Shown here piece after piece: positions 1-64,000 of a stretch of 64,000 nucleotides of DNA; position 1 is the first letter of the stretch; each line of letters opens with the position of its first letter. The stretch lies in NCBI RefSeq assembly GCF_028687615.1, contig NZ_JAQTZU010000012.1, positions 1-64,000 on the forward strand, read 5' to 3'. The position numbers and the translations under genes were made by a program. Under the pieces are notes generated by a model, which saw only the letters and a program-made list of their open reading frames with translations, searched no databases and was not told where the DNA came from. This DNA is from Methylovulum sp. (lineage in GTDB: Bacteria; Pseudomonadota; Gammaproteobacteria; Methylococcales; Methylomonadaceae).

Positions 1-126
1 AATGTTAAATGTTAAATGTTAAATGTTAAATGTTAAATGTTAAATGTTAAATGTTAAATGTTAAATGTTAAATGTTAAATGTTAAATGTTAAATGTTAAA
101 TGTTAAATGTTAAATGTTAAATGTTA
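1..126. repeat. Perfect heptamer tandem array, 18 x AATGTTA
   Basis: Eighteen uninterrupted copies of the 7-mer AATGTTA run from the first base of the window, so the array may begin further left. Each copy can be read TTAAATG, which is AT-rich and offers start and stop codons in several frames. No copy deviates, which suggests recent slippage or homogenisation. It lies about 180 bases upstream of a small secreted-protein gene, so an effect on expression through length change is possible but not shown. Confidence 0.95.
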
Positions 127-306
127 CGGATACGATCATAGTTGTGACATATTTACAAAGACAAGCTGAACTAATGGATGTAAATTCTATACCGTAAATG
201 CGTTGTCGCGTTTACACATGAAATTACATCCAGAAGATACCAACACCATCCATGTTTTCTGGAATTATTAATAAGGGTGGCTTTGAAAGTACATGAGGTA
301 ATTGAT

Positions 307-738
307 ATGTTGACAATAAACAAAACTGCGTTATCAGCTCTATTGGCCATTGGTTTATTCGGTGCCGCCCAAGTCAGTATCGCGGGTTGCATTCAGGACC
401 AATATGGTAACCAATACACGCTTACCGTAGACGGTAAACATAATTCCATCACAGGAACCGCTGTAATGGCGCAATGCAGTGGTGAGGTATGGCCGGTGAT
501 TGGCAGTAATGTGATCATCGGATCGGATAAAAACTACAATATCCAAGAAATAACTACCATTAAACCACAAGGATCAACTTCATCCTGCGTTGATTTTTTT
601 ATGTTAAAAGGCACATATCCAAGTTTTTCTTGGTACTATGGTAGCGGGTACGGTGCTCAGGCCAGCAAATTTGTTGCTTGTGGTTCTCCAACAATTGCAC
701 CTGCCGCTGGCGAAACCGGCAACGGAGCCGTCCGTTAA
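307..738 (+). CDS. Small secreted hypothetical protein
   Basis: I do not recognise the family. The protein is 143 residues, with a clear Sec signal peptide in the first ~27 residues (hydrophobic core LSALLAIGLFGAA, then a cleavage region ending SIAG). The mature part has about five cysteines, many Gly, Ser and Thr residues and no membrane segment, so it is probably periplasmic or exported and disulfide-bonded. I chose ATG 307 over the in-frame GTG at 277 because a GAGGT Shine-Dalgarno lies 7 bases before it and the signal peptide starts there. It stands alone between the heptamer array and a convergent gene. Confidence 0.7.
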   Translation: MLTINKTALSALLAIGLFGAAQVSIAGCIQDQYGNQYTLTVDGKHNSITGTAVMAQCSGEVWPVIGSNVIIGSDKNYNIQEITTIKPQGSTSSCVDFFMLKGTYPSFSWYYGSGYGAQASKFVACGSPTIAPAAGETGNGAVR

Positions 739-811
739 TTTTAACGGCTTAAATATGCCGCTAACCTGAGTTAATGGCATATTTCTGTTATGTTTTGGCA
801 TTTTAAAGGTA

Positions 812-846
812 CTGGGGTGACGCAAGTGATCCCAGCACTTTTTTAA
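812..846 (+). terminator. Putative rho-independent terminator
   Basis: A 7-bp stem (CTGGGGT with ATCCCAG, one G-U pair) encloses a 10-base loop and is followed by CACTTTTTTAA. It sits after the secreted-protein gene and before the convergent YchJ-type gene. A second inverted repeat (AAATATGCC/GGCATATTT, 751-784) lies just before it. Confidence 0.5.
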
Positions 847-857
847 TTGACCACAAA

Positions 858-1334
858 CTACTTCATACAACACCGCTTAAATTTTTTGCCGCTACCACAG
901 GGGCATAGCCCGTTCCTACTTTGGGCAAGAGGCTTTAGTGCCGTACCTTTGACTTCCCCATCCAAGTAAAACCAACGCCCCGCGAGTTTTCTGAAACGGC
1001 TAGTTTCACCCATCACCTTTTCTTCACCCTCCTGGACAAAATAAGCATTAAAACTGACAGTGCCTTTGCTATCCGTTGCCAAGCCTTTTTGGCTGCCGAC
1101 AATCTCCAGCCGTACCCATTGGATAACATCATGATTGAAATCAATATTGGTAGGCCGCGTCGTGGCGTCCCAGGTCGCTAACAAATAGGCACTGTTTTGC
1201 AGATAAAAGGCGACAAAACGTGAACGCATCAAGGCTTCGGCAGTGGCAGGGATTTTTTCGCCGGAATGGAAAGGTGCGCAACACTGCGCATAAGCTAAAG
1301 TTGAACCGCAGGGACAGGGTAGGGTATGATCCAT
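858..1334 (-). CDS. ychJ: YchJ-family SEC-C motif protein
   Basis: This 158-residue protein carries two SEC-C type zinc-binding motifs: CPCGS near the N-terminus (with a following CC pair) and CPCGSGKKFKRCC at the C-terminus. Between them is the NTF2-like fold region typical of YchJ (UPF0225) proteins. SEC-C motifs bind zinc and are also found at the end of SecA; the role of YchJ itself is not established. I start at the ATG giving MDHTLPCPCGS, because the 10 residues upstream are not conserved in the family. The gene lies immediately downstream of, and on the same strand as, the sulfotransferase-like gene, so the two could be co-transcribed. Confidence 0.85.
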   Translation of the reverse strand: MDHTLPCPCGSTLAYAQCCAPFHSGEKIPATAEALMRSRFVAFYLQNSAYLLATWDATTRPTNIDFNHDVIQWVRLEIVGSQKGLATDSKGTVSFNAYFVQEGEEKVMGETSRFRKLAGRWFYLDGEVKGTALKPLAQSRNGLCPCGSGKKFKRCCMK

Positions 1335-1356
1335 GTTCTTATTTTTACAAGCTAAT

Positions 1357-2286
1357 TTACACAAATTCTTGTGGTGAATTATTTAAGCTTTGTTGTTGGA
1401 TTGCAAAGCGGACATCAATTTTATCGCCCGCTTGCAGTAGCGCATCTTCGGGAAGCCGGAATGCAAATCCACACAGTTCATGGAAACGTTTGTTTTGGCT
1501 AGGCACATCGGGACGCGGCAAACAGGCCGTGATAGTTTGGGTCAGTGTGCCATTAACCCACAATTCCACCGCTACGGGATCTTTGTGTAAGGTTGATAAT
1601 GCCCAGCCGGAGACGTGGTTGGCGGCAAGCACATCAATATAACCGACATAATCTTGGTTTTTTTTGATGGCTTTGAAATTGACCAAGGTATTGGTGTAAG
1701 TTGGCGGTGACGGTTTGATGAACACCACCGCCTCGGTGATCTGCGTGGCATCGTCCAAACCCAAAAACTCTGCTAATCCGGTGACAAATTCTTCAGGAAA
1801 CAACAGGGCTTTTTCATACGAAGCAATGAAAATCGGGCGTTTGGTAAAACGCAAAAACAATAGCAACTTAAAATTTAGGGCCAGCACCTTGAACATCTCT
1901 GTCAGCAGCGAGATGTTATAGATGGTGACACGGCGGTTGGCGGTCGCATACAGGTCGCGGAGTATCACGACGTATACGGGTTGGCGGAACAAGTGCCGCC
2001 ATTGCCATAAACGCAGTTTTTTTATGCCCCAGACCGGATAAGCGTTGTTGCGTTTTTGGATAATTTTTTTGGCTTGCTTTTTATCGTTACGATCTAGGCA
2101 ATCAAGTAAGGCAGTATCCTGATAGCGTGAAGACAAGCCATCACCCATGTAAATACCGAGTTTCGACAACACACCAGCGACCATAGACGTGCCGCCACGG
2201 CCTATGCCCAGGACCAAAACGGTTTTTTGGGCCAAGCCGGCGGCATCACCGTTGAGTATGGAATATCCGGTATTGTTGTTGCTCAT
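1357..2286 (-). CDS. Sulfotransferase-like P-loop protein
   Basis: The N-terminus has a 5'-phosphosulfate-binding style P-loop, GIGRGGTSM, at residues 27-35, in the position and form seen in bacterial sulfotransferase-family proteins. The middle contains the strand-helix pattern with VVILRDLYATANRR, where the 3'-phosphate-binding Arg/Ser motif is expected. About 90 C-terminal residues (from YVGYIDVLAANHVSGWALS) form a separate beta-rich module with SGWA and VELWVNG segments that often accompanies glycan-related sulfotransferases and glycosyltransferases. The acceptor is unknown; a surface polysaccharide is a reasonable guess. No convincing ribosome site precedes the ATG. Confidence 0.7.
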   Translation of the reverse strand: MSNNNTGYSILNGDAAGLAQKTVLVLGIGRGGTSMVAGVLSKLGIYMGDGLSSRYQDTALLDCLDRNDKKQAKKIIQKRNNAYPVWGIKKLRLWQWRHLFRQPVYVVILRDLYATANRRVTIYNISLLTEMFKVLALNFKLLLFLRFTKRPIFIASYEKALLFPEEFVTGLAEFLGLDDATQITEAVVFIKPSPPTYTNTLVNFKAIKKNQDYVGYIDVLAANHVSGWALSTLHKDPVAVELWVNGTLTQTITACLPRPDVPSQNKRFHELCGFAFRLPEDALLQAGDKIDVRFAIQQQSLNNSPQEFV

Positions 2287-2377
2287 AAAGACAGGCGGGA
2301 TGCTGTGGTTTGATAGGTGGCCTTGATGTTGAAAGCCCCGGCAGGTGAAGAGGGTTTTTGAAATGTTTTTAAGGATT

Positions 2378-2407
2378 GGCAGCCAAGGGCTTAAGCCCTT
2401 GGCTGCC
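2378..2407. repeat. Perfect 30-base palindrome
   Basis: GGCAGCCAAGGGCTT is followed directly by its exact reverse complement, giving a 15-bp stem with no loop. It lies 11 bases past the stop codon of the multicopper oxidase gene, with no T-tract after it on the minus strand. It may be a transcript-end stabiliser or a REP-like element. Confidence 0.8.
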
Positions 2408-2417
2408 GTGCAGCCGC

Positions 2418-4160
2418 TTATTTTCCGCTGACTTTTTTCACTAAATCTCGGGAAAAATCAATAATCAACTGACGTTTGACAATTGCCGCATAGCTTAACA
2501 AACCTAATAACAGGCCTTGCAATAATTTGCCAAATGCCGGGCTTTGTTCGACAGTTGTGCCGTTAGCATCGGTTTTGACAGGCGTAGCTTGCACGGCGAC
2601 TTTGGAAGGTTGGTAATCGGCTTTCAGATCCGGCAAACCTAAGCTACGCCAGGCATCATAATCTTGCCAGATAGGGTAATTGCGTTGCCAAAAAGCCTTG
2701 GTGAAATAAGGGGCCAAGCTCATGCCGTGGGCTTTGGGTATGCCACGATCATCAAGAAAGTCTTTATAAACCACCAGGCTAATATCGCCGCCTTCGCCGT
2801 TGCCGTTAGTGGTGAAAGATTTTTCGACATGGTCATGGAACATCCAGATGCCCTGGCCGAAGCTATGCAAGCCATCGTCAACACCGCTCAATTCCAAATC
2901 TATCCGTTGCGCGGGTTCCATGCCATGCACATCGCGTTGGATATACGATGAAGGGCCGTTGTCGACACCATCATAATGGGTGATGGTGGGTTTATGTCCG
3001 TGGATGTGCAGGGCAAAGGATTCGGTGTGGCCATTCAGGACACGCAGTTTCACTTTTTTATCCTGCTCCATTTCAATCAGGGATTCGCGCAAGGTGTACG
3101 GGAAAGAACGCCCGTTGAGCATAAAATAATCATCAGTCGCATCCGTGGCGTCGTATTCCATGTTCATGTGCTTGGCGATCAAGCGCGGGTCATTCGCCGA
3201 ACGGGCGACCACTTCATGCAGCTCCTTGTCGGCGCTCTGGTAATGCAAGTCATATTCGCGGCTGTATTTTTCCATAACCGCAACTGAAGGGTGGCGGACT
3301 TGCCCTGCCCCGACGTTCAACGTTTGCACCCAATTGTTCGGACGGTTTTCCTCAACGACAAAAATGCCCTGCAAACCCATAGGGATATGCGTGTGCGGCT
3401 GGACGTGGCAGTGGTAATACATCGTCCCAGGCTGGCGCGGCTTGATCACATAGGTTTTGCTCTCGCCAGGCATGGTGTCCATATTGCTGGTTTGGCCGAC
3501 GCCGTCGTTGCCGCCGCCGGAATGATCCATAAACGGATGGTCGATACCGTGCAAGTGGATGGAATGCGGCAAATAATGGGTGTTTTCCAGGACTATCCAG
3601 ACCGTGTCATCCTGCTCGACGCGAATGACGGGCGATGGCGCACGCAACAAGGCATTGGCTTCCGGTTCGTACAGGCTTAAAGTGGACATATCGCGGGTTT
3701 TCGGCGCATAAACCCAAAATGTCGGTTGGATGCCAGGGGCAATATCGAAAGTGGTGATAGGGGTTTTGACATCGGGGGAATGTCCGTTCAGTTCCACGAC
3801 TTCCAATTTGATGATGATTTTATCAGGATCGCCATCGCCGTCCATATCGTCTGACAGCGTGATCGCATCGGCGGCAAGCTGGGTTGACATCAAGGTGTCC
3901 ATCGAAACACCATTCGTGCCTTTGACAAACGCGGCAATATCGGCAGGGTTGTCTGGATTACACAAATTCGACGCCTGGATTGTTACGCCGTCAATAACCT
4001 GTTCTTTGCGCCATTCGGGTGCAGTAAAATTGGAACAGACCTCTTCCGGTTGCCCCATCTCAACTTTGGCCGTCGGCGGCAAGTCAGTGGTCGCCTGGCT
4101 CAAGGAAGCGTTAAGGAGCAACGCCGCGCCCCCGGTAAAGGTAAGAAGTTTTTTACGCAT
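2418..4160 (-). CDS. Secreted multicopper oxidase, C-terminally anchored
   Basis: 580 residues with a Sec signal peptide (to about residue 23). Copper motifs appear in this order: HSIHLHG (199-205), HCHVQPHTHIPMG (250-262), HIHGHKP (385-391) and FHDHVEKS (441-448). The second is a full type-1 copper signature (HCHxxxHxxxxM). The C-terminal copy (HDH) has no Cys, so only the first half carries a type-1 site. This arrangement suggests a two-domain (type C or nitrite-reductase-like) layout and not a laccase with its type-1 copper near the C-terminus. Residues ~545-562 (LLQGLLLGLLSYAAIV) form a likely membrane anchor. A GAGGA site precedes the ATG. The substrate is unknown; metal or phenol oxidation in the periplasm is possible. 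Confidence 0.85.
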   Translation of the reverse strand: MRKKLLTFTGGAALLLNASLSQATTDLPPTAKVEMGQPEEVCSNFTAPEWRKEQVIDGVTIQASNLCNPDNPADIAAFVKGTNGVSMDTLMSTQLAADAITLSDDMDGDGDPDKIIIKLEVVELNGHSPDVKTPITTFDIAPGIQPTFWVYAPKTRDMSTLSLYEPEANALLRAPSPVIRVEQDDTVWIVLENTHYLPHSIHLHGIDHPFMDHSGGGNDGVGQTSNMDTMPGESKTYVIKPRQPGTMYYHCHVQPHTHIPMGLQGIFVVEENRPNNWVQTLNVGAGQVRHPSVAVMEKYSREYDLHYQSADKELHEVVARSANDPRLIAKHMNMEYDATDATDDYFMLNGRSFPYTLRESLIEMEQDKKVKLRVLNGHTESFALHIHGHKPTITHYDGVDNGPSSYIQRDVHGMEPAQRIDLELSGVDDGLHSFGQGIWMFHDHVEKSFTTNGNGEGGDISLVVYKDFLDDRGIPKAHGMSLAPYFTKAFWQRNYPIWQDYDAWRSLGLPDLKADYQPSKVAVQATPVKTDANGTTVEQSPAFGKLLQGLLLGLLSYAAIVKRQLIIDFSRDLVKKVSGK

Positions 4161-4781
4161 AAAATGTCCTCAAAACACACGATTGACGAAAATAAACGCC
4201 GCTAAAGTAAACGGAAAGATTGACTAACTTGCTATTTTAACGCAATAAAGCCCCCAAGTCTTTCCCATATCATTAGGACGGTAATTCCCGATTTTCTAGG
4301 CTAAAGCAATGGCTTGGGCTAAAAACCAGCAAAACTGGGCAATCACAAAGATTTTGGCCGGCTTTGCGCGGTGATAAAGCTAATTTACCGTGATTGGTAC
4401 CCGCATAATGGAATGCTTATACACCTAATTTAACGGCATATCGTCAGGAGTCAATGCGCGTGGCTTTTAATTGAAGTTGGGTAAATCCCCCATAGTGCCT
4501 TTGCCGCATGAATCGCCAGGCATCCGCTTTCTCAATGACCCAGTATCAACAGCCTGTTGTGGGGAATAATGCTGCTAAGCTTTTGGAAGCGGTCTAATTT
4601 ACAGGCCAAATTACCCGTCCGGCCCATCAAAAGAGGCACTTATGCTTCAAACGGTCAAGTTTTCGGTTTTTAGCCCGCGTAGGGCGCATTAGCGATAGCG
4701 TAATGAGCCGAATGATCAAAGGCCAACATGCGGTGCAATACGGCTACCGCCTATTGCACCCTACGATATGCGTCTTACGGG
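4161..4781. other. 621-base gap without a gene
   Basis: No reading frame here resembles a protein family. The gap contains the 5' region of the multicopper oxidase gene and, at 4679-4764, one copy of an 86-base palindromic repeat. Nothing else is recognisable. Confidence 0.6.
4679..4764. repeat. 86-bp REP-like palindromic element (family C1)
   Basis: The element begins GTAGGGCGCATTAGCGATAG and ends with a hairpin-forming GTGCAATA...TATTGCACCCTAC. A nearly identical 86-bp copy is at 23586-23671. Internal arms CGCATTAGCGATAGCGTAATG and GGTGCAATA/TATTGCACC form two hairpins. It has no coding content. Confidence 0.85.
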
Positions 4782-7324
4782 TTACCTGACTTGTCCCCCC
4801 CAGCAAGCCATAAAGCCGTTGGTGCGTATGCCGCAAGCGAAAACGCCGCTCGCACTCATTTGAAGAAATTTCCCGGCGGGAGGGGGGGCGGCTAGGCCGT
4901 GGTTATTGCCCCAGCAGGCCAGAGTCTTGTCCGCCTTGACGGCGCAGGTGATATACCAGTCCGCGCTGACTTGCCGGAAGGCTCCGGCTGGCGGGCGGGC
5001 TTCGTCGGAGGAGTTCCAGCCCCAGCAGGCTAGGGTGTTGTCCGCCTTCACGGCGCAAGAATGAAAGGCACCTGCACTGACCTGCCGGAAGGTTCCAGCG
5101 GGCGGGGTGGCTTCGCCGTCTTGGTTCCTGCCCCAGCAGGCCAGGGTCTTGTCCGCCTTGAGAGCGCAGGTGTGAGACTGCCCCGCACTCACTTGAAGGA
5201 ATTTTCCGGCGGGCGGGGTGGCTTGGCCGTAGTAGTTCCCGCCCCAGCAGGCCAGGGTCTTGTCCGCCTTGACGGCGCAGGTGTGAGACCCTTCGTTGTT
5301 CGAATGCCCGCCCGCACTCACTTGAAGAAATTTCCCGGCGGGTGGCTTGGCTTGGCGGTAGTTATTCCTTCCCCAACAGGCCAAGGTGCTATCCGCCTTG
5401 ACGGCGCAGGTATGGGCTCCGCCTGCGCTCACTTGCCGGAACACCCCGGTGGGCGGGGTGGCTTGACCGTAGTAGTTCCAGCCCCAGCAGGCCAGGGTAT
5501 TGTCCACCTTGACGGCGCAGGCGTGAAAGATGCCCATTTCCACTTGCCGGAACTGCCCGGCGGGCGGGGTGGCGTCTTCCCCCCAGCAGTCCACAGTGTT
5601 GTCCGCCCTCACGGCGCAAGTATGATAGGCATACGCACTGACCTGCCGGAAAGCTCCGGTGGGTGGGGTGGCTTGGCCGTAGCCGTTAGCACCCCAGCAG
5701 GCCAGGGTGCTGTCCACCTTGAGGGCGCAGGTGTGATCATTGCCCGCGCTGACTTGCCGGAACGTCCCGGCGGGCGTGGTGGCTTTGCCGTAGGCGTTAT
5801 CGCCCCAGCAGGCCAGAGTGTTGTCCGCCTTGAGAGCGCAGGTATGAAAAGCACCCGCGCCCACTTGCTGAAAAGTCCCTGGAGGCGGGGCGGCTTGGCC
5901 TTTTTCGTTGTTTCCCCAGCAGGCCACGGTGTTGTCGGCCTTGACGGCGCAGGTGTGAGCCCCCCCCGCACTCACTTGCTGGAAGGCTCCGGCAGGCGGG
6001 GTGGATTGGCCGTAATGGCGCTGCCCCCAGCAGGCCACGGTGTTGTCCGCCTTTAGGGCGCAGGTGTGGAAGTCGCCCGCGCTGACTTGCAGGAACTTTC
6101 CGGCAGGCGGGGTAGCTTGGCGATATTTGTTTTCGCCCCAGCAGGTCAGTGTATTGTCGGCCTTGAGGGCGCAGGTGTGGGTGCCGCCCGCGCTGACTTG
6201 CCGGAACGTCCCGGCGGGCGGGGTGGCTTGGCCTTTTTCGTTGTTTCCCCAGCAGGTCAGGGTGTTGTCGGCCTTTAGGGCGCAGATGTGGGCTCCGCCT
6301 GCGCTGACCTCCCGATACACCGGCAGCGTGAGGGTCTTGTCCAGGTAGCCGACGGGGTTCAGGTAGCCGTGGCTGTTGGGGGTGGTGGGCGGCGATGCGG
6401 CATTGCCGACGTAGCGGAAACAGGTCCCGGCTTTGGCGTTCAAGGGGTCGGTGGCACAGTCTTGGCTCTGGTTGCCTGAGCCAAACGGGTTGCCGGGGAT
6501 CGCCTTGGCCTTCATTTCCAGATGCAGGTGCGGGGCAAAGGTGTCGGCATTGCCGTTGCCGGAACCGCCGATGACGCCCAGGGTCTGGCCTTGGGCGACC
6601 TGCGTGCCTGCGGTGATGGCGGCGTCGATGCTGGCGAGGTGCGAGTAGCTGCTGTAGACAACGGCGCAGTGGGGGCCAGGCAGGACATGGCGCAGAATGA
6701 CGTTGTTGCCCATGCTGTGGTCTTGCGGGTTCAGGGTTTCCACGCGCACCACGATGCCCAGGGCGATGGCGGTGGCCTCGCCGCTGCCGGAGAAATTCAT
6801 GCCGGTGTGGCGTTGCCCGGGTTGCAGGCAGGTGAGGCCGCTGTAGTCGCATTCGGCGTCCACCGCCCGCGCGGGGCGGGTGGCGGCACCGAACACGGTT
6901 TGCACGGGGCAGTTGATTGGGGCGGTGGAAGCTACGCTAATGCCTTGGGCGGCAGCCTCGACCCGCAAGCGACCGTCGCCGTTTGCCATCACCCGCTCCG
7001 GCGGTTGCCGCCAGTCCATCTCAAAGCCAACCGCCGTTTCCTGGATAGCGGCGGTGTGGTCAGCCAGAGCCGCCTGCAACGCCCCGCTGATGTCCTCGTC
7101 CTGCCAAACCCAGGCGGTCACTTCGCCGAAACCCAAGCCGTCCTGATGTGCAGGCCTTGCCCCGTGCGCGTCACCGTCACCCCCACGGCGCGGCTGACCG
7201 CCCCCTCCACCCGCACCGCCGATGGCGCGGCGGCAGGCGGCGAGGCCGTCAGTGCCTCGCCCAGGCCCGGCAGCAAGGCCAATATCAATATCGGCAGCAG
7301 CCGACAATACTTGTTCTTTTTCAT
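4782..7324 (-). CDS. Secreted M23-like protein with 14 RCC1-type repeats (frameshifted)
   Basis: The protein begins MKKNKYCRLLPILILALLPG, a clear signal peptide preceded by GAGGAAA 7 bases upstream. The reading frame then shifts by one base around 7135-7150, because the signal-peptide frame stops at 7118 and the long downstream frame has no sensible N-terminus. Next comes a LytM/M23 endopeptidase-like domain with HTGMN (codons at 6795-6809) and HLHLE (6516-6530). The first zinc motif normally reads HxxxD; here the Asp is Asn, so the peptidase may be inactive. Then follow 14 repeats of about 37 residues (roughly 4785-6321), each with FRQVSAG...HTCALKADNTLxCWG...PPAG, as in RCC1-like beta-propellers, with one Cys pair per repeat. 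Two seven-bladed propellers would fit. Its role is probably surface or envelope binding. Confidence 0.7.
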
Positions 7325-7860
7325 GGTTTGTTTCCTCATCAACTAAAAAACTTCGGAAAAAGGCGGCGGCAAACGGCGTCCCGCGAGGGATCGGATCTGT
7401 AGCCGCACACGGGTTGACGGCATTGCCGTCAAAATAAATGCGTGGGTCGGGCAAGCTGGCTGGAACAGACCGGAACGGGTTTGTTCCAACAGTAGGCGCC
7501 TTAAGCGGCCCGTTCCGTCAGGTTTTAATGGCTTGTCGGTATCTTGAAACGTTCAGAACGGAGTTGCAAAACCCCGCCCCGCTCCGGTTGCGGTCAAGAT
7601 GACCGCGCTCCCTCACAGGCTTTAATGGTTTGTCGGCATCTTGAAAGTTTTAGGACGGGCCTTGCAAAACCCCGTCCTGCCCAAGTTAAAGACAACCCTG
7701 TTTCGTAATGCTTATATCAACAAGTATAGTCCTCACAAAACGCATTGATGATGAAAGACTCACATTTTTAAAATAAATGCAAGATTATTTTTAGGTTGGA
7801 TGAGTTGTTTAGGGTTTGGTTGAAAATAATCTGCCGAATTATTGTTCCCACGCAGAGCGT

Positions 7861-7950
7861 CACTGCCCACAGTTAAGAGTTTAATTTAATTAAAAAAATG
7901 TAATCGTAACCGCATGAATATTAATATTTATTCCTTAACTGTGGGCAGTG
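7861..7950. repeat. 90-bp palindromic element, family B, uninterrupted copy
   Basis: The ends are CACTGCCCACAGTTAAG and CTTAACTGTGGGCAGTG (inverted, with one extra base in the right arm as CCTTAACTG). The centre is AT-rich, with TTTAATTTAATT and ATGAATATTAATATTTATT. The same element with an extra 92 bases in its middle is at 29039-29220. It sits inside a second inverted repeat, TTCCCACGCAGAGCGT to the left and ACGTTCTGCGTGGGAA to the right. Confidence 0.9.
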
Positions 7951-8103
7951 GACGTTCTGCGTGGGAATCATTAGCGGAAGTTATTTTTTGCCATATCCTT
8001 AGTCCTGCAATCTCGCAGGTAAGTAGGGTGAAAAAGTTTTTTAACATTGATTTTCACAGAACAAACGTCCACTGTTTTCACTACAATATTGAGGAAGCAT
8101 CGT

Positions 8104-8129
8104 CATTCCGGCAGGGATTGCCGGAATGA
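8104..8129. repeat. Hairpin ATTCCGGCA/TGCCGGAAT
   Basis: A perfect 9-bp stem with a GGGAT loop. A second copy lies downstream of mxaF (19335-19359). Its position just before the Hsp70 gene suggests a REP element and not a terminator, since no T-tract follows. Confidence 0.7.
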
Positions 8130-8157
8130 CAGCTTCTCTTAAAATGTTAAAAAATAT

Positions 8158-11067
8158 ATGCACAACTACTTATGTAGCGATAGCGGAATACGGATGATTT
8201 TGCTGGCGAACCAGCTTGGCGACAAAAACCAACTTGCAAAATACCCATTGCTATGTAATAAACCTAAAAGCCCCCCTTCACTTTTAGAACCATTACAAAC
8301 TGTGCAAAATCCAGCTTCAACTTATCTAGTCGGCATCGACTTGGGGACCACCCACACCGTGGTTGCCTATTCCCGCATCAGCACCGAAGCCGACCATAAA
8401 ACCGCCGACATCCAGATTTTTCCCATCGAACAACTCATTGCACCGGGGCAGGTGGCGGCCAGGCCGTTGCTGCCGTCGGTGCGTTACCATCCGGCTGAAG
8501 GCGAATTGTCGGCGGCAGATGTCAGTTTTTCACCCGCCGGGGAAGACGCTGTGATAGGCGAGGCGGCGCGGGTGTTGGGCGCAAAAACCAAGGGCCGCTT
8601 CGTCACCAGTGCGAAAAGCTGGTTGTCGCATCCGTCGGTGGACCATAGCGCGGAGATTTTGCCGTGGGGCAGTGGCGAGGACATCACCAAAGTCTCGCCG
8701 ATTGATGCCAGCGCCAGTTATTTGCAACATATCCGCACGGTCTGGCGGCATAAATTCCCTGACGCACCTTTGGAGCAACAAGACATCGTCATCACCGTGC
8801 CGGCGTCATTCGATGAAGCGGCGCGGTCGTTGACTTTGGAAGCGGCGAAAATCGCTGGGTTAAATCAAGTGCGTTTGCTGGAAGAGCCGCAAGCGGTGTG
8901 TTACGACTGGTTGCACCGCCATGCGGGAAAACTGCAACAAATTTTGGCGGATGTGCATTTGTTGCTGGTCTGCGATGTCGGTGGCGGTACGACCGATTTG
9001 ACCCTGATTAAAGTCGAGCAAGGCACTAACGAGCCTAAATTGACCCGCATCGGCGTGGGCGATCATCTGATGCTGGGCGGCGACAATATCGACCTGGCCT
9101 TGGCGCATTTGGCGGAAAGCCGTTTGGGTTCTGCGGACAAGCGTTTGTCGGCGGCGGATTTTTCGCAATTGATCGAGCAATGCCGCATCGCCAAAGAACG
9201 TTTGCTGGCGGAAGACGCTCCAGAGCAAGTCAACGTCACTTTGTTGGGCGGCGGTTCCAAGTTGATTGGCAGTTCGCGTTCGGCTATCTTGGCCCGCGAG
9301 GAAGCCAGGACGATTGCGCTAGATGGTTTTTTCCCGATCTCCGGCTTGCACGATTTGCCCGACCGCAGACGTAGCGGCGTGGTCGAATTTGGCTTGCCTT
9401 ATGCCGCCGAACCCGCCGTTAGCAAGCATATCGCGGCGTTTTTGAAGCAGCATAAAGTCGCCGCGCAAGAGGCGCTGGGCGGTGCGGGTGTTGTGCCGGA
9501 CGCGTTATTGCTGAACGGCGGCGTGTTCCGTAGCCAACCGATCACCCAACGTTTATTGGCGCTGTTGGCTTCGTGGCGCGAACAAGCCCCCGTGTTGCTG
9601 GACAACCAGCATCCTGAACTCGCCGTGGCATTTGGCGCGGTCAGTTATGCGGTGGCCCGACGCGAGAAAAAACTGAAAATCGGTGGCGGCGCAGCGCGGA
9701 GTTATTTCTTGCTGGTGGACACCGATGACCAGCAACAAGGCGTGTGCATCTTGCCGAAAGGCAGCGAGGAAGGCGATGAAGTCATTTTAAAAGACCGCCA
9801 ATTCGCGTTGCGCTTGGGTGTGCCGGTGCGTTTCCATTTGGCTTCGACCACGGGCGACAACGGGTTCAAGCCCGGCGATGTCGCCAATATCACCGATGAT
9901 TTCCATTCGTTGCCGCCGCTCGCCGTGGCTTTACAAAATGATGGCGATGCGCCGGCTAGCGAAGTGGTCGTGCAATTGGCGGTCACGCAAACTGAAGTCG
10001 GCACCTTGAAAATCCAATGCGTCGCTGTCGATAATCCTCTGCAACGCTGGGATGTGGAATTTCAAATCCGCAAAAACAATCGTGCTTCGGCGCAAGCGGA
10101 TGTGGCCTTGTCTGGCGACAAAATGCAGCGGCTGGAAGAAAAAATCCTAACCATTTACGGTACAAAATCCAAACAAGTCGATCCCAAAGCCGTGAAAAGC
10201 CTACGCGCCGATTTGGAAAAAATTGTCGGCAGCCCGCGTCCTGAATGGGTGACGCCGTTGCTCCGCGCCTTGTTTACGATGTTGCTGGAGGGGGGCAAAT
10301 ATCACCGCCGTTCGGAAAATCACGAGCGTATTTGGTTGAGTTTGATCGGTTTTTGTCTGCGGCCTGGGTTTGGCTATCCGCTGGATGACTGGCGGGTCGG
10401 GCAATTGTGGAGGCAATATCCGCAAGGCATCCAGTTTGTCAACGAAATCCAGAATTGGACGGAGTGGTGGACGCTGTGGCGGCGCATTGCAGGCGGCCTG
10501 GACGGCGCCGCGCAAGAGCGGTTGTTTTCTGACATCAGCAAATACCTCAATCCCGCTTCGGCGCGGCAACCTAATGTCGCCAAGCAACTGAAAACACGCG
10601 GTTATGAAGAGATTGTACGCTTGGCGGCGGTGTTGGAACGCTTGCCCGTGGCACAAAAAATCCAATTGGGCGAATGGTTGTTACAACGCCTGCAAAAAGC
10701 CGGTGAACCTGACCAATCCTGGTGGGCGGTAGGCCGCATCGGCGCACGGGTTCCGTGCCACGGTAGCAGCCACAATGTCATCCCGCCAGAAACGGTCTCA
10801 ATTTGGCTGTTGCGCATGATGCAGGAGGATTGGAAAAAATCCCCGCCTATCGGCTTTGCCTCTGCTTTGATTGCGCGGATGAGCGGCGACCGTAGCCGTG
10901 ATATTGATGAGGATTTGCGGGTGCAGATCAGCAGTAAATTGCGGCTTAGCAAAGCCCCTGCCTCATGGGTGGAATTGATTGAGGAAGTTAAGGAATTGGA
11001 TGAGAAGGACGAAAAGCAGATTTTCGGGGAAGCTTTGCCGCCTGGGTTGAAGTTGATCAAAAATTAG
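8158..11067 (+). CDS. Hsp70-family protein with long C-terminal extension
   Basis: A DnaK-type actin-like ATPase domain starts at about residue 58 with the phosphate-1 motif GIDLGTTHT, followed by CDVGGGTTDLT (phosphate 2) and LLNGGVF in the adenosine region. After residue ~480 the protein does not continue as an ordinary DnaK substrate-binding domain with an EEVD-like tail. Instead it has about 450 residues of mostly helical sequence resembling the DnaK-related DUF3731 region. It is probably a specialised chaperone or regulator in the cytoplasm. The start is uncertain: ATG 8158 has no ribosome site, ATG 8194 and GTG 8302 are alternatives, and the first ~55 residues may not be translated. Confidence 0.8.
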   Translation: MHNYLCSDSGIRMILLANQLGDKNQLAKYPLLCNKPKSPPSLLEPLQTVQNPASTYLVGIDLGTTHTVVAYSRISTEADHKTADIQIFPIEQLIAPGQVAARPLLPSVRYHPAEGELSAADVSFSPAGEDAVIGEAARVLGAKTKGRFVTSAKSWLSHPSVDHSAEILPWGSGEDITKVSPIDASASYLQHIRTVWRHKFPDAPLEQQDIVITVPASFDEAARSLTLEAAKIAGLNQVRLLEEPQAVCYDWLHRHAGKLQQILADVHLLLVCDVGGGTTDLTLIKVEQGTNEPKLTRIGVGDHLMLGGDNIDLALAHLAESRLGSADKRLSAADFSQLIEQCRIAKERLLAEDAPEQVNVTLLGGGSKLIGSSRSAILAREEARTIALDGFFPISGLHDLPDRRRSGVVEFGLPYAAEPAVSKHIAAFLKQHKVAAQEALGGAGVVPDALLLNGGVFRSQPITQRLLALLASWREQAPVLLDNQHPELAVAFGAVSYAVARREKKLKIGGGAARSYFLLVDTDDQQQGVCILPKGSEEGDEVILKDRQFALRLGVPVRFHLASTTGDNGFKPGDVANITDDFHSLPPLAVALQNDGDAPASEVVVQLAVTQTEVGTLKIQCVAVDNPLQRWDVEFQIRKNNRASAQADVALSGDKMQRLEEKILTIYGTKSKQVDPKAVKSLRADLEKIVGSPRPEWVTPLLRALFTMLLEGGKYHRRSENHERIWLSLIGFCLRPGFGYPLDDWRVGQLWRQYPQGIQFVNEIQNWTEWWTLWRRIAGGLDGAAQERLFSDISKYLNPASARQPNVAKQLKTRGYEEIVRLAAVLERLPVAQKIQLGEWLLQRLQKAGEPDQSWWAVGRIGARVPCHGSSHNVIPPETVSIWLLRMMQEDWKKSPPIGFASALIARMSGDRSRDIDEDLRVQISSKLRLSKAPASWVELIEEVKELDEKDEKQIFGEALPPGLKLIKN

Positions 11068-11076
11068 GATGACCGT

Positions 11077-11388
11077 ATGTTTGATTCGCTACCACTTCAT
11101 GATGCAATACTGAATTCTATAAATGTCGATTGGAAAGGGGGGATTTGTGTTTTCCAATTAGAAACATTTGTTGAGAAAAATTGCCTGCTTGTCTTCAATG
11201 GTCTTTCCCAAATCAACATACCAAGGCATGAACCATGGGGGGCATCCATTTCTGTCAACTCATTACGCCAAGTGGGAAACAGTAAGTTCGAAATCGAAAT
11301 TCAATCAGGTGACGTTATTAGTATTTTTGCAACGGATTGGGCGTTTCATGGTGTACGCCCGGCGTATGTGGCAAATGGAAAAAATTGA
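11077..11388 (+). CDS. Small hypothetical protein downstream of Hsp70 gene
   Basis: 103 residues, starting 10 bases after the Hsp70 gene stop with AGGATGA ahead of the ATG, so probably cotranscribed. It opens with LPLHDAILNSINVDWKGG, an LHDAxL...DW pattern seen in small uncharacterised bacterial proteins, and appears to be a compact beta-rich domain with no signal peptide or membrane segment. I do not know its function. Confidence 0.6.
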   Translation: MFDSLPLHDAILNSINVDWKGGICVFQLETFVEKNCLLVFNGLSQINIPRHEPWGASISVNSLRQVGNSKFEIEIQSGDVISIFATDWAFHGVRPAYVANGKN

Positions 11389-11411
11389 AAGAAATTCTGA
11401 CGCAGACCAAT

Positions 11412-11452
11412 AAAAAAGGCGCGTTGCCGAAACAACGCGCCTTGTTATTTTT
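11412..11452. terminator. Bidirectional rho-independent terminator
   Basis: A 9-bp perfect GC-rich stem (GGCGCGTTG/CAACGCGCC) with a 6-base loop, with six A on the left and TTGTTATTTTTA on the right. It lies between the convergent small hypothetical gene and the peroxiredoxin gene, and can end both transcripts. The minus-strand T-tract is the stronger. Confidence 0.85.
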
Positions 11453-11474
11453 AGCTAGGTTTAGCTAAAAATGC

Positions 11475-12077
11475 TTACAGTTTGTCAGCGTTTTTGTCCA
11501 GATACTCAGCGACTCCGGCTGGGCTGGCGTTCATGCCGGCATCGCCTTTAGTCCAACCGGCCGGGCAAACTTCGCCGTGTTCTTCGTGGAATTGCAATGC
11601 GTCAACCATGCGTAACAATTCGTCCATGTTACGGCCTAATGGCAGGTCGTTGACGACTTGGTAACGCACCACGCCGCTACGGTCAATCAAGAAAGTGCCA
11701 CGGTAAGCAACGGCAGCGGCGGCTTCGACATCGTAAGCTTTACAAATGCCATGTGACAAATCAGCCGCCATTGTGTAACGGACGGGGCCGATACCGCCTT
11801 TGTTGATAGGGGTGTTGCGCCATGCGTTGTGGGTAAAGTGTGAATCAATTGATACGGCGATCACTTCCACGCCACGGCTTTTGAATTCGTCCATGCGGTG
11901 ATCCAATGCGATCAACTCGCTAGGGCAGACGAAAGTGAAATCTAATGGGTAGAAAAATACTACGGCATATTTGCCGCTAGTCGTTTCAGAGAAGCTGAAA
12001 GAATCAACTATTTGACCATCGCCTAATACGGCAGGAACTGTAAAATCAGGGGCTTGCTTACCAACTAATACGCTCAT
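11475..12077 (-). CDS. Typical 2-Cys peroxiredoxin (AhpC/TSA family)
   Basis: 200 residues with the peroxidatic motif FTFVCPSE (Cys 51) and the resolving motif HGEVCPAGW (Cys 171), as in typical dimeric 2-Cys peroxiredoxins that reduce hydrogen peroxide and organic peroxides using thioredoxin or AhpF-type reductants. The C-terminal tail ends YLDKNADKL. A GGAGATA ribosome site precedes the ATG. It is a single-gene unit with a strong terminator immediately downstream. In a methane oxidiser it would help cope with peroxide from aerobic C1 oxidation, which is inference. Confidence 0.95.
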   Translation of the reverse strand: MSVLVGKQAPDFTVPAVLGDGQIVDSFSFSETTSGKYAVVFFYPLDFTFVCPSELIALDHRMDEFKSRGVEVIAVSIDSHFTHNAWRNTPINKGGIGPVRYTMAADLSHGICKAYDVEAAAAVAYRGTFLIDRSGVVRYQVVNDLPLGRNMDELLRMVDALQFHEEHGEVCPAGWTKGDAGMNASPAGVAEYLDKNADKL

Positions 12078-12334
12078 TGACTATCTCCAAGATATTGAAA
12101 AATAAAGTGTTATTGGGTTTTATCAGCCACTATGCCAGTGGAGTGGCGCTTATTCTACACTAGATTAGTCAGGAATTGTCTAGTGCTATTATTTTTTTGC
12201 TTGCATTTGCAGTGTCTTTAGCGATAATTATTACAGCTAAATTACAAATTGGTTGACGATTTTTTAAAACTACAGGCTGATGGCGGCATAACCTTGCCGC
12301 TAACGGCATACTATTCTTGGGGAAGGGTATTTCC

Positions 12335-12844
12335 ATGGAAAAAAACAAACATATTACAGAACCCGACGTATTCGGTTATCAAGTGCGGATTGTCAGGCGT
12401 GGCAAAGAGAGCAGCCGTTATTTTTCGCATAAGCTTTGGGGCAACCGGAATAAATCCTTGCAGGCCGCCATCACTTGGCGCGACCAGATGCTGGTGGTGT
12501 TGAAAGGCAGCAAAACCCGCTTTTTGAAACCGCCTAAAAACAAAACCACGACGGGCTTGACTGGCGTATCCAGAACCATCAAATTTGACCATCGCAAAGA
12601 CAAAAGCTATTTATGCTATACGGTATTCTGGGTCTGCAATGGCAAGGCACGCAACAAAACTTTCCAGGTGGGCAATGTCGAACGGGTTACCGCCGATGAT
12701 GAACTGCACGCTTTCCGCACCGCGCGTTTGTTCAGAAGCTGTTACGAATACGCCATAGATAATGATTTGGAATTCCATGACGAAAAATTCTTAGGCTGGA
12801 AAAAAACGCGGATTTACGAAGATGAAAATTTGGATGTAGTTTAA
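12335..12844 (+). CDS. AP2-like DNA-binding domain protein
   Basis: 169 residues. Residues ~10-60 (YQVRIVRRGKESSRYFSHKL...AITWRDQML) and ~70-125 (TGVSRTIKF...YTVFWVCNGKARNKTFQVG) look like two copies of the bacterial AP2-like fold: a three-strand sheet with W/Y and basic residues followed by a helix with an ArrD/R-type motif. Such modules occur in homing endonucleases, integrases and stand-alone regulators. No nuclease or recombinase domain is visible. I chose ATG 12335 over the in-frame TTG 12317 because GAAGGG lies about 8 bases upstream. It stands alone between the peroxiredoxin gene and a repeat. Confidence 0.6.
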   Translation: MEKNKHITEPDVFGYQVRIVRRGKESSRYFSHKLWGNRNKSLQAAITWRDQMLVVLKGSKTRFLKPPKNKTTTGLTGVSRTIKFDHRKDKSYLCYTVFWVCNGKARNKTFQVGNVERVTADDELHAFRTARLFRSCYEYAIDNDLEFHDEKFLGWKKTRIYEDENLDVV

Positions 12845-12895
12845 GTTTTTCGCTTAAACCAAGTTGGTGGGCAAGGATTCGCCCATTCTTCCCTG

Positions 12896-13010
12896 CTTAG
12901 GATTTGGCTAAAAATAACTTCCTTGAACCATTCTTGAAACCCTAGACCTGACAGGTTTCAAAAACCTGTCAGGTCTTAATATCGGGAAGTTATTAATGGC
13001 CAAATCCTTA
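12896..13010. repeat. Nested palindrome: family D shell with inner AGACCTG hairpin
   Basis: Outer arms are CTTAGGATTTGGCTAAAAAT and its near-complement ending GGCCAAATCCTTA. In the loop, at 12944-12976, is an inner palindrome running from AGACCTGACAGG to CCTGTCAGGTCT. The same composite with a variant inner arm is at 39613-39729. Confidence 0.85.
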
Positions 13011-13067
13011 TCTGTGACAAGCTTATCCCTTAATCAATAGGGATTGCCTGCATTGCGGATCACCGCT

Positions 13068-13919
13068 TCAAACGCTCACCGAAACGTCAAGCCCCAGTGC
13101 CCTGATTTCAGCGGCAAATGCCTCCATCGTTTCTGCGGGTAGCTTTGCCAACTGCCCGGCTTCCGGTTGCGCTGACGGCCTGGCTATGGTGTACAGCATA
13201 ATCCTATGTACATTACTGTGGTTTTTAATCTGTTTTAAAATTTCCAGATAAGCTAATTTTTCGCTATCGGGCAAACCACGGCCTGCAAAATCAAACAGAC
13301 AGGTTTGCAGTTTGGTTGGACAGAGCTGGCTGGCAATCAGCAAATTTTCCACCGCCGCCAGGCAGCTTTGGCTGGAGTTATTGACCAGCTTCCGGCCTGC
13401 TTCCGTTGCACTGTCAAACTTAAACCAAACTTGCCCGTGGTAATCGTTCAATATCTTCAAACCCTCTTGTACCCTGGGTAGATGGATCAAGCTACCGTTC
13501 GTGATCAACACATAATCGCTGGCAGGAAATACGCCCGCCTCCGTAGCAATCTGCCCAATCAAACCGACCGCCCGCGCAAAGTCTTTTAGCGTAGTTGGCT
13601 CGCCATTGCCGGCGATGGCAATGTCCTTAATCACCCGTTTGTCTGCATCCACCCCAAAACGGTCATAGAAATCGCCGTGTAGCACATCGTCAAGAAACAG
13701 GCGCAATTCCTTAGCCAGCAAGTCAAAATCAATGGGCGGAGCCGCGCCGATAGTCAAATTAGGCACTTGGCAATAAACGCAACGCCAATTGCAGGTATTA
13801 TTGGTGTTGAAGTTGATGCCGATAGACAAGCCGCCCGCACGTCTGGACAGCACGGGATAGATGTAGGTTAAGCCGATCACGTCGGAGCGGTGGTTATTGA
13901 CTGATAATTTTGAACCCAT
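13068..13919 (-). CDS. Radical SAM protein
   Basis: 283 residues with the 4Fe-4S/SAM motif CNWRCVYC (Cys 43, 47, 50). GNGEPTTL corresponds to the SAM-binding GGE-type motif and LITNGSLI to the ribose-contacting strand. The fold covers the whole protein, with no SPASM or B12 domain. The sequence resembles Wyosine-type and uncharacterised radical SAM proteins of the COG0731-like group, but I cannot name the substrate. It is transcribed away from nadC, from which it is separated by 92 bases. Confidence 0.85.
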   Translation of the reverse strand: MGSKLSVNNHRSDVIGLTYIYPVLSRRAGGLSIGINFNTNNTCNWRCVYCQVPNLTIGAAPPIDFDLLAKELRLFLDDVLHGDFYDRFGVDADKRVIKDIAIAGNGEPTTLKDFARAVGLIGQIATEAGVFPASDYVLITNGSLIHLPRVQEGLKILNDYHGQVWFKFDSATEAGRKLVNNSSQSCLAAVENLLIASQLCPTKLQTCLFDFAGRGLPDSEKLAYLEILKQIKNHSNVHRIMLYTIARPSAQPEAGQLAKLPAETMEAFAAEIRALGLDVSVSV

Positions 13920-14011
13920 GTATTCTGCTTAGTAGTGGCTTTTTAACCGTGTTATTCTACGGCTTTATGACCGTTTGATTTGACTTTTTTGAACACCTTA
14001 AAATAAATACT

Positions 14012-14872
14012 ATGCCCAATTTTGTAGCAACTGCCGAAATACAAGTTTTTCTCGATGAAGACATCGGTTCCGGCGACATCACCGCAACGATAATTCCTGA
14101 AAGCATGTCGGCACAAGCCCAAGTCATCACCCGTGAAACGATGGTGGTTTGTGGACAAGCCTGGTTTAACGCCGTATTTACCGCGCTGGATGCCAATGTC
14201 AAGATCATCTGGCAAGTGGCGGAGGGCGATAGGGTCAACGCCGACACCCTATTATGCACCCTGGCTGGCAACGCCCGGGCCTTATTGACGGGTGAGCGCA
14301 CCGCCTTAAATCTCCTGCAAACCTTATCGGCCACCGCCACCATTGCCAGACAATACGCCGATGCGGTGGCAGGTACGGGTTGCAAGGTGCTGGATACCCG
14401 CAAGACCTTGCCTGGACTGAGAAAAGCCCAAAAATATGCTGTCGCTTGTGGGGGTTGCCACAATCATAGGATGGGCTTGTATGATGGCGTGTTGATCAAA
14501 GAAAACCATATCATCGCCGCCGGTTCCATCACCAAAGCCGTGCAAGCGGCGCGGGCGCATCCGACCGCTCCGGTCGAAATCGAAGTGGAATCCTTGCAAG
14601 AGTTGACCGAAGCACTGGCTGCCAATCCTGAGCGCGTCATGCTCGACAATTTTACAGTAGACGATTTGCAAACCGCCGTTGCCCTAACCGCTGGGACCGT
14701 CGAACTGGAAGCGTCCGGCAATATCAATCTCACAAATATCCGCCGCATCGCCGAAACAGGCGTGGATTACATTTCCATCGGTGCGTTGACCAAAAACCTG
14801 CAAGCTATTGATTTATCAATGCGTATCCAATTGGTACAAGAACATGATGACACAATTACCAGAGCTGTTTAA
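14012..14872 (+). CDS. nadC: Nicotinate-nucleotide pyrophosphorylase (carboxylating)
   Basis: This enzyme converts quinolinate and PRPP to nicotinate mononucleotide, CO2 and pyrophosphate in de novo NAD synthesis. The 286-residue length is normal. Hallmarks are ERTALNLLQ, the KVLDTRKTLPGLR substrate-binding segment, CGGCHNHRMGLYDG with IKENHI, VEVES-type EIEVES, MLDNF, and the closing EASGNINLTNI and YISIGALT phosphate-binding motifs. The cytoplasmic gene overlaps the next gene by 29 bases, so the two are probably translated from one message. Confidence 0.95.
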   Translation: MPNFVATAEIQVFLDEDIGSGDITATIIPESMSAQAQVITRETMVVCGQAWFNAVFTALDANVKIIWQVAEGDRVNADTLLCTLAGNARALLTGERTALNLLQTLSATATIARQYADAVAGTGCKVLDTRKTLPGLRKAQKYAVACGGCHNHRMGLYDGVLIKENHIIAAGSITKAVQAARAHPTAPVEIEVESLQELTEALAANPERVMLDNFTVDDLQTAVALTAGTVELEASGNINLTNIRRIAETGVDYISIGALTKNLQAIDLSMRIQLVQEHDDTITRAV

Positions 14873-15332
14873 GAATATCAACACGGGGGTCTATATTATT
14901 GGTGTCAGTGACGGTGGGCATCACCACGCCTTCACTGCCGCGTGGGTGATGCAAGTCTCCTTCAACCCGCCGTTGCTGGCAATCAGCATCAACCCGCACA
15001 ATTATTCCTACCAACTTCTACAAGCGGGCGGCATCTGCACCGTAAACGTGTTGGGCCAGGAACAACTGGCTATCGCCGGCCATTTTGGGCGCAATGATAT
15101 AGCCGACAAAATGGCGGGGTTTGTCTGGCAACAAGACTGCACCGGCGCACCGATCTTAGCCACGGGTTTGGCCTATTTCGATTGCCGGATCAGCCATTAT
15201 GCCGATGCAGGCGACCATAAAATCGCCATCTGCGAAGTACTGGCGGCAAACAAACTGCGTGACGGCAAACCCATGCTGTATGTGCAGACAGGTGAAATGG
15301 ACGGTAGCAGCCAGCTTTATGCAAAGGATTAA
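14844..15332 (+). CDS. Flavin reductase-like FMN-binding protein
   Basis: 162 residues forming a split-barrel flavin reductase domain: an N-terminal NTGVYIIGV strand, then FTAAWVMQVSFNPPLLAISI (the conserved T/S-A-W...V-S..P-P pattern), and GICTVNVLG. Such proteins bind FMN and reduce flavin for partner monooxygenases or act alone. The start is at ATG 14844 or 14847, within nadC; 14808 is upstream in frame but unlikely. Its partner is not evident nearby, though the halogenase-like flavoproteins at 47.8 and 53.7 kb would need reduced flavin. Confidence 0.8.
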   Translation: MMTQLPELFKNINTGVYIIGVSDGGHHHAFTAAWVMQVSFNPPLLAISINPHNYSYQLLQAGGICTVNVLGQEQLAIAGHFGRNDIADKMAGFVWQQDCTGAPILATGLAYFDCRISHYADAGDHKIAICEVLAANKLRDGKPMLYVQTGEMDGSSQLYAKD

Positions 15333-15444
15333 AATAAGCCATTGAAGCGTCAATAAATCTTAGTTGGCTATATTCAGGCAAGCAGATTGACAAAGTCCGG
15401 CGGTATCAGTATAGTGCGCCCTCAATCGCTTTACTGCATTCTCT

Positions 15445-15531
15445 GCCGAGGTGGTGAAACTGGTAGACACGCTAGCTTCAGGTGCTAGTGGGCGTAAGCT
15501 CGTGAAGGTTCAAGTCCTTTTCTCGGTACCA
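15445..15531 (+). tRNA. tRNA-Leu (CAG)
   Basis: An 87-base class II tRNA with encoded CCA. The acceptor arms GCCGAGG and TCTCGGT pair with two G-U. The anticodon stem CTAGC/GCTAG encloses loop TTCAGGT, giving anticodon CAG. A long variable arm (GGGCGTAAGCTC) and the T-arm GGTTCAAGTCC follow. The sequence just downstream carries a terminator and an integrase remnant. Confidence 0.95.
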
Positions 15532-15558
15532 CGGAATAAAAAAGCGCAAAAAATTCGA

Positions 15559-15594
15559 AACCCGCAAGCTGTTTGGCTTAGCGGGTTTTTTATT
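15559..15594 (+). terminator. Rho-independent terminator after tRNA-Leu
   Basis: AACCCGC-AAGC pairs with GCTT-A-GCGGGTT around a TGTTTG loop and runs straight into TTTTTTATT. It lies 28 bases past the CCA end of the tRNA and fits termination of the tRNA transcript. Confidence 0.85.
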
Positions 15595-15600
15595 GTCCAG

Positions 15601-15717
15601 CGAAAACTCAATAAAGACACGGACTACAGGGCGGCTAAACTTAAAGACAAGTATTACACCAGCAGCTATGGCGGCGGGCTGACCTTATTAGTGAAATCCA
15701 ACGGAGTTAAGCCGCCA
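15601..15717 (+). pseudogene. Remnant of a P4-type tyrosine integrase N-terminus
   Basis: Read in one frame, about 39 codons give RKLNKDTDYRAAKLKDKYYT and then a GGGLTLLVKSNG block. This matches the arm-type DNA-binding N-terminus of P4-like integrases, which normally reads as a T-d-tAI-kAAKPKDKPYK stretch followed by DGGGLYLLV-PNGsK. Nothing of the catalytic domain follows; the sequence runs into a half copy of a family D palindrome (15735-15752). Integrases of this type recombine at tRNA 3' ends, and this fragment lies 70 bases past tRNA-Leu, so it looks like the scar of a lost element. Confidence 0.65.
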
Positions 15718-15900
15718 CTTGTAAGCCTTGTTATTTTAGCCAAATCCTAAGGCGATTTCGGCTACGCTTTGCGCCCAGGCGATGAAGCATCCGGCGCGAT
15801 CCGTAAAACGGGAATTCTTCCAGCTAAGATCAGGAATATCCCCCAAGCGGTTTCGTCGCTGATTATCAATAATAAGCCTTTTTTCTAGGAATTATTGTTT

Positions 15901-16431
15901 ATGAAGCCCGTCGCTTTTGTGTTTGCCAGTTTCTTGATGTTTCCTCTCATTGCTTTAGCCCACGGGCCAACACCTCAAAAAGCCAAAGAAAGCGTCACGA
16001 TTAACGCGCCCGTCGCCACGGTGTGGGAGACAGTAAAACCATTTGACGGCATCGCCAATTGGCATCCCGATGTCAAACACAGCACGGGCGATGGTAAGCA
16101 CGAATCCGGCGGCACGCGCACCATCACGCTGCAAAACGGCGGGCAATTGATTGAAGAATTGGATTTTTACAGCGATAAAGATCACGAATACAGCTACCGC
16201 CTGAAAACCGAAAACGTCCAGGCCTTTCCGGCGAGTTCCTATTCCGTGACCTTACAAGTCATCCCAGGCGGCGATGCCAGCAATAGCACCGTAGTGTTAA
16301 AAAGCCGTTTTTATCGCGGCGACACGGGCAATACGCCACCCGAAAATTTGAATGACGAGGCGGCGGTGAAAGCCATGAACGCATTTTTTAAGAATGGTCT
16401 TGACGGGCTTAAGCAAAAGTTGGAGAAATAG
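15901..16431 (+). CDS. mxaD: MxaD-like periplasmic SRPBCC protein
   Basis: 176 residues with a signal peptide ending ALAHG, then a single SRPBCC (START-like) domain with VTINAPVATVWETVKPFDGIANWHP and a C-terminal helix AMNAFFKNGLDGLKQKL. This is the architecture of MxaD, the ~17-kDa periplasmic protein thought to aid interaction of methanol dehydrogenase with cytochrome cL. AGGA lies 10 bases before ATG 15901. It lies 1.1 kb from mxaF, separated by the divergent mxaB, and ends at a CCCGTCAGGTTT hairpin (16448-16473). Confidence 0.8.
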   Translation: MKPVAFVFASFLMFPLIALAHGPTPQKAKESVTINAPVATVWETVKPFDGIANWHPDVKHSTGDGKHESGGTRTITLQNGGQLIEELDFYSDKDHEYSYRLKTENVQAFPASSYSVTLQVIPGGDASNSTVVLKSRFYRGDTGNTPPENLNDEAAVKAMNAFFKNGLDGLKQKLEK

Positions 16432-16447
16432 CCATTCTCAGCCCAAA

Positions 16448-16473
16448 CCCGTCAGGTTTTGAAACCTGACGGG
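16448..16473. repeat. 12-bp-arm hairpin between convergent mxaD and mxaB
   Basis: CCCGTCAGGTTT, TG, AAACCTGACGGG is a perfect palindrome, related to the inner hairpins nested in family D and E elements. It may serve as a shared transcript end, though no T-tract follows on either strand. Confidence 0.8.
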
Positions 16474-16485
16474 CGCATTGCCAGC

Positions 16486-17157
16486 CTATCCATCATCTTG
16501 CAGCGCATTATGCACTTCGATTAAGCCTTGCCTAGTCGCCAACAACGTCAATTTGGCAAGCGTCGCCACCCCCAACTTTTCCTTAATCGCCGTGCCGTGG
16601 TTGCACACGGTCTTATAACTCAAACACAATTTCTCCGCCGCCTTATGCGTGGTGTAGCCGTTTGCCAATAGGCAAAACACGTCGAATTCACGCGGCGACA
16701 ATAATTTAATCCTTTCCGAACCGTCCAAGCCTGAAGTCATGGTAATTGCCAGTTGCTGGGCGAGTTCGGGTTCAACAAACGTACCGCCTTGGGCGATTTT
16801 ACCGACTGCCGTGATGAGGGTTTCGGGGACGCTGTTTTTGGTGATATAGCCTTTCGCCCCGGCCTTTAAGGCGCGGGTGACGTAGACCAGTTCATTATGG
16901 ATGCTGAACACCAAGATTTTGGCGTGGGTGTCGCGGCTGATGAGCCGCCGGATGGTTTCAAAACCGCCAATGCCGGGCATCGACAAGTCCAGCACGACCA
17001 AGTCGGGCTGATGCTGGTTGTACAACTGGCAGGCGGTTTCGCCACGGTCGGCTTCGTAAATCTGCCCGACATTTTCCGATAAGGACAGATAGGTTTTATA
17101 ACCCGCCCTGACCACCGCATGGTCATCGACCAACAAGACATTGATTTTTTGTGACAC
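16486..17157 (-). CDS. mxaB: MxaB-type NarL/FixJ response regulator
   Basis: 223 residues. The receiver domain has the acidic pair at 11-12, phospho-acceptor Asp 57 in VVLDLSMPG and Lys in GYITK. A linker leads to a LuxR-type helix-turn-helix (LSPREFDVFCLLANGYTTHK... KTVCNHGTAIKEKL). In type I methanotrophs the MxaB regulator is needed for expression of the Ca-type mxa genes and takes part in the lanthanide switch. It starts with GTG 17157 behind a very strong AAGGAGG. It is divergent from mxaF across a 336-base region that probably holds both promoters. No histidine kinase gene is adjacent. Confidence 0.85.
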   Translation of the reverse strand: MSQKINVLLVDDHAVVRAGYKTYLSLSENVGQIYEADRGETACQLYNQHQPDLVVLDLSMPGIGGFETIRRLISRDTHAKILVFSIHNELVYVTRALKAGAKGYITKNSVPETLITAVGKIAQGGTFVEPELAQQLAITMTSGLDGSERIKLLSPREFDVFCLLANGYTTHKAAEKLCLSYKTVCNHGTAIKEKLGVATLAKLTLLATRQGLIEVHNALQDDG

Positions 17158-17493
17158 CTTATCCTCCTTACCGATAAAACGCCCATGATGCCGTGTTCGG
17201 CCTATTGGGGCTATAGGAGGATTTCCTTTTTACGCGCCGTTCCAAAGCCAGAGCTTATGGGCATAAATGGGAACGAGCATCGCAGGAATATTTCCCCCAA
17301 ATTTACTGCCATTTTCCCCGCTGTTTTAAAGGCTTATTCCGTAACGGCCTTCCCGTCGCCCACCGTATCATTTCCGCCCAGCATAGCCGGGTGTCCTGAA
17401 CCAACCTTGCCAGATCAAGCAAGCCAAGCACTTATTATCAGGACATTTGGCTAGGCCCTATTGAACAAAAAACAATAACATTCTGGAGGAATC
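17158..17493. promoter_or_regulatory. Divergent mxaB-mxaF control region
   Basis: 336 bases without a gene between two divergent starts. A possible mxaF promoter is TTGCCA (17407) with TATTAT (17433), but the 20-base spacing is long, so I hold this weakly. The mxaF ribosome site TGGAGGAAT ends 5 bases before the ATG at 17494. MxaB is the obvious candidate to bind here; I see no convincing direct repeat that would mark its site. Confidence 0.4.
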
Positions 17494-19302
17494 ATGCGGA
17501 TTTTGAAAATGGCTCGTTGTGCCGGACGTACTGCGTTGGCGACGGGCATTGCCTTGGCTTTGGCGCAACCTGCGCTCGCCAACAAAGAACTGGAAAAACT
17601 GTCGCGCCAAAACACCAACTGGGTGATGCAGACCAAAGATTACAGCGCGACCCATTTTAGCGAGCTGTACGACATCAATATCACCAACGTCAAAAACCTG
17701 AAACCGGTCTGGTCATTTTCCACGGGCGTGTTGAACGGTCACGAAGGCGGCCCGTTGGTGGTCAACGGCATCATGTATGTGCACACGCCGTACCCGAACA
17801 ATATTTTCGCCATCGACTTGAACGAGCCGGACAAAATTCTCTGGGAGTTCAAACCCAAACAAAACCCTGCTGCCCGCGCCGTGGCCTGTTGTGACGTGGT
17901 CAACCGCGGCTTGGCTTACGCACCGGAAGGCAACGGTTATCCGGCGACCATTTTCCAAAACCAATTGGACGGCCATATCGTCGCCTTGAACGCCAAAACC
18001 GGTGAACTGCTTTGGAAAATGGAAAACTCCGACATTGCGATGGGTTCTACGCTGACCATTGCGCCGTTTGTCGTGAAAGATAAGGTCATCGTCGGCAGTT
18101 CCGGTGCGGAATTGGGTGTGCGCGGCTATGCAACCGCTTACAACATCAAAGACGGCAAGCAAGCGTGGCGCGTTTATGCCACCGGCCCTGACGAAGACAT
18201 CAAGTTGGCGAAAGGTTTCAACAAAGCCAACCCGCATTACGGGCAGTTTGGTTTGGGTTTGAAAACCTGGGAAGGCGATGCGTGGAAAATCGGCGGCGGC
18301 ACCAACTGGGGTTGGTACGCCTTCGACCCCGATTTGGACATGCTCTATTACGGTTCTGGCAACCCGGCGCCGTGGAACGAAACCATGCGCCCCGGCGATA
18401 ACAAATGGACGATGACGATCTGGGGGCGTGATGTCAACACAGGTGAGGCCAAATTCGGCTACCAAAAAACCCCGCATGACGAATGGGACTACGCAGGCGT
18501 TAACTACATGGGTTTGTCTGAGCAAGTGGTGGACGGCAAAAAACGCAAGTTGCTGACCCATCCTGACCGTAACGGCTTGGTGTACACGCTGGATAGGGAA
18601 AATGGCGATCTGATTAACGCTTTCAAAATTGACGACACCGTCAACTGGGTGAAAAAAGTCGATTTGAAAACCGGCTTGCCGATTCGTGACCCGGAATATT
18701 CGACGCACATGGATCACGAAGCCAAAGGCATTTGCCCGTCCGCGATGGGCTACCACAACCAAGGCATCGAATCTTACGACCCCGCGAAAAAACTGTTCTT
18801 CATGGGCATCAACCACATTTGTATGGATTGGGAGCCGTTCATGCTGCCTTACCGTGCCGGCCAGTTCTTCGTCGGCGCGACCTTGAACATGTACCCAGGC
18901 CCGAAAGGCACCTTAGGCCAAGTCAAAGCCATGAACTCCGTCACTGGCGAGTTTGAATGGGAAGTGAAGGAGAAATTCGCAGTGTGGGGCGGCACGACGG
19001 CTACCGCTGGCGACTTGGTGTTCTACGGCACTTTGGATGGTTACATCAAAGCTCTGAATTCCAAAACTGGTGAAGAGCTGTGGAAATTCAAACTGCCTTC
19101 CGGCGTTATCGGTCACCCTATCACTTATCTGCATGACGGCAAGCAATATGTGGCGATTTATTACGGGGTTGGCGGTTGGCCTGGTGTCGGTTTGGTGTTT
19201 GACCTGAAAGACCCGACGGCAGGTTTAGGTGCGGTGGGTGCGTTTAAAGAATTGGCGCATTACACGCAAATGGGCGGCGGCGTGATGGTGTTTGCGTTGT
19301 GA
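17494..19302 (+). CDS. mxaF: Methanol dehydrogenase large subunit, Ca/PQQ type
   Basis: A periplasmic quinoprotein that oxidises methanol to formaldehyde and passes electrons to cytochrome cL. 602 residues with a signal peptide ending PALAN. Visible active-site features are the adjacent Cys 132-133 (AVACCDVV) that forms the ring over PQQ, Glu 206 in SGAELG and Asn 290 in YYGSGNP (calcium ligands), and catalytic Asp 332 in HDEWDYAG. Two residues after that Asp is Ala 334; lanthanide XoxF enzymes have Asp there, so this is MxaF. Tryptophan-docking and WGG motifs of the eight-bladed propeller recur. It is followed by mxaJ, mxaG and mxaI, with three hairpins after its stop. Confidence 0.95.
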
Positions 19303-19334
19303 TGTGTAAAGAGCAATCGAGATAGCAATATCGT

Positions 19335-19359
19335 CATTCCGGCAGGGATTGCCGGAATG
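19335..19359. repeat. Hairpin 1 in mxaF-mxaJ gap
   Basis: CATTCCGGCA/TGCCGGAATG, a 10-bp perfect stem with a 5-base loop, 33 bases past the mxaF stop. It has the same sequence as the hairpin at 8104-8129. Confidence 0.85.
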
Positions 19360-19368
19360 TCTTAATGC

Positions 19369-19393
19369 AGGACGGGGTTTGTAACCCCGTCCT
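19369..19393. repeat. Hairpin 2 in mxaF-mxaJ gap
   Basis: AGGACGGGGTT, TGT, AACCCCGTCCT: an 11-bp perfect stem with a 3-base loop. It is a possible transcript stabiliser or attenuator that would let mxaF be more abundant than the downstream genes. Confidence 0.85.
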
Positions 19394-19432
19394 TAAGGTT
19401 TTGGAACACCTCTCGAGCACTAGAAACGTTAC

Positions 19433-19455
19433 GGAACGGGTTGCAAACCCGTTCC
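19433..19455. repeat. Hairpin 3 in mxaF-mxaJ gap
   Basis: GGAACGGGTT, GCA, AACCCGTTCC: a 10-bp perfect stem. It is the third stable hairpin within 125 bases, ending 50 bases before the mxaJ start. None of the three has a following T-tract. Confidence 0.85.
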
Positions 19456-19505
19456 AGCAGAATTCTCTGAACTTGCATATAGATTGATTGGAAGCGAGAA
19501 CAAAC

Positions 19506-20348
19506 ATGCCATTAACAAAAAAACACCTGTTAGCCCTCGTGTGCTTAGGTTTAAGCCTGTCCACGGCAAACGCCGACGGCAGCCTCAAAATCTGCGCCGC
19601 CGAAGATGAAATGCCGTACTCCAACAGCAAAGGCGAGGGTTTTGAAAACAAACTCGCCCAGTTAGTCGGACAAGCATTAAACAAAAAAGTCGAGTACGTC
19701 TACTGGACTGACCCGCGCTATTACCTGCGCGACACCTTGGACAAAGGCTTGTGTGATGTCGCCATCGGCGTGGATACGGGCGACCCGCGTGTCTCCACCA
19801 GTGTGGCGTATTACCGTTCCGGCTATGTGTTCATCACCCGCCAAGACGGACAGGCGATCAACTCGTGGGACAGCGAGGCTTTGCAAAAAGCCCGGCGTAT
19901 CGCCTTTGTGCCGGGTTCGCCTGCGGAAGTGATGTTACGCGCCATCGGACGCTATAACGATATGTTCAATTATTCGCAAGAACTGATCGGTTATAAATCC
20001 AAACGCAACCAATACGTTAAATACGACACGGCAAAACTGGTCAGCGAAGTGGCCTCAGGCCATGCTGAAGTAGCGGCGTTATGGGGGCCGGCGGCAGGGC
20101 GTTATGTCAAAGCCTCCGGCACACCGTTAACCATGACCGTGATCCCCGACACCAACCACCGTGCCGACGGGGAAAAAGTCGGGCATCACTACAGCACGTC
20201 GATGGCGGTGCGTAAAGGCAACGAAGCCTTGCTTGCACAATTGAACCACGTTATTAAAGCGAAACAACCGGAAATACGGCAGTTGCTGGAAGCCGAAGGC
20301 ATACCGTTGCTGGACGCAGAACAAGTCGCCGTTGCCGCAACCCATTAA
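19506..20348 (+). CDS. mxaJ: MxaJ periplasmic binding-protein-like MDH assembly factor
   Basis: 280 residues, signal peptide ending STANAD, then a type 2 periplasmic-binding fold (SLKICAAEDEMPYSN... GFENKLAQLVGQAL ... CDVAIGVDTGDPRV). MxaJ proteins are needed for maturation of methanol dehydrogenase in the periplasm and do not belong to a transporter. I start at ATG 19506, because the TTG-type start upstream would add residues ahead of the signal peptide. It stands between mxaF and mxaG as in other mxaFJGI operons; the gap to mxaG is 15 bases. Confidence 0.95.
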   Translation: MPLTKKHLLALVCLGLSLSTANADGSLKICAAEDEMPYSNSKGEGFENKLAQLVGQALNKKVEYVYWTDPRYYLRDTLDKGLCDVAIGVDTGDPRVSTSVAYYRSGYVFITRQDGQAINSWDSEALQKARRIAFVPGSPAEVMLRAIGRYNDMFNYSQELIGYKSKRNQYVKYDTAKLVSEVASGHAEVAALWGPAAGRYVKASGTPLTMTVIPDTNHRADGEKVGHHYSTSMAVRKGNEALLAQLNHVIKAKQPEIRQLLEAEGIPLLDAEQVAVAATH

Positions 20349-20363
20349 GGAAAAAATCAGGAC

Positions 20364-20834
20364 ATGAAATTATCAACACTCACCCTGTGTGCTTCGCTAT
20401 CGCTGTTTTTTAGCGCGGCTCAGGCCGACATCACCCTGCATAACGCCATCACGGGCGAAACCTTGGATTTGAGTTTCGCAAAAAAAGGCGGCAACACCGA
20501 TGCCTTCAAGCAGTTTATGCAAGACGGCAAAAACCCCTACAACGGCAACAAAGAAGTCGTGGAAAAAGGCAAAAGCCTGTACATGACGGGCTGTTCTGGC
20601 TGCCACGGACACGAAGCGGAAGGCAAACTCGGCCCAGGTCTAGCGGACGATTATTGGACTTACCCGCGCAACGCCACCGACCAAGGTTTGTTTGAACTCT
20701 TGTTCGGCGGTGCCAACGGTATGATGGGGCCGCAGTACGTCAACTTTAACACCGATGAAATGTTGCAAATCATGGCGTTTATTCGTGACATCTACACAGG
20801 TGATCCGAAAAAGGCCAAATGGTTAACTAAATAA
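20364..20834 (+). CDS. mxaG: Cytochrome cL, electron acceptor of methanol dehydrogenase
   Basis: 156 residues, signal peptide ending AAQAD, one covalent haem site CSGCH (Cys 77, Cys 80, His 81) and a downstream GMMGP segment with candidate axial Met residues, as in cytochrome cL. It takes electrons from MxaFI in the periplasm and hands them to cytochrome cH. AAGGAAA lies upstream. It is followed after 13 bases by mxaI. Confidence 0.95.
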   Translation: MKLSTLTLCASLSLFFSAAQADITLHNAITGETLDLSFAKKGGNTDAFKQFMQDGKNPYNGNKEVVEKGKSLYMTGCSGCHGHEAEGKLGPGLADDYWTYPRNATDQGLFELLFGGANGMMGPQYVNFNTDEMLQIMAFIRDIYTGDPKKAKWLTK

Positions 20835-20847
20835 TGAGGATAACAGT

Positions 20848-21135
20848 ATGAAAAAATTAGTATTATTCAGCATGGCGGTACTTGCCGCCGTATTGTCAGC
20901 GTCCGCCTTGGCCTACGATGGCACCAACTGTAAAGAACCCGGCGTGTGTTGGGAGCCAAAACCCGGCTATCCCGACAAAGTCGCAGGCAGCAAATACGAC
21001 CCCAAGCATGATGTCAACGAACTGAATAAACAAGCCCAATCGGTTAAGGAAATGGAAGCGCGTAACGAGAAACGCCGCCTGAATTTCGTCAAAACCGGCA
21101 AGTTTGTTTATGACGTGGATGACATCGCCAATTAA
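20848..21135 (+). CDS. mxaI: Methanol dehydrogenase small subunit
   Basis: 95 residues: a signal peptide to SALA, then a ~73-residue mature protein beginning YDGTNCKEPGVCWEPKPGYP. The two Cys form the single disulfide, and the long Lys-rich helix (NKQAQSVKEMEARNEKRR) wraps around MxaF. The subunit exists only in Ca-type enzymes, which supports the MxaF call. Its ribosome site is GAGGATAAC. Confidence 0.97.
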   Translation: MKKLVLFSMAVLAAVLSASALAYDGTNCKEPGVCWEPKPGYPDKVAGSKYDPKHDVNELNKQAQSVKEMEARNEKRRLNFVKTGKFVYDVDDIAN

Positions 21136-21632
21136 GTTTGGGTTCGTCAGTTGCGCTAGTTCCCAAGCTCCGGCTTGGGAACTCAAGTCCCAGAAGCTCT
21201 AGCTTCGAGAATAGCTGTAGGCTCTAGTTTCCTGACATTATGAGAATGCGAAGCTAGAGCTTCGGCTACCGCATTCCCAAGCTGGAGCTTCACTGCCATT
21301 AAGTTAAGAAAAAATGTCAATAAAACATTGGTTAGGTTAACAAATCCCCCCTAGCCCCCCTTTTTCAAAGGGGGGAATTTAACCACTTTTTCACTGAAAT
21401 TGTAAAAAAGTGATCCTCCCCCTTTGAAAAAGGGGGATTGAGGGGGATTATTAAAATCTACAACTTAATGATTTTAATAATCTTATTTCTTAACTTAATG
21501 GCAGTGAAGCTGGAGCTTGGGAACGAGTGAATGATGCGCTTCCCTTCGTTCAACACATCCTACGATTTGTTTTTAGGCTAATCCCCCTCAATTCCGGCAA
21601 ACCTCCCTTGCCGGATTTTTTTACAGAAAACC
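21136..21632. repeat. Triple-nested palindromic block between mxaI and mxaR
   Basis: 497 bases without a gene. An outer family A palindrome (arms TTCCCAAGCT/AGCTTGGGAA, around 21271-21524) is split by a family B element at 21291-21506 (ends CACTGCCATTAAGTTAAG and CTTAACTTAATGGCAGTG). That element in turn carries a third inverted pair, GGGGGGCTAGGGGGG-type arms at about 21346-21450. The 12-mer AAGCTGGAGCTT lies directly on both sides of the B element (21279-21290 and 21507-21518). A further complete A palindrome is at 21160-21181. Confidence 0.9.
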
Positions 21633-22643
21633 ATGACCGACTTAAACGCCAGCCGCGAACAAGCCTTACGCTTTGAACACCAGCTCAACCAAATCGTCAT
21701 CGGGCAAACTGCCGCCGTGCGCCATTTGTTATTGGCAGTGTTTGCACGTGGACATGTTTTGTTAGAAGGCCATGTCGGTGTCGGCAAAACCACCTTGCTC
21801 CGCGCCATCGCCCACGGTTTGGGTGGCGATTACCAGCGCATCGAAGGCACGATAGACCTAATGCCCGCCGATCTGATTTATTACACCTACCTAGATGCGA
21901 GTGGCAAACCCCGCGTCGATCCCGGCCCCTTGCTCAACCACCGCGAACGCTTGGCGACCTTCTTTTTTAACGAAATCAACCGCGCCCGCCCGCAAGTCCA
22001 TGCCTTATTATTACGGGCCATGGCGGAACGCAGTGTCAGCGCGTTTAACCAAACCTACCACTTGCCGCATCTGCAAGTATTCGCCGACCGCAACCGCGTC
22101 GAGCGCGAAGAAACCTTTGAATTGCCCGCCGCCGCCAAAGACCGATTTATGTTTGAAATCAGCCTCGACACGCCTAGCGATGAAGCGGTGTTGCAAGAAC
22201 TGATGTTCAACCCGCGCTACCACGACACCGACCGCTTGGTACAAGAAATGCCGGGTGGACAAATCGCCTATTACCAACTGAATGAAGTCGCCGCCAGCAT
22301 CCAAGCCCACATCCACAGCAGCGACAAACTCAAGACTTACGCCTTGGCCTTATGGCAAGCCTCGCATAATCCCGCCAAGTTCGGCATCCGCTTGGCAGAT
22401 GTCGATATGGCGGAATTGATACAAGCCGGAGCCAGCCCGCGTGGCATGAGCTTTTTTCTCCGCGCCGCGAAAACCCGCGCTTGGCTGGAAGGCCGCGACA
22501 ATCTATTGCCGGAAGATTTACAGACCGTTTACGCCGTGACGATGGCGCACCGGATATTTTTCAGCCCCTTGTACGCTTACCGGAAAGAGAAGCTGATGCC
22601 GCAATTGATACAAGGGATTTTGGGGCAGATTGCTGCGCCGTGA
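21633..22643 (+). CDS. mxaR: MoxR-type AAA ATPase
   Basis: 336 residues. Walker A GHVGVGKT (46-53), Walker B FFFNEI (~110-115), and the sensor and arginine-finger regions typical of the MoxR family; the C-terminal helical lid ends with HRIFFSP. MoxR ATPases act as chaperones with von Willebrand-type partners and are needed for methanol dehydrogenase activation, probably metal or PQQ insertion. The partners here are mxaS, mxaC and mxaL. No clear ribosome site precedes the ATG. It is separated from mxaI by a 497-base repeat block. Confidence 0.93.
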   Translation: MTDLNASREQALRFEHQLNQIVIGQTAAVRHLLLAVFARGHVLLEGHVGVGKTTLLRAIAHGLGGDYQRIEGTIDLMPADLIYYTYLDASGKPRVDPGPLLNHRERLATFFFNEINRARPQVHALLLRAMAERSVSAFNQTYHLPHLQVFADRNRVEREETFELPAAAKDRFMFEISLDTPSDEAVLQELMFNPRYHDTDRLVQEMPGGQIAYYQLNEVAASIQAHIHSSDKLKTYALALWQASHNPAKFGIRLADVDMAELIQAGASPRGMSFFLRAAKTRAWLEGRDNLLPEDLQTVYAVTMAHRIFFSPLYAYRKEKLMPQLIQGILGQIAAP

Positions 22644-22655
22644 ATGTGTAGACAG

Positions 22656-22840
22656 GCTCGTTTCCAAGTATCAGCTTGACTGACAATAAGTTAAGGATTT
22701 TTCCGTTCGTGCTGAGCCTAGTCGAAGCATGAACGGAAAAATCCGATCCTCGCAAAGTAAACCGTCCACCTTTCGACTTGGCTCAAGGCGAACGGCTTAC
22801 CTTGCTCAATTAAATGACAATGAAGCCGGAGCTTGGGAAC
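22656..22840. repeat. Nested palindromic element between mxaR and the membrane protein
   Basis: A diverged family B element (GACTGACAATAAGTTAAGG at 22678 to TTAAATGACAATG at 22822) lies inside family A flanks (AAGTATCAGCTT and AAGCCGGAGCTT). Inside it, ATTTTTCCGTTCGTGCTG pairs with the downstream copy CATGAACGGAAAAAT, followed by a CTTTCGACTTGG segment. Confidence 0.75.
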
Positions 22841-22860
22841 GAGCGTCACGAGTGTAAATC

Positions 22861-23478
22861 ATGAACACCACTATAAAAAATCAACTAAACGCCGTATTCG
22901 ACCTCACTGCCTTACGTTTAGCCATCGCCGCATACGCAGGCTTAGGTTTGTTCGTGGTGCTCATCGCCGAAGGCTTGGACAACCAAGAACCCGCGCCCTA
23001 TGCCGCTTATTATGTCGGGGCGGTTAACGAGTCCATCAGCCCGAAATTTTGGGATTTGCTCAGCGACACCAGCTTATTGCTGCTGTGCCTGAGCCTACCC
23101 GCCGCGTATCTGTCCAGACGACATCAAGCCTTATCGACCCCGGCAAAATATTTATGCCGCATCAATAACCGATTGTTCCTATTGGCGTTTACCTTGGGCG
23201 CGACAGCGTGGGGGATTTTATTGGCGCAAATTATCTTGCGCTTGGCGGATGGCGCGTATCCCGCCGCATGGGGAAACTTGTTTTTTGACGCGCCCGGCTT
23301 TTTAATTTTAGTGTTCTTGCCTTTGCTCAACAGCTTATGGTGGTGCGCCGCGCAAACCGTGGCGCAACCGGACAGTGCTGCGTTGCAATGGCTGTTTGAC
23401 AAATTGGGCAAATACACTTGGCCTGTGTACGGCGTGTTTACCGGCTTGGTGGTGTTTTTGGTGGTTAATCAGCAATGA
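22861..23478 (+). CDS. Unnamed membrane protein inside the mxa cluster
   Basis: 205 residues with about four hydrophobic spans (near residues 15-37, 62-82, 102-125, 140-165) and a fifth at the C-terminus (YGVFTGLVVFLVV). It has no domain I can name. It sits between mxaR and mxaS, where many mxa clusters have no gene, and is flanked on both sides by palindromic blocks, so it could be either an accessory MDH maturation protein or an insertion. GAGCGTCACGAG upstream gives a weak ribosome site. Confidence 0.65.
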   Translation: MNTTIKNQLNAVFDLTALRLAIAAYAGLGLFVVLIAEGLDNQEPAPYAAYYVGAVNESISPKFWDLLSDTSLLLLCLSLPAAYLSRRHQALSTPAKYLCRINNRLFLLAFTLGATAWGILLAQIILRLADGAYPAAWGNLFFDAPGFLILVFLPLLNSLWWCAAQTVAQPDSAALQWLFDKLGKYTWPVYGVFTGLVVFLVVNQQ

Positions 23479-23872
23479 GTAATTCGTCCCGAAAGACACA
23501 AAAAACTCGGCTTGTTCCCAAGCTCCTGCATCACTGTCATTAAGATAAGAATTTATGCCCTTAATTTCAATAAGATAAGAATGTCGTAGGGCGCATTAGC
23601 GATAGCGTAATGCGCCGGATGCTTGAAATCCAACATGCGGTGCAATACGGCTATCGCCTATTGCACCCTACAATTGGTGCTTTATTGGTTTTTTAACAAT
23701 TTGATTTTAAAAGTAATTTAATTAACTTAATGGCAGTGAAGCTCCTGCTTGGGAACACAGTCTAGGAAGCTCTTGCTTCCCGACTCTTTATAAAGATACG
23801 AAGCTAGAGCTTCGGTAACGGCATTCCCACACTGCCCAGCGGGTAAGCTGGAGCTTGGGAACGAGTAAAACC
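23479..23872. repeat. Nested palindromic block upstream of mxaS
   Basis: 394 bases without a gene. A family B element (23532-23738) is flanked by AAGCTCCTGCAT (23520-23531) and AAGCTCCTGCTT (23739-23750), a 12-base direct repeat with one mismatch. The B element contains the complete 86-bp family C1 element at 23586-23671. A further A-type palindrome with GCTCTAGCTT-like arms fills 23760-23865. Confidence 0.9.
23586..23671. repeat. 86-bp REP-like element (family C1), second copy
   Basis: Starts GTAGGGCGCATTAGCGATAG and ends TATTGCACCCTAC, the same length as the copy at 4679-4764 and nearly identical. Here it lies inside a family B element; at 4679 it stands alone. Confidence 0.88.
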
Positions 23873-24709
23873 ATGAACCCAACCCAAATATTCCAATACC
23901 GCTTAAACACACCCAGCAACCGCGTTTATCCGGGCGCACATGTCGGGCGCAGGGTCAGTAGCGGGCATTTGTTCAAGCAACACGAACCGCTGCTGGCGCA
24001 TCCCGATCCTCGGCGCATAGATTTGCGGGCGAGTGTGTTGGATGTGTTCGGGCAATATTGGGTGCGGGTTTACCAGCAACACAGTCTGATTGATGTGCTG
24101 TTGCTGGCGGATTTGTCGGCATCTATGAATCAAAACAAAACCTTATTACTAGCCTGTCTGGATGCCATCGCCGAATCGGCTTTCAGTTATGGCGACCGTT
24201 TTAGTTTTATCGGATGTGGCAGTGAAAGCAAGCACTGTTATCAGCTAAGCCATTGCCAACAACAGGGCGCACTCCGTAGCTTTAGCCAACAATTGCAAGC
24301 CGCCCGTTTCACGCCACAGAACCCGCATTGGCAATCAGCTCTGCCACATTTGCCCAAGCGCCCGTCCTTGGTGTTTTTGTTGTCGGATTTTCATTTTGAT
24401 TTGGCTAGCCTTGCGCCCATTTTGCCGCAGTTGCGCCAGCACGATGTCATCCCGCTAGTCGTCTGGCAAACAGCCGATTATGAAAACCTGCCGGAATGGG
24501 GCTTGGTCAGTTTTCAAGACAGCGAAAGCCGCGCCACGCGCACGGTGTTTATGCGTCCGGCCTTGCGGCGCACGATTGTGCAAAATTTCCAGCTACGGCG
24601 GCGGCATCTGCAAAGTTTTTTCCGTGGCTATGGCTGTGAACCGTTGTTTTTGCAAGATGACTTTAACGCCGCGCAGCTGCAAGCGTATTTTTTACAGAGG
24701 GTGGCATGA
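23873..24709 (+). CDS. mxaS: MxaS, DUF58-type MDH assembly protein
   Basis: 278 residues with the DUF58/vWA-related core: VLLLADLSASM near residue 85-95 (a partial MIDAS, DxSxS), and a later VFLLSDFHF strand. MxaS is one of the vWA-like partners of MxaR in methanol dehydrogenase maturation and is cytoplasmic or membrane-peripheral. ATG 23873 follows a weak ACGAG. Its last bases overlap the mxaA start (ATGA), so translation is coupled. Confidence 0.85.
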   Translation: MNPTQIFQYRLNTPSNRVYPGAHVGRRVSSGHLFKQHEPLLAHPDPRRIDLRASVLDVFGQYWVRVYQQHSLIDVLLLADLSASMNQNKTLLLACLDAIAESAFSYGDRFSFIGCGSESKHCYQLSHCQQQGALRSFSQQLQAARFTPQNPHWQSALPHLPKRPSLVFLLSDFHFDLASLAPILPQLRQHDVIPLVVWQTADYENLPEWGLVSFQDSESRATRTVFMRPALRRTIVQNFQLRRRHLQSFFRGYGCEPLFLQDDFNAAQLQAYFLQRVA

Positions 24710-25599
24710 GCAAGTGGCTTATTTTCGGTTTGTCGCTGATTTTGTTGGCGTGTAGCAATGCGCCCGACACACCGATTAGCGATTTTGAATTTTTAACCCC
24801 GCGCCCGTTCGGTTACCTCAACGGCGATGAAATCCGCCACAAAATCATTCTCGAAACCCGCAACGGCGTGCAATTGCAACGCGGTGGCTTGCCCAAGCGC
24901 GGCGTGGTCAACCGCTGGCTGAATTTAAACACTATCGCGGTCAACGAAACCAAAATCAGCGGCGGTTTCCGTTATGAAATTGATTTGGTCTACCAAGCCT
25001 TTTACGCGCCGCTGGAAGTGAAAATGCTCACCATCCCCAGCTTTGATCTGCCTTTGGCGCAAGGTGGCAATAACGCCAGCCAAACCGTGCCCGCTTGGCA
25101 TTTCACCTTATCGCCGTTGCGCGAGTTGTCGATCAGAAAAGACGAGTCGGGGCAATATATGCGCCCCGATGCCGCGCCGCCGTTGCTCGATAATGCGGGC
25201 GTAGTTTACGGTTTGTGGGCGGCAATTGCTGTCACGTTGGGCAGTGCGGGCGGTTTGGCTTATCTCTACGGCTATTTACCAGGCTTGCCAAAACGCCGCG
25301 TGTTTAAACGGGCGGCGAAAAAACTCGCCGGATTGTCAGACGCGCAAACGGAGGAAGCCTTGACCGTGTTCCACCAAGCCTTGAATGCCGTCAATGGTGC
25401 GCCCTTGTTCCAACATCAATTGGCGGATTTTTACCAACGCCATCCGGCTTACCAACCCGTTGACGCGCAACTGCGGTGGTTTTTCCAAGCGTCGAATCAG
25501 TTTTTTTTCAGCGATACTGCGCCAAACCAGCCCGAAACACTCGCCAGTTTACGCAAACTCTGCGCGGCCTGTTTGGATAAAGAACGGGGTTGGCGATGA
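24706..25599 (+). CDS. mxaA: MxaA, MDH metal-insertion accessory lipoprotein
   Basis: 297 residues. The N-terminal signal has a lipobox (LILLACSN, Cys 16). A periplasmic beta-rich part is followed by one membrane span (~residues 167-187, VYGLWAAIAVTLGSAGGLAYL) and a cytoplasmic helical tail. MxaA, MxaK and MxaL are required for active Ca-containing methanol dehydrogenase. The gene overlaps mxaS by 4 bases at its start and mxaC by 4 bases at its end. Confidence 0.85.
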   Translation: MSKWLIFGLSLILLACSNAPDTPISDFEFLTPRPFGYLNGDEIRHKIILETRNGVQLQRGGLPKRGVVNRWLNLNTIAVNETKISGGFRYEIDLVYQAFYAPLEVKMLTIPSFDLPLAQGGNNASQTVPAWHFTLSPLRELSIRKDESGQYMRPDAAPPLLDNAGVVYGLWAAIAVTLGSAGGLAYLYGYLPGLPKRRVFKRAAKKLAGLSDAQTEEALTVFHQALNAVNGAPLFQHQLADFYQRHPAYQPVDAQLRWFFQASNQFFFSDTAPNQPETLASLRKLCAACLDKERGWR

Positions 25600-26576
25600 C
25601 AGTGGCTGTGGATACGCCGTGGTGGCTGGCGGCTTTGCTGCTGGCGGTGTTGCCCTTGTTCAATAGTGGCATCCAGCCCAGCACTTACCCGCACTTGCAG
25701 ATGCTGCCCATCGACCCGCTATCGCAGGCCATTTCGGTGGTGTTGCGGGGTTGCGCGATGGCGACGATTGCCGCCTTGGTGTTAGGTTTGGCAGGCCTGC
25801 ATCAAACCGAACAAAGCCGTGAGCGCATCGGTTACGGCGCAAACATCGTTTTGCTGTTAGACCGCAGCAACAGCATGGACAACACCTTTGCCGGCAAAAC
25901 GCCGGATGGCGCGAACGAGTCCAAAGCCACGGCGGCGCGGCGTTTGTTAAGCGATTTTGTCGGACAACGCCCGCACGATTTGCTGGGCATAGCCGAATAC
26001 AGTACCGCGCCGTTGTTCGTGTTGCCGCTAACCGACAACAAAGCGGCGATACACGCAGCGATCAACGCCACCGCCACGCCCGCCTTGGCGTACACCCATG
26101 TCAGCAAAGGTTTGAGCATGGCCTTGGATTTGTTTAAAGACCAACCTTTGAGCGGTTCGCGGATTGTGTTATTGGTGTCCGATGGCGCGGCGGCGATAGA
26201 CCCGGACAGCGAATTGCAACTGCGTGTCGCTTTTAAAAGGCAAAACATCCGTTTGTACTGGCTGTTTTTACGCACCGTCAACAGCCCTGGGATTTTTGAT
26301 AAACCGCAAGACCCACGCGACGATAACGCCGGAGCGATGCCGGAGCGTTACCTGCATTTGTTTTTCTCCAGCCTCAACATTCCTTATCAAGCCTACCAAG
26401 CCGAAAGCCCCGATGCCATGCAGCAAGCCATCGCCGACATCAACCGCTTGGAACACGCGCCGCTGCATTACCGCGAACGCATCCTCAAACGCGATTTGTC
26501 GGCTGATTGTTATGTCTGGGCGACCGCTTTATTGGCGGTGTTGCTGGCGGTGAAATTTTTCGAGGTGAAACGATGA
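25596..26576 (+). CDS. mxaC: MxaC, von Willebrand factor A protein
   Basis: 326 residues with two N-terminal hydrophobic segments, a vWA domain with a full MIDAS motif DRSNS (89-93) after NIVLLL, and a C-terminal membrane span (ATALLAVLLAVKFF). It presumably presents the vWA domain to its partner during methanol dehydrogenase assembly. The start is ATG 25596, overlapping the mxaA stop; the in-frame TTG at 25590 is less likely. Confidence 0.88.
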   Translation: MTVAVDTPWWLAALLLAVLPLFNSGIQPSTYPHLQMLPIDPLSQAISVVLRGCAMATIAALVLGLAGLHQTEQSRERIGYGANIVLLLDRSNSMDNTFAGKTPDGANESKATAARRLLSDFVGQRPHDLLGIAEYSTAPLFVLPLTDNKAAIHAAINATATPALAYTHVSKGLSMALDLFKDQPLSGSRIVLLVSDGAAAIDPDSELQLRVAFKRQNIRLYWLFLRTVNSPGIFDKPQDPRDDNAGAMPERYLHLFFSSLNIPYQAYQAESPDAMQQAIADINRLEHAPLHYRERILKRDLSADCYVWATALLAVLLAVKFFEVKR

Positions 26577-27124
26577 TGAAACCAATCGTATTATGGACGG
26601 TGTTGTTGCTCGGTTCGGCGGCGATACTGGTACAAGCGTGGAAACTGGTCGGCATCAGCCAAAGCAACCAATCTATTGCGGACTTGGCAGCAGGCAAAGA
26701 CGTACCGCTGGAGAAAATCGTCAATGCCGCGCCGCAAGTGCGCTTAGCGCGGGCGATGGTGTTCAAAAAGCAACAGCGCTATGACGAAGCTTTGGCGACT
26801 TTGAATTTGATTTTAGACGCACCCGATCCAGCCTTGCAGGCGAAAATCCGTTACAACTTGGGCAATATTTATCTGCATCTAGCTATCGTCAAAACCGAAG
26901 CGATGGCAATCAACGATGCCATGCCTTTAGTGGCTTTGGCAAAACAAGCCTACCGCCAAGCCTTAGCGTTGGACAGCCAGTTTTGGGATGCCAAATATAA
27001 CCTGGAAGTCGCCATGCGCTTGTTGCCGGAAATGGACAAGGTCAGTAACGAAGAGGAAAGTCCGGTTAATCAGAAATCGCAGTTGTGGACGACGGTGCCG
27101 GGGTTTCCTAGGGGCTTGCCTTAA
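26573..27124 (+). CDS. mxaK: MxaK, membrane-anchored TPR-like protein
   Basis: 183 residues: an N-terminal membrane anchor (IVLWTVLLLGSAAILVQAW) and a helical region with TPR-like periodicity (VFKKQQRYDEALATLNLIL, YNLGNIYLHLA, AYRQALALDSQFWDAKYNLEVA). MxaK helps build active methanol dehydrogenase. It starts at ATG 26573 behind GAGGTGAAA and overlaps the mxaC stop by 4 bases. In the usual order mxaL follows directly; here a divergently oriented toxin-antitoxin pair intervenes. Confidence 0.85.
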   Translation: MMKPIVLWTVLLLGSAAILVQAWKLVGISQSNQSIADLAAGKDVPLEKIVNAAPQVRLARAMVFKKQQRYDEALATLNLILDAPDPALQAKIRYNLGNIYLHLAIVKTEAMAINDAMPLVALAKQAYRQALALDSQFWDAKYNLEVAMRLLPEMDKVSNEEESPVNQKSQLWTTVPGFPRGLP

Positions 27125-27196
27125 GTTCTAGCTCCCTAACGAAATTCAGAAAGCCGGAGTATGGAAAAGAGGGATAAGAAGGGTCAGTGAAGGAGT

Positions 27197-27502
27197 TTAC
27201 GGTTCGGCATTCTCATCAATGCGATTTTCTTTGCTATGCCAAACGCGGATGATGAAGACGGCATCGTTACCGTAGAGGTAACGCAAAACATAAGCCCCCG
27301 TACCAAAGGGCGCGATCATTTCCCGGCGCGGCGTTCCGTCGTCCATCGGTCGCCCAATTAAAGGAAATTGGGCGAGTCGATCTGCGGCTTCTAAGATTGT
27401 TTGGCCTGCGCGTGTTGCCGCATTTGGATTCTTGTCTGCAAGGAAAAGTCTCAGCCGGAGAAGGTCATCAAGGGCTTCGGGTAGCCAAATTACTTGGGAC
27501 AC
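27197..27502 (-). CDS. RelE/ParE-family toxin
   Basis: 101 residues with the ParE/RelE pattern: WLPEALDDLLRLRLFLADKNPNAA, then RLAQFPLIGRP, the central REMIAPF and a C-terminal VFIIRVWHSKENR strand with the conserved Arg/His region. The toxin inhibits gyrase or cleaves ribosome-bound mRNA, depending on the subfamily; ParE is the closer match. It overlaps the antitoxin gene by 13 bases, and the pair lies antisense in the mxaK-mxaL gap. Confidence 0.88.
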   Translation of the reverse strand: MSQVIWLPEALDDLLRLRLFLADKNPNAATRAGQTILEAADRLAQFPLIGRPMDDGTPRREMIAPFGTGAYVLRYLYGNDAVFIIRVWHSKENRIDENAEP

Positions 27503-27771
27503 GGCAATTCGTTGTCACTGCCCCATGAACTCAGCCACTCAGCTACCGATGAGTGCGGAACGGCATGGCCTGATTGTTGGTGATTTTGCCAGCGCAGCAT
27601 ATCCTCAGCTTTTTCGCGCTCGTAAGTCTCTTCCCGCGTGACGTAATCTTCAATGGCGGCATTCACTAGCCATTGTGGGCTTCGGGATTTGAGCGTACTT
27701 AAGGCGGTCAATCTTGTGAGCAGGGATTCATCGAGTTTGATGGCGCTGTTGGTTTGGGGGATTGCTTGCAT
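27490..27771 (-). CDS. Ribbon-helix-helix antitoxin
   Basis: 93 residues. The N-terminal ribbon-helix-helix (IKLDESLLTRLTALSTLKSR, then WLVNAAIEDYVTREE) binds the operator; the C-terminal segment would wrap the toxin. The ATG at 27771 is preceded by GAGGTG at a 6-base spacing. Its autoregulated promoter should lie at 27772-27876, in the space shared with the divergent mxaL, so the complex might affect mxaL transcription. Confidence 0.85.
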   Translation of the reverse strand: MQAIPQTNSAIKLDESLLTRLTALSTLKSRSPQWLVNAAIEDYVTREETYEREKAEDMLRWQNHQQSGHAVPHSSVAEWLSSWGSDNELPCPK

Positions 27772-27876
27772 GTAAAACACCTCTTGCGACTTTCAATCAT
27801 TTTACGGGTTTTAAGCTATGCCTTAGTGTAACGCCACCCAAAATAATATTCCAATTTACAGCCATTTAAGCGCTCT

Positions 27877-28833
27877 ATGATTCCAAATATCGCCAAAAAC
27901 TACCGCTTCTGGCTATTAACCCTAGCCCTAACCGCCATGCTAACCGCCTTCATCCGCCCTACCCAAAACCAGCCGCGCCCTATCTACAATTACACGTTCA
28001 TCATCGACATCACCCGCAGCATGAACGCTGCCGACTACCAACTCGACGGGCAAGCAGTCAGCCGATTGGATTACGTCAAACACAGCTTACGCGGCCTATT
28101 GGCGAAATTGCCCTGTCAATCGAAAATTGGCTTAGGTTTGTTCACAGAACGGCGTTCGACTTTATTATTCGAGCCGATAGAAGTCTGCCAAGGCTTCAAT
28201 GATATTGATACGGCCCTGGCGCAAGTTGATTGGCGTATGGCTTGGGCGGCGGATAGCCGCATCGCCAGCGGTTTGTTGAACACCTTGCAGATGCTGGAAA
28301 AACTCGGCACCCATGTTGTGTTCATCACCGACGGGCAAGAAGCCCCGCCCGTCAACCCGCGTTACCACAGCGATTTTGCCGCCGTCAAAGGCAAGGCCAA
28401 AGGCATGGTTATCGGTGCCGGTGGTTTGCAAGCCGTGCCTATCCCGAAATTCAACCATAAAGGCGAGCCGGACGGTTTTTACCGCCCCGATGACGTGCCG
28501 CACCGCTCGACCTTTGGCGAAGCGGATTTGAACCCGGAGAATATCCAAGGTTATAACGCCCGCAATGCCCCCTTCGGTAGCGAAGCGGCGGCGGGCAGCG
28601 AGCATTTGTCGGCTTTGCAGGAAAGTTATTTGCAAATTTTAAGCGAGGAAGCGGGTTTGCATTATCAGCGTCTGACGACCTTGGACGACTTGGCTACCGC
28701 GCTGCAAATCCCGGATTTTGCCGTACAGAAAACCATTGCCGTGGATGTGCGTTGGCAAGCGGCAATGCTGGCTTTGGGCTTGTGTGTCTTGGTCTATGTG
28801 CGGATTGTGCGTGGCCAATCACCCGGCGCATGA
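27877..28833 (+). CDS. mxaL: MxaL, von Willebrand factor A protein
   Basis: 318 residues: an N-terminal span (FWLLTLALTAMLTAF), a vWA domain with MIDAS-like DITRS (44-48, Thr replacing the second-position Ser) and THVVFITDGQEAPP, and a C-terminal span (AMLALGLCVLVYVRIV). Known mxaL mutants in other methylotrophs make enzyme lacking calcium. It is separated from mxaK by 752 bases that include the toxin-antitoxin pair, so it may depend on its own promoter. Confidence 0.87.
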   Translation: MIPNIAKNYRFWLLTLALTAMLTAFIRPTQNQPRPIYNYTFIIDITRSMNAADYQLDGQAVSRLDYVKHSLRGLLAKLPCQSKIGLGLFTERRSTLLFEPIEVCQGFNDIDTALAQVDWRMAWAADSRIASGLLNTLQMLEKLGTHVVFITDGQEAPPVNPRYHSDFAAVKGKAKGMVIGAGGLQAVPIPKFNHKGEPDGFYRPDDVPHRSTFGEADLNPENIQGYNARNAPFGSEAAAGSEHLSALQESYLQILSEEAGLHYQRLTTLDDLATALQIPDFAVQKTIAVDVRWQAAMLALGLCVLVYVRIVRGQSPGA

Positions 28834-28846
28834 AGGACAGGCAAGG

Positions 28847-28953
28847 CTTAGGAATGTGCATGAAATAATTTCCGCACCGACCCGTCAGACCTGTCAGGTT
28901 TTCAAAACCTGACAGGTCTTGATCCGCGAATTTATTCCATGCACATTCCTTAG
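28847..28953. repeat. Nested palindrome: family E shell with inner AGACCTG hairpin
   Basis: Outer arms CTTAGGAATGTGCATGAAAT and TTTATTCCATGCACATTCCTTAG enclose an inner palindrome (28887-28919) of AGACCTGTCAGGTTTT / AAAACCTGACAGGTCT. The inner unit is the same family as that in the D shells at 12.9 and 39.6 kb, but the outer arms differ. Confidence 0.85.
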
Positions 28954-29038
28954 TTGTTACGCTCGTTCCCAAACTCCTGCTTCGCGTGGCGTGACAGGAA
29001 GCTGGAGCTTCCCATCCCGCATTCCCAAGCCGAAGCGT

Positions 29039-29220
29039 CACTGCCCACAGTTAAGAGTTTAATTTAATTAAAACAATGTATTACGAATTTGTAGGTCGGG
29101 TCGCCTAATGCGCCTACTGTTGGTAGCGATAGCGTAACCCGACCTACAATTGATAGTAACCACAAAAACATAATCGTAACCGCATGAATATTAATATTTA
29201 TTCCTTAACTGTGGGCAGTG
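29039..29220. repeat. 182-bp family B element with inserted palindrome
   Basis: Its ends and both halves match the 90-bp element at 7861-7950. Between AATGTA and ATCGTAACCGCATGAA it carries about 92 extra bases, centred on a GTAGGTCGGGT...ACCCGACCTAC palindrome (29091-29147). Flanks are AAGCCGAAGCGT (29027-29038) and AAGCCGAAGCTT (29221-29232), a 12-base direct repeat with one mismatch. Confidence 0.92.
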
Positions 29221-29289
29221 AAGCCGAAGCTTCGGAACGAGCGTGTAAAACCAACGCGCCAACAATAATTTATAAAATAGGAAAATCTT

Positions 29290-30240
29290 ATGAGATTTAA
29301 CGGCTTGTTTTTTGTACTTTTGCTTCTATCTGGAGTTGCCCTTGCCACAGAAAAAACGCCCATCCGCATAGGTGTCCAAACCACGGGCACGGTCGCTTGG
29401 GAATTGGCGGTGTTACTAACCCTGGAGACCGATTTTGATGTGCTCGTCAACGAGATTGCCAATCCTGAAGCGGGCAAGGCGGCGTTGCAGGCGGGAGAAG
29501 TGGACATGATTGTTTCAGATTGGCTGTGGGTGGCGCGGCAACGGGCTAGCGGCGCGGATTATACGTTTTATCCCTATTCCACTACCTCAGGTGCCTTGGT
29601 CGTACCTAAAGACAGCCCTATCCACAGTATTAAGGATTTGCTGGGCAAGCGGCTAGGCATAGCAGGTGGCGAGCTGGATAAAAACTGGTTGTTGCTGCAA
29701 GCCTTGGGGAAACAAAAAAATGTGGACTTGAGCGCGTCGGTGGAAAAAATTATGGGCGCACCGGCGTTGCTCAGCGAAAAACTCCGCCAAAACCGGCTTG
29801 ACGCCGTGCTGACCTACTGGCATTTCGCCGCCCGCTTGGAAGCCGAAGCTTATCGGCAAATTGTTGATGGCAAGGGCATTTTAAATGCGTTGGGGATTAA
29901 CGGAAACGAACCGGCCTTGGGTTACATGTTTAAACAAAGCTGGGTAGCGGCGCATAAACCAGCGGTCAAGCATTTCTTAACCGCCAATTTACAGGCCAAA
30001 AAGCAATTATGCGTTTCCGATGCGGCCTGGAAAAATGTCTTGCCGTTGACCCAAACGAATGACCCAGCAACCCAAGCCAACTTGCGCCGGCATTATTGTG
30101 CAGGCAATATCCAGCACTGGGGCGGCCATGAACAACAAGCGATTGCCCGTATCTACACTTTGCTACGCACCTTAAGTGACCACCAACTCACGGGTTCATC
30201 AGAAAATCTGCCAGACGGCACATTTTGGTCAATTGATTAG
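29290..30240 (+). CDS. Periplasmic substrate-binding protein at the end of the mxa cluster
   Basis: 316 residues, signal peptide ending GVALAT, then an NMT1/SsuA-like type 2 periplasmic-binding fold (IRIGVQTTGTVAWELAVLL, ADYTFYPYSTTSGALVVPKDS). No permease or ATPase gene lies beside it. Similar stand-alone binding proteins are found next to quinoprotein dehydrogenase genes and may, like MxaJ, serve assembly and not transport; that is inference. It is separated from mxaL by 456 bases of repeats and may have its own promoter. Confidence 0.75.
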   Translation: MRFNGLFFVLLLLSGVALATEKTPIRIGVQTTGTVAWELAVLLTLETDFDVLVNEIANPEAGKAALQAGEVDMIVSDWLWVARQRASGADYTFYPYSTTSGALVVPKDSPIHSIKDLLGKRLGIAGGELDKNWLLLQALGKQKNVDLSASVEKIMGAPALLSEKLRQNRLDAVLTYWHFAARLEAEAYRQIVDGKGILNALGINGNEPALGYMFKQSWVAAHKPAVKHFLTANLQAKKQLCVSDAAWKNVLPLTQTNDPATQANLRRHYCAGNIQHWGGHEQQAIARIYTLLRTLSDHQLTGSSENLPDGTFWSID

Positions 30241-30882
30241 CTTTTATGGTCATTTAATAAAAATCAATGGGTTGGTTTTATTAAAAGCGAAACTCCATTC
30301 GTTTTTGAAAAAACCAGGCATTCCAATCAAAAATTTCGATTACCGGAATGTAGGATTCATGCGGCTTCGACCGTAGTGTCTACATTTTAAGTTCGCCGTC
30401 TGCGACAGAAAACCTCAAAGCCAGATACAAAATAGCTTTATGTTATTGAATATAAACTACTTTCAATAATAAGAATTGCAGGGTATTTACGCCACTTGAA
30501 ATCTACTTTTATGGCTGCCTCCCCCGGTTTTGCATGGACTCACTGGCATCGGGTGGACGCCGAACCCCTCTGGCTATTTCGTTCACCGCCTCCAACGCCA
30601 CTTTCGCTTTTTATGTACCGGACAGGATCGTGCGCTTTTTTCACTCATCCCGGCCTACCTTTTTATGATAGACACCCTCTTAATATGCCGTCTGATTTTG
30701 GCATCCATATACTAAATTCCTAGCCAAATAACTCGGCACATCTAGGATTGCAATTTTAAAATTAAGCGGCTATCCTTCTGGGCAGTTTATTTTACGTTAG
30801 CATCGTCGTACTTATGGCTCGCAAAATACTCGGTATTAGCGATAACTTGCCGAATAAAATGCCTTGATCGGGAACGATAACA
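30241..30882. other. 642-base gap before the polyene cluster
   Basis: I see no credible gene here. Short open frames around 30496-30723 have no signal, domain or ribosome site. The promoter of the long polyene transcript probably lies in the last 200 bases, but I find no strong -35/-10 pair. No large palindrome is present, unlike most other gaps. Confidence 0.5.
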
Positions 30883-31653
30883 ATGAGAAAACGGCTGGAT
30901 TATTACTGGCGTTTGTTTGCTACAGGCCTGAGTTTTAGTGTTTTTGGGATAGGCGGCGTTTTATTATGGGTACTGGTATTTCCTATACTAAATGTCGTTC
31001 CTGGTAGCCCCCTTAAGAAAAGGCGACGGGCGCAAAAATGCGTGCATTACAGTTTTTATATTTTTATTGGCCTGATGCACCGGATTGGCATTATGACTTA
31101 TGAAATTAATGGTTTGGAAAGGCTGAACCGGCCCGGACAGTTAATTTTAGCCAACCATCCCACCTTGGTGGATATTGTGTTTTTACTCAGCAGAATCCCC
31201 TATGCAAGCTGCATTGTCAAAAGTGAGTTATTCCATAACCCTTGCATGAAAGGGTCTATCGTCAATGCCGGGTATATCAGCAATGGCGATCCAGAACAGA
31301 TGATCAATAGCTGTGTGGACTATTTAAAGTCCGGTGGCATCATGATCATTTTTCCTGAAAGTACCCGGACCGTGCCCGGTGTCGAGTATAGTTTCCAGCG
31401 CGGCGCGGCAACTATCGCATTGTTGGCTAATGCCGTGGTGACGCCGGTTACGCTACATTGCTCCCCCAGTACCTTAACGAAAGCGGAAAAATGGTATCAA
31501 ATACCTAGCCGGCGGTTTCATTTGTCGATGACGGTAGGTGAGGATATAGTGCTGGATGATTTTAGGGCAATAGAACCGAAAAGTATTGCAGTACGTCGCT
31601 TCAACAACTATTTACAAAATTATTTTATTCAACAACGGAGCATTCATGAGTAG
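30883..31653 (+). CDS. PlsC-type lysophospholipid acyltransferase, polyene cluster
   Basis: 256 residues with the acyltransferase motif I HPTLVD (92-97, HX4D), a membrane-proximal N-terminus (hydrophobic ~15-40) and motif III FPESTRTVPG. Aryl polyene clusters normally include such an inner-membrane acyltransferase, thought to attach or build the lipid end of the pigment. It is the first gene of the run; the next gene starts within its last 8 bases. Confidence 0.88.
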   Translation: MRKRLDYYWRLFATGLSFSVFGIGGVLLWVLVFPILNVVPGSPLKKRRRAQKCVHYSFYIFIGLMHRIGIMTYEINGLERLNRPGQLILANHPTLVDIVFLLSRIPYASCIVKSELFHNPCMKGSIVNAGYISNGDPEQMINSCVDYLKSGGIMIIFPESTRTVPGVEYSFQRGAATIALLANAVVTPVTLHCSPSTLTKAEKWYQIPSRRFHLSMTVGEDIVLDDFRAIEPKSIAVRRFNNYLQNYFIQQRSIHE

Positions 31654-31939
31654 CGGTTTGGAATTGGAAGATGAATTAAAGCAAATGATTATAGACACGC
31701 TATCCTTAGAAGACTTAAGTGTTGCCGAATTTAACAGTCAGGAAGCTTTGTTCGGGGGGGGTTATGAACTGGATTCTATCGACGCCTTGGAGCTGGGTTT
31801 GGCTATAAGGAAAAAATATGATGTTAAGATTGATGCGGAAACAGATGATGTGGAGAAAATATTCGCGTCAGTGGCTCACTTAGCCGCTTTTATTTATTCC
31901 AAACTTGAATCCAGCCCACTTGAAGCCAAGCAGGTTTGA
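31646..31939 (+). CDS. Acyl carrier protein 1, polyene cluster
   Basis: 97 residues with the phosphopantetheine Ser in ELDSIDALEL (Ser 44). GGAG precedes the ATG at 31646, which lies inside the end of the acyltransferase gene. This is the usual first of the two tandem ACPs in aryl polyene clusters. No phosphopantetheinyl transferase gene is present in the window. Confidence 0.92.
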   Translation: MSSGLELEDELKQMIIDTLSLEDLSVAEFNSQEALFGGGYELDSIDALELGLAIRKKYDVKIDAETDDVEKIFASVAHLAAFIYSKLESSPLEAKQV

Positions 31940-31963
31940 ATCCAGAAGGGCTATAGATACGCT

Positions 31964-31984
31964 ATGAATGAAGATACGCTATGA
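31964..31984 (+). other. Six-codon leader frame overlapping ACP 2 start
   Basis: The 16-mer GATACGCTATGAATGA occurs twice in tandem (31956-31971 and 31973-31988). The first copy supplies an ATG at 31964 that reads MNEDTL and stops at 31982-31984, overlapping the ATG of the ACP at 31981 (ATGA). This could couple translation or be a neutral duplication of the start region. Confidence 0.4.
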
Positions 31985-32229
31985 ATGATCGTGATGAGAT
32001 TTTGGCTGCTGTCCATAAAATCATGTTGGAAATGTTTGAAATTGATGCGGGCCAAGTGACCTTGGAAGCCCGCCTGTATGATGACCTGGATTTTGATAGT
32101 ATTGATGCGGTCGATATGATCGTGAAACTGAAAGAACTCACACAACGGGAACTGAAACTTGAGGATTTTAAGACGGCGCGGACTGTGGGAGATGTCGTTG
32201 AATCTATATTCAGGATTATGAACCCTTGA
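31981..32229 (+). CDS. Acyl carrier protein 2, polyene cluster
   Basis: 82 residues with DFDSIDAVDMI (Ser 40 carries the phosphopantetheine arm). It is acidic and helical, typical of the second tandem ACP in aryl polyene synthesis. The start lies in a tandemly duplicated 17-base-period segment. Its stop overlaps the next start by one base. Confidence 0.93.
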   Translation: MNDRDEILAAVHKIMLEMFEIDAGQVTLEARLYDDLDFDSIDAVDMIVKLKELTQRELKLEDFKTARTVGDVVESIFRIMNP

Positions 32230-32771
32230 TGTTCCGCTTGCTTTTAGGTTTGGTCTTGCTGCTATATCCCTTGGCGGTCTATCTGGGCATTGGGGCATTG
32301 GCACCGTGGAAAATTTCGCTGGCTTTATTGGTGGTGCTAGTGGCCCGTTTTTTCTTATCGCCTTCAGATAAGCAATGGGGCGGCGTACTGATTGGCTTTG
32401 GTGTCCTCTATTGCGTTTTTGCCATCTGGCAGAATAGCGAGTTAAGTTTGCGCCTCTATCCGGTGGGCGTGAATGCCTGTTTTTTCCTGTTATTTTCCCT
32501 TAGTTTGATATTCCCCCCGCCCATCATTGAACGCCTGGCCAGGCTGCAAGACCCCAATTTATCGGCTCAAGGAGTCAGCCATACCCGAAAAGTGACCCAA
32601 GTCTGGTGTGTATTTTTTATCATCAATGGTTCGATTGCCGCTGGTACTGCCTTATGGGGCAGTTTTTTCTGGTGGGGGCTTTACAATGGTCTCATATCAT
32701 ACCTATTGATAGGCTTATTGATGGGTACTGAATATCTAATCCGCATCAGGTTGCAAGCGCGTGAGCAATAA
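32229..32771 (+). CDS. COG4648-type membrane protein, polyene cluster
   Basis: 180 residues with about six hydrophobic spans and few polar segments, resembling the small membrane protein always found after the ACPs in aryl polyene clusters. Its biochemical role is unknown; it probably holds the synthase or transporter at the inner membrane. ATG 32229 overlaps the ACP stop (TGATG), and a paralogue is at 41241-41897. Confidence 0.8.
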   Translation: MFRLLLGLVLLLYPLAVYLGIGALAPWKISLALLVVLVARFFLSPSDKQWGGVLIGFGVLYCVFAIWQNSELSLRLYPVGVNACFFLLFSLSLIFPPPIIERLARLQDPNLSAQGVSHTRKVTQVWCVFFIINGSIAAGTALWGSFFWWGLYNGLISYLLIGLLMGTEYLIRIRLQAREQ

Positions 32772-34470
32772 ATTGAAGCAGACACCGCTTACGCAAATCG
32801 CTTTAGGACAAGTTTCGGGAGCGCCTGTTGCTGTTTATCAAGGGCGGCAGATAAGCCACGCTGACTTTTGTCGCGATGTGTCAGCTAAAGCGGAGGCTTT
32901 AGTGCGCCAACCACAAACCGACTACGCTTTGTATTATGATGCCGCTTATCCCTTTGCCGTGATGCTGTTTGCCTTGTGGCACGCTGGCAAAGCCGTCTGG
33001 ATTGCCGCCAACAATAAGCCCGCAAACGCTGAAAAGCTGATGCAGCAAGGTTGCGCTTTATTGGGTGACTGGCCTTCTGGTGAACCCCTATCATTGCCCG
33101 GCAGCGCGGGTTCGCTAGCTTTATCTGCATTGGATTTGCAAGGCTCGCGCTTAACGCTCTTTACGTCAGGCTCCACAGGCCAGCCGCAAGCCATCCAAAA
33201 ACAGTTGTGGCAATTGCAAGCTGAAGTGGACGCTTTAGAACAACAATGGGGGGAGGCATTGGCGAACTCCCAGGTGTTGGCAACCGTCAGCCATCAGCAT
33301 ATCTATGGGTTATTGTTCAAAGTATTGTGGCCTTTGGCGGGCGGGCGTTGTTTCCATAGCCAAATATACCTAAATCCAGAGTCGCTGTTAAAAGCCGCGT
33401 TGCGGTCTTCGGCCCCGTCCTATTGGGTAGCCAGTCCGGCCCAGCTAAAAAGGCTGGATGACTTGACACCTTGGTCTGAAATGCGCCGCTTAAAAGCTAT
33501 ATTTAGCTCTGGCGGCTTCTTGGAAGCGGATGCTGTTAGGCAAATTGAAGTTCACGGTAGTGGCCCCAAACTGATAGATATTTATGGCAGCTCTGAAACC
33601 GGCGGCATTGCTTGGCGGGAACCCGTAAACGACGGACGCTGGCAAGCTTTTTCCGGCATCAGGATAACGCAAGCCACAGGCAACCAGCACTTACTACAAT
33701 CCCCTTACTTGCCCAAGGATACGCCCTATGTATTGCATGATAAGATCGAATTTTACAAAGATGGCAGGTTCAGTCTGTTAGGCCGAAGTGACCGCATCGT
33801 AAAAATAGAAGAAAAACGTCTGTCGCTGACTGAAATGGAGCAGGTGCTAGAGCAGTCGGACTGGGTAGGCCAAGCACATTGCCGGCTCTGGGGCGATAAG
33901 CGGGTGCGGGTCGCCAGTGCCATCATTTTAACGGGCTTGGGACTGGACTACCTGAACAATAAGGGGCGCAATGCGTTAATCAAAGCACTAAAAATGCACT
34001 TGCTGGACAGCTTTGAAACTGTTTTCCTACCGAGGAAATGGCTGTTCATGGATCGTTTGCCCTTATCAACCCAAGGCAAAATCGACCATGACAGCATAGC
34101 CAGTTTATTGGCCTTGGATAGCCGGATATACCCCGAACTGCAATTCTTAAGCCAAAGGGATGATGGCGTGGAATTGTCCTTGCGCACCCAAGCCAGTTTG
34201 CTGTATTTTGCCGGACATTTTCCCGAAATGCCGATTTTACCCGGTGTCACCCAACTGGCTTGGGCGGAAAACTATGGCAAGCTGTTTTTCCCCATTACCC
34301 AGCCGTTTTCAAGTATGGAAGTGGTTAAATTTAAAAAAATAATCCGCCCTGGCGACAAGCTGACCCTGCAATTAAATTGGAATGCGGACAGCGGCAAATT
34401 GTATTTCGACTTTAGTTCCGCCATCGAGTCACACAGTTCGGGCAGGCTCTTATATGGAGTTGATCAATGA
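32761..34470 (+). CDS. Acyl/aryl-ACP ligase fused to a hotdog dehydratase
   Basis: 569 residues in two parts. Residues ~1-455 form an adenylate-forming ligase with A3 motif LFTSGSTGQPQ (133-143), DIYGSSETGG and a C-terminal STQGKID region. Residues ~465-569 are a FabA/FabZ-like hotdog domain with AGHFPEMPILPG (His 486 the likely catalytic base). In most aryl polyene clusters these are two genes, ligase then dehydratase. The protein should load the aromatic acid starter onto ACP and dehydrate 3-hydroxyacyl-ACP intermediates. It starts with GTG inside the previous gene. Confidence 0.88.
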   Translation: MSNKLKQTPLTQIALGQVSGAPVAVYQGRQISHADFCRDVSAKAEALVRQPQTDYALYYDAAYPFAVMLFALWHAGKAVWIAANNKPANAEKLMQQGCALLGDWPSGEPLSLPGSAGSLALSALDLQGSRLTLFTSGSTGQPQAIQKQLWQLQAEVDALEQQWGEALANSQVLATVSHQHIYGLLFKVLWPLAGGRCFHSQIYLNPESLLKAALRSSAPSYWVASPAQLKRLDDLTPWSEMRRLKAIFSSGGFLEADAVRQIEVHGSGPKLIDIYGSSETGGIAWREPVNDGRWQAFSGIRITQATGNQHLLQSPYLPKDTPYVLHDKIEFYKDGRFSLLGRSDRIVKIEEKRLSLTEMEQVLEQSDWVGQAHCRLWGDKRVRVASAIILTGLGLDYLNNKGRNALIKALKMHLLDSFETVFLPRKWLFMDRLPLSTQGKIDHDSIASLLALDSRIYPELQFLSQRDDGVELSLRTQASLLYFAGHFPEMPILPGVTQLAWAENYGKLFFPITQPFSSMEVVKFKKIIRPGDKLTLQLNWNADSGKLYFDFSSAIESHSSGRLLYGVDQ

Positions 34471-35201
34471 GTACCTGTATCGTCATCCCCGTGTACAACC
34501 ATCATGAGGCCATTGCTTATGTGGTTGATGCCATCCGGCAATTTAATCTGCCTTGTTTGTTAATTAATGACGGCAGTTCTGAGGAGTGCACGGCAGAATT
34601 AAGGCGGCTGGCGGAACAGGAAAAAACCTGGCTAATCCTGCATGAGCGGGAACAAAATGGCGGCAAAGGCGCGGCGGTCATCAGCGGCCTACAGTTAGCC
34701 ATAGACAAAGGCTTTAGCCATGCCATCCAAATCGATGCCGACGGGCAACACAACTTGGCTGACATGGGCCTGTTCCTGTCCGCCAGTGCGGCAAACCCCG
34801 AAAAATTAATTTTAGGCATGCCCCGTTATGATGGCGGCATCTCCAAAAAACGCTTGTATGGCCGGCAATTCACCAATTTGTGGATTTGGATTAACACCCT
34901 GTCTTTCGATATAACTGACGGCATGTGCGGCTTTCGGTGCTACCCGCTAGCCGCTGTAGACAAATTATTCCAGTCAACAACCCTGGGCCAGCGCATGGAT
35001 TTTGATATAGAAATTGCCGTGCGCTTGCACTGGCAGGGTGTAAAAGTCATCAATATCGAAACGGATGTGCGCTATCCCTTAGACGGCGTGTCCCATTTTA
35101 GAATGCTGGAAGACAATGTCTTGATCTCGAAAAAACACGCCCAATTATTTTTCGGCATGTTGTGGCGGCTGCCGATGCTGTTGCTGAGGCGTTTGCGATG
35201 A
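34467..35201 (+). CDS. Family 2 glycosyltransferase
   Basis: 244 residues with a GT-A fold: VIPVYNH, INDGSSEEC, and the metal/UDP-binding IDADGQH (DXD-like). The C-terminal helix is short with no obvious membrane channel. Related genes sit between the ligase and acyltransferase genes in aryl polyene clusters. It may glycosylate the pigment or a lipid anchor. It overlaps its neighbours by 4 bases on each side. Confidence 0.88.
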   Translation: MSTCIVIPVYNHHEAIAYVVDAIRQFNLPCLLINDGSSEECTAELRRLAEQEKTWLILHEREQNGGKGAAVISGLQLAIDKGFSHAIQIDADGQHNLADMGLFLSASAANPEKLILGMPRYDGGISKKRLYGRQFTNLWIWINTLSFDITDGMCGFRCYPLAAVDKLFQSTTLGQRMDFDIEIAVRLHWQGVKVINIETDVRYPLDGVSHFRMLEDNVLISKKHAQLFFGMLWRLPMLLLRRLR

Positions 35202-36121
35202 GCCACTGGGCGCAGCTTGAAGAAAGCAGTTTCATTTGGGGAATGCAACTGTTGCTGAAAGTTTACCTGTTATTGGGGCGGCGTATTTTGCAATGCTTTT
35301 TGTATCCTGTGGTGAGCTATTATTGGCTAATTAACAAGCCTGGGCGGCAAGCCAGCCGCCACTATCTGCGTAGATTGTCGGCATACTTGCCCGAACAGGG
35401 CGGACAAAGGGCGAATTACAACAGCTACCGGCATTTTCTCAGTTTTGCCAATTCAATTATCGACAAATTAGCCGCTTTGAGCGGCTCACTATCTCTCCAA
35501 GAGATTGACTATAAAGGCCGCGAGGCGATTATTAGCCATGTTGATAAAGGCCAAGGTTTGTTGCTGCTTGGTTCCCATCTTGGCAACATAGAGGTGTTAC
35601 GCGCCATTGCGGGCTTACGCAAAGATGTGACGGTGAATGTATTGGTCCACACCCGCCACGCCGAAAAATTTAACGCCTTATTAAACCGCAACGCAGAGTC
35701 AAACCGGGTCAAGCTCATCCAAGTGACCAGCATCACTGCGGCAACCGCCATGCTATTGCAGGACAAAGTGAATGCCGGGGAGCTGGTGGTGATTGCGGCG
35801 GACAGGACGCCCGTGAGCGGACAAAACCGAGTCTCCCGCGCCATTTTTTTGGGGGATCCCGCGCCTTTCCCGCAAGGCCCCTACATTCTGGCATCCTTGC
35901 TCAAATGCCCTGTTTACACCTTATTTTGCCTAAAGCACCAACAGTTGCAGACTATTTACTTCGAGCATTTTAGCGATGCCATCGTCCTCCCGCGCAAAGA
36001 CCGCGAAGCCGCCATCCAAAAATACACCCAAGATTATGCCGACCGGCTACAGCGTTATTGCTTGAAAGCCCCCTTGCAATGGTTCAATTTCTATGATTTT
36101 TGGCAGGAAGGACATGATTAA
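35198..36121 (+). CDS. LpxL/HtrB-like lipid acyltransferase
   Basis: 307 residues with the HX4E motif HLGNIE inside LLGSHLGNIEVLR, the lipid A acyltransferase signature, and a membrane-proximal N-terminus. In this context it probably transfers an acyl or polyene chain to a lipid carrier and not to lipid A; that is inference. ATG 35198 overlaps the glycosyltransferase stop (ATGA). Confidence 0.85.
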   Translation: MSHWAQLEESSFIWGMQLLLKVYLLLGRRILQCFLYPVVSYYWLINKPGRQASRHYLRRLSAYLPEQGGQRANYNSYRHFLSFANSIIDKLAALSGSLSLQEIDYKGREAIISHVDKGQGLLLLGSHLGNIEVLRAIAGLRKDVTVNVLVHTRHAEKFNALLNRNAESNRVKLIQVTSITAATAMLLQDKVNAGELVVIAADRTPVSGQNRVSRAIFLGDPAPFPQGPYILASLLKCPVYTLFCLKHQQLQTIYFEHFSDAIVLPRKDREAAIQKYTQDYADRLQRYCLKAPLQWFNFYDFWQEGHD

Positions 36122-37643
36122 TCCAGCCGTGCTTGTTGATGGCAGCAGCTTAACCATTGAAGACATTTGCCAGATCGCCCAGCAAACGAAAACCTTGCGA
36201 TTGGGCGAAACCGCCGTTTTTAAAGACCGGATCAATAAAGGCGCCGAATTTCTCACTACGCTACTGCGGGAAGAAGGCTTTATTTACGGCGTCACCACGG
36301 GCTATGGCGACTCTTGCACCGTGCCTATCCCCATAGAGCATGTCGCCGACTTGTCGCGCCACCTCTATACCTTCCACGGCTGCGGCTTAGGCGCCCATTT
36401 TGACCTGGCGCAGACCCGTGCGATTATGGCGGTGCGGATCAATAGCCTGGCGCAAGGGTTTTCTGGTGTCCGTTATCAATTATTGCGGCAGATCAGCCTC
36501 TTGCTTGAACATGACATACTGCCTTTAATCCCGCAAGAAGGCTCGGTCGGCGCCAGCGGTGATTTAACGCCTTTGTCTTATCTGGCGGCGGTGTTGGCGG
36601 GTGAAAGGGAAGTTTGCTACCAGGGGCAAACACAAGCGACGATAAGTGTTTTTAACAACTTAAACATTGCGCCGCTCACGCTAAACCCGAAAGAAGGTTT
36701 GGCGATTATGAACGGGACGGCGGCGATGACCGCCCTTGCCTGTTTGGCGCATCAACGCGCCGCCTATTTGGCACAGTTGAACACCCGCATCACCAGCTTG
36801 GTGTCAGTTGCGCTACAAGGCAACGCCGGGCATTTTGATGAACGCCTGTTCAGTGTCAAACCCCATGCCGGGCAAATCAAAGTGGCGGGGCGTATCCGTG
36901 AGGATTTGTCGGTTGCCGCACTGCCCACCCGAAATGACACCCGTTTGCAGGATCGTTATTCTTTGCGCTGTGCGCCGCACATTATTGGCGTATTGGAAGA
37001 CGCGCTGCCTTGGTTCCGGCAATTTATTGAAAATGAACTGAATAGCGCCAATGACAACCCCATTATTGATGCGGAAAACGGACGGGTATTGCATGGCGGG
37101 CATTTTTACGGCGGCCATATTGCCTTTGCAATGGACAGCATGAAAACCGCCGTCGCCAATTTGGCGGATTTGATGGACCGGCAGTTGGCGCAACTGGTTG
37201 ACCCTAAATTTAATCATGGCTTGCCCGCCAATCTTTCTGGCGCAAAAGCCGAACAAGCCATGTTGAACCACGGCTTTAAAGCGGTACAGATCGCCGTTTC
37301 CGCATGGACGGCGGAAGCCCTGAAATTGACCATGCCCGCGAGCGTGTTTTCCCGCTCCACCGAATGCCATAACCAAGACAAAGTGAGCATGGGGACAATT
37401 GCGGCACGCGATTGCCTGCGTGTGCTGGAATTAACCGAGCAAGTTGCCGCCGCCACCTTGATAGCCGTTGTCCAAGCGGTTGAATTGCGGTGCGGCAACC
37501 AAGCCCTCAGCCCAAACTTAACGCTGACCCTGTCCCAAGTCAGGGAGCATGTGCCTTTTTTGGAGCATGACCGGGCATTGGAACAGGCATTGCGCTTATG
37601 TATAGGGCTAATACGCGACCAGCACTGGAGCTTGTATGAGTAA
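36114..37643 (+). CDS. HAL/PAL/TAL-family aromatic ammonia-lyase
   Basis: 509 residues. The MIO cofactor triad Ala-Ser-Gly is at 147-149 (SVGASGD), with YGVTTGYG near the N-terminus and NSANDNPI in the middle. The substrate-selectivity pair, in LYTFHGCG, is Phe 87-His 88; bacterial TAL has His-Leu, PAL has Phe-Leu and HAL has Ser-His, so it matches none exactly. It would release ammonia from Phe or Tyr to give cinnamate or 4-coumarate, a natural aryl starter for the polyene. AGGAAGG precedes the ATG, which overlaps the previous stop. Confidence 0.88.
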   Translation: MINPAVLVDGSSLTIEDICQIAQQTKTLRLGETAVFKDRINKGAEFLTTLLREEGFIYGVTTGYGDSCTVPIPIEHVADLSRHLYTFHGCGLGAHFDLAQTRAIMAVRINSLAQGFSGVRYQLLRQISLLLEHDILPLIPQEGSVGASGDLTPLSYLAAVLAGEREVCYQGQTQATISVFNNLNIAPLTLNPKEGLAIMNGTAAMTALACLAHQRAAYLAQLNTRITSLVSVALQGNAGHFDERLFSVKPHAGQIKVAGRIREDLSVAALPTRNDTRLQDRYSLRCAPHIIGVLEDALPWFRQFIENELNSANDNPIIDAENGRVLHGGHFYGGHIAFAMDSMKTAVANLADLMDRQLAQLVDPKFNHGLPANLSGAKAEQAMLNHGFKAVQIAVSAWTAEALKLTMPASVFSRSTECHNQDKVSMGTIAARDCLRVLELTEQVAAATLIAVVQAVELRCGNQALSPNLTLTLSQVREHVPFLEHDRALEQALRLCIGLIRDQHWSLYE

Positions 37644-38058
37644 AAGCGTCGCCAGCTCAGAGACTGAAATTGACGTGCCGTTTTTTGATGTCGATTTAAT
37701 GGAAATTGTCTGGCATGGTCACTACGCCAAATATTTTGAAATCGCCCGCTGCGACTTGCTCGATAAAATTGATTACGGTTACATGGCAATGCGGGCTTCT
37801 GGCTATGCCTGGCCCGTGATCGACCTGCACATCCGCTATGCCAAGCCGCTGATATTCAGGCAAAAAATCATCGTCCAAGCAAACTTGGTCGAATGGCAAA
37901 ACCGCCTAAAAATCCATTACCAAATTGTCGATAAAGCCACAGGCGTCCGTTTATCACGCGGCACTACCTGCCAAGTTGCCGTTGACATGGCAAGCCATGA
38001 AATGTGTTATGAAAGCCCCGCGATAATCTGGCAAAAACTGGGGCTGGAAAAGCCATGA
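37636..38058 (+). CDS. 4HBT-type acyl thioesterase, polyene cluster
   Basis: 140-residue hotdog thioesterase with VDLMEIVWHGHYAKYFE (the Asp/Glu and HxxY active-site pattern of 4-hydroxybenzoyl-CoA thioesterases). It may release or edit chains on the carrier proteins. The start overlaps the ammonia-lyase stop by 8 bases, and the stop overlaps the next start by 4. Confidence 0.85.
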   Translation: MSKSVASSETEIDVPFFDVDLMEIVWHGHYAKYFEIARCDLLDKIDYGYMAMRASGYAWPVIDLHIRYAKPLIFRQKIIVQANLVEWQNRLKIHYQIVDKATGVRLSRGTTCQVAVDMASHEMCYESPAIIWQKLGLEKP

Positions 38059-39581
38059 GCCACTATGATGCCATTGTCGTTGGCAGCGGGATAGGCGGGT
38101 TGACCAGCGCGGCATTGCTTGCCCAAGCCGGGAAATCCGTCCTCGTGCTGGAGGCCCATGACCGGCCTGGCGGCTATGCCCACGGCTTTAAGCGGAAAAA
38201 ATACCAATTTGATAGCGGTGTGCATTTGGTCAGCGGCTGCGGCCCCACAGGCTATCAGGGCGGTCAGATAATTTATAAGTTGCTTCACGCTTTAGGTGTT
38301 GCTGATGAACTTGAATTTATTGACGTTGACCCGTTCAGCCATGTCTATTATCCGGGATTCGATAGTGCCCTGCCGCAAACGATGCCAGCCTTTATCGACA
38401 CTCTGGCAAAGCATTACCCCGGGCAACGTCAGAGCTTGGCGGATTTAGTCCAGCTCTGTTTGCAAGTCACCGAAGAAATCGCCTTGGCTAGCGAAATGGC
38501 CTTGACGGACTACGACACCGCCAGCCGCTTAGTGCCTGCCTTATGCCGATACCGTAAAGCGACCTTGGCCGAGGTGATGGCGGAATATATCAATGATCCC
38601 CAATTATGCGGCGTTTTTGCCAGCAACTGGCCGTATCTGGGCTTGCCGCCGTCAAAGCTGTCGTTTATTTATTGGTCGGCTATGCTGATGGGCTATATGG
38701 CTGACGGCACTTATTATTGCAAAGGCGGTTTTCAAAAACTGGCCGATGCCTTGGTGAAAGGCATCCGTCAGCATGGCGGATGCGTACAACTGCGCTCGCC
38801 TGTCGAAAAAATTATCATTGAAGACCAGCAAGTGGCTGGCGTTCTGGTAAAAGATACCCGCTTCAACACGCCCGTGGTGGTTGCCAATGCCGACATGCGG
38901 CAAACAGTCTATGATTTGGTCGGCGCACAGTATTTCTCGGATCGGTATCTGCAAAAGCTCAAAAAAATGCAGCATTCCGTGTCTATCTTCGTGGTTTATA
39001 TCGCCACCGATTTGGATTTGGCGCAGTTGGGTATGGCGCATGAATCCTTCTATTACCAGGATTTTGACCATGACCGGAATTTTGCCCGGACTCTGGCTGG
39101 CGATGTGGACTGGATGGGCATGACGGTGCCGACTTTGATAGATCCAGGACTTGCGCCTGCGGGTGAACATTTGCTGGTGCTCACGGCGTTGCTACCCTAT
39201 AGCGTCAATGAGTCCTGGCAAGCCGCCAAACCCGCGTATATGGACAAGCTAGTGGCTATTGCCGCACACTACATCCCTAACTTAAAGCAGCATATTAACT
39301 TTATTGAAGGCGGTTCACCCGCCACCTTGCACCGTTACACACAGAATTACCAAGGCGCGGCTTATGGTTGGGACGTGATACCCAGCCAGATCGACCCTAT
39401 CCGCATCAAAAATGCCTCGCCAGTGCCGGGCTTATATTTTGCCGGACATTGGTGTTCCCCAGGCAGCGGTGTGTATGGCGTGAGCATTTCAGGGATGCAG
39501 GCCGCGCAACAAATTTTAGGTCTGAAAAAGCCATCGGAATTATGGCAAGCACTTCTTCCAACAACTCAGCAAGACGTGTGA
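38055..39581 (+). CDS. CrtI-like FAD-dependent desaturase/oxidoreductase
   Basis: 508 residues. Rossmann FAD motif GSGIGGLTSAALLAQAG near residue 9, then LEAHDRPGGYAHGF and a C-terminal LYFAGHWCSPGSGVYGV FAD-binding segment typical of the phytoene-desaturase family. Not every aryl polyene cluster has this gene; it could desaturate or isomerise the chain. It is the last gene before an intergenic repeat. Confidence 0.82.
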   Translation: MSHYDAIVVGSGIGGLTSAALLAQAGKSVLVLEAHDRPGGYAHGFKRKKYQFDSGVHLVSGCGPTGYQGGQIIYKLLHALGVADELEFIDVDPFSHVYYPGFDSALPQTMPAFIDTLAKHYPGQRQSLADLVQLCLQVTEEIALASEMALTDYDTASRLVPALCRYRKATLAEVMAEYINDPQLCGVFASNWPYLGLPPSKLSFIYWSAMLMGYMADGTYYCKGGFQKLADALVKGIRQHGGCVQLRSPVEKIIIEDQQVAGVLVKDTRFNTPVVVANADMRQTVYDLVGAQYFSDRYLQKLKKMQHSVSIFVVYIATDLDLAQLGMAHESFYYQDFDHDRNFARTLAGDVDWMGMTVPTLIDPGLAPAGEHLLVLTALLPYSVNESWQAAKPAYMDKLVAIAAHYIPNLKQHINFIEGGSPATLHRYTQNYQGAAYGWDVIPSQIDPIRIKNASPVPGLYFAGHWCSPGSGVYGVSISGMQAAQQILGLKKPSELWQALLPTTQQDV

Positions 39582-39612
39582 AATAACCCCAACAGCTTGC
39601 CCCCCTGCATGG

Positions 39613-39729
39613 TAAGGATTTGGCTAAAAATAACTTCCCGAACTGTCATTGCCGAAACCGTAGAGACCTGGCAGGTTTTTGAAACCTGCCAGGTCTTAAA
39701 TCAGGAAGTTAATATTGGTCGAATCCTAA
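39613..39729. repeat. Nested palindrome: family D shell with inner AGACCTG hairpin
   Basis: Outer arms TAAGGATTTGGCTAAAAATA and TTGGTCGAATCCTA enclose AGACCTGGCAGGTTT / AAACCTGCCAGGTCT (39664-39696). It is the same architecture as 12896-13010, with compensating changes in both inner arms (T-A to G-C), which argues for conserved pairing. Confidence 0.88.
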
Positions 39730-39780
39730 GGCCAAGATTCTGTTGATACTGATATTTTTTTAACTACAGAGGAATAAGCA

Positions 39781-40344
39781 ATGTGTATAAGTTTTCGTGG
39801 CATACTTTTTATCATGCTGTGCTTGCCATTGGCGGCCTGCAATAAAAAATTAGATGCAACCAGTTTGTCCGCCAATGTTGCAGAGGGCGGCATTTATTAC
39901 ACTCAAGTCGGAATGCATTACCAAAAGAATGTCTACCCCACGACCAATTACCAGGTCGGCATTCGCATCCCTGTCAATACCCAAATTAAATTACTGGAGA
40001 TGGGCAGTAAAACCATTGATATTGAAGTGGGCAACCCAGGCCAAAAAATAGTGGTCAAAAACATCGAAAATCATACGGGTGACACTATCCAACAGGCCTT
40101 CAGCAAATTATTTGCCCGCCAAAAGGTCAACTTGGTCCAGTTTAGTGCTTTGGAAAAGGAACACATTGATAGCGGCACGGTAGCTGTAGGCATGGGCAAA
40201 AAAGCCGTGACAACCGCCATTGGCTATCCGCCCATCACCCGGACACCCGATATCAATGGCAACTCTTGGGTGTTCTGGCGTAACCGCTATAATACCTTCA
40301 TGGTTAATTTCAAAGGCGGCAAAGTATCCGACATTGTTGATTAA
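39781..40344 (+). CDS. Lipoprotein of unknown function
   Basis: 187 residues with a lipobox (LPLAACN, Cys 20). The mature part is beta-rich, with no family I recognise. AGAGGAA lies upstream of the ATG. Its last ~15 codons (TFMVNFKGGKVSDIVD) have a degenerate echo at 41184-41226, which matters for the duplication described at 40303-41241. Confidence 0.65.
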   Translation: MCISFRGILFIMLCLPLAACNKKLDATSLSANVAEGGIYYTQVGMHYQKNVYPTTNYQVGIRIPVNTQIKLLEMGSKTIDIEVGNPGQKIVVKNIENHTGDTIQQAFSKLFARQKVNLVQFSALEKEHIDSGTVAVGMGKKAVTTAIGYPPITRTPDINGNSWVFWRNRYNTFMVNFKGGKVSDIVD

Positions 40345-40661
40345 TTGGGCGATACTCAGCATAAGGCTTCAGGACGGTGAAAAGAGTCCATTAAGTTAAG
40401 TTACCCTTGCCTAGCATGGAAAGCGGCATGAGCTGACAAATAAAAATATTGACACGTTATTTCTTACTACTTTTTGATTAAAGGCAAAAAATGAAAAAAC
40501 TAAAAATACTTGCAGTAGTAAGCGGGCATATTCTCATACAGAACAGCGAGGCCGTAAATTGTGTGCGGCAAGAAACGCTAAAAGCCAAGAGGGTAATGTC
40601 GGTGCTACACCACTCCCCCGAAAAATCGACAATGTACAGCAACTCCAACAACGGAATATCT
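40345..40661. other. 317-base gap with a relic of the 41-kb membrane gene
   Basis: At about 40403-40438 the sequence CCTAGCATGGAAAGCGGCAT matches the N-terminal coding part of the membrane protein at 41241 (RGMESGMNW), but it is not in an open frame. The rest is AT-rich. An open frame does start at 40491 and runs into the following lipoprotein, but its first 57 codons have no signal peptide and are probably not translated. Confidence 0.55.
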
Positions 40662-41174
40662 ATGAAGTCAACTCACGCACTCGCTTCTGGGTTTGTAATT
40701 TTGACGCTCGCCATCGCCGGATGCGCCACCAGTTCCAGCACACCAAAGCTCTTCAACAGCGCGAATCTCGTCATAAAGGCTGATAACGTCATCACCGTCC
40801 CCCCTGAACTGCCGAAGGACTTTGTAGAGACCGTTCGCAATAGAACTGTCTCGATCACACAAGCTGAGCTTGTGAAGCAAGGCGACATGAATCCAGTTGA
40901 TACATGCGGTCTGAAGGTAATGAAAATCACACAAGATATAACTGCAATTTCGATGAGTCAAAACCAGCGGGCGAGACCCCTCTTCTTCGGGGTGACTCAG
41001 GACACAAAGCAAGTAATCAACATTAGCACGTCACTTAGGTTGGAAGATTGCCAAACTGGAAAGCTTTTATATAGTTATGACTACGCTGTAAAAGGAAATA
41101 ACGCCGTCCAGTTACTTCAGAAGCTTGTGGCTTACAACATAAAGCTGGCTTATCGAAACCAGTATCAGCGCTAA
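40662..41174 (+). CDS. Short lipoprotein, probable insertion in the polyene cluster
   Basis: 170 residues, lipobox LAIAGCATS (Cys 18). The mature protein contains two Cys residues and a C-terminal strand-rich part (SYDYAVKGNNAVQLLQKLVAYNIK). I do not recognise a family. The upstream in-frame ATG at 40491 is rejected because the signal peptide starts at 40662, preceded by CGGAA. Codon use (AGA, CTT, TCG) looks different from its neighbours, and both sides carry related sequence, so it may be a late arrival. Confidence 0.6.
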   Translation: MKSTHALASGFVILTLAIAGCATSSSTPKLFNSANLVIKADNVITVPPELPKDFVETVRNRTVSITQAELVKQGDMNPVDTCGLKVMKITQDITAISMSQNQRARPLFFGVTQDTKQVINISTSLRLEDCQTGKLLYSYDYAVKGNNAVQLLQKLVAYNIKLAYRNQYQR

Positions 41175-41240
41175 CTCTGGTAATCTTCATGGTAAATTGC
41201 AAGGTATCAGAAGTTGTCGATAAATAGGGTTTCGTTAAAT

Positions 41241-41897
41241 ATGCAGCAAAAGGCGTTCGGCATACTGAAAGGCTTCGCCTTTGCCAGCTTGTTCATAACG
41301 TATCCTTACCTAGTTTACAGAGGCATGGAAAGCGGCATGAACTGGTTGGCACCACTGGTTTTTTCGGGCATTTTTTTATACCGGGCGTGGCTTGCACAAG
41401 AATTTCGCAGGCGTGTATTAAACCTGGTTTTTGCTATTGCCTTATTGTTGGGGGCTTATTATGTGCAAACCCTCACGGCGAAAATCTTGCCCGTATTGGT
41501 GCAGTTGACGCTGATGGTTTTTTTTGGCCGTGGCTTGTTCGGCGACAAAGAACTGACGTTTATCGAGCGCGTTGTCCGCTTGCAATTTCCCGAATCCCCG
41601 CCCGCAGTCAGTATCTATTGCCGCCAGCTTAGCCTGATTTGGACGGTTTTTTTTGCAGGCAATGCGTTGGTATGCACCCTGCTGGCGATTTACGGGACTG
41701 GGTATGGGTGGGCTTTTTACAACGGGGTGCTTATCTACGTCTTAATGGGTGTGTTGGGCATTGGCGAATATATCTACCGCCGCATCCATTTTGCCGATCT
41801 CAGTGTCCTGCACCAAGGCATACCCGATCCGATGACAACAATTAAAGCTCTGTTTATTAATGGCCGAAAGGTTTTTCTGGAAATGAAGGAACGTTAA
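41241..41897 (+). CDS. COG4648-like membrane protein, second copy
   Basis: 218 residues with six or more hydrophobic spans; GWAFYNGVLIYVLMGVLGIGEYIYR closely resembles the C-terminal part of the protein at 32229-32771 (WWGLYNG and LLMGTEYLIR). It is probably the paralogue that partners the LolA-like carrier and exporter. It ends one base before the next gene. Confidence 0.75.
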   Translation: MQQKAFGILKGFAFASLFITYPYLVYRGMESGMNWLAPLVFSGIFLYRAWLAQEFRRRVLNLVFAIALLLGAYYVQTLTAKILPVLVQLTLMVFFGRGLFGDKELTFIERVVRLQFPESPPAVSIYCRQLSLIWTVFFAGNALVCTLLAIYGTGYGWAFYNGVLIYVLMGVLGIGEYIYRRIHFADLSVLHQGIPDPMTTIKALFINGRKVFLEMKER

Positions 41898-42533
41898 ATG
41901 CAAACAACAAAAATGGCTATTTTTAGCGTGATAGGCTTATTTTGGCTGGCTACGGGCAGTGCTTATGCCGAAGATTCCCTGCTGAAATTAATGCAAAAGC
42001 TGAAGTCCGAGCCGATGTCCAAAGTGGCCTATCAGGAAACCCGAAACCTGAAAATGCTGGCCCAAGCTTGGCACGGCAGCGGTTATTTGTACGCACTGCC
42101 ACCGGAGTTGATGATTCGGGAACAGCTAGTACCGGAGCGTGTGCTGATGGGAGTGAAAGGCGACCAAGCCTTGTATTTTGACGCAGGTAAAAATGAACGG
42201 CATCAAGTGGATTTGCATGACGATAATGAGCTAAATGCCCCGCTGACCGTCTTCAAAGCCATCGTGACCGCCGATGAAGCCTTGTTACGCAGTGTCTACA
42301 ATATTATTTTCACTAGCCATTCAAAGGACTGGCTGATGGAACTAACGCCAAAACAAAAAGGTGGCGCAGTCAACCGGATTTATGTATCAGGCCGGACGGG
42401 CCAGGAAGTCGATAAAATCACTGTCCTGCAAGAAGATGGCGACAACAGCGAATTTACCTTACAAAAAGAGTCCGGTAATGCCAAAAACAGCGGCAACATA
42501 AGCTCCCTGTATCAGGAATTGGTTGGAGAATAA
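41898..42533 (+). CDS. LolA-like periplasmic carrier, polyene cluster
   Basis: 211 residues, signal peptide ending GSAYAED, then a LolA/outer-membrane-lipoprotein-carrier-type half-barrel. Aryl polyene clusters pair such a carrier with an MMPL exporter to move the lipid-linked pigment across the periplasm. It starts directly after the stop of the membrane protein and overlaps nothing. Confidence 0.82.
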   Translation: MQTTKMAIFSVIGLFWLATGSAYAEDSLLKLMQKLKSEPMSKVAYQETRNLKMLAQAWHGSGYLYALPPELMIREQLVPERVLMGVKGDQALYFDAGKNERHQVDLHDDNELNAPLTVFKAIVTADEALLRSVYNIIFTSHSKDWLMELTPKQKGGAVNRIYVSGRTGQEVDKITVLQEDGDNSEFTLQKESGNAKNSGNISSLYQELVGE

Positions 42534-42534
42534 G

Positions 42535-44853
42535 GTGTTTAACTGGCGCACAATAGGGTTTTATGTCCTGCCGCTGCTATTGGCAGTGGCGGTGATGGCG
42601 GGTGTCCGTTTCAAAACCGATATTTCCGCGTTTATTGTTGCCGGTGACAACGCCGAAGAAATTTTGCTTGCCAGTGAAATGCAATCCGGCGCGTTGTCAC
42701 GGCGTTACCTGATTGCGGTTGATGCCAAACCGCCGCAAGCCGCCATACCGGAAGCCTTTATGCAAACGCTGAAAAGCCAGCTTAAAGCCATTGATGGCGT
42801 GACCGACGTTTGGTCGCCGGAAGACCATGCCGAGACATCCGAAACCTTGCTGGCTTTATACGGCCCCCATGCCAGTGCCTGGTATAGCCTTGACCCGAAA
42901 CACGATTTAGCCGGGCTATTTTCTGGACAAGGATTGCAAGGACGCGCCGAACTACTGAAAAAAGCCTTGCTGTCACCGCAAAGCACGCTAGTCAAAAAAA
43001 TAGCGGCGCAAGATCCCTTATTGTTGTCCCTAGCCGCTTTTAAAACCCAGGGCCTTGCCATGCAACAGGCGGGGAAAGCGTCTGGTGCTTACCGCAATTT
43101 GATTTTGGAAACCGCCATGCCAGGCTTGGATGCACCGCAACAAAAGCGTATCCAAACCGCGATTAACAAGGCATTTAACCGGATTAACCACACCAATCAA
43201 GTCTTAGCAGCCCATTATCAATTGTCCATGACGGGCGTGCCGGTATTTGCCGTCACCACGCAAACCCTGATCCAAGGGGACATTCAAGTAGTCAGCCTCT
43301 TATCCACTATCGGCCTACTGGCCTTGTTTTTGTTGGTTTTCCGTTCATCCCATGCGTTGTTGCAAGTGTCCGGCATTTTGTTTGTTGCCATTTTGACGGC
43401 GATACTCGCCACCCAAGCGGTGTTTGGCTATGTGCATGGCATGACGGTTGCGATAGGCTCAACCCTCGTCGGGATTTGTATCGACTACCCTATACATGCC
43501 ATCGCCCATGCCCAAACGGTTAAGCCCGAACACAGGTTGCCTACGATAGCCAAAATATGGCCCAGTATGGTATTGGGCGGGATCACCACGTTGATCGGGT
43601 ACATGGCCTTGGGCGCGTCAGGCTATCCAGGCTTTAAACAGGTGGCGGTGTTTGCGGCTAGCGGCATTATTGCCAGCTTATTGCTGACCCGTTTTGTGTT
43701 GCCTGGCTTAGTGAAAAACCAAACCAACAAACCGTTGAATGTGCCGTTTGTAGGACAGTGGGCCGTATTTTGCCAACGTTTTAGGCCGGTATTATTGGGG
43801 GTGTTGGCTGTGATTTCGGTGGCATCCCTGTTTGGACTCTCATCACTGCATTGGATGACGGATATGCAGGAATTGACCCCTGAATTGAATTATCTCAAAC
43901 AAAATGACCAACGCATTCGTGGGCGCATGACCAGCATCGAACCAGGACGCTTCGTGCTGGTTGCCGATAAAACCATCGAAGCGGCCTTGCAGCGTAGCGA
44001 AGCGGTTTATAAGGTGTTGGACCAGCTCAAGCACTCACACCATTTGGACGGATATTACCCGCTTTACCCTTGGGTCTTGTCACAACGGCAACAACAACTT
44101 AATCAAACGGTATTGCAGGGTTATCTAAACCCTGAAAACTTAGTGCGTTGGCGACAGGCTTTGACGCAACAAGGCTTGTCCGTAGAAAAACTGGGGCATT
44201 TTAATTATCCGCAAAGCTCAGCCATGACCTTTGAGCAAGTGCTGGCGGCACCGGTAAAAAAACTGCTTGATAACCGCGTCATCCAAAGCAAAGACCAAAC
44301 TCTGATTATGATCTGGCTGGCAGGACACCATCCCGAAGCGGTCAAAGCGGCTTTGGTGAAGATGGAAGGCGTCCAGTATTTTAGCCAGCGTGACGTGCTC
44401 AACACCATGACACGGGATTTTACCGAGCGGGCGCAACAACTGTTGTCCGCAGGGCTAGTCCTCATCATCCTCTTGCTGATGGCCCGCTACAAAAGCCCGC
44501 TTAAAACGGCGCAGACTTTATTGCCCGCCGTATTGTCCGCAGTCATTGTTTTAGGCTTTTGGTCATCCACCGGTGTCGCCATTAGTTTCCTGCATTTGGT
44601 GGGTTTTTTGCTGGTGGTCGCCATCTGTGTCGATTACGGTATTTTTTATCAAGAAAACCGTGGCGGAGATAGTGTCTTGACTTACCAAGCGATGGGCGCG
44701 GCGATGCTGACCAGTGCCTTGGCGTTTGCCTGCCTGATGGTGTCAGAAAGCACCTCGCTGAAGATTTTGTCAGGGGTTGTCGTGATGGGTGTGGTATTGG
44801 GGTATTTGCTTTGCCCGATTATTATCAAGCCCAAGCGTCCGTCCGCAACATGA
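42535..44853 (+). CDS. MMPL/RND-type exporter, polyene cluster
   Basis: 772 residues with about 12 membrane spans in the RND pattern: one N-terminal span, a large periplasmic loop, a five-span block with VGICIDYPIHAIAHA, then the same repeated with VAICVDYGIFYQEN (the Asp-Tyr pair on span 4). It would extract or export the polyene lipid. It starts at GTG 42535 behind GGAG; TTG 42523 is also in frame but has no ribosome site. Its end is followed by a repeat block. Confidence 0.87.
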   Translation: MFNWRTIGFYVLPLLLAVAVMAGVRFKTDISAFIVAGDNAEEILLASEMQSGALSRRYLIAVDAKPPQAAIPEAFMQTLKSQLKAIDGVTDVWSPEDHAETSETLLALYGPHASAWYSLDPKHDLAGLFSGQGLQGRAELLKKALLSPQSTLVKKIAAQDPLLLSLAAFKTQGLAMQQAGKASGAYRNLILETAMPGLDAPQQKRIQTAINKAFNRINHTNQVLAAHYQLSMTGVPVFAVTTQTLIQGDIQVVSLLSTIGLLALFLLVFRSSHALLQVSGILFVAILTAILATQAVFGYVHGMTVAIGSTLVGICIDYPIHAIAHAQTVKPEHRLPTIAKIWPSMVLGGITTLIGYMALGASGYPGFKQVAVFAASGIIASLLLTRFVLPGLVKNQTNKPLNVPFVGQWAVFCQRFRPVLLGVLAVISVASLFGLSSLHWMTDMQELTPELNYLKQNDQRIRGRMTSIEPGRFVLVADKTIEAALQRSEAVYKVLDQLKHSHHLDGYYPLYPWVLSQRQQQLNQTVLQGYLNPENLVRWRQALTQQGLSVEKLGHFNYPQSSAMTFEQVLAAPVKKLLDNRVIQSKDQTLIMIWLAGHHPEAVKAALVKMEGVQYFSQRDVLNTMTRDFTERAQQLLSAGLVLIILLLMARYKSPLKTAQTLLPAVLSAVIVLGFWSSTGVAISFLHLVGFLLVVAICVDYGIFYQENRGGDSVLTYQAMGAAMLTSALAFACLMVSESTSLKILSGVVVMGVVLGYLLCPIIIKPKRPSAT

Positions 44854-45184
44854 TTTAGGCATGGGCATAAAACAAGTTCGGCTTGTTCCTAAGCTCCAGC
44901 TTCACTGCCTTAAGTTAAAGTTTTTTATTTTTATTATCAATTGGATATGTCTTATGTAGGTCGGGTTAGCGATAGCGTAACCCGACAACATCGGAGCGGT
45001 AAATGTTGGGTTACGCTATCGCTAACCCAACCTACACAATTCGGCTTGTTCCCAAGCTCCAGCTTGGGAATACAGGGTAGGAAGCTCTAGCTTCCTGTCA
45101 TTAGATACGCGAAGCTAGAGCTTCTGCCACTGCGTTCCCAAGCTGGAGCTTGGGAACAAGCGTTAAAATTACGGGCCGTAACGA
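44854..45184. repeat. Nested palindromic block before the antiporter gene
   Basis: 331 bases without a gene. A truncated family B end (CACTGCCTTAAGTTAAAG at 44903), then the family C2 palindrome at 44956-45035 (GTAGGTCGGGTTAGCGATAG with the matching CCAACCTAC end), then a full A palindrome GTTCCCAAGCTCCAGCTTGG at 45048 and further AGCTCTAGCTTCC arms to 45165. Confidence 0.85.
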
Positions 45185-46408
45185 ATGAACCACACCCAGC
45201 TCCATACTCTCTTCGTGCAAATTAGCTTGATGCTGGCGGTTGCTTGCCTATTCGGTTATTTGATGAAAAGGCTAGGGCAACCTGTCGTGCTAGGTGAAAT
45301 TATCGGCGGCATCCTGCTCGGCCCCACTTTTTTGGGTGCTGTTTTCCCCGATATTTATGCCGCTTTGTTTCCGGCTGATAAAACGATTGTCACGGGCATG
45401 GATACCCTGCTAAAAGTAGGGATGATGTTCTTTATGTTTGCGGCGGGTTTGGAAGTCAACTTAAGCCATTTCCGGGACAGCAAATGGACTATTATTTCTA
45501 CCAGCCTATTCGGTGGCGTATTGCCTTTCGCTTTAGGTTTCGGCATGGTTTTGCTATTGCCCGGCTTTTGGGGGCAAACTGGGCACCCCATGCTGCTCGC
45601 CCTGTTTATGGGCACCGCTTTAGCCATTTCCGCCCTACCTGTCATCGCCAGGATACTGATGGAAATGGATTTGCTAGGCAGCCGGGTCGGTATGACCATC
45701 ATGACATCGGCGATGATTAACGACTTGGTCGGCTGGGTGCTGTTTGCCTTTCTCTTGCGTCATTTAGGGCGCGAAGCCGTAGGCGGAAACATATTCACCG
45801 CGCTGGCCTTGGTGCTTGGCTACGCACTGCTGACTTTAGCGATAGGCCGCTGGCTGCTGCGCCCCATTTTGAAGAGTGGCTGGTTGTTCAAGAACTGGCC
45901 GGGGGGCTTGCTAACCTTTATCGCCTTGCTGATCATGTTGGCCGCGGTCGGTGCTGAACAGATTGGCATACACGCTATTTTCGGCGCGTTTCTGGTCGGT
46001 ATGGCGCTCAGCCAAGGCCACGATCCCGAACAGGAAAAAACCATCAATTCAATGATCCAGCCGTTTGCCCTCAACTTTTTTGCCCCGCTGTATTTTGTGT
46101 CCGTGGGGCTTAAAGCCAATTTCACCAGCCAGTTTGATGGCGTATTGTGTTTGCTGATTTTTGTGGTCGCTTGTGTGGGGAAAATTGTGGGCGCGGGTTT
46201 GGGTGCAAAGCTGGGAGGGATGCTTTGGCGGGAGGCATTAGCGGTTGGCGTTGGCCTGAATTGCCGGGGGGCTGTCGAAATTATTTTGGCCTCCGTCGCC
46301 CTGGAATATCATCTGATTGACCAACGCATTTTTGTGGCCTTGGTGTTGACGGCTTTTTTGACCACGCTGTTAAGCAGCGCCCTATTGAAACCTTTGCTCA
46401 AACAGTGA
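45185..46408 (+). CDS. Kef-type cation:proton antiporter (CPA2)
   Basis: 407 residues with 11-12 hydrophobic spans and the CPA2 hallmarks GEIIGGILLGPT, a MINDLVGW motif (Asn-Asp of the ion site) and IHAIFGAFLVGMALS. There is no TrkA-N regulatory domain. Such antiporters exchange Na+ or K+ for H+. They are not a standard part of aryl polyene clusters; the gene is co-oriented with them and may be an insertion or an ionic partner of the RND exporter. Confidence 0.85.
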   Translation: MNHTQLHTLFVQISLMLAVACLFGYLMKRLGQPVVLGEIIGGILLGPTFLGAVFPDIYAALFPADKTIVTGMDTLLKVGMMFFMFAAGLEVNLSHFRDSKWTIISTSLFGGVLPFALGFGMVLLLPGFWGQTGHPMLLALFMGTALAISALPVIARILMEMDLLGSRVGMTIMTSAMINDLVGWVLFAFLLRHLGREAVGGNIFTALALVLGYALLTLAIGRWLLRPILKSGWLFKNWPGGLLTFIALLIMLAAVGAEQIGIHAIFGAFLVGMALSQGHDPEQEKTINSMIQPFALNFFAPLYFVSVGLKANFTSQFDGVLCLLIFVVACVGKIVGAGLGAKLGGMLWREALAVGVGLNCRGAVEIILASVALEYHLIDQRIFVALVLTAFLTTLLSSALLKPLLKQ

Positions 46409-46415
46409 GTTTCCT

Positions 46416-46793
46416 ATGAAAACTAAATTTTCCATCCTCATCTTTATTTTCAGCCTTGCGGGCTGTCTGTTTCAACGCCCGGAATATCTGAAAGCAATAA
46501 CGGCGGCTGAATTAAACAAAACCATGCAAAACGGGGACATATTCCTTGTGGATGTCCACACGCCCGAACAGCGGCATATTAAAGGCACGGATATTTTCGT
46601 CCCCTACAACGAAATAGAAAAATACCAAAACCGTTTCCCCAGCGACAAAAACGCCCCCATCTATCTTTATTGCAAAAGCGGGCCGATGGCCAATGCCGCC
46701 GCACACGCCCTTTATAAATTGGGTTACCGTAATATGACTAACCTTGATGGCGGCATGGATGCTTGGAGAAAGAGTGGTTTTGATGTTGAATGA
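46416..46793 (+). CDS. Rhodanese-domain lipoprotein
   Basis: 125 residues with a lipobox (SLAGC, Cys 17) and a single rhodanese domain whose loop YCKSGPMA holds the active Cys 86. It is periplasmic and membrane-anchored, with sulfur transfer or thiol chemistry as the likely activity. It follows the antiporter by 7 bases. It overlaps the ketosynthase-like gene by 11 bases, so it is part of the same transcript. Confidence 0.85.
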   Translation: MKTKFSILIFIFSLAGCLFQRPEYLKAITAAELNKTMQNGDIFLVDVHTPEQRHIKGTDIFVPYNEIEKYQNRFPSDKNAPIYLYCKSGPMANAAAHALYKLGYRNMTNLDGGMDAWRKSGFDVE

Positions 46794-47556
46794 TAAACCC
46801 ACGCACTGGGATTTTGTCTTAAAGACCTGGGCCGTTTGGCCGCCATTGACCGCGCCCAGTGATTTGGAATTGGAAGCATTGCAAAAAAACCGGCTGGCAT
46901 TTATTCCCCATCACTTGAAACGGCGTTTGTCGCCCTTGGCGAAAACCGTTTTTTGCGCGGCGGGCCAATGTGATAGCCTAAAAGACAACTTGAAAGACAC
47001 CTTGAAAAACAATTGGCCCGTGGTGTTTAGCTCAACACATGGTGAATTGGGCAAATCCTTGGAAATGATTAAATTGATCGAAGCAGGCGAGGAAATTTCG
47101 CCCACGGCATTTAGCCTATCCGTCCACAATGCTATTGCCGGGCTGTTCTCGATAGTTTACGGCAACACGGCTGAAATGACGGTGTTAGCCTCTGGGGAAG
47201 ATGGCATAGGCCCGGCGTTCCTAGAGGCATTAGGCTTGCTGCAAGAAGGCGCGGCAGACGTGTTGATCGTCTTTTATGACGAACCGCTGCCCGATTTTTA
47301 CCCGGCGGCACCCTTTCAATTAAGCACCGATAGCCGATGTGCACTGATGTTGGCAATCAGCAAAGACGGGGATGGGCAAACCATACAGTTCCAGCGTGAT
47401 GGGCAGTGTGGCTATGCCGGTGAACAACCGGTACAGCTTCCGCTATTGATACAGTTCCTATCCGGTGCGGATACCCGCTTACAGATTAAAACGCCTAGAC
47501 AAACTTGGCATTGGCAGAAGCTGGAAAGCCTAGTTGAAACAGCTGAAACCGCATAG
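46783..47556 (+). CDS. Ketosynthase-like N-terminal domain protein, polyene cluster
   Basis: 257 residues, matching the half-ketosynthase proteins that every aryl polyene cluster contains (pfam Ketoacyl-synt_2 type): SVHNAIAGLFSIVYGN and EDGIGPAFLEALGLLQEGAADVLIVFYDE. The catalytic Cys and His residues of a true ketosynthase are absent, so it is probably a chain-length or structural partner. ATG 46783 lies inside the rhodanese gene. Confidence 0.75.
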   Translation: MLNDKPTHWDFVLKTWAVWPPLTAPSDLELEALQKNRLAFIPHHLKRRLSPLAKTVFCAAGQCDSLKDNLKDTLKNNWPVVFSSTHGELGKSLEMIKLIEAGEEISPTAFSLSVHNAIAGLFSIVYGNTAEMTVLASGEDGIGPAFLEALGLLQEGAADVLIVFYDEPLPDFYPAAPFQLSTDSRCALMLAISKDGDGQTIQFQRDGQCGYAGEQPVQLPLLIQFLSGADTRLQIKTPRQTWHWQKLESLVETAETA

Positions 47557-47582
47557 TGTCAAGCGGCTCCAAATATAGGGTA

Positions 47583-47753
47583 GTGTTTCAGTTTGAAACT
47601 AAAACAACGCTTTCGTAGGCCGGAATAAGATCACCTCGCGCATCGCGCGGGGTGGGCGTTTCCGGCAGATTCGGACACTATGCCGGAAACGCCTGTTCTC
47701 GCTGTCGCCCGAACAGTCTTATTCCGGCCTACAAAAAATTCAAACTGAACCAC
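47583..47753. repeat. Nested palindrome with GTAGGCCGGAATAAG core
   Basis: The outer pair GTGTTTCAGTTTGAA (47583) and TTCAAACTGAACCAC (47739-47753) encloses a REP of 118 bases (47615-47732) that begins GTAGGCCGGAATAAG and ends CTTATTCCGGCCTAC, itself with inner arms GGCGTTTCCGGCA/TGCCGGAAACGCC. A related core lies at 58590-58673. Confidence 0.88.
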
Positions 47754-47811
47754 CGCCCAATATATAAACGGCCTAAAGCCCACATACAAGAGAATCACCA
47801 AGAGAATCACA

Positions 47812-49053
47812 ATGCCTTCTAAAAAAAATATTGCCATTATCGGCGGCGGCCCCGCATCTAGTGCCTTAGCGATACATTTGTGCCGACAAGGTTATAAAGC
47901 CGTCATTTTCGCCCTGCCGGAACGCGCACCGATTTTAGTGGGCGAATCCTTTGTGCCTATGATTGTGCCGCTCTTGCAAGAATTGGGTGTGGAAGCCGAA
48001 GTGGCCAGCTATAGCGTTTACAAACCCGGTGCGTGTTTCACTTATAACGCCGATGAAGTTTTTGAATTTCGCTTTGCCGACACCCCTAGCGATTTGCCGT
48101 CTTATTCGTATAACGTCCCTAGGGACCGCTTTAATGCGACCTTACTCACCGCCGCACAGGACGCAGGCGCAAAACTGATTGCGCGTATGGTGCAGTTAAG
48201 CCGTGTCGATGACACTGACCGCATCGCCTTGGATGCAGAATCATTACAAGCGGCGGCGGGTTGTTGGGATTCGGCAGAACCGGATTTGATCGTTGATGCC
48301 GCAGGCCGCGCCAATTTGATTGGCAGGCTGCTCAACATCCCCATGCAAAAAGGCCCACGGCAAGATGTCGCACTATTCGCCCATGTGGACAAGACCGAAT
48401 TGGTTGATCCGGGTTATGTGCATAATGACCGGATGGATCAGGGCTGGTGCTGGCGTATTCCTTTGCCCGGACGGGTTTCTTTTGGCTTTGTCGTGCCTGA
48501 GGCTTATGCCAAGCAACATGGGGAAACGCCTCAAGAGCAATATGAACAATTGTTAAAAACCGATTCGGTGTTGCAACGTTTGGCTCCTGAAGCCAAGCGG
48601 GTGACGGAAGTGTTGCGCTTCAACAATTACCAGTCCATCTCGGACCGGATATGCGGCGAAAACTGGATCATGCTGGGTGATGCGGGTGGCTTTGTCGATC
48701 CGGTATTTTCCAGTGGCCTATTGATCGCACTGGACAGCGCGAAAAAATTGGCGGACACCCTGCTGGAAAATAAACCCTTGGCGGATTACGAAGCCCTCAC
48801 CCGTCGGCATTTACATGCGTGGTTTGAAATCGTCGGCTATTACTACGACGGCCGTTTGATGGGCAGCATCAAGGCCGGGCAAACCATGCCTGTCAACCGC
48901 TTCACCCGCTGGTTGCTGGCTTGGGTCAGCGCCCGCGTGAGCCGGATTTTTAGCGGGGCGGCGGCAAGCAACCCATTCTGCCTGAATTTGCTACGGTTTT
49001 TGGTGAAATACACGGTGATAGGATTAAGCCCTGATCGTTACAAAATAAAATAG
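47812..49053 (+). CDS. Halogenase-like flavoprotein 1
   Basis: 413 residues. FAD-binding GGGPASSALAIHL near residue 11, then GESFVP (44-49), a candidate catalytic Lys 71 in YKPGACF, the diagnostic WCWRIP (212-217, WxWxIP) and LGDAGGFVDPVFSSG. These together are the pattern of flavin-dependent halogenases acting on phenol- or pyrrole-like rings, several of which work on carrier-bound substrates. The following gene, 12 bases on, encodes a carrier protein. Alternatively it is a non-halogenating monooxygenase of the same superfamily. Confidence 0.75.
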   Translation: MPSKKNIAIIGGGPASSALAIHLCRQGYKAVIFALPERAPILVGESFVPMIVPLLQELGVEAEVASYSVYKPGACFTYNADEVFEFRFADTPSDLPSYSYNVPRDRFNATLLTAAQDAGAKLIARMVQLSRVDDTDRIALDAESLQAAAGCWDSAEPDLIVDAAGRANLIGRLLNIPMQKGPRQDVALFAHVDKTELVDPGYVHNDRMDQGWCWRIPLPGRVSFGFVVPEAYAKQHGETPQEQYEQLLKTDSVLQRLAPEAKRVTEVLRFNNYQSISDRICGENWIMLGDAGGFVDPVFSSGLLIALDSAKKLADTLLENKPLADYEALTRRHLHAWFEIVGYYYDGRLMGSIKAGQTMPVNRFTRWLLAWVSARVSRIFSGAAASNPFCLNLLRFLVKYTVIGLSPDRYKIK

Positions 49054-49065
49054 CTGAGGTGTTTA

Positions 49066-49359
49066 ATGGCAAAGAGGCATACAAAAATGACCGCCAACCT
49101 GACCCAAGATGAAATCGAAAGCCAATTGTGCGATTTTCTCCACGCCAATATCCTGGCAGGCGATGTGGCTGTGTCTGCTGATACTGAATTGGTGCTGATT
49201 GGCGTGGATTCCTTTTCGCTGATGGAATTGGTGTTGTTTATTGAACGCCGCTTCGGCTTGGAATTGCCGGCGGAAGCCTTAACGCCCGACAATATTGCCA
49301 GTGTCAGGACCTTAAGCGCGTATTGCCTGGCCTTGTTGACGCAAAACCGCCATGTTTGA
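49066..49359 (+). CDS. Acyl/peptidyl carrier protein 3
   Basis: 97 residues with phosphopantetheine site GVDSFSLMEL (Ser 49). The sequence is unlike the two ACPs at 31.6-32.2 kb and closer to stand-alone carrier domains of non-ribosomal peptide type. GAGGTG is well placed before ATG 49066. It overlaps the condensation-like gene by 8 bases. It probably holds the substrate that the adjacent ligase activates and the flavoproteins modify. Confidence 0.85.
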   Translation: MAKRHTKMTANLTQDEIESQLCDFLHANILAGDVAVSADTELVLIGVDSFSLMELVLFIERRFGLELPAEALTPDNIASVRTLSAYCLALLTQNRHV

Positions 49360-50656
49360 ATCCGCCAGCCCCTTACCTGATAGCATCACCCTAAATGGGG
49401 CCGATTATTTCTGTTTGCAGTTGGATAGGCTTATGTGGCAAGCCAGCGGCAAACGCAATGTCTGCACCTTGGCGGTGACGTTGGCGGAACGCTTGACGCT
49501 GGCGGATTTACAGCAGCACTTAAGCCAACGTCCGGCGTATCAATGGCTTTGCCGCTTACGCTTGCGTGCAGGGCTACCGTTTAGCCTCGCAAAATGGGTC
49601 TATGTTGCCAAGGCGGAATTACCGACGATTAGCGAACATCATCTGGCAGATTCTGACACTCTACCCGACGGCCTGCTTTCGGCGGCTTTGGATATTAACA
49701 GCCAAGCGCCGTTTAAGATTGATTTGTTACAGCTAGGCGAGGCAGAATCCGTACTGGTTTTCACTTGGCATCATGTCTTAATGGATGCCCACGGCGGCGA
49801 GCTGTTTATCCGCTATTTAGGGATGCCAGCCGCGCTAAAACCACCTAGCTGGCTTGCGCTTGACGGGCCTAAGCTACCGCTAAAAATCCGTGGCAAAATT
49901 GCCTCGGACATGAAGCAATTCCTTTACGACACCTCGTGTTTGCCCATATTGTCGCTGTATAAAGAAAACCTTAGCAAACCCCAGGTGTGTTATCGCGTCC
50001 TATCGTTCACGCCCGAACAAACGCAGGCCATCAACGAACAGGCCAGGCAACGGGATGCGGGTTTTTTAGCCAGTGCGTTTTATCTTGCGGCAACGACCTA
50101 TGCCGTGGCGCAAATCCAGAAACAACGTGGCTTGCTGGACGGCGACGTGCTGGCCCCCGTACCCTTGGACCGCCGTAAGCGGGGCGCACCGGGTGCGATA
50201 CTGGGCAATCAGGTCAGCTTCCTTTTTTATCGCCTTCCCAATGCCATCTTAGAAGATGTGCCTACGATGACCGCCGAATTGATCACACAAATGAAGGCAT
50301 TGATGCGTTCCGAAAGCCCTGGGCATTACACCATCATGATGGATTTTTTGCGGCGGCTGCCTGGCTTTCTCTACCGTCGCCTGTTGAAAGCGCCTACCAA
50401 AGGCTTGATGGCGAGTTTCTTTTATTCCGATACCGGCGATTCCTTGCAGGATTTTACCGCCCTTTTCGGGCAATCAGTTAAGAGCGCCATCCATTATCCG
50501 CCCAATATGTACCCGCCTGGCATGACCTTTATTTTTAGCCGCTGCCAAGGTGCATTGCAAATCACCTTGGCTTATATGCAGGCGGATATCAGCGAACTGG
50601 AAGCGGAACAATTGCTAGCTACGGTAAGTGGCGTTTTGCTGGGCAATCAGGGCTGA
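49352..50656 (+). CDS. Stand-alone condensation-domain-like acyltransferase
   Basis: 434 residues with an HHxxxDxxGG motif (HHVLMDAHGG, His 140-Gly 149), the catalytic signature of condensation domains and related PapA-type and wax-ester acyltransferases. The second half contains PVPLDRRKRGAPG and GNQVSFLFYRLP, and no DFGWG motif of typical NRPS condensation domains. It likely transfers a carrier-bound acyl group to an alcohol or amine. It is not part of ordinary aryl polyene clusters as I know them. Confidence 0.75.
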   Translation: MFESASPLPDSITLNGADYFCLQLDRLMWQASGKRNVCTLAVTLAERLTLADLQQHLSQRPAYQWLCRLRLRAGLPFSLAKWVYVAKAELPTISEHHLADSDTLPDGLLSAALDINSQAPFKIDLLQLGEAESVLVFTWHHVLMDAHGGELFIRYLGMPAALKPPSWLALDGPKLPLKIRGKIASDMKQFLYDTSCLPILSLYKENLSKPQVCYRVLSFTPEQTQAINEQARQRDAGFLASAFYLAATTYAVAQIQKQRGLLDGDVLAPVPLDRRKRGAPGAILGNQVSFLFYRLPNAILEDVPTMTAELITQMKALMRSESPGHYTIMMDFLRRLPGFLYRRLLKAPTKGLMASFFYSDTGDSLQDFTALFGQSVKSAIHYPPNMYPPGMTFIFSRCQGALQITLAYMQADISELEAEQLLATVSGVLLGNQG

Positions 50657-50658
50657 GT

Positions 50659-51918
50659 ATGCGCTGTGATGTCGCCGTGATAGGCGCGGGTGCAGCCGGT
50701 ATCGCCGCCGCTGTGGCGGCGGCAGAGGCGGGGGCAAACGTCGTCCTCGTGGAACGTTACGGTTTTACGGGCGGCTTGGCTACGACCGCCTTAGTGGGGA
50801 CTATTTGCGGCTTGTTTTACCGCCATCCCAGCACGGCGCGATATGCCGTACAGGGTTTTGCGCGTGAATTTGCCGACGCGGTGCAAGCGGCAAGCCAAAC
50901 CCACGCTGTCCGCTTTGGCGAAGGTTTGCATTTTTTGCCTTACCGTCCCGCCGCCTTTCATCAAATAGCGGCAAAACGGTTGCAACAAGCCGGGGTGCGT
51001 TTATTTTTGCACAGCCATGTCAGCGGCCTCCAAGCCAGTCAAAGACAGATACACGAATTACGCATCCAAACCCAATCTCAGATACTGGGCCTACATCCGG
51101 CAGCCGTCGTCGATTGCAGCGGCACGGCCCAAGTCTCCCTGCTGGCTGGCATAGACAAGATAACGCAGGAAAACTACCAAGCCGGGGCCTTTGTGTTTCA
51201 GGTCAGCGGCTTACCCCGGATAGCACCGGAAGCGCTGTCCTTGGCGTTGATACGCGGGCTTAAGCGGGGCATAGCATCGGGCAGCTTAGAATCCCATTGT
51301 GATCGCCTGTCCATCATTCCCGGCTCAATCGCCCAAGGCCAGGCACTGCTGAAATTGGGGATGCCAGTGCCGTTCGACGGTTCCATCGCCTGCCTAAGCC
51401 AATATGAATTGGAAGCGCGTGAACGTAGCGTCAGCATTGTGGATTATCTGAGCCATCACGAGCCGTCATTGGTAAACTTGTGCATCAATGCGATGGCGAC
51501 CGAAGTCGGTATCCGCACTAGCGAACGATCGCAAGGCATCGCCGTATTAGATGAAAACCATGTGCTAAACTGCCTCAAACCTGACAGTGGCGTGGCGGTG
51601 GGAGCTTGGCCTATCGAATATTGGGGCGCGGGGCGTAAACCGGAATTGCGCTATTTCGCTATGGATGACGCGTATTGGATAACGGCGGAAATGCTGGTGT
51701 CCCGCCATCTCGACAACCTGTTTTTTGCAGGCCGGGGCTTATCGGCGACAGAAGCGGCGATAGCCTCGGCCCGTGTCATCGGCACATGTTTAAGCACGGG
51801 CTATGCGGCGGGATGTCTGGCGGCTGAATTCAGTGATACGGGGATTTGGCAAACCGCCATTGCAAAAATCCGTCGGCGGCAAATCGCGGCCCACAGTGCC
51901 GTTAGCCCTTACTCTTAG
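50659..51918 (+). CDS. FAD-dependent oxidoreductase of the carrier-protein module
   Basis: 419 residues starting with the Rossmann motif AVIGAGAAGIAAAVAAAEAG and VERYGFTGGLATT (FAD_oxidored type). The C-terminus has LDNLFFAGRGLSATEAAIASARV, an FAD-contacting stretch. Its reaction is unknown; oxidation or dehydrogenation of a carrier-bound acyl group is plausible. It starts two bases after the previous stop (TGAGTATG). Confidence 0.75.
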   Translation: MRCDVAVIGAGAAGIAAAVAAAEAGANVVLVERYGFTGGLATTALVGTICGLFYRHPSTARYAVQGFAREFADAVQAASQTHAVRFGEGLHFLPYRPAAFHQIAAKRLQQAGVRLFLHSHVSGLQASQRQIHELRIQTQSQILGLHPAAVVDCSGTAQVSLLAGIDKITQENYQAGAFVFQVSGLPRIAPEALSLALIRGLKRGIASGSLESHCDRLSIIPGSIAQGQALLKLGMPVPFDGSIACLSQYELEARERSVSIVDYLSHHEPSLVNLCINAMATEVGIRTSERSQGIAVLDENHVLNCLKPDSGVAVGAWPIEYWGAGRKPELRYFAMDDAYWITAEMLVSRHLDNLFFAGRGLSATEAAIASARVIGTCLSTGYAAGCLAAEFSDTGIWQTAIAKIRRRQIAAHSAVSPYS

Positions 51919-51941
51919 CTCATTTGAAACTTTGTCATTCT

Positions 51942-53372
51942 ATGGATTCTGCCTATCAATTGCTTGAAGTTGCCGCCAAAACTTGGCCTGATCGCCCGGC
52001 CTTGGTGGATGGCTATGGCACAATGACTTACCATGAATTATTTGAGCAAACTGAAACCCTAAAGGCCCGCTTGTTGCGAACAGGTTTAAGCAAAGGCTTA
52101 GGTTTGGCGGTTATGGGAAGCAATGGCCGCGCCTTTGTTGCTGGCATGTTGGCGGGCATGGGCTGTGGCGCGGTGGTCGTGCCGCTGTCCCATCAACTGA
52201 AATTGGCAGAAATAAGCCAAATCTTGCTGGATACGGGAGTACACGCGGTGTTGGATGACCAATCGGGTATCGTCCCGACTCAAGGTGACAGTGGCTTTAT
52301 CCCGTTTTCGGAGCAAACCTTGCGCTTTACTTGGATAAGCACCGCTCCCAGGCAAGCACTGACACCTTTGCCCGATGCGGCTTTTATCCGTTACACCTCT
52401 GGCACGACAGGCAACAGCAAAGGCGTGGTCTTAACGCACCGCCGTATTTTGGCGCGGGTCGAAAACGCCAGCACAGCCCTGCAACTGGATTGCCATGATG
52501 CGGTGCTGTGGATATTGCCGATGGCCTTCCATTTTTTGGTCAGCATTCTGGTGTATATCCGCGTCGGGGCAAAAATCATCGTCTGCAAAGACATATTGGC
52601 GGCGACCTTAATTAAGGATGCCAACCAAGAGGGGGCGACCCTGCTGTATGCCGCTCCTATGCACTTCCGTTTATTGGCGGCGGATACATCGGGAGTGCAG
52701 ATGCCAGCCCTTAAAGTGGCTATTTCCACGTCATCAGCCATTCCGCCAGCCATCGCCGAAGCCTTTACGCGCCGCTTTAGTGTTCCTGTGGCCCAGGCTT
52801 ACGGCATTATTGAGGCCGGCTTACCCTTGCTGGATAGCCTAACTGGGCAAGCAGACCCGCATAGCGTAGGCTTCCCGACCGCTGGTTTTAACGTGGCAGT
52901 GCTGGACGATGATTACCTGCCAGTGCCGGAAGGACAAATCGGACGGCTGGCTATTTCTGGCCCCGGCCTGTTCGATGCCTACCTGAAACCTTGGCAAACG
53001 GCTGATCAAGTCTTGCAACACGGCTGGTTTATGGCGGGCGATATTGCCCAATGCCGGGACGATGGCCGTATCATTATTTGCGGGCGCGAAAAGGCCATGA
53101 TTAATGTATCGGGCAATAAGGCTTTTCCTGAAGAAATTGAAGCGGTCTTGAACGCACATCCTGACATAGCCGCCTGCCGTGTCTTCGGGCAAACACATCC
53201 TTTGTTGGGGGAAGTCGTTTGTGCAGAAATGGTCATGGCGCATCAGGCCACTTGGGATGTGGAAGCGCTGCTGCAATTTTGCCGGCAACGGCTGTCCACC
53301 TACAAAGTGCCGCAACGCTTACAACGGGTTACGCAAATCAGCCATACCGCAAGCGGAAAAGTTAAAAGGTAG
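51942..53372 (+). CDS. Adenylate-forming acyl/aryl ligase 2
   Basis: 476 residues. A3 motif YTSGTTGNSKGV (151-162), A5-type YGIIEAG, A7/A8 MAGDIAQCRDDGR and CGREKAMINVSG, and the catalytic Lys in SGKVKR at the very end (473). It should activate a carboxylic acid as the adenylate and load carrier protein 3 or CoA. There is no fused carrier. The start at ATG 51942 is preferred to TTG 51924. It is the last gene before a 363-base gap. Confidence 0.85.
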   Translation: MDSAYQLLEVAAKTWPDRPALVDGYGTMTYHELFEQTETLKARLLRTGLSKGLGLAVMGSNGRAFVAGMLAGMGCGAVVVPLSHQLKLAEISQILLDTGVHAVLDDQSGIVPTQGDSGFIPFSEQTLRFTWISTAPRQALTPLPDAAFIRYTSGTTGNSKGVVLTHRRILARVENASTALQLDCHDAVLWILPMAFHFLVSILVYIRVGAKIIVCKDILAATLIKDANQEGATLLYAAPMHFRLLAADTSGVQMPALKVAISTSSAIPPAIAEAFTRRFSVPVAQAYGIIEAGLPLLDSLTGQADPHSVGFPTAGFNVAVLDDDYLPVPEGQIGRLAISGPGLFDAYLKPWQTADQVLQHGWFMAGDIAQCRDDGRIIICGREKAMINVSGNKAFPEEIEAVLNAHPDIAACRVFGQTHPLLGEVVCAEMVMAHQATWDVEALLQFCRQRLSTYKVPQRLQRVTQISHTASGKVKR

Positions 53373-53735
53373 GCGTTCAATTATTACCGAGGTAACTCGC
53401 AAAAATAAACCACGACAGATTAAATGTATTAAATCCACTAAAAGAATTGTCCACGAAAGACACGAAAAGCACGAAAAAAAACAATTGAAAGCATCGTGTT
53501 GTAGTGCTTTTCGTGTCTTTCGTGGACTCTATTTTTTTCTTGTGCCAGAGAGGGCTATGTAACTGTTTTTACAACGCAGAAAATGGGCAAAAAGACTAGC
53601 GAATTGGGGATATTCTTCGCCGGAAATCGCCTAAGTACGTTATAATCTTCGGCTGTTCAAAATACCCGTTTACTTTTCACACAGGCCAATGGCAATATTT
53701 TTATATTAACGGAAATCAAATAAGCGGCGCAGACA
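53373..53735. repeat. 363-base gap with a perfect 24-bp inverted repeat
   Basis: GTCCACGAAAGACACGAAAA + GCAC (53449-53472) has its exact reverse complement at 53504-53527, separated by 31 bases. This is a REP-type hairpin common in some methanotroph and other proteobacterial genomes. A -10-like TATAAT is at 53641-53646 inside TACGTTATAAT, 90 bases before the next gene; its -35 is weak. Confidence 0.88.
53635..53646 (+). promoter_or_regulatory. Possible promoter -10 box for the 53.7-kb operon part
   Basis: GTACGTTATAAT ends in a perfect TATAAT. The same TACGTTATAAT string occurs upstream of the gene at 61672. The -35 region (about 53618) does not match TTGACA, so the call is weak, but a promoter here would separate the second part of the polyene cluster from the first. 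Confidence 0.35.
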
Positions 53736-54965
53736 ATGATTGGGCAAAAAAAAATAGTAATTATCGGGGCGGGGCCATCGGGCAGCATCGCGGCGGCCTT
53801 ATTGCAAAAAAAAGGCCATCAGGCCATTATTTTAGAACGGGAATTGTTCCCGCGTTTTAGCATTGGTGAAAGCCTGTTGCCGCAGTGCATGGAATTCATT
53901 GACGAGGCCGGCATGTTGCCGGCCGTCATTGATGCAGGTTTCCAGTTTAAAACCGGGGCCGATTTTATCTGCCGCGATAAATATTCCAAATTCTATTTTT
54001 CTGACAAATTTAGCCCAGGCTTTGGTACGACCTTTCAAGTGCAACGCGACCGTTTTGATGCCTTGCTGGCTTCCGAGGCGCAACGCCAAGGCGCGATTAT
54101 CCATTGGCGGCACACCGTCTTAGACGCGGATTTTTCGGGTGAAAAGCCGGTTTTGACCGCATCTGACGAACACGCCGCAAACTATCAAATAGAAGCCGAT
54201 TTTGTCCTGGACGCCAGCGGTTTTGGCCGGGTTTTGCCGCGTTTGTTAAAGCTGGAAAGCCCGACAAACTTCCCCGTCAGGCAAGCCCTGTTCACCCATA
54301 TTGAAGACCGGATTAGCTGTGGACACTATGACCGCCAGCAAATCCGTATCGTCATCCATCCCGACATGGCCGATGTCTGGTACTGGCTGATCCCCTTTAG
54401 CAATGGCCGTTGTAGCTTAGGGGTCGTCGGCGAACCTAAAGTATTTGATGCTTTTGCGGATAATCAACACGCTTTCCATGCCTTGATCGCAGAAGAACCT
54501 TCCTTGTCGGCTTTGTTGCCGAATGCCATCTACGACACGCCCATCAACAGCATTAAAGGCTACAGTGCCAATGTCAGTTCCTTGTACGGCAATGGCTATG
54601 CTTTACTGGGCAATGCGGGTGAATTTTTGGATCCGGTGTTTTCTTCAGGCGTGACCATCGCGATGAAATCGGCGAGCTTGGCGACTGCCGTGCTAGATCG
54701 CCAGCTTACCGGGCAAGCGGTCAATTGGCAGAAAGATTATGCCGAACCTTTGCAAAAAGGCGTGGACACTTTTCGGACTTTTGTCACGTCATGGTATGAA
54801 GGTGGATTGCAGGACGCGATTTTTTATAACCAGCAACAACCCAATATCAAAGCCATGATCTGCTCCATTTTGGCGGGTTATGCCTGGGACGAGAACAATC
54901 CTTATGTCAAAAACTCGCGCAACCGTTTGAACACCTTGGTGGAGCTATGCCGCATGCCGGCGTGA
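53736..54965 (+). CDS. Halogenase-like flavoprotein 2
   Basis: 409 residues with FAD motif GAGPSGSIAAALL, GESLLP (44-49), a candidate catalytic Lys 72 in GFQFKTGADF, WYWLIP (215-220, WxWxIP) and GNAGEFLDPVFSSG. This is a closer match to phenol/pyrrole flavin-dependent halogenases than the flavoprotein at 47812. It could put bromine or chlorine on the aryl head of the polyene, as in xanthomonadins. It directly precedes ketosynthase 1, four bases apart. Confidence 0.78.
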   Translation: MIGQKKIVIIGAGPSGSIAAALLQKKGHQAIILERELFPRFSIGESLLPQCMEFIDEAGMLPAVIDAGFQFKTGADFICRDKYSKFYFSDKFSPGFGTTFQVQRDRFDALLASEAQRQGAIIHWRHTVLDADFSGEKPVLTASDEHAANYQIEADFVLDASGFGRVLPRLLKLESPTNFPVRQALFTHIEDRISCGHYDRQQIRIVIHPDMADVWYWLIPFSNGRCSLGVVGEPKVFDAFADNQHAFHALIAEEPSLSALLPNAIYDTPINSIKGYSANVSSLYGNGYALLGNAGEFLDPVFSSGVTIAMKSASLATAVLDRQLTGQAVNWQKDYAEPLQKGVDTFRTFVTSWYEGGLQDAIFYNQQQPNIKAMICSILAGYAWDENNPYVKNSRNRLNTLVELCRMPA

Positions 54966-54968
54966 TGG

Positions 54969-56153
54969 ATGAAGTTTTACCTGAATGATCTTGGCCTAGT
55001 GTCGCCTGTGGGCGATTCCAAAACAGCAAGCCTCAAGCGTATTTTATCAGGCGACCGGACGGGCTTAGTGTTGGCGGAAGACCCGCTTGCCGGAAATCCC
55101 GTTTATGTGGGCAAGGTCCAAGCCAGCCTGCCGCTGATTGATAATGCCGCCAGCGTCTATTATAACTGCCGGAACAATCGACTGTTACTGGCGGCATTGG
55201 CCCAAATCAAAGGCACGGTCGATGCCATGATCCGGTGTTTTGGGGAAGACCGGGTGGGCGTGGTGATAGGCACCAGCACCTCCGGGCTTAGCAACACCGA
55301 ATCGGCATGGGCTGACGTGGCTAAAACCGGGCATAAACCCGAATCCTTCCATTATAAGCAACAGCAATTGGCCGGCGGGGCTGATTTTCTGGCGGCCACC
55401 TTAGGCATTAAAGGCCCTGCTTACGCCATCTCCACAGCCTGTTCATCCAGCGGCAGGGCTTTTGCCTCCGCCCGCCGCTTACTCGCACTCAATATCTGTG
55501 ACGCGGTGATCGTCGGCGGCGCCGATAGCTTGTGCCGCTATACCCTGCATGGCTTCGCCGCCTTAGAATCGGTTGCGACGGGCTTATGCAAACCCTTCGG
55601 ATTACACAGGGATGGCATCAACATAGCGGAGGCCGCCGCCTTATTTGTGATGAGCAAAGAAACAGGACCTGTGCAATTATCCGGTATCGGCGCCAGCAGT
55701 GACGCCCACCACTTCTCCGCCCCCGCACCTGCCGGAACAGCCGTCATGAAAGCCATGCAGATGGCTTTGCAAGAAGCCGGAACAACACCGGACGCCATCG
55801 ACTATATCAACCTACATGGCACTGCTACACCCTTAAACGATGCGATGGAAAGCCGAAGTGTGTTTGAAGTTTTTACTAACCAGCCCGCAGTCAGCTCCAC
55901 CAAGGGCCTAACCGGACACGCTTTAGGCGCCGCCGCCGCACTGGAACTGGGGCTATGTTGGCTATTGCTGGCAACGGATGACCCCGCAGGTGAATTACCC
56001 CCCAATATTAATGACGACGAATTGGATACAAAACTGCCAGCACTCAATTTCGTCAGGCCAGGGCAATATTTAGGACGCCAAATCACGACTTGTCAGAGCA
56101 ACTCTTTTGCATTTGGTGGCAATAACCTCTCGATAGTCATGGCCCGCGTATGA
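54969..56153 (+). CDS. Beta-ketoacyl-ACP synthase 1, polyene cluster
   Basis: 394 residues, FabF-like, with the complete active site: Cys 158 (STACSSSG), His in NLHGTATPLND and His in STKGLTGHALGA. It elongates the polyene chain by condensing malonyl units. Among aryl polyene clusters two such synthases flank the dehydratase and ketoreductase genes, as here. It overlaps the dehydratase gene by 4 bases. Confidence 0.92.
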   Translation: MKFYLNDLGLVSPVGDSKTASLKRILSGDRTGLVLAEDPLAGNPVYVGKVQASLPLIDNAASVYYNCRNNRLLLAALAQIKGTVDAMIRCFGEDRVGVVIGTSTSGLSNTESAWADVAKTGHKPESFHYKQQQLAGGADFLAATLGIKGPAYAISTACSSSGRAFASARRLLALNICDAVIVGGADSLCRYTLHGFAALESVATGLCKPFGLHRDGINIAEAAALFVMSKETGPVQLSGIGASSDAHHFSAPAPAGTAVMKAMQMALQEAGTTPDAIDYINLHGTATPLNDAMESRSVFEVFTNQPAVSSTKGLTGHALGAAAALELGLCWLLLATDDPAGELPPNINDDELDTKLPALNFVRPGQYLGRQITTCQSNSFAFGGNNLSIVMARV

Positions 56154-56590
56154 ACGGTTACGCATTGACTGACTTATTGCCACACGCTGGCGGCATGATG
56201 CTATTGGATAAAATTATCCGCTTTGATGACCAGTCGATGGTGGCTGAAGTGATCGTGAATGGTAACGGGCTGTTTGGCGACGAACAATCCGTACCCGCTT
56301 TGGTCGGTATAGAATACATGGCCCAGGCCATATCGGCGCATAGCGGCATGATGGATAAAATAGCAGGGCGGCAAAGCTACTTGGGTTTTTTGTTGGGGAC
56401 GCGCTTGTACACCAGCAATGTAGCCAGTTTTTTGACAGGTGCCGTATTGACAGTGCATGTCAAAATCGTTTTGCAAGAGCAAGGGCTAGGCGTGTTTGAT
56501 TGCAAAATTACCGCACCTGGCGTGTTGGTCGAAGCGAAATTGAATGTTTATCAACCAAAATCGGAACATAATCGAGTGCTTACCGAATAA
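56150..56590 (+). CDS. 3-Hydroxyacyl-ACP dehydratase, polyene cluster
   Basis: 146 residues, hotdog fold with LLPHAGGMMLLDKI (catalytic His of FabZ-like dehydratases) and ALVGIEYMAQAISAHSG. Dehydration without enoyl reduction leaves the conjugated double bonds of the pigment. This is the second dehydratase of the cluster, besides the one fused to the ligase. Confidence 0.92.
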   Translation: MNGYALTDLLPHAGGMMLLDKIIRFDDQSMVAEVIVNGNGLFGDEQSVPALVGIEYMAQAISAHSGMMDKIAGRQSYLGFLLGTRLYTSNVASFLTGAVLTVHVKIVLQEQGLGVFDCKITAPGVLVEAKLNVYQPKSEHNRVLTE

Positions 56591-56608
56591 ACGCTTGGAT
56601 ACTTTAAG

Positions 56609-57334
56609 ATGAGTGAAACAATTTTAGTGACAGGTTCCAGCCGTGGCATTGGTAAGGCAATCGCCTTGTACTTGGCCGACAAAGGTTTTTCTGTGGTGGT
56701 CCATTGCCGTAGCCGCCGGGCTGAGGCAGACGCGGTCGCAAACACCATCGAAACGCTGGGGCAATCTGCCCGCGTCTTACAATTTGACTTGGCTGACCGC
56801 CAGCAATGTGCCGACTGCCTAACGCAAGATATTGCCTTGCACGGTGCTTACTACGGCGTAGTCTGCAATGCCGGTGTCGCCGCCGACAATGCTTTCCCGG
56901 CCCTAACCGATGCCGAATGGGATTCGGTGATCCATACCAATTTAGACGGCTTTTATAATGTCTTAAAACCCTTGGTGATGCCCATGATCCAACGCCGGAA
57001 ACCAGGGCGCATCGTCACCTTAGCTTCCGTTTCCGGGCTGATGGGCAATCGCGGGCAAGTCAATTACAGTGCCGCCAAAGCAGGTATAATCGGTGCCACC
57101 AAGGCACTGGCCCTAGAACTGGCAAAACGTAATATCACCGTCAATTGTGTCGCCCCTGGCTTGATTGATACCGACATGGTGGAAAACTTACCGATTGACG
57201 ATATTAAACGCTTGATTCCCCTAAAGCGGGCAGGCACAAGCAAAGAAGTTGCCGCCGCCGTCGCTTTTTTAATGACGGAAGATGCGGCTTACATTACCCG
57301 CCAGGTCATTTCCGTGAATGGAGGATTGTGCTAA
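56609..57334 (+). CDS. 3-Ketoacyl-ACP reductase (FabG-type), polyene cluster
   Basis: 241-residue short-chain dehydrogenase: NADPH motif GSSRGIG (9-15), CNAG, catalytic Ser 140, Tyr 153 and Lys 157, and a VNGG end. It reduces each 3-keto intermediate. It sits between dehydratase and ketosynthase 2. The next ATG overlaps its stop by one base. Confidence 0.93.
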   Translation: MSETILVTGSSRGIGKAIALYLADKGFSVVVHCRSRRAEADAVANTIETLGQSARVLQFDLADRQQCADCLTQDIALHGAYYGVVCNAGVAADNAFPALTDAEWDSVIHTNLDGFYNVLKPLVMPMIQRRKPGRIVTLASVSGLMGNRGQVNYSAAKAGIIGATKALALELAKRNITVNCVAPGLIDTDMVENLPIDDIKRLIPLKRAGTSKEVAAAVAFLMTEDAAYITRQVISVNGGLC

Positions 57335-58560
57335 TGAAACGGGTAGTCATTACCGGCATGGGGGCGATTACGCCATTGGGCAATAACTGGGCTAGCGTTG
57401 CTGAAAAACTCAAAGCCCAGACCACCGGCATCCAAAGAATGGACGGGTGGAGCAAATATAAAGGTCTTAACACCCAACTGGCCGCCCCGACAGACTTTGT
57501 AAGGCCGGAACATTATTCACGCAAACAAATACGCGGCATGGGGCGGGTCGCCATGCTGGCGACTTACGCCACGGAACTGGCACTTCAAGATGCCGGATTA
57601 TTAACAGACCCACTATTGAAAAGCGGGAGGACCGGCATAGCTTACGGCAGTTCATCAGGTAGCTTTGACGGCCTGATCGATTTCACCAAAATGTTGCTGA
57701 ACTGCGATAAAGGCAGTTTGGATGCCACCTCCTATATCCGCATGATGGGCCACACCTGCCCCGTCAATATCGGGCTGCATTTTGGCATTACCGGACGCAT
57801 CATACCCACCTCCAGCGCCTGTACTTCCAGCAGCCAAGCCCTAGGTTATGCGTATGAAACCATTAAGCACGGCATCCAAACCATTATGATAGCGGGTGGC
57901 AGCGATGAATTGTCGCCATCCCAACCGGCTATTTTTGATACCTTGTTCGCCACCTCACAGCGCAATGACGAACCGCATCTTACACCACGGCCTTTTGATA
58001 AAGACCGTGACGGACTGGTCATTGGCGAAGGCGGCGCAAGTATCATCCTAGAAGAAAGGGGCCACGCGCTTAGCCGTGGAGCGACCATATATGCCGAAAT
58101 CGTCGGCTTTGGCACCAACTCCGACGGCCTGCATATCACCAAACCCGATTGCAACAGTATGCAAATCGCCATGAAACTGGCGCTCCAGGATGCCGGACTG
58201 GAAGCCACGTCCATAGGTTATGTCAGTGCCCACGGCACCGCCACTGAATTGGGCGACATTGCCGAAAGCCATGCAACGGCGGCAGTTTTGGGGCAAAACA
58301 TCCCCATTAGCGCCATGAAAAGCTATACCGGGCATACCTTGGGGGCCTGCGGGGCCATTGAAGCCTGGGCGGCGATACAAATGATGAACGAAGGCTGGTT
58401 CCACCCCACCGCCAATTTGGACAATGTAGACCCCCAGTGCGCCGGACTCGATTACATAATGGGTGCTATCCGCTTGCTGGAATGCGACTATCTGATGAGC
58501 AACAATTTTGCCTTTGGCGGCATTAACACCTCGCTTATTTTTAAGCGGTGCCCGTTGTAG
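57334..58560 (+). CDS. Beta-ketoacyl-ACP synthase 2, polyene cluster
   Basis: 408 residues, FabF-like with Cys 163 (SSACTSSSQ), His in HGTATELGD and KSYTGHTLGACG. Both ketosynthases of the pair keep a full catalytic set, so neither is obviously a pure chain-length factor. ATG 57334 is coupled to the reductase stop (TAATG). It is the last gene of the polyene cluster. Confidence 0.92.
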   Translation: MKRVVITGMGAITPLGNNWASVAEKLKAQTTGIQRMDGWSKYKGLNTQLAAPTDFVRPEHYSRKQIRGMGRVAMLATYATELALQDAGLLTDPLLKSGRTGIAYGSSSGSFDGLIDFTKMLLNCDKGSLDATSYIRMMGHTCPVNIGLHFGITGRIIPTSSACTSSSQALGYAYETIKHGIQTIMIAGGSDELSPSQPAIFDTLFATSQRNDEPHLTPRPFDKDRDGLVIGEGGASIILEERGHALSRGATIYAEIVGFGTNSDGLHITKPDCNSMQIAMKLALQDAGLEATSIGYVSAHGTATELGDIAESHATAAVLGQNIPISAMKSYTGHTLGACGAIEAWAAIQMMNEGWFHPTANLDNVDPQCAGLDYIMGAIRLLECDYLMSNNFAFGGINTSLIFKRCPL

Positions 58561-58936
58561 CATTAGTGTCTACACAAGTCGTAAGCGAGTGCGGGCGTTT
58601 CCGGCAAGCCCGGCCGCTTGCGCCGGAAACACCTAGCCTCGCTCCCGCTCGTCTAGGCTTATTCCGGCCTACATAGCTAATCTATTCAGGGTACAAATAA
58701 AAAATGGGGCATTTGCTTGATTCTAAGGATTCGGTAAAAAATAACGTTCCGATTTGAATAGAATACAGGAAGCCAGTAGGGGCGGATTCATCCGCCCTAG
58801 GCGATTAAAATCGCCCCTACAAAAAGATACCCGTCAAAATTCAAGGACGTTATTTTTAACTAAATCCTAAGCGGAAAACACGGATTCGTAGATGCATTAT
58901 AATGTTCCACTAAAGTAACTTTTAAGGTTAATAAGC
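58561..58936. repeat. 376-base gap with two palindromic elements
   Basis: A GTAGGCCGG-type REP (58590-58673, inner GCGTTTCCGGCA/GCCGGAAACAC) is followed by a family D-like shell at 58723-58871 (arms CTAAGGATTCGGTAAAAAAT and ATTTTTAACTAAATCCTAAG) that encloses a different inner palindrome, GTAGGGGCGGATTCATCCGC to CCCCTAC (58776-58820). A -10-like TATAAT is at 58898-58903. Confidence 0.85.
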
Positions 58937-60838
58937 ATGTCGATCCGGTACAGCCACTTTTTAAAACTTAGTTTATGCGTCGGTGCCGTATTGGCAGGAT
59001 GCACGTCCACAAGGCAACTTGCCGTTGATTATCCCGGCGCCGGGACGGACGACCCCAAGTCCGCGCAATCGGTTAAAACGCGCCCGTTTCAGGCCTTGCC
59101 AGATTTTCAGTCCATAGATGGCGACGATTATTATGTGCGGCTGATTGCCGAGTTTGATTTTAAAGGCGACAACGCCTTAAGAGACGGTTGCGATAGCATG
59201 GCGCCGTCGTTTAGCAAAAATGATTTGTCGTCCGCGCTGATTTTCAATGTCCGTAACAGCATCCTCAAATTTAACACCGAAGCCGTTGGCTATTCTTACC
59301 AAACCATAAGCGGGAAGTGCAATTTTAAATTTGATGCCAAAAAGCAAAACTTGACCCCTTGGATGCGCTTGGATGCCGGCAAGGAAACCCAAGTGGACTA
59401 CAGCGTTTATTCCAGTGCCAATAGCGATGTGGATGTGATGGGGCTGGTCAACAAGGCCACGGCGGCCAGCAGCTTGCTGGCATTTACCGGTGTGGGCATG
59501 GGCGTTGCCGTGTTGGGGCAGTTTGCCGGACAATGGTTCACCAATAATCAACAAAACCAAACGGTCCAAGCACCAACGCCCGCCGCTAACCACAGCGCGG
59601 AAATCCACTCCTTGCCCGCATTCGTTAGCTACACAGATAAAAGCGGCGCGCTCTATGAAACCGTGTTCAAAGTCCACGCCGTCACCGAAGGCGGTGCCAA
59701 CATTCTGGGGGCGGACATCAAGCCGCTAGGTGAACTGAGGGTTTATCCAGAAATTACCGCATCCATGTTGCTTAAAACTAAGGCGGGCGGCCTGCCCGAT
59801 GCGCGTGACCTTTCCTTGGCGGAACTCAGCCAGTCAGCCATGAAATCGGCAACGGGCGACATCAATTTGCAACAATTGATCGGACAGTCCAAGCATCCAG
59901 AAAAACCCAATTTGCAACCGGATTGGAACAATTACGAAGACGTGCACAGCAATTGCCGCAAGATAAAAGTAGTCATGAAAGACTTGGGCTTCAACAAATT
60001 TGACCGTAACGCTTATATTTACTACTTTCTCTTAAACAGTGCCGACTGGAAAAACTACAATGTCCCGGCGCAAAAAGTGGGGGCCGATGACATCAACGCC
60101 AAAACCCTACAAAGCTACCGTAGCAAAAACTTTGGCAACTGCCTCATCAGCGATGATTTTGCCGCCATGAAAGCTATGGGGCTCAGCGTCAACACAGAAT
60201 CCGATTGGGCGCAGATGGGCGATTCCAGCCAGAAAAAAGAACAGTTCTTTATGCCGCTTAAATCCATAGAACGCCAACTGCTTACCGTACTTAAAAACAC
60301 CAACCAGGCAGAAATGGAAAGCCAAATCTATCCGTTGATAAACACGTTTGCCAAAGGCGATGGCACGGTGTTGTTGCAAAACCACCTAGGTGATTTTGGT
60401 TTGGAAAAATTATTGCAGCCGGCAACACCGATTGCACCCGTGCCAGCAGCAGAGCAAACGGCAAGCCCAAAAGCCCCGGCTATTGCCCCAACAACCATTG
60501 CCACACCCGCCCCTATTCCGGGCGAAGGCTTAATTATCACTGCCCGCCAGTTGGTGCAAGTGTTTTTGGGCTTGGCATTCAACGAACTGAGTTGTGCGCG
60601 GGTTGTCCCTGAGCAGATGGGCAAGTCAACGGCAACTGCCGGCATACTGCTGTTCGCCACCAAAGAAGGCAGTCCGCGTGCCAAAGGAGGGGCGATGGAG
60701 TTTGAATTTTCGGGTGGAAAAATTAACCGCATTGCCTTCCAATCACCCAGCTACCGCGATTTTGAACAAGATGCCATCGACCACCCGGAGATTGGCGGCT
60801 GCCGCGTCGATCCTGCTTTATTGACAAAGTTACATTAA
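58937..60838 (+). CDS. Large lipoprotein of unknown function
   Basis: 633 residues. Lipobox VLAGC (Cys 22), then a long mature protein with scattered Cys residues, one hydrophobic stretch (~173-195, LLAFTGVGMGVAVLGQFAG) that could be a membrane-associated loop, a Pro/Ala-rich linker (~500-520) and a C-terminal ~110-residue domain. No known domain is evident. It is not part of the polyene pathway by sequence, though it is next to it. Confidence 0.75.
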   Translation: MSIRYSHFLKLSLCVGAVLAGCTSTRQLAVDYPGAGTDDPKSAQSVKTRPFQALPDFQSIDGDDYYVRLIAEFDFKGDNALRDGCDSMAPSFSKNDLSSALIFNVRNSILKFNTEAVGYSYQTISGKCNFKFDAKKQNLTPWMRLDAGKETQVDYSVYSSANSDVDVMGLVNKATAASSLLAFTGVGMGVAVLGQFAGQWFTNNQQNQTVQAPTPAANHSAEIHSLPAFVSYTDKSGALYETVFKVHAVTEGGANILGADIKPLGELRVYPEITASMLLKTKAGGLPDARDLSLAELSQSAMKSATGDINLQQLIGQSKHPEKPNLQPDWNNYEDVHSNCRKIKVVMKDLGFNKFDRNAYIYYFLLNSADWKNYNVPAQKVGADDINAKTLQSYRSKNFGNCLISDDFAAMKAMGLSVNTESDWAQMGDSSQKKEQFFMPLKSIERQLLTVLKNTNQAEMESQIYPLINTFAKGDGTVLLQNHLGDFGLEKLLQPATPIAPVPAAEQTASPKAPAIAPTTIATPAPIPGEGLIITARQLVQVFLGLAFNELSCARVVPEQMGKSTATAGILLFATKEGSPRAKGGAMEFEFSGGKINRIAFQSPSYRDFEQDAIDHPEIGGCRVDPALLTKLH

Positions 60839-60925
60839 CCGTTAACATTGCGTTCAACAACTCCAAACCATCAGCAACTAAACCATCAACAACTCCAAAC
60901 CTTACCAAATAAAAAGGAAAACCTA

Positions 60926-61327
60926 ATGCGCACCAAACTACTTCGGGTCAGCTTGTTTTTATTTATCGGAATAATAACGGCTTGCGCTTCTTCATCGAAC
61001 AAAGCCAGCAAGCAATCCTCCAACAACAATAACAACGAAGCCCAGCAGATCATTGGCAATATTCCGTCAAACAGCCCGTTTGCTAAAATTAAAATCGGCA
61101 TGCCATTCAAACAAGTGCATGATTTGATAGGCGAGCCTACGGACACAGGAAGCCATGCGACCGGAAAAGCCTTTGTCCCCTTTTATTTTGGCAGTGATGT
61201 CATGCGCATGGAAGACCTGTATAAGGGTTTGGGGCGCATTGTTTATTCTGGCGCAGGTATGGGAGGGGTCAATTTTAAGGTTCACCAAATCATTTACGAT
61301 CCTAGTGAAGACGGCTACAACAATTGA
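60926..61327 (+). CDS. Small lipoprotein
   Basis: 133 residues: lipobox IITACAS, an Asn/Ser-rich linker, then a compact domain with FAKIKIGMPFKQVHDLIGEP, reminiscent of the BamE/SmpA-type pattern though the assignment is loose. AAGGAAA precedes ATG 60926; the in-frame ATG at 60848 lies in a short repeat of CCATCAGCAACT-like units. It lies 87 bases after the larger lipoprotein and may form an envelope pair with it. Confidence 0.7.
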   Translation: MRTKLLRVSLFLFIGIITACASSSNKASKQSSNNNNNEAQQIIGNIPSNSPFAKIKIGMPFKQVHDLIGEPTDTGSHATGKAFVPFYFGSDVMRMEDLYKGLGRIVYSGAGMGGVNFKVHQIIYDPSEDGYNN

Positions 61328-61671
61328 TTTTATTAAGATTTTGTTGCACAAATTTACAAAAGGCGCAGACAGTCTGATTGGAGGACAAAGCTAGCCTGCC
61401 AAATGGATAAATTGCTTATCAGGGTTTGGCTAAAAATAACTTCCCTAAATCAGCGATGTTTAGGGAAGGCTTGGTCGTTCCAACGAGGAAGATAATCATC
61501 AAACAGGACCGTCATGGTTTTGGGAAAATCTGTAGCGCACTTTTTGCCCGTCGCATAGAACCCCGTCAAAATTGATGCCTTTCATCGGCACGACAAGCCG
61601 TGCTATTCGCCCTGCAAGCTTTTTCTGATCTACGTTATAATGTGACGAATTCATTCAGGCAACGGTAAGCA
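61328..61671. promoter_or_regulatory. 344-base gap with hairpin and YciO-gene promoter
   Basis: A half family D element at 61423-61440 leads into the hairpin CTTCCCTAAA/TTTAGGGAAG (61440-61468). A promoter candidate upstream of the next gene has CTGCAA (61612) and TATAAT (61636-61641) spaced by 18 bases, in the string TACGTTATAAT. Confidence 0.5.
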
Positions 61672-62295
61672 ATGGCCCAGTTAATTGAAGTTCATCACGA
61701 AAACCCCCAGTTGCGGCTAATCCAACGTGCCGTTGCGATAATCCAACAAGGCGGGGTCATCGCGTATCCCACCGATTCATCCTACGCGCTGGCTTGCCAT
61801 ATTGGTGATAAACAGGCGATGGACACCATCCGCCGTATCCGGCAATTGGATGACAAACATGATTTCACGCTGGTTTGCAAAGATTTGACGCAAGTCTCGA
61901 TGTTCACCAAAATCGGCAATGATGCGTTCCGCTTGATCAAGGCCCTGACCCCTGGCCCGTTCACGTTTATCCTTGATGCCACCAAAGAAGTCCCGCGCCG
62001 CTTGCAACATCCCAAGAAAAAAACGATTGGCATCCGCATTCCTGACCATCCGGTCGCACAAATGCTGGTCAAGGAACTGGATGAAGCCCTGTTCAGCACA
62101 ACCTTGAGTTTGCCTGGCGAAGATGAAGCACTGACCGATCCTTATGACATCAAGGAAAGGCTGGATCATGAACTGGATTTAGTGATCGATGCGGGCATCA
62201 TACATTTTGAACAAACCACCATGATCGAATTTACCAGCAATGGCCCCGTCATCGTCAGGCAAGGCAAAGGCATTGCCACTATGCTGACCCAATAG
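61672..62295 (+). CDS. yciO: YciO/Sua5/YrdC-family protein
   Basis: 207 residues with the YrdC nucleotide-binding core: GGVIAYPTDSSYALAC, KPGPFTFIL-like TPGPFTFILDATK and IGIRIPDHP. The threonylcarbamoyl-AMP synthase family (TsaC/Sua5) uses threonine, bicarbonate and ATP in tRNA t6A formation; YciO is a divergent branch of unclear activity. KQAMDTIRRIRQLDDKHDF identifies the YciO-like form. Promoter TACGTTATAAT lies 31 bases upstream. Confidence 0.85.
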   Translation: MAQLIEVHHENPQLRLIQRAVAIIQQGGVIAYPTDSSYALACHIGDKQAMDTIRRIRQLDDKHDFTLVCKDLTQVSMFTKIGNDAFRLIKALTPGPFTFILDATKEVPRRLQHPKKKTIGIRIPDHPVAQMLVKELDEALFSTTLSLPGEDEALTDPYDIKERLDHELDLVIDAGIIHFEQTTMIEFTSNGPVIVRQGKGIATMLTQ

Positions 62296-62308
62296 AGGAA
62301 CCACCACC

Positions 62309-62962
62309 ATGATGGATGAATTAACCCTAGTCCAACGTATCATCGTTTGGGCTTTACCGGTTATTTTTGCAATCACCGGACATGAAGCCGCCCACGGCTG
62401 GATGGCGAAAAAATGCGGCGACAACACCGCTTACATGCTGGGGCGTTTGACCTTGAACCCCCTGAAACACATCGACCCGCTGGGCACCTTGATTTTGCCG
62501 GGGCTTTTGCTGATGACCGGCACGGGCTTTATATTTGGTTGGGCAAAACCCGTGCCGGTGAACGGACGGTATTTTAAAAAGCCCTTGCGTGATATGGCTT
62601 TTGTCGCCGCCGCCGGGCCTTGCGCGAATTTGCTGATGGCAATCGCTTGGGCGTTGCTGGCGCGGCTGGGGGTGACCATCGGCATGGAAGCGATTTCCCT
62701 GCCTTTGATTTATACCGGTGTCGCTGGTATTTCAATCAACATCTCGCTGGCTTTGATTAATTTGCTGCCCATCCCGCCCCTTGACGGCAGCCGCATTTTA
62801 ACCGGGCTGCTACCGTACCGCTTAGGCGTGCAATACAACCGGCTTGAACCTTACGGCTTTATTATTTTACTGGTGATGCTGTATACGGAAGTGCTGGGTG
62901 CCGTGCTGCAATATCCTTTGTATCTTGCCCATAATTTGTTCTTTTCGTTGGCTGGGTTGTAA
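62309..62962 (+). CDS. Site-2 protease family (M50) membrane protein
   Basis: 217 residues with about five spans, HEAAH (25-29, the zinc-binding HExxH in the first span) and PPLDGS (the third zinc ligand Asp). It resembles the short YwhC-like rhomboid-independent site-2 proteases. GAGGAA precedes ATG 62309. It may cleave membrane-bound regulators. It shares an upstream intergenic gap of 13 bases with the yciO stop, so it is probably cotranscribed with it. Confidence 0.88.
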   Translation: MMDELTLVQRIIVWALPVIFAITGHEAAHGWMAKKCGDNTAYMLGRLTLNPLKHIDPLGTLILPGLLLMTGTGFIFGWAKPVPVNGRYFKKPLRDMAFVAAAGPCANLLMAIAWALLARLGVTIGMEAISLPLIYTGVAGISINISLALINLLPIPPLDGSRILTGLLPYRLGVQYNRLEPYGFIILLVMLYTEVLGAVLQYPLYLAHNLFFSLAGL

Positions 62963-62997
62963 CCGCCTTTCTGGCTTGAAAAACCAGAAAAACCTGC

Positions 62998-63020
62998 AAG
63001 CTGGAATGGGTTTGTAACCC
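62998..63020. repeat. Hairpin GGAATGGGTT/AACCCATCCC
   Basis: A near-perfect stem related to the hairpins in the mxaF-mxaJ gap, in the 106-base space before scpA. No T-tract follows. Confidence 0.6.
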
Positions 63021-63068
63021 ATCCCGCTCTGGCATCGGGTTTATCAGGCTAACGCACAACACATAAAC

Positions 63069-63890
63069 ATGACTCCAGCAGACACCGAAATAGCCCCAGA
63101 ATCCCCTGCATTCGCCATCGTCAACGGTACGCCATTCAACCTGCTCCCCGATGATTTGTACATTCCGCCCGACGCGCTGGAAGTGTTTCTGGAATTGTTT
63201 GCAGGGCCTTTGGATTTGTTGCTGTACCTGATCAGAAAACAAAACCTGGACATCATCAACATCCCGATAGCGCAGATCACCCAGCAATACATGGCCTACA
63301 TCCAGCTCATGGGCGATATGAAAATCGAGCTGGCGGCGGATTATCTGGTGATGGCGGCGTGGTTGGCGGAAATCAAATCCAGGATGCTGTTGCCGCGCCC
63401 GCCAGAAGCCGAAGACGAGGAAGACGACCCACGGGCGGCCTTAATCCGTCGCTTGCAAGAGTATGAAACGATAAAATACGCCGCCGAGGCGTTGGAAGCA
63501 TTGCCACGCATGGAACGCGATTTTTTTTGCGTTGACGTGGACACCGCCACAATAGACGTTGAGCAAAGCTTTCCCGAAATTGAAATGGGCGAATTGCTGC
63601 TCGCCTTCAAAGCCGTGTTAAAACGCGCCGAACAACTTAGCCACCACGCCATAACCAAAGAAGCATTATCAGTCCGTGAACGCATGTCTACGATATTGGA
63701 AAGCCTTAAAGGCCCAGATAGCCGATTATTTACAGAATTATTCGCCCGCCGCGAAGGCCGGCACGGCGTGGTGGTCTCCTTTCTTGCTATACTGGAACTC
63801 GGCAAAGAAGGGCTCATCGAAATTATCCAGTCAGAACCCTTCGCCGAGCTGCGCGTTAGAGCCAGCCAAACCGCCCTCGCCAATCATTGA
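63069..63890 (+). CDS. scpA: Segregation and condensation protein A
   Basis: 273 residues with the kleisin features LEVFLELFAGPLDLLLYLIRKQNLDI near the N-terminus, a linker rich in Glu/Asp, and a winged-helix C-terminus (LSVRERMSTIL ... RREGRHGVVVSFLAILELGKEGLIEI). It links SMC heads for chromosome segregation in the nucleoid. scpB follows directly, as in most bacteria. Confidence 0.95.
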   Translation: MTPADTEIAPESPAFAIVNGTPFNLLPDDLYIPPDALEVFLELFAGPLDLLLYLIRKQNLDIINIPIAQITQQYMAYIQLMGDMKIELAADYLVMAAWLAEIKSRMLLPRPPEAEDEEDDPRAALIRRLQEYETIKYAAEALEALPRMERDFFCVDVDTATIDVEQSFPEIEMGELLLAFKAVLKRAEQLSHHAITKEALSVRERMSTILESLKGPDSRLFTELFARREGRHGVVVSFLAILELGKEGLIEIIQSEPFAELRVRASQTALANH

Positions 63891-63906
63891 CTCACCGCCG
63901 GTCAAC

Positions 63907-64000
63907 GTGGAAATCCAGCGCATCGTCGAAGCCATCTTGTTTGCCGCCAAACGGCCAATGACTTGCAAACAAGTGCAACAGGTGTTTCCCGAATTGGAGC
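63907..64000 (+). CDS. scpB: Segregation and condensation protein B, N-terminal fragment (window edge)
   Basis: Codons read VEIQRIVEAILFAAKRPMTC and continue KQVQQVFPELE to the window end, matching the first winged helix of ScpB (typically IEAILFAA...). The true start is uncertain: GTG 63907 is used here, but no ribosome site is clear and an unusual codon upstream in the same frame is possible. It works with ScpA in the SMC condensin complex. Confidence 0.75.
   Translation, partial: MEIQRIVEAILFAAKRPMTCKQVQQVFPELE

Follow-up and report, generated by a model that had tools for sequence, protein, structure and literature searches.

Gene content of the locus

The 64,000-nucleotide stretch of DNA analysed here (the window; Methylovulum sp., contig NZ_JAQTZU010000012.1, positions 1 to 64,000) carries an aryl polyene cluster with two proteins that resemble flavin-dependent halogenases, which we call P1 and P2. 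The features discussed below are as follows.

32761..34470, +, AMP ligase fused to an ApeI-like dehydratase (profile match)
36093..37643, +, aromatic amino acid lyase (PF00221, 538.6 bits)
38055..39581, +, CrtI-like flavoprotein (crtI_fam, 194.4 bits, below the cut-off of 238.1)
46744..47556, +, N-terminal KS-like protein of the chain-length-factor type (PF13723, 186.2 bits)
47812..49053, +, P1, flavin-dependent-halogenase-like, 413 aa, first gene of the cassette (K71, W212-P217)
49066..49359, +, cassette acyl carrier protein (PF00550, 35.2 bits; phosphopantetheine site GVDSFS)
49352..50656, +, cassette condensation-like acyltransferase (WHHVLMDAHG; weak PF00668 match, 19.1 bits, below cut-off)
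50659..51918, +, cassette FAD-dependent oxidoreductase (PF12831, 216 bits)
51924..53372, +, cassette AMP-forming acyl/aryl ligase (PF00501, 213.6 bits)
53440..53536, no strand, inverted repeat separating cassette and core module, its 38-nt arms being 84% complementary
53736..54965, +, P2, flavin-dependent-halogenase-like, 409 aa, aryl polyene core (K72, W215-P220)
54969..56153, +, beta-ketoacyl-ACP synthase KS1, PRK09185 type (NCBIfam, 467.8 bits against a cut-off of 407), directly 3' of P2
56150..56590, +, ApeP-like dehydratase (PF22817, 83.2 bits)
56609..57334, +, FabG-like ketoreductase (PF13561, 182.6 bits)
57328..58560, +, beta-ketoacyl-ACP synthase KS2, PRK09116 type (NCBIfam, 674.3 bits against a cut-off of 470)

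An earlier note on this DNA had called the region an aryl polyene cluster, and the gene content bears this out. Profile searches recover ApeP- and ApeI-like dehydratases, the KS pair, a ketoreductase and carrier proteins, and a HAL-type lyase, LolA and MMPL are also present. The lyase probably supplies the aryl starter. Its NCBIfam matches all fall below cut-off, the best being BagA/FevW tyrosine ammonia-lyase (433 bits), followed by histidine ammonia-lyase (419 bits) and FlxA (351 bits).

P1 and P2 lie in separate gene modules. P1 opens a five-gene cassette that continues with the carrier protein, the condensation-like acyltransferase, the FAD oxidoreductase and the AMP ligase. The intergenic gaps are 12, -8, 2 and 5 bp within this cassette and 3, -4, 18 and -7 bp within the core, and those at the module borders are 255 and 363 bp. 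The DS of the carrier protein is kept in 18 of 18 homologs, as are the second histidine and the aspartate of WHHVLMDAHG, while the first histidine is kept in 16. The condensation-like acyltransferase is the sole match of its kind in the genome. The best solved relatives of the AMP ligase are feruloyl-CoA and oxalate-CoA ligases, and the alignment of the FAD oxidoreductase to solved relatives covers its first 40-odd residues only. Two named strains, Methylovulum psychrotolerans Sph1 (L089) and Methyloglobulus morosus KoM1 (L090), bear the same cluster.

P1 and P2 carry the motifs of flavin-dependent halogenases

Reading frames and exact motif searches agree with what the earlier note had claimed for the lysine, the GES motif and WxWxIP. 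P1 contains GGGPAS at 11, GESFVP at 44, KPGACF at 71, WCWRIP at 212 and DPVFSSG at 296; P2 contains GAGPSG at 11, GESLLP at 44, KTGADF at 72, WYWLIP at 215 and DPVFSSG at 299. The FAD motif is likewise present in both, although the third glycine of GxGxxG is serine in P1, a position that is alanine or serine in 17 of 41 P1-clade proteins. In our alignment, the lysine, GES and WxWxIP are invariant in all 41 P1-clade and all 26 P2-clade proteins, and their presence in P1 and P2 is therefore not due to chance. The lysine and WxWxIP also occur in eight of eight solved reference proteins and in neither of two LodB-like proteins, both of which have cysteine at the lysine position. A search for LodB gave matches in 2 of 185 genomes; since both scored below the family cut-off, we call these proteins LodB-like. 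P2 has GN before the DP motif, as do all 26 P2-clade proteins and the solved protein 3nix, in contrast to GD in the other seven solved references.

Family profiles place both proteins in the superfamily. P1 and P2 score 99.8 and 85.6 bits against PF04820 (Trp_halogenase; cut-off 21), and the genome's four matches to this profile at E 0.001 all lie within their two genes; the profile also matches in 5 of 14 control genomes, including E. coli. Neither protein reaches the curated cut-off of 900 for the CmlS equivalog NF033113 (102.6 bits for P1, 149.3 for P2). QhpG is the best NCBIfam match of P1, but scores against the QhpG and LodB profiles (cut-offs 240 and 400) are below cut-off for P1 (118.6 and 75.7 bits) and for P2 (92.1 and 75.3 bits). 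With these scores and the lysine in place, we rejected P1 as a hydroxylase of the QhpG or LodB type. A recent duplication giving rise to P1 and P2 is ruled out by their 29% identity and their different clades.

Phylogeny and predicted structures

The earlier note had proposed a phylogeny to separate halogenases from non-halogenating relatives. In a tree of 91 proteins, the P1 clade (41 rows) and the P2 clade (26 rows plus 3nix) each have support of 100/100, and neither lies inside a clade of proven halogenases. Nor do they group with non-halogenating enzymes, represented in this tree by the two LodB-like proteins. The P1 rows comprise 37 of 77 P1 loci, the window and L085-L087; L100, which has an in-frame stop, was left out of the alignment and tree, and the partial matches L013 and L014 were left out of another alignment. 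A search of 185 genomes for QhpG found no sequences, its controls giving no match either, and QhpG was compared by its published description. The branch joining P1 and P2 is weak (75/86), as is the order around it. Since long branches also meet elsewhere in the tree, we do not name a nearest characterised halogenase.

Predicted models have mean pLDDT values of 92.2 (P1) and 91.4 (P2). By E-value, the best folds for P1 are Bmp2, ChlB4, PltA, FasV and Mpy16 (TMq 0.72-0.77), and the highest TM-scores, up to 0.80, are to the uncharacterised 3nix. By sequence, the four best solved relatives of P1 are ChlB4, Mpy16, FasV and PltA. For P2, 3nix is both the best fold (TMq 0.94) and the closest structure by sequence (45% identity).

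P2 is a common flavoprotein of aryl polyene cores

Clade membership, the GN variant and a place near KS genes identify P2 as a common flavoprotein of aryl polyene and flexirubin clusters. In methanotrophs, Acinetobacter and Pseudoalteromonas it adjoins the KS core, and its distance from KS1 is no more than about 0.8 kb in all 11 P1-free core modules and in all four that bear P1 (the window, L065, L066 and L069). Among Bacteroidia, where neighbourhoods were drawn from 12 of the 35 P2-matching genomes and from three P1-bearing ones, P2 occurs together with a lyase gene in 8 of 15 stretches and adjoins it in five. A '1 TAA inside' flag had raised the possibility that P2 is a pseudogene in genus g3; in the loci checked the frames reach their normal end, and the flag marks the terminal stop.

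As a tailoring enzyme of the core, P2 would act on the aryl head group that the lyase provides, or on the carrier-bound polyene made from it. The chemistry would most likely be ring halogenation next to a phenol. We favour this reaction because ring chlorination, together with methylation, is known in flexirubins, whose polyene rings are described as varying in both (PMC3992019). It is also possible, if somewhat less likely than not, that P2 is a non-halogenating oxygenase of the ring or polyene, whose new hydroxyl a methyltransferase may then methylate. This would fit the Verrucomicrobiota loci that carry both P1 and P2: six of the seven pair P2 with a methyltransferase, which in L120 (PF00891/PF21212) is fused to it. 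The GN variant and the hydroxylating capacity of the same fold in QhpG (PMC7876137) point the same way. P2-clade genes are also so widespread (66 of 201 genomes in the window's order, 35 of 198 Bacteroidia) that it would be surprising if every one of them encoded a halogenase. However, the lysine that halogenases need is invariant throughout the P2 clade, the best solved relatives of P2 after 3nix are halogenases, and flexirubin rings are known with methylation as well as with chlorination.

The P1 cassette recurs as a unit

The complete cassette is seen in four phyla, and P1 itself in six. We merged two sets of close P1 loci, six of the 14 in the second repeating contigs of the first, to give 18 distinct loci including the window. 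All four partners are present in 14 of these, and the remaining four are interrupted by a contig end. Of the 63 distant loci, 30 are flanked by 8 kb or more in each direction. Four partners were found in 14 of these 30 (two of which, L104 and L110, are part of the profile training set), two or more in 20, and none in 10. When these thresholds were applied to 14 P1-free aryl polyene stretches, none had the full set of four partners or the FAD oxidoreductase, and four had two or three partners. No cassette partner was found at the seven Bacteroidota P1 loci, just one of which is well flanked. A search of viral contigs gave 39 pattern matches for P1, none of them a relative, and plasmids gave 33 records of relatives, with 26-31% identity among the 25 listed.

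Does the cassette serve the pigment? It sits inside aryl polyene-like clusters of varied type, both in the family of the window and in loci labelled Myxococcota, and all three Bacteroidota P1 genomes examined also have a P2-clade gene. Both observations argue against a product unrelated to the pigment, a reading in which the position within the cluster would be co-location only and which we regard as somewhat unlikely. Other observations favour it. The cassette has a ligase and a carrier protein of its own, and several Verrucomicrobiota cassettes (L149, L152, L158) have no KS or lyase nearby. Three Methylothermaceae-type loci gave no match to an aryl polyene gene in the stretch covered, flanking sequence being largely one-sided at L070 and L071 and two-sided at L072. 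Two of these genomes have an aryl polyene KS elsewhere, either on a different contig or 1.7 Mb away (G022: P1 at 2,085 kb, KS at 393 kb), so a link between cassette and pigment is not forced.

The presence of P1 and P2 in one cluster, and as near neighbours in six Verrucomicrobiota loci (L105, L106, L111, L113, L120 and L122), could also mean that they act in sequence at two positions of the same ring or chain, as in dibrominated xanthomonadin. We consider this quite improbable: a carrier protein and a ligase of its own accompany P1 from locus to locus, and 6 of 10 P1 genomes in the order sample (G012, G022, G046, G113, G174, G175) have no P2 match at 1e-60. In two of six further P1 genomes, P2 matches are of 29-34% only. 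The earlier note had left open whether the two enzymes serve two positions or two substrates; because P1 and P2 lie in different gene modules, the latter is probable.

Proposed roles of the two enzymes

Altogether, we propose that these two flavin-dependent-halogenase-type enzymes have different jobs, P2 in tailoring the core product and P1 in a carrier-dependent reaction within a separate cassette, and we judge the case for this to be evenly balanced. From gene order and nearest relatives, we infer that P1 is carrier-protein-dependent, like PltA, and acts on an acyl-carrier thioester. The cassette's AMP ligase would load an acid on its carrier protein, P1 together with the FAD oxidoreductase would oxidise or halogenate the bound acid, and the condensation-like enzyme would pass the modified acyl group on, the acceptor most likely being the aryl polyene lipid. 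A bolder version, which we think unlikely, is that the cassette is a transferable module, complete in at least four phyla, that esterifies the halogenated acyl group of its own carrier to aryl polyene lipids. If so, aryl polyene pigments would bear a halogenated pendant besides the aryl ring modified by P2.

A halogenated pigment, as the earlier note proposed, is a plausible product of the cluster from its sequence. The WxWxIP motif is not proof of halogenation, because QhpG appears to keep WxW and because arcuflavin is described as non-brominated despite a 'halogenase' gene in its cluster (PMC3949708). QhpG is described as a hydroxylase with Trp181 and Trp183 in its channel (PMC7876137), and these residues appear to be the WxW pair. 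Our literature search found no member of the P1 or P2 clade with a tested function, no paper naming aryl polyenes together with flavin-dependent halogenases, and no description of the P1 cassette as an acyl-modifying module of aryl polyene clusters. As a candidate for tailoring the ring, the P2 clade extends over proteobacteria, Bacteroidota and Verrucomicrobiota, and the P1 cassette suggests that aryl polyene clusters can have a second module attached, one that modifies acyl groups.

Comparison with known systems

PltF, PltL and PltA form a pyrrole halogenation module, and carrier-bound acids are the substrates of PltA, Mpy16 and ChlB4. The P1 cassette shares with these systems a neighbouring ligase and carrier protein, both intact at their functional sites, beside a flavin halogenase-type enzyme, and P1 shares their fold, the lysine and WxWxIP. 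However, P1 lies outside their clade, at about 23-26% identity, and its cassette adds the PF12831 oxidoreductase and the condensation-like acyltransferase to the PltF/PltL/PltA set.

P2 is most like 3nix of Cytophaga hutchinsonii, which belongs to the same clade. Flexirubin and other aryl polyene clusters (the flx cluster of Chitinophaga pinensis, as described in PMC3992019, and those of Acinetobacter and Pseudoalteromonas) resemble the window in their lyase, KS, dehydratase, ketoreductase and LolA genes. The Acinetobacter and Pseudoalteromonas stretches also share its P2-clade gene. In contrast to the window, the Acinetobacter, Pseudoalteromonas and Cupriavidus stretches have no P1 cassette (0 of 3).

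The xanthomonadin and arcuflavin clusters are described as having, like the window, a halogenase-annotated gene within an aryl polyene cluster (PMC3691225, PMC3838355, PMC3949708), and in Xanthomonas the XanB1 'reductase/halogenase' is reported to adjoin an ACP and a ligase (PMC3838355), which makes it a candidate counterpart of P1. Judging from gene order, the halogenase of the xanthomonadin and arcuflavin clusters may belong to a third clade (L199, L200) and not with P1 or P2; enzymes of that clade occur in aryl polyene clusters from Caballeronia and from Azospirillum, whose cluster is arcuflavin-like. Xanthomonadin and arcuflavin are also described as starting from 3-hydroxybenzoate and not from a lyase product (PMC3949708).

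Gene layout and motifs of the two flavoproteins

P1 and P2, the two halogenase-like flavoproteins of the Methylovulum sp. aryl polyene cluster, sit in separate modules. P1 opens a tight five-gene block, the cassette, in which it is followed by four partners: a carrier protein, a condensation-like acyltransferase, an FAD oxidoreductase and an AMP ligase (gaps of 12, -8, 2 and 5 bp). P2 opens the equally tight block P2-KS1-ApeP-KR-KS2 (gaps of 3, -4, 18 and -7 bp). A 255-bp gap precedes the cassette, and 363 bp separate the two blocks. The cluster also holds an acyltransferase and two carrier proteins (identified through matching annotated counterparts), an AMP ligase fused to an ApeI-like dehydratase, a glycosyltransferase, a lipid acyltransferase, an aromatic amino acid lyase, a thioesterase, a CrtI-like flavoprotein, LolA-like, MMPL and chain-length-factor-like proteins. 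Forward-strand coordinates are:

47812-49053: P1, 413 aa, conserved Lys at 71
53440-53536: inverted repeat (two 38-nt arms with 84% complementarity, separated by 21 nt), lying in the 363 bp that part the cassette from the aryl polyene core
53736-54965: P2, 409 aa, conserved Lys at 72

Within the window, a 17-base motif resembling the repeat arms matched only at the repeat.

Both reading frames lie where the earlier note put them, and an exact search recovered every motif it named at the same positions. Both proteins far exceed the Pfam PF04820 cut-off, and the four matches to this family in the 3.49-Mb genome all lie within their genes. In alignments, P1 departs from GxGxxG at its third Gly, where it has Ser; 17 of 41 P1-clade proteins have Ala or Ser there. 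P2 reads GN rather than GD, a variant shared by 26 of 26 P2-clade proteins and by 3nix, a solved, uncharacterised Cytophaga hutchinsonii flavoprotein. Both the Lys and WxWxIP are kept throughout the P1 clade, the P2 clade and a third clade, and in all eight solved references; both are absent from two of two LodB-like proteins. This invariance argues for halogenase-type chemistry in P1 and P2. It is not decisive, because the channel of the peptidyl-Trp dihydroxylase QhpG is lined by Trp181 and Trp183 (PMC7876137), which we take to be the WxW pair.

Placement relative to known halogenases

A tree of 91 proteins recovered a P1 clade (41 rows; support 100/100), a P2 clade (26 rows plus 3nix; 100/100) and a third clade (11 rows; 99/99) of enzymes from other methanotrophs and other aryl polyene-like clusters. 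The halogenases PltA, Mpy16 and ChlB4 cluster with each other, apart from the P1 and P2 clades. AlphaFold2 models reached pLDDT 92.2 (P1) and 91.4 (P2). In Foldseek, the predicted P1 structure was nearest by E-value to Bmp2, ChlB4, PltA, FasV and Mpy16 (TMq 0.72-0.77); 3nix ranked lower, yet with TMq 0.76-0.80. The predicted P2 structure was nearest to 3nix (0.93-0.94), followed by ChlB4, PltA and Mpy16 (0.87-0.89).

Plasmid-borne relatives from Variovorax, Caballeronia and Azospirillum fell in the third clade when added to the tree. The Azospirillum stretch carries most of the arcuflavin gene set of Table 1 in PMC3949708, and no XanB2-annotated gene. From this stretch we infer that the xanthomonadin/arcuflavin 'halogenase' probably belongs to the third clade. 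Third-clade flavoproteins (loci L200, L199, L198, L067, L104 and L110) occur in other aryl polyene clusters (one of them of an arcuflavin-like type) and, in Nitrosomonas, close to the P1 cassette.

The cassette and the aryl polyene core as separate modules

Close P1 matches (at least 62% identity) were found in 10 of 201 genomes of the order sample, the remaining genomes dropping to 34% or less; close P2 matches (at least 54%) were found in 66. At 1e-60, P2 goes unmatched in six of the 10 P1 genomes. Two Methylothermaceae-type genomes (G012, G022) do have an aryl polyene KS (60%), on a different contig or 1.7 Mb away; none of that identity was found in a third, G046. All four partners are present at 14 of 18 distinct close P1 loci, window included, and contig ends interrupt the other four. 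These loci pool two sets; six of the 14 loci in the second duplicate contigs of the first, and their titles name Methylococcales in 11 cases and just 'bacterium' or 'Gammaproteobacteria' in three. Two loci deviate in spacing: in L093 the ligase lies about 3.6 kb out of place, and in L089 a distance of 1.3 kb separates P1 from the start of the carrier gene.

In the order's aryl polyene clusters that lack P1 (eleven loci, L074-L084), P2 still lies no more than about 0.8 kb from KS1, and profiles detected no cassette-type FAD oxidoreductase above 29 bits. Four of these clusters (L074, L075, L076, L078) carry a distant condensation-like match (107-119 bits) and a carrier match next to P2, and in three of the four a ligase also scores 93-120 bits; they may thus have a related acyl module in the cassette's place.

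Two P1 homologs are irregular. One in a metagenome bin (L100:1715-2968) is interrupted by an in-frame stop near codon 343, a broken gene or an assembly error; another (L072:9400-10521, G022) lacks the first ~40 residues, a shortened gene or a frameshift.

The cassette across phyla

A named-genome scan retained 77 loci with a P1 relative, labelled Pseudomonadota, Verrucomicrobiota, Myxococcota, Bacteroidota, Planctomycetota (one locus) and Rokuibacteriota; most are metagenome bins, and single placements may be wrong. We tested the 63 more distant loci (L103-L165) with profiles. Thirty have at least 8 kb on either side, and these hold all four partners in 14 cases, two or more in 20 and none in 10. 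The complete cassettes are labelled Myxococcota (7), Verrucomicrobiota (4), Pseudomonadota (2, both from the profiles' training set) and Rokuibacteriota (1). At the same thresholds, 14 P1-free aryl polyene stretches gave no complete set of partners and no FAD oxidoreductase, but four had two or three partners; a count of 'two or more' is therefore unspecific. Judged by profile matches, the cassette is complete in four phyla. No partner was detected at the seven Bacteroidota P1 loci, of which just one is well flanked. In class samples, P1 matched at 1e-40 in 6 of 369 genomes: the window, three in the P1 clade (L085-L087) and two in the third clade (L016, L088).

P2 and possible halogenation of the aryl polyene

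There is nothing unusual about P2, which belongs to a widespread aryl polyene enzyme clade that appears uncharacterised in the literature searched. It matched at 1e-50 in 16 of 339 class-sample genomes, window included, and was found in 35 of 198 Bacteroidia. Among 15 Bacteroidia stretches fetched, a lyase gene shares the stretch with P2 in eight and adjoins it in five. Aryl polyene clusters from Pseudoalteromonas, Acinetobacter and Cupriavidus also contain P2; the Pseudoalteromonas gene is annotated 'tryptophan 7-halogenase'. In Verrucomicrobiota, P1 is often near a P2-clade gene (seven loci), and a methyltransferase lies beside P2 in six (L105, L108, L111, L113, L120, L122). The two are fused in one 788-codon frame at L120:11209-13572, with an aromatic amino acid lyase alongside, and unfused at the other five; at L106 no methyltransferase is visible, P2 running past the end of the contig stretch examined. 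All three Bacteroidota P1 genomes examined have a P2-clade gene elsewhere, and P1 genomes of a Nitrosomonas and a Myxococcales have P2 matches of just 29-34%. Two Neisseria gonorrhoeae records among the matches listed show a P2-clade match in two pieces, which may be a broken gene.

Does a halogenase-like gene predict a halogenated pigment? In PMC3691225, two Xanthomonas species have a halogenase gene in their xanthomonadin clusters, and Lysobacter, without the gene, makes a non-brominated pigment, which supports the correlation in that lineage. The correlation is broken by Azoarcus BH72, whose proposed aryl-heptaene is non-brominated despite a halogenase-annotated gene (PMC3949708). Flexirubins vary in methylation and chlorination at the polyene ring (PMC3992019). 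According to PMC11964084, Methylococcaceae carry aryl polyene clusters more often than other methanotroph families do; the word halogen is absent from its main text.

Proposed roles

We favour a role for P2 in tailoring the lyase-derived aryl head group. Its chemistry could be halogenation or hydroxylation. We put halogenation slightly ahead, because the Lys is invariant, because an electron-rich phenol would serve as substrate, and because the methyltransferase partner agrees with the methyl/chloro pattern seen in flexirubins. For P1, the cassette ligase would load an acid on the carrier, P1 would act on the carrier-bound acid, and the condensation-like enzyme would then transfer the acyl group to an acceptor. 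The earlier note had proposed two enzymes for two positions or two substrates and a halogenated product; the gene architecture supports the two substrates, and the halogenated product remains putative.

Of the two enzymes, P1 with its five-gene cassette is of greater interest. We found no description of the cassette in the literature searched, which excluded most subscription papers. In general make-up it resembles known ligase/carrier/halogenase systems, but it adds two conserved enzymes, and P1 falls in a clade of its own.
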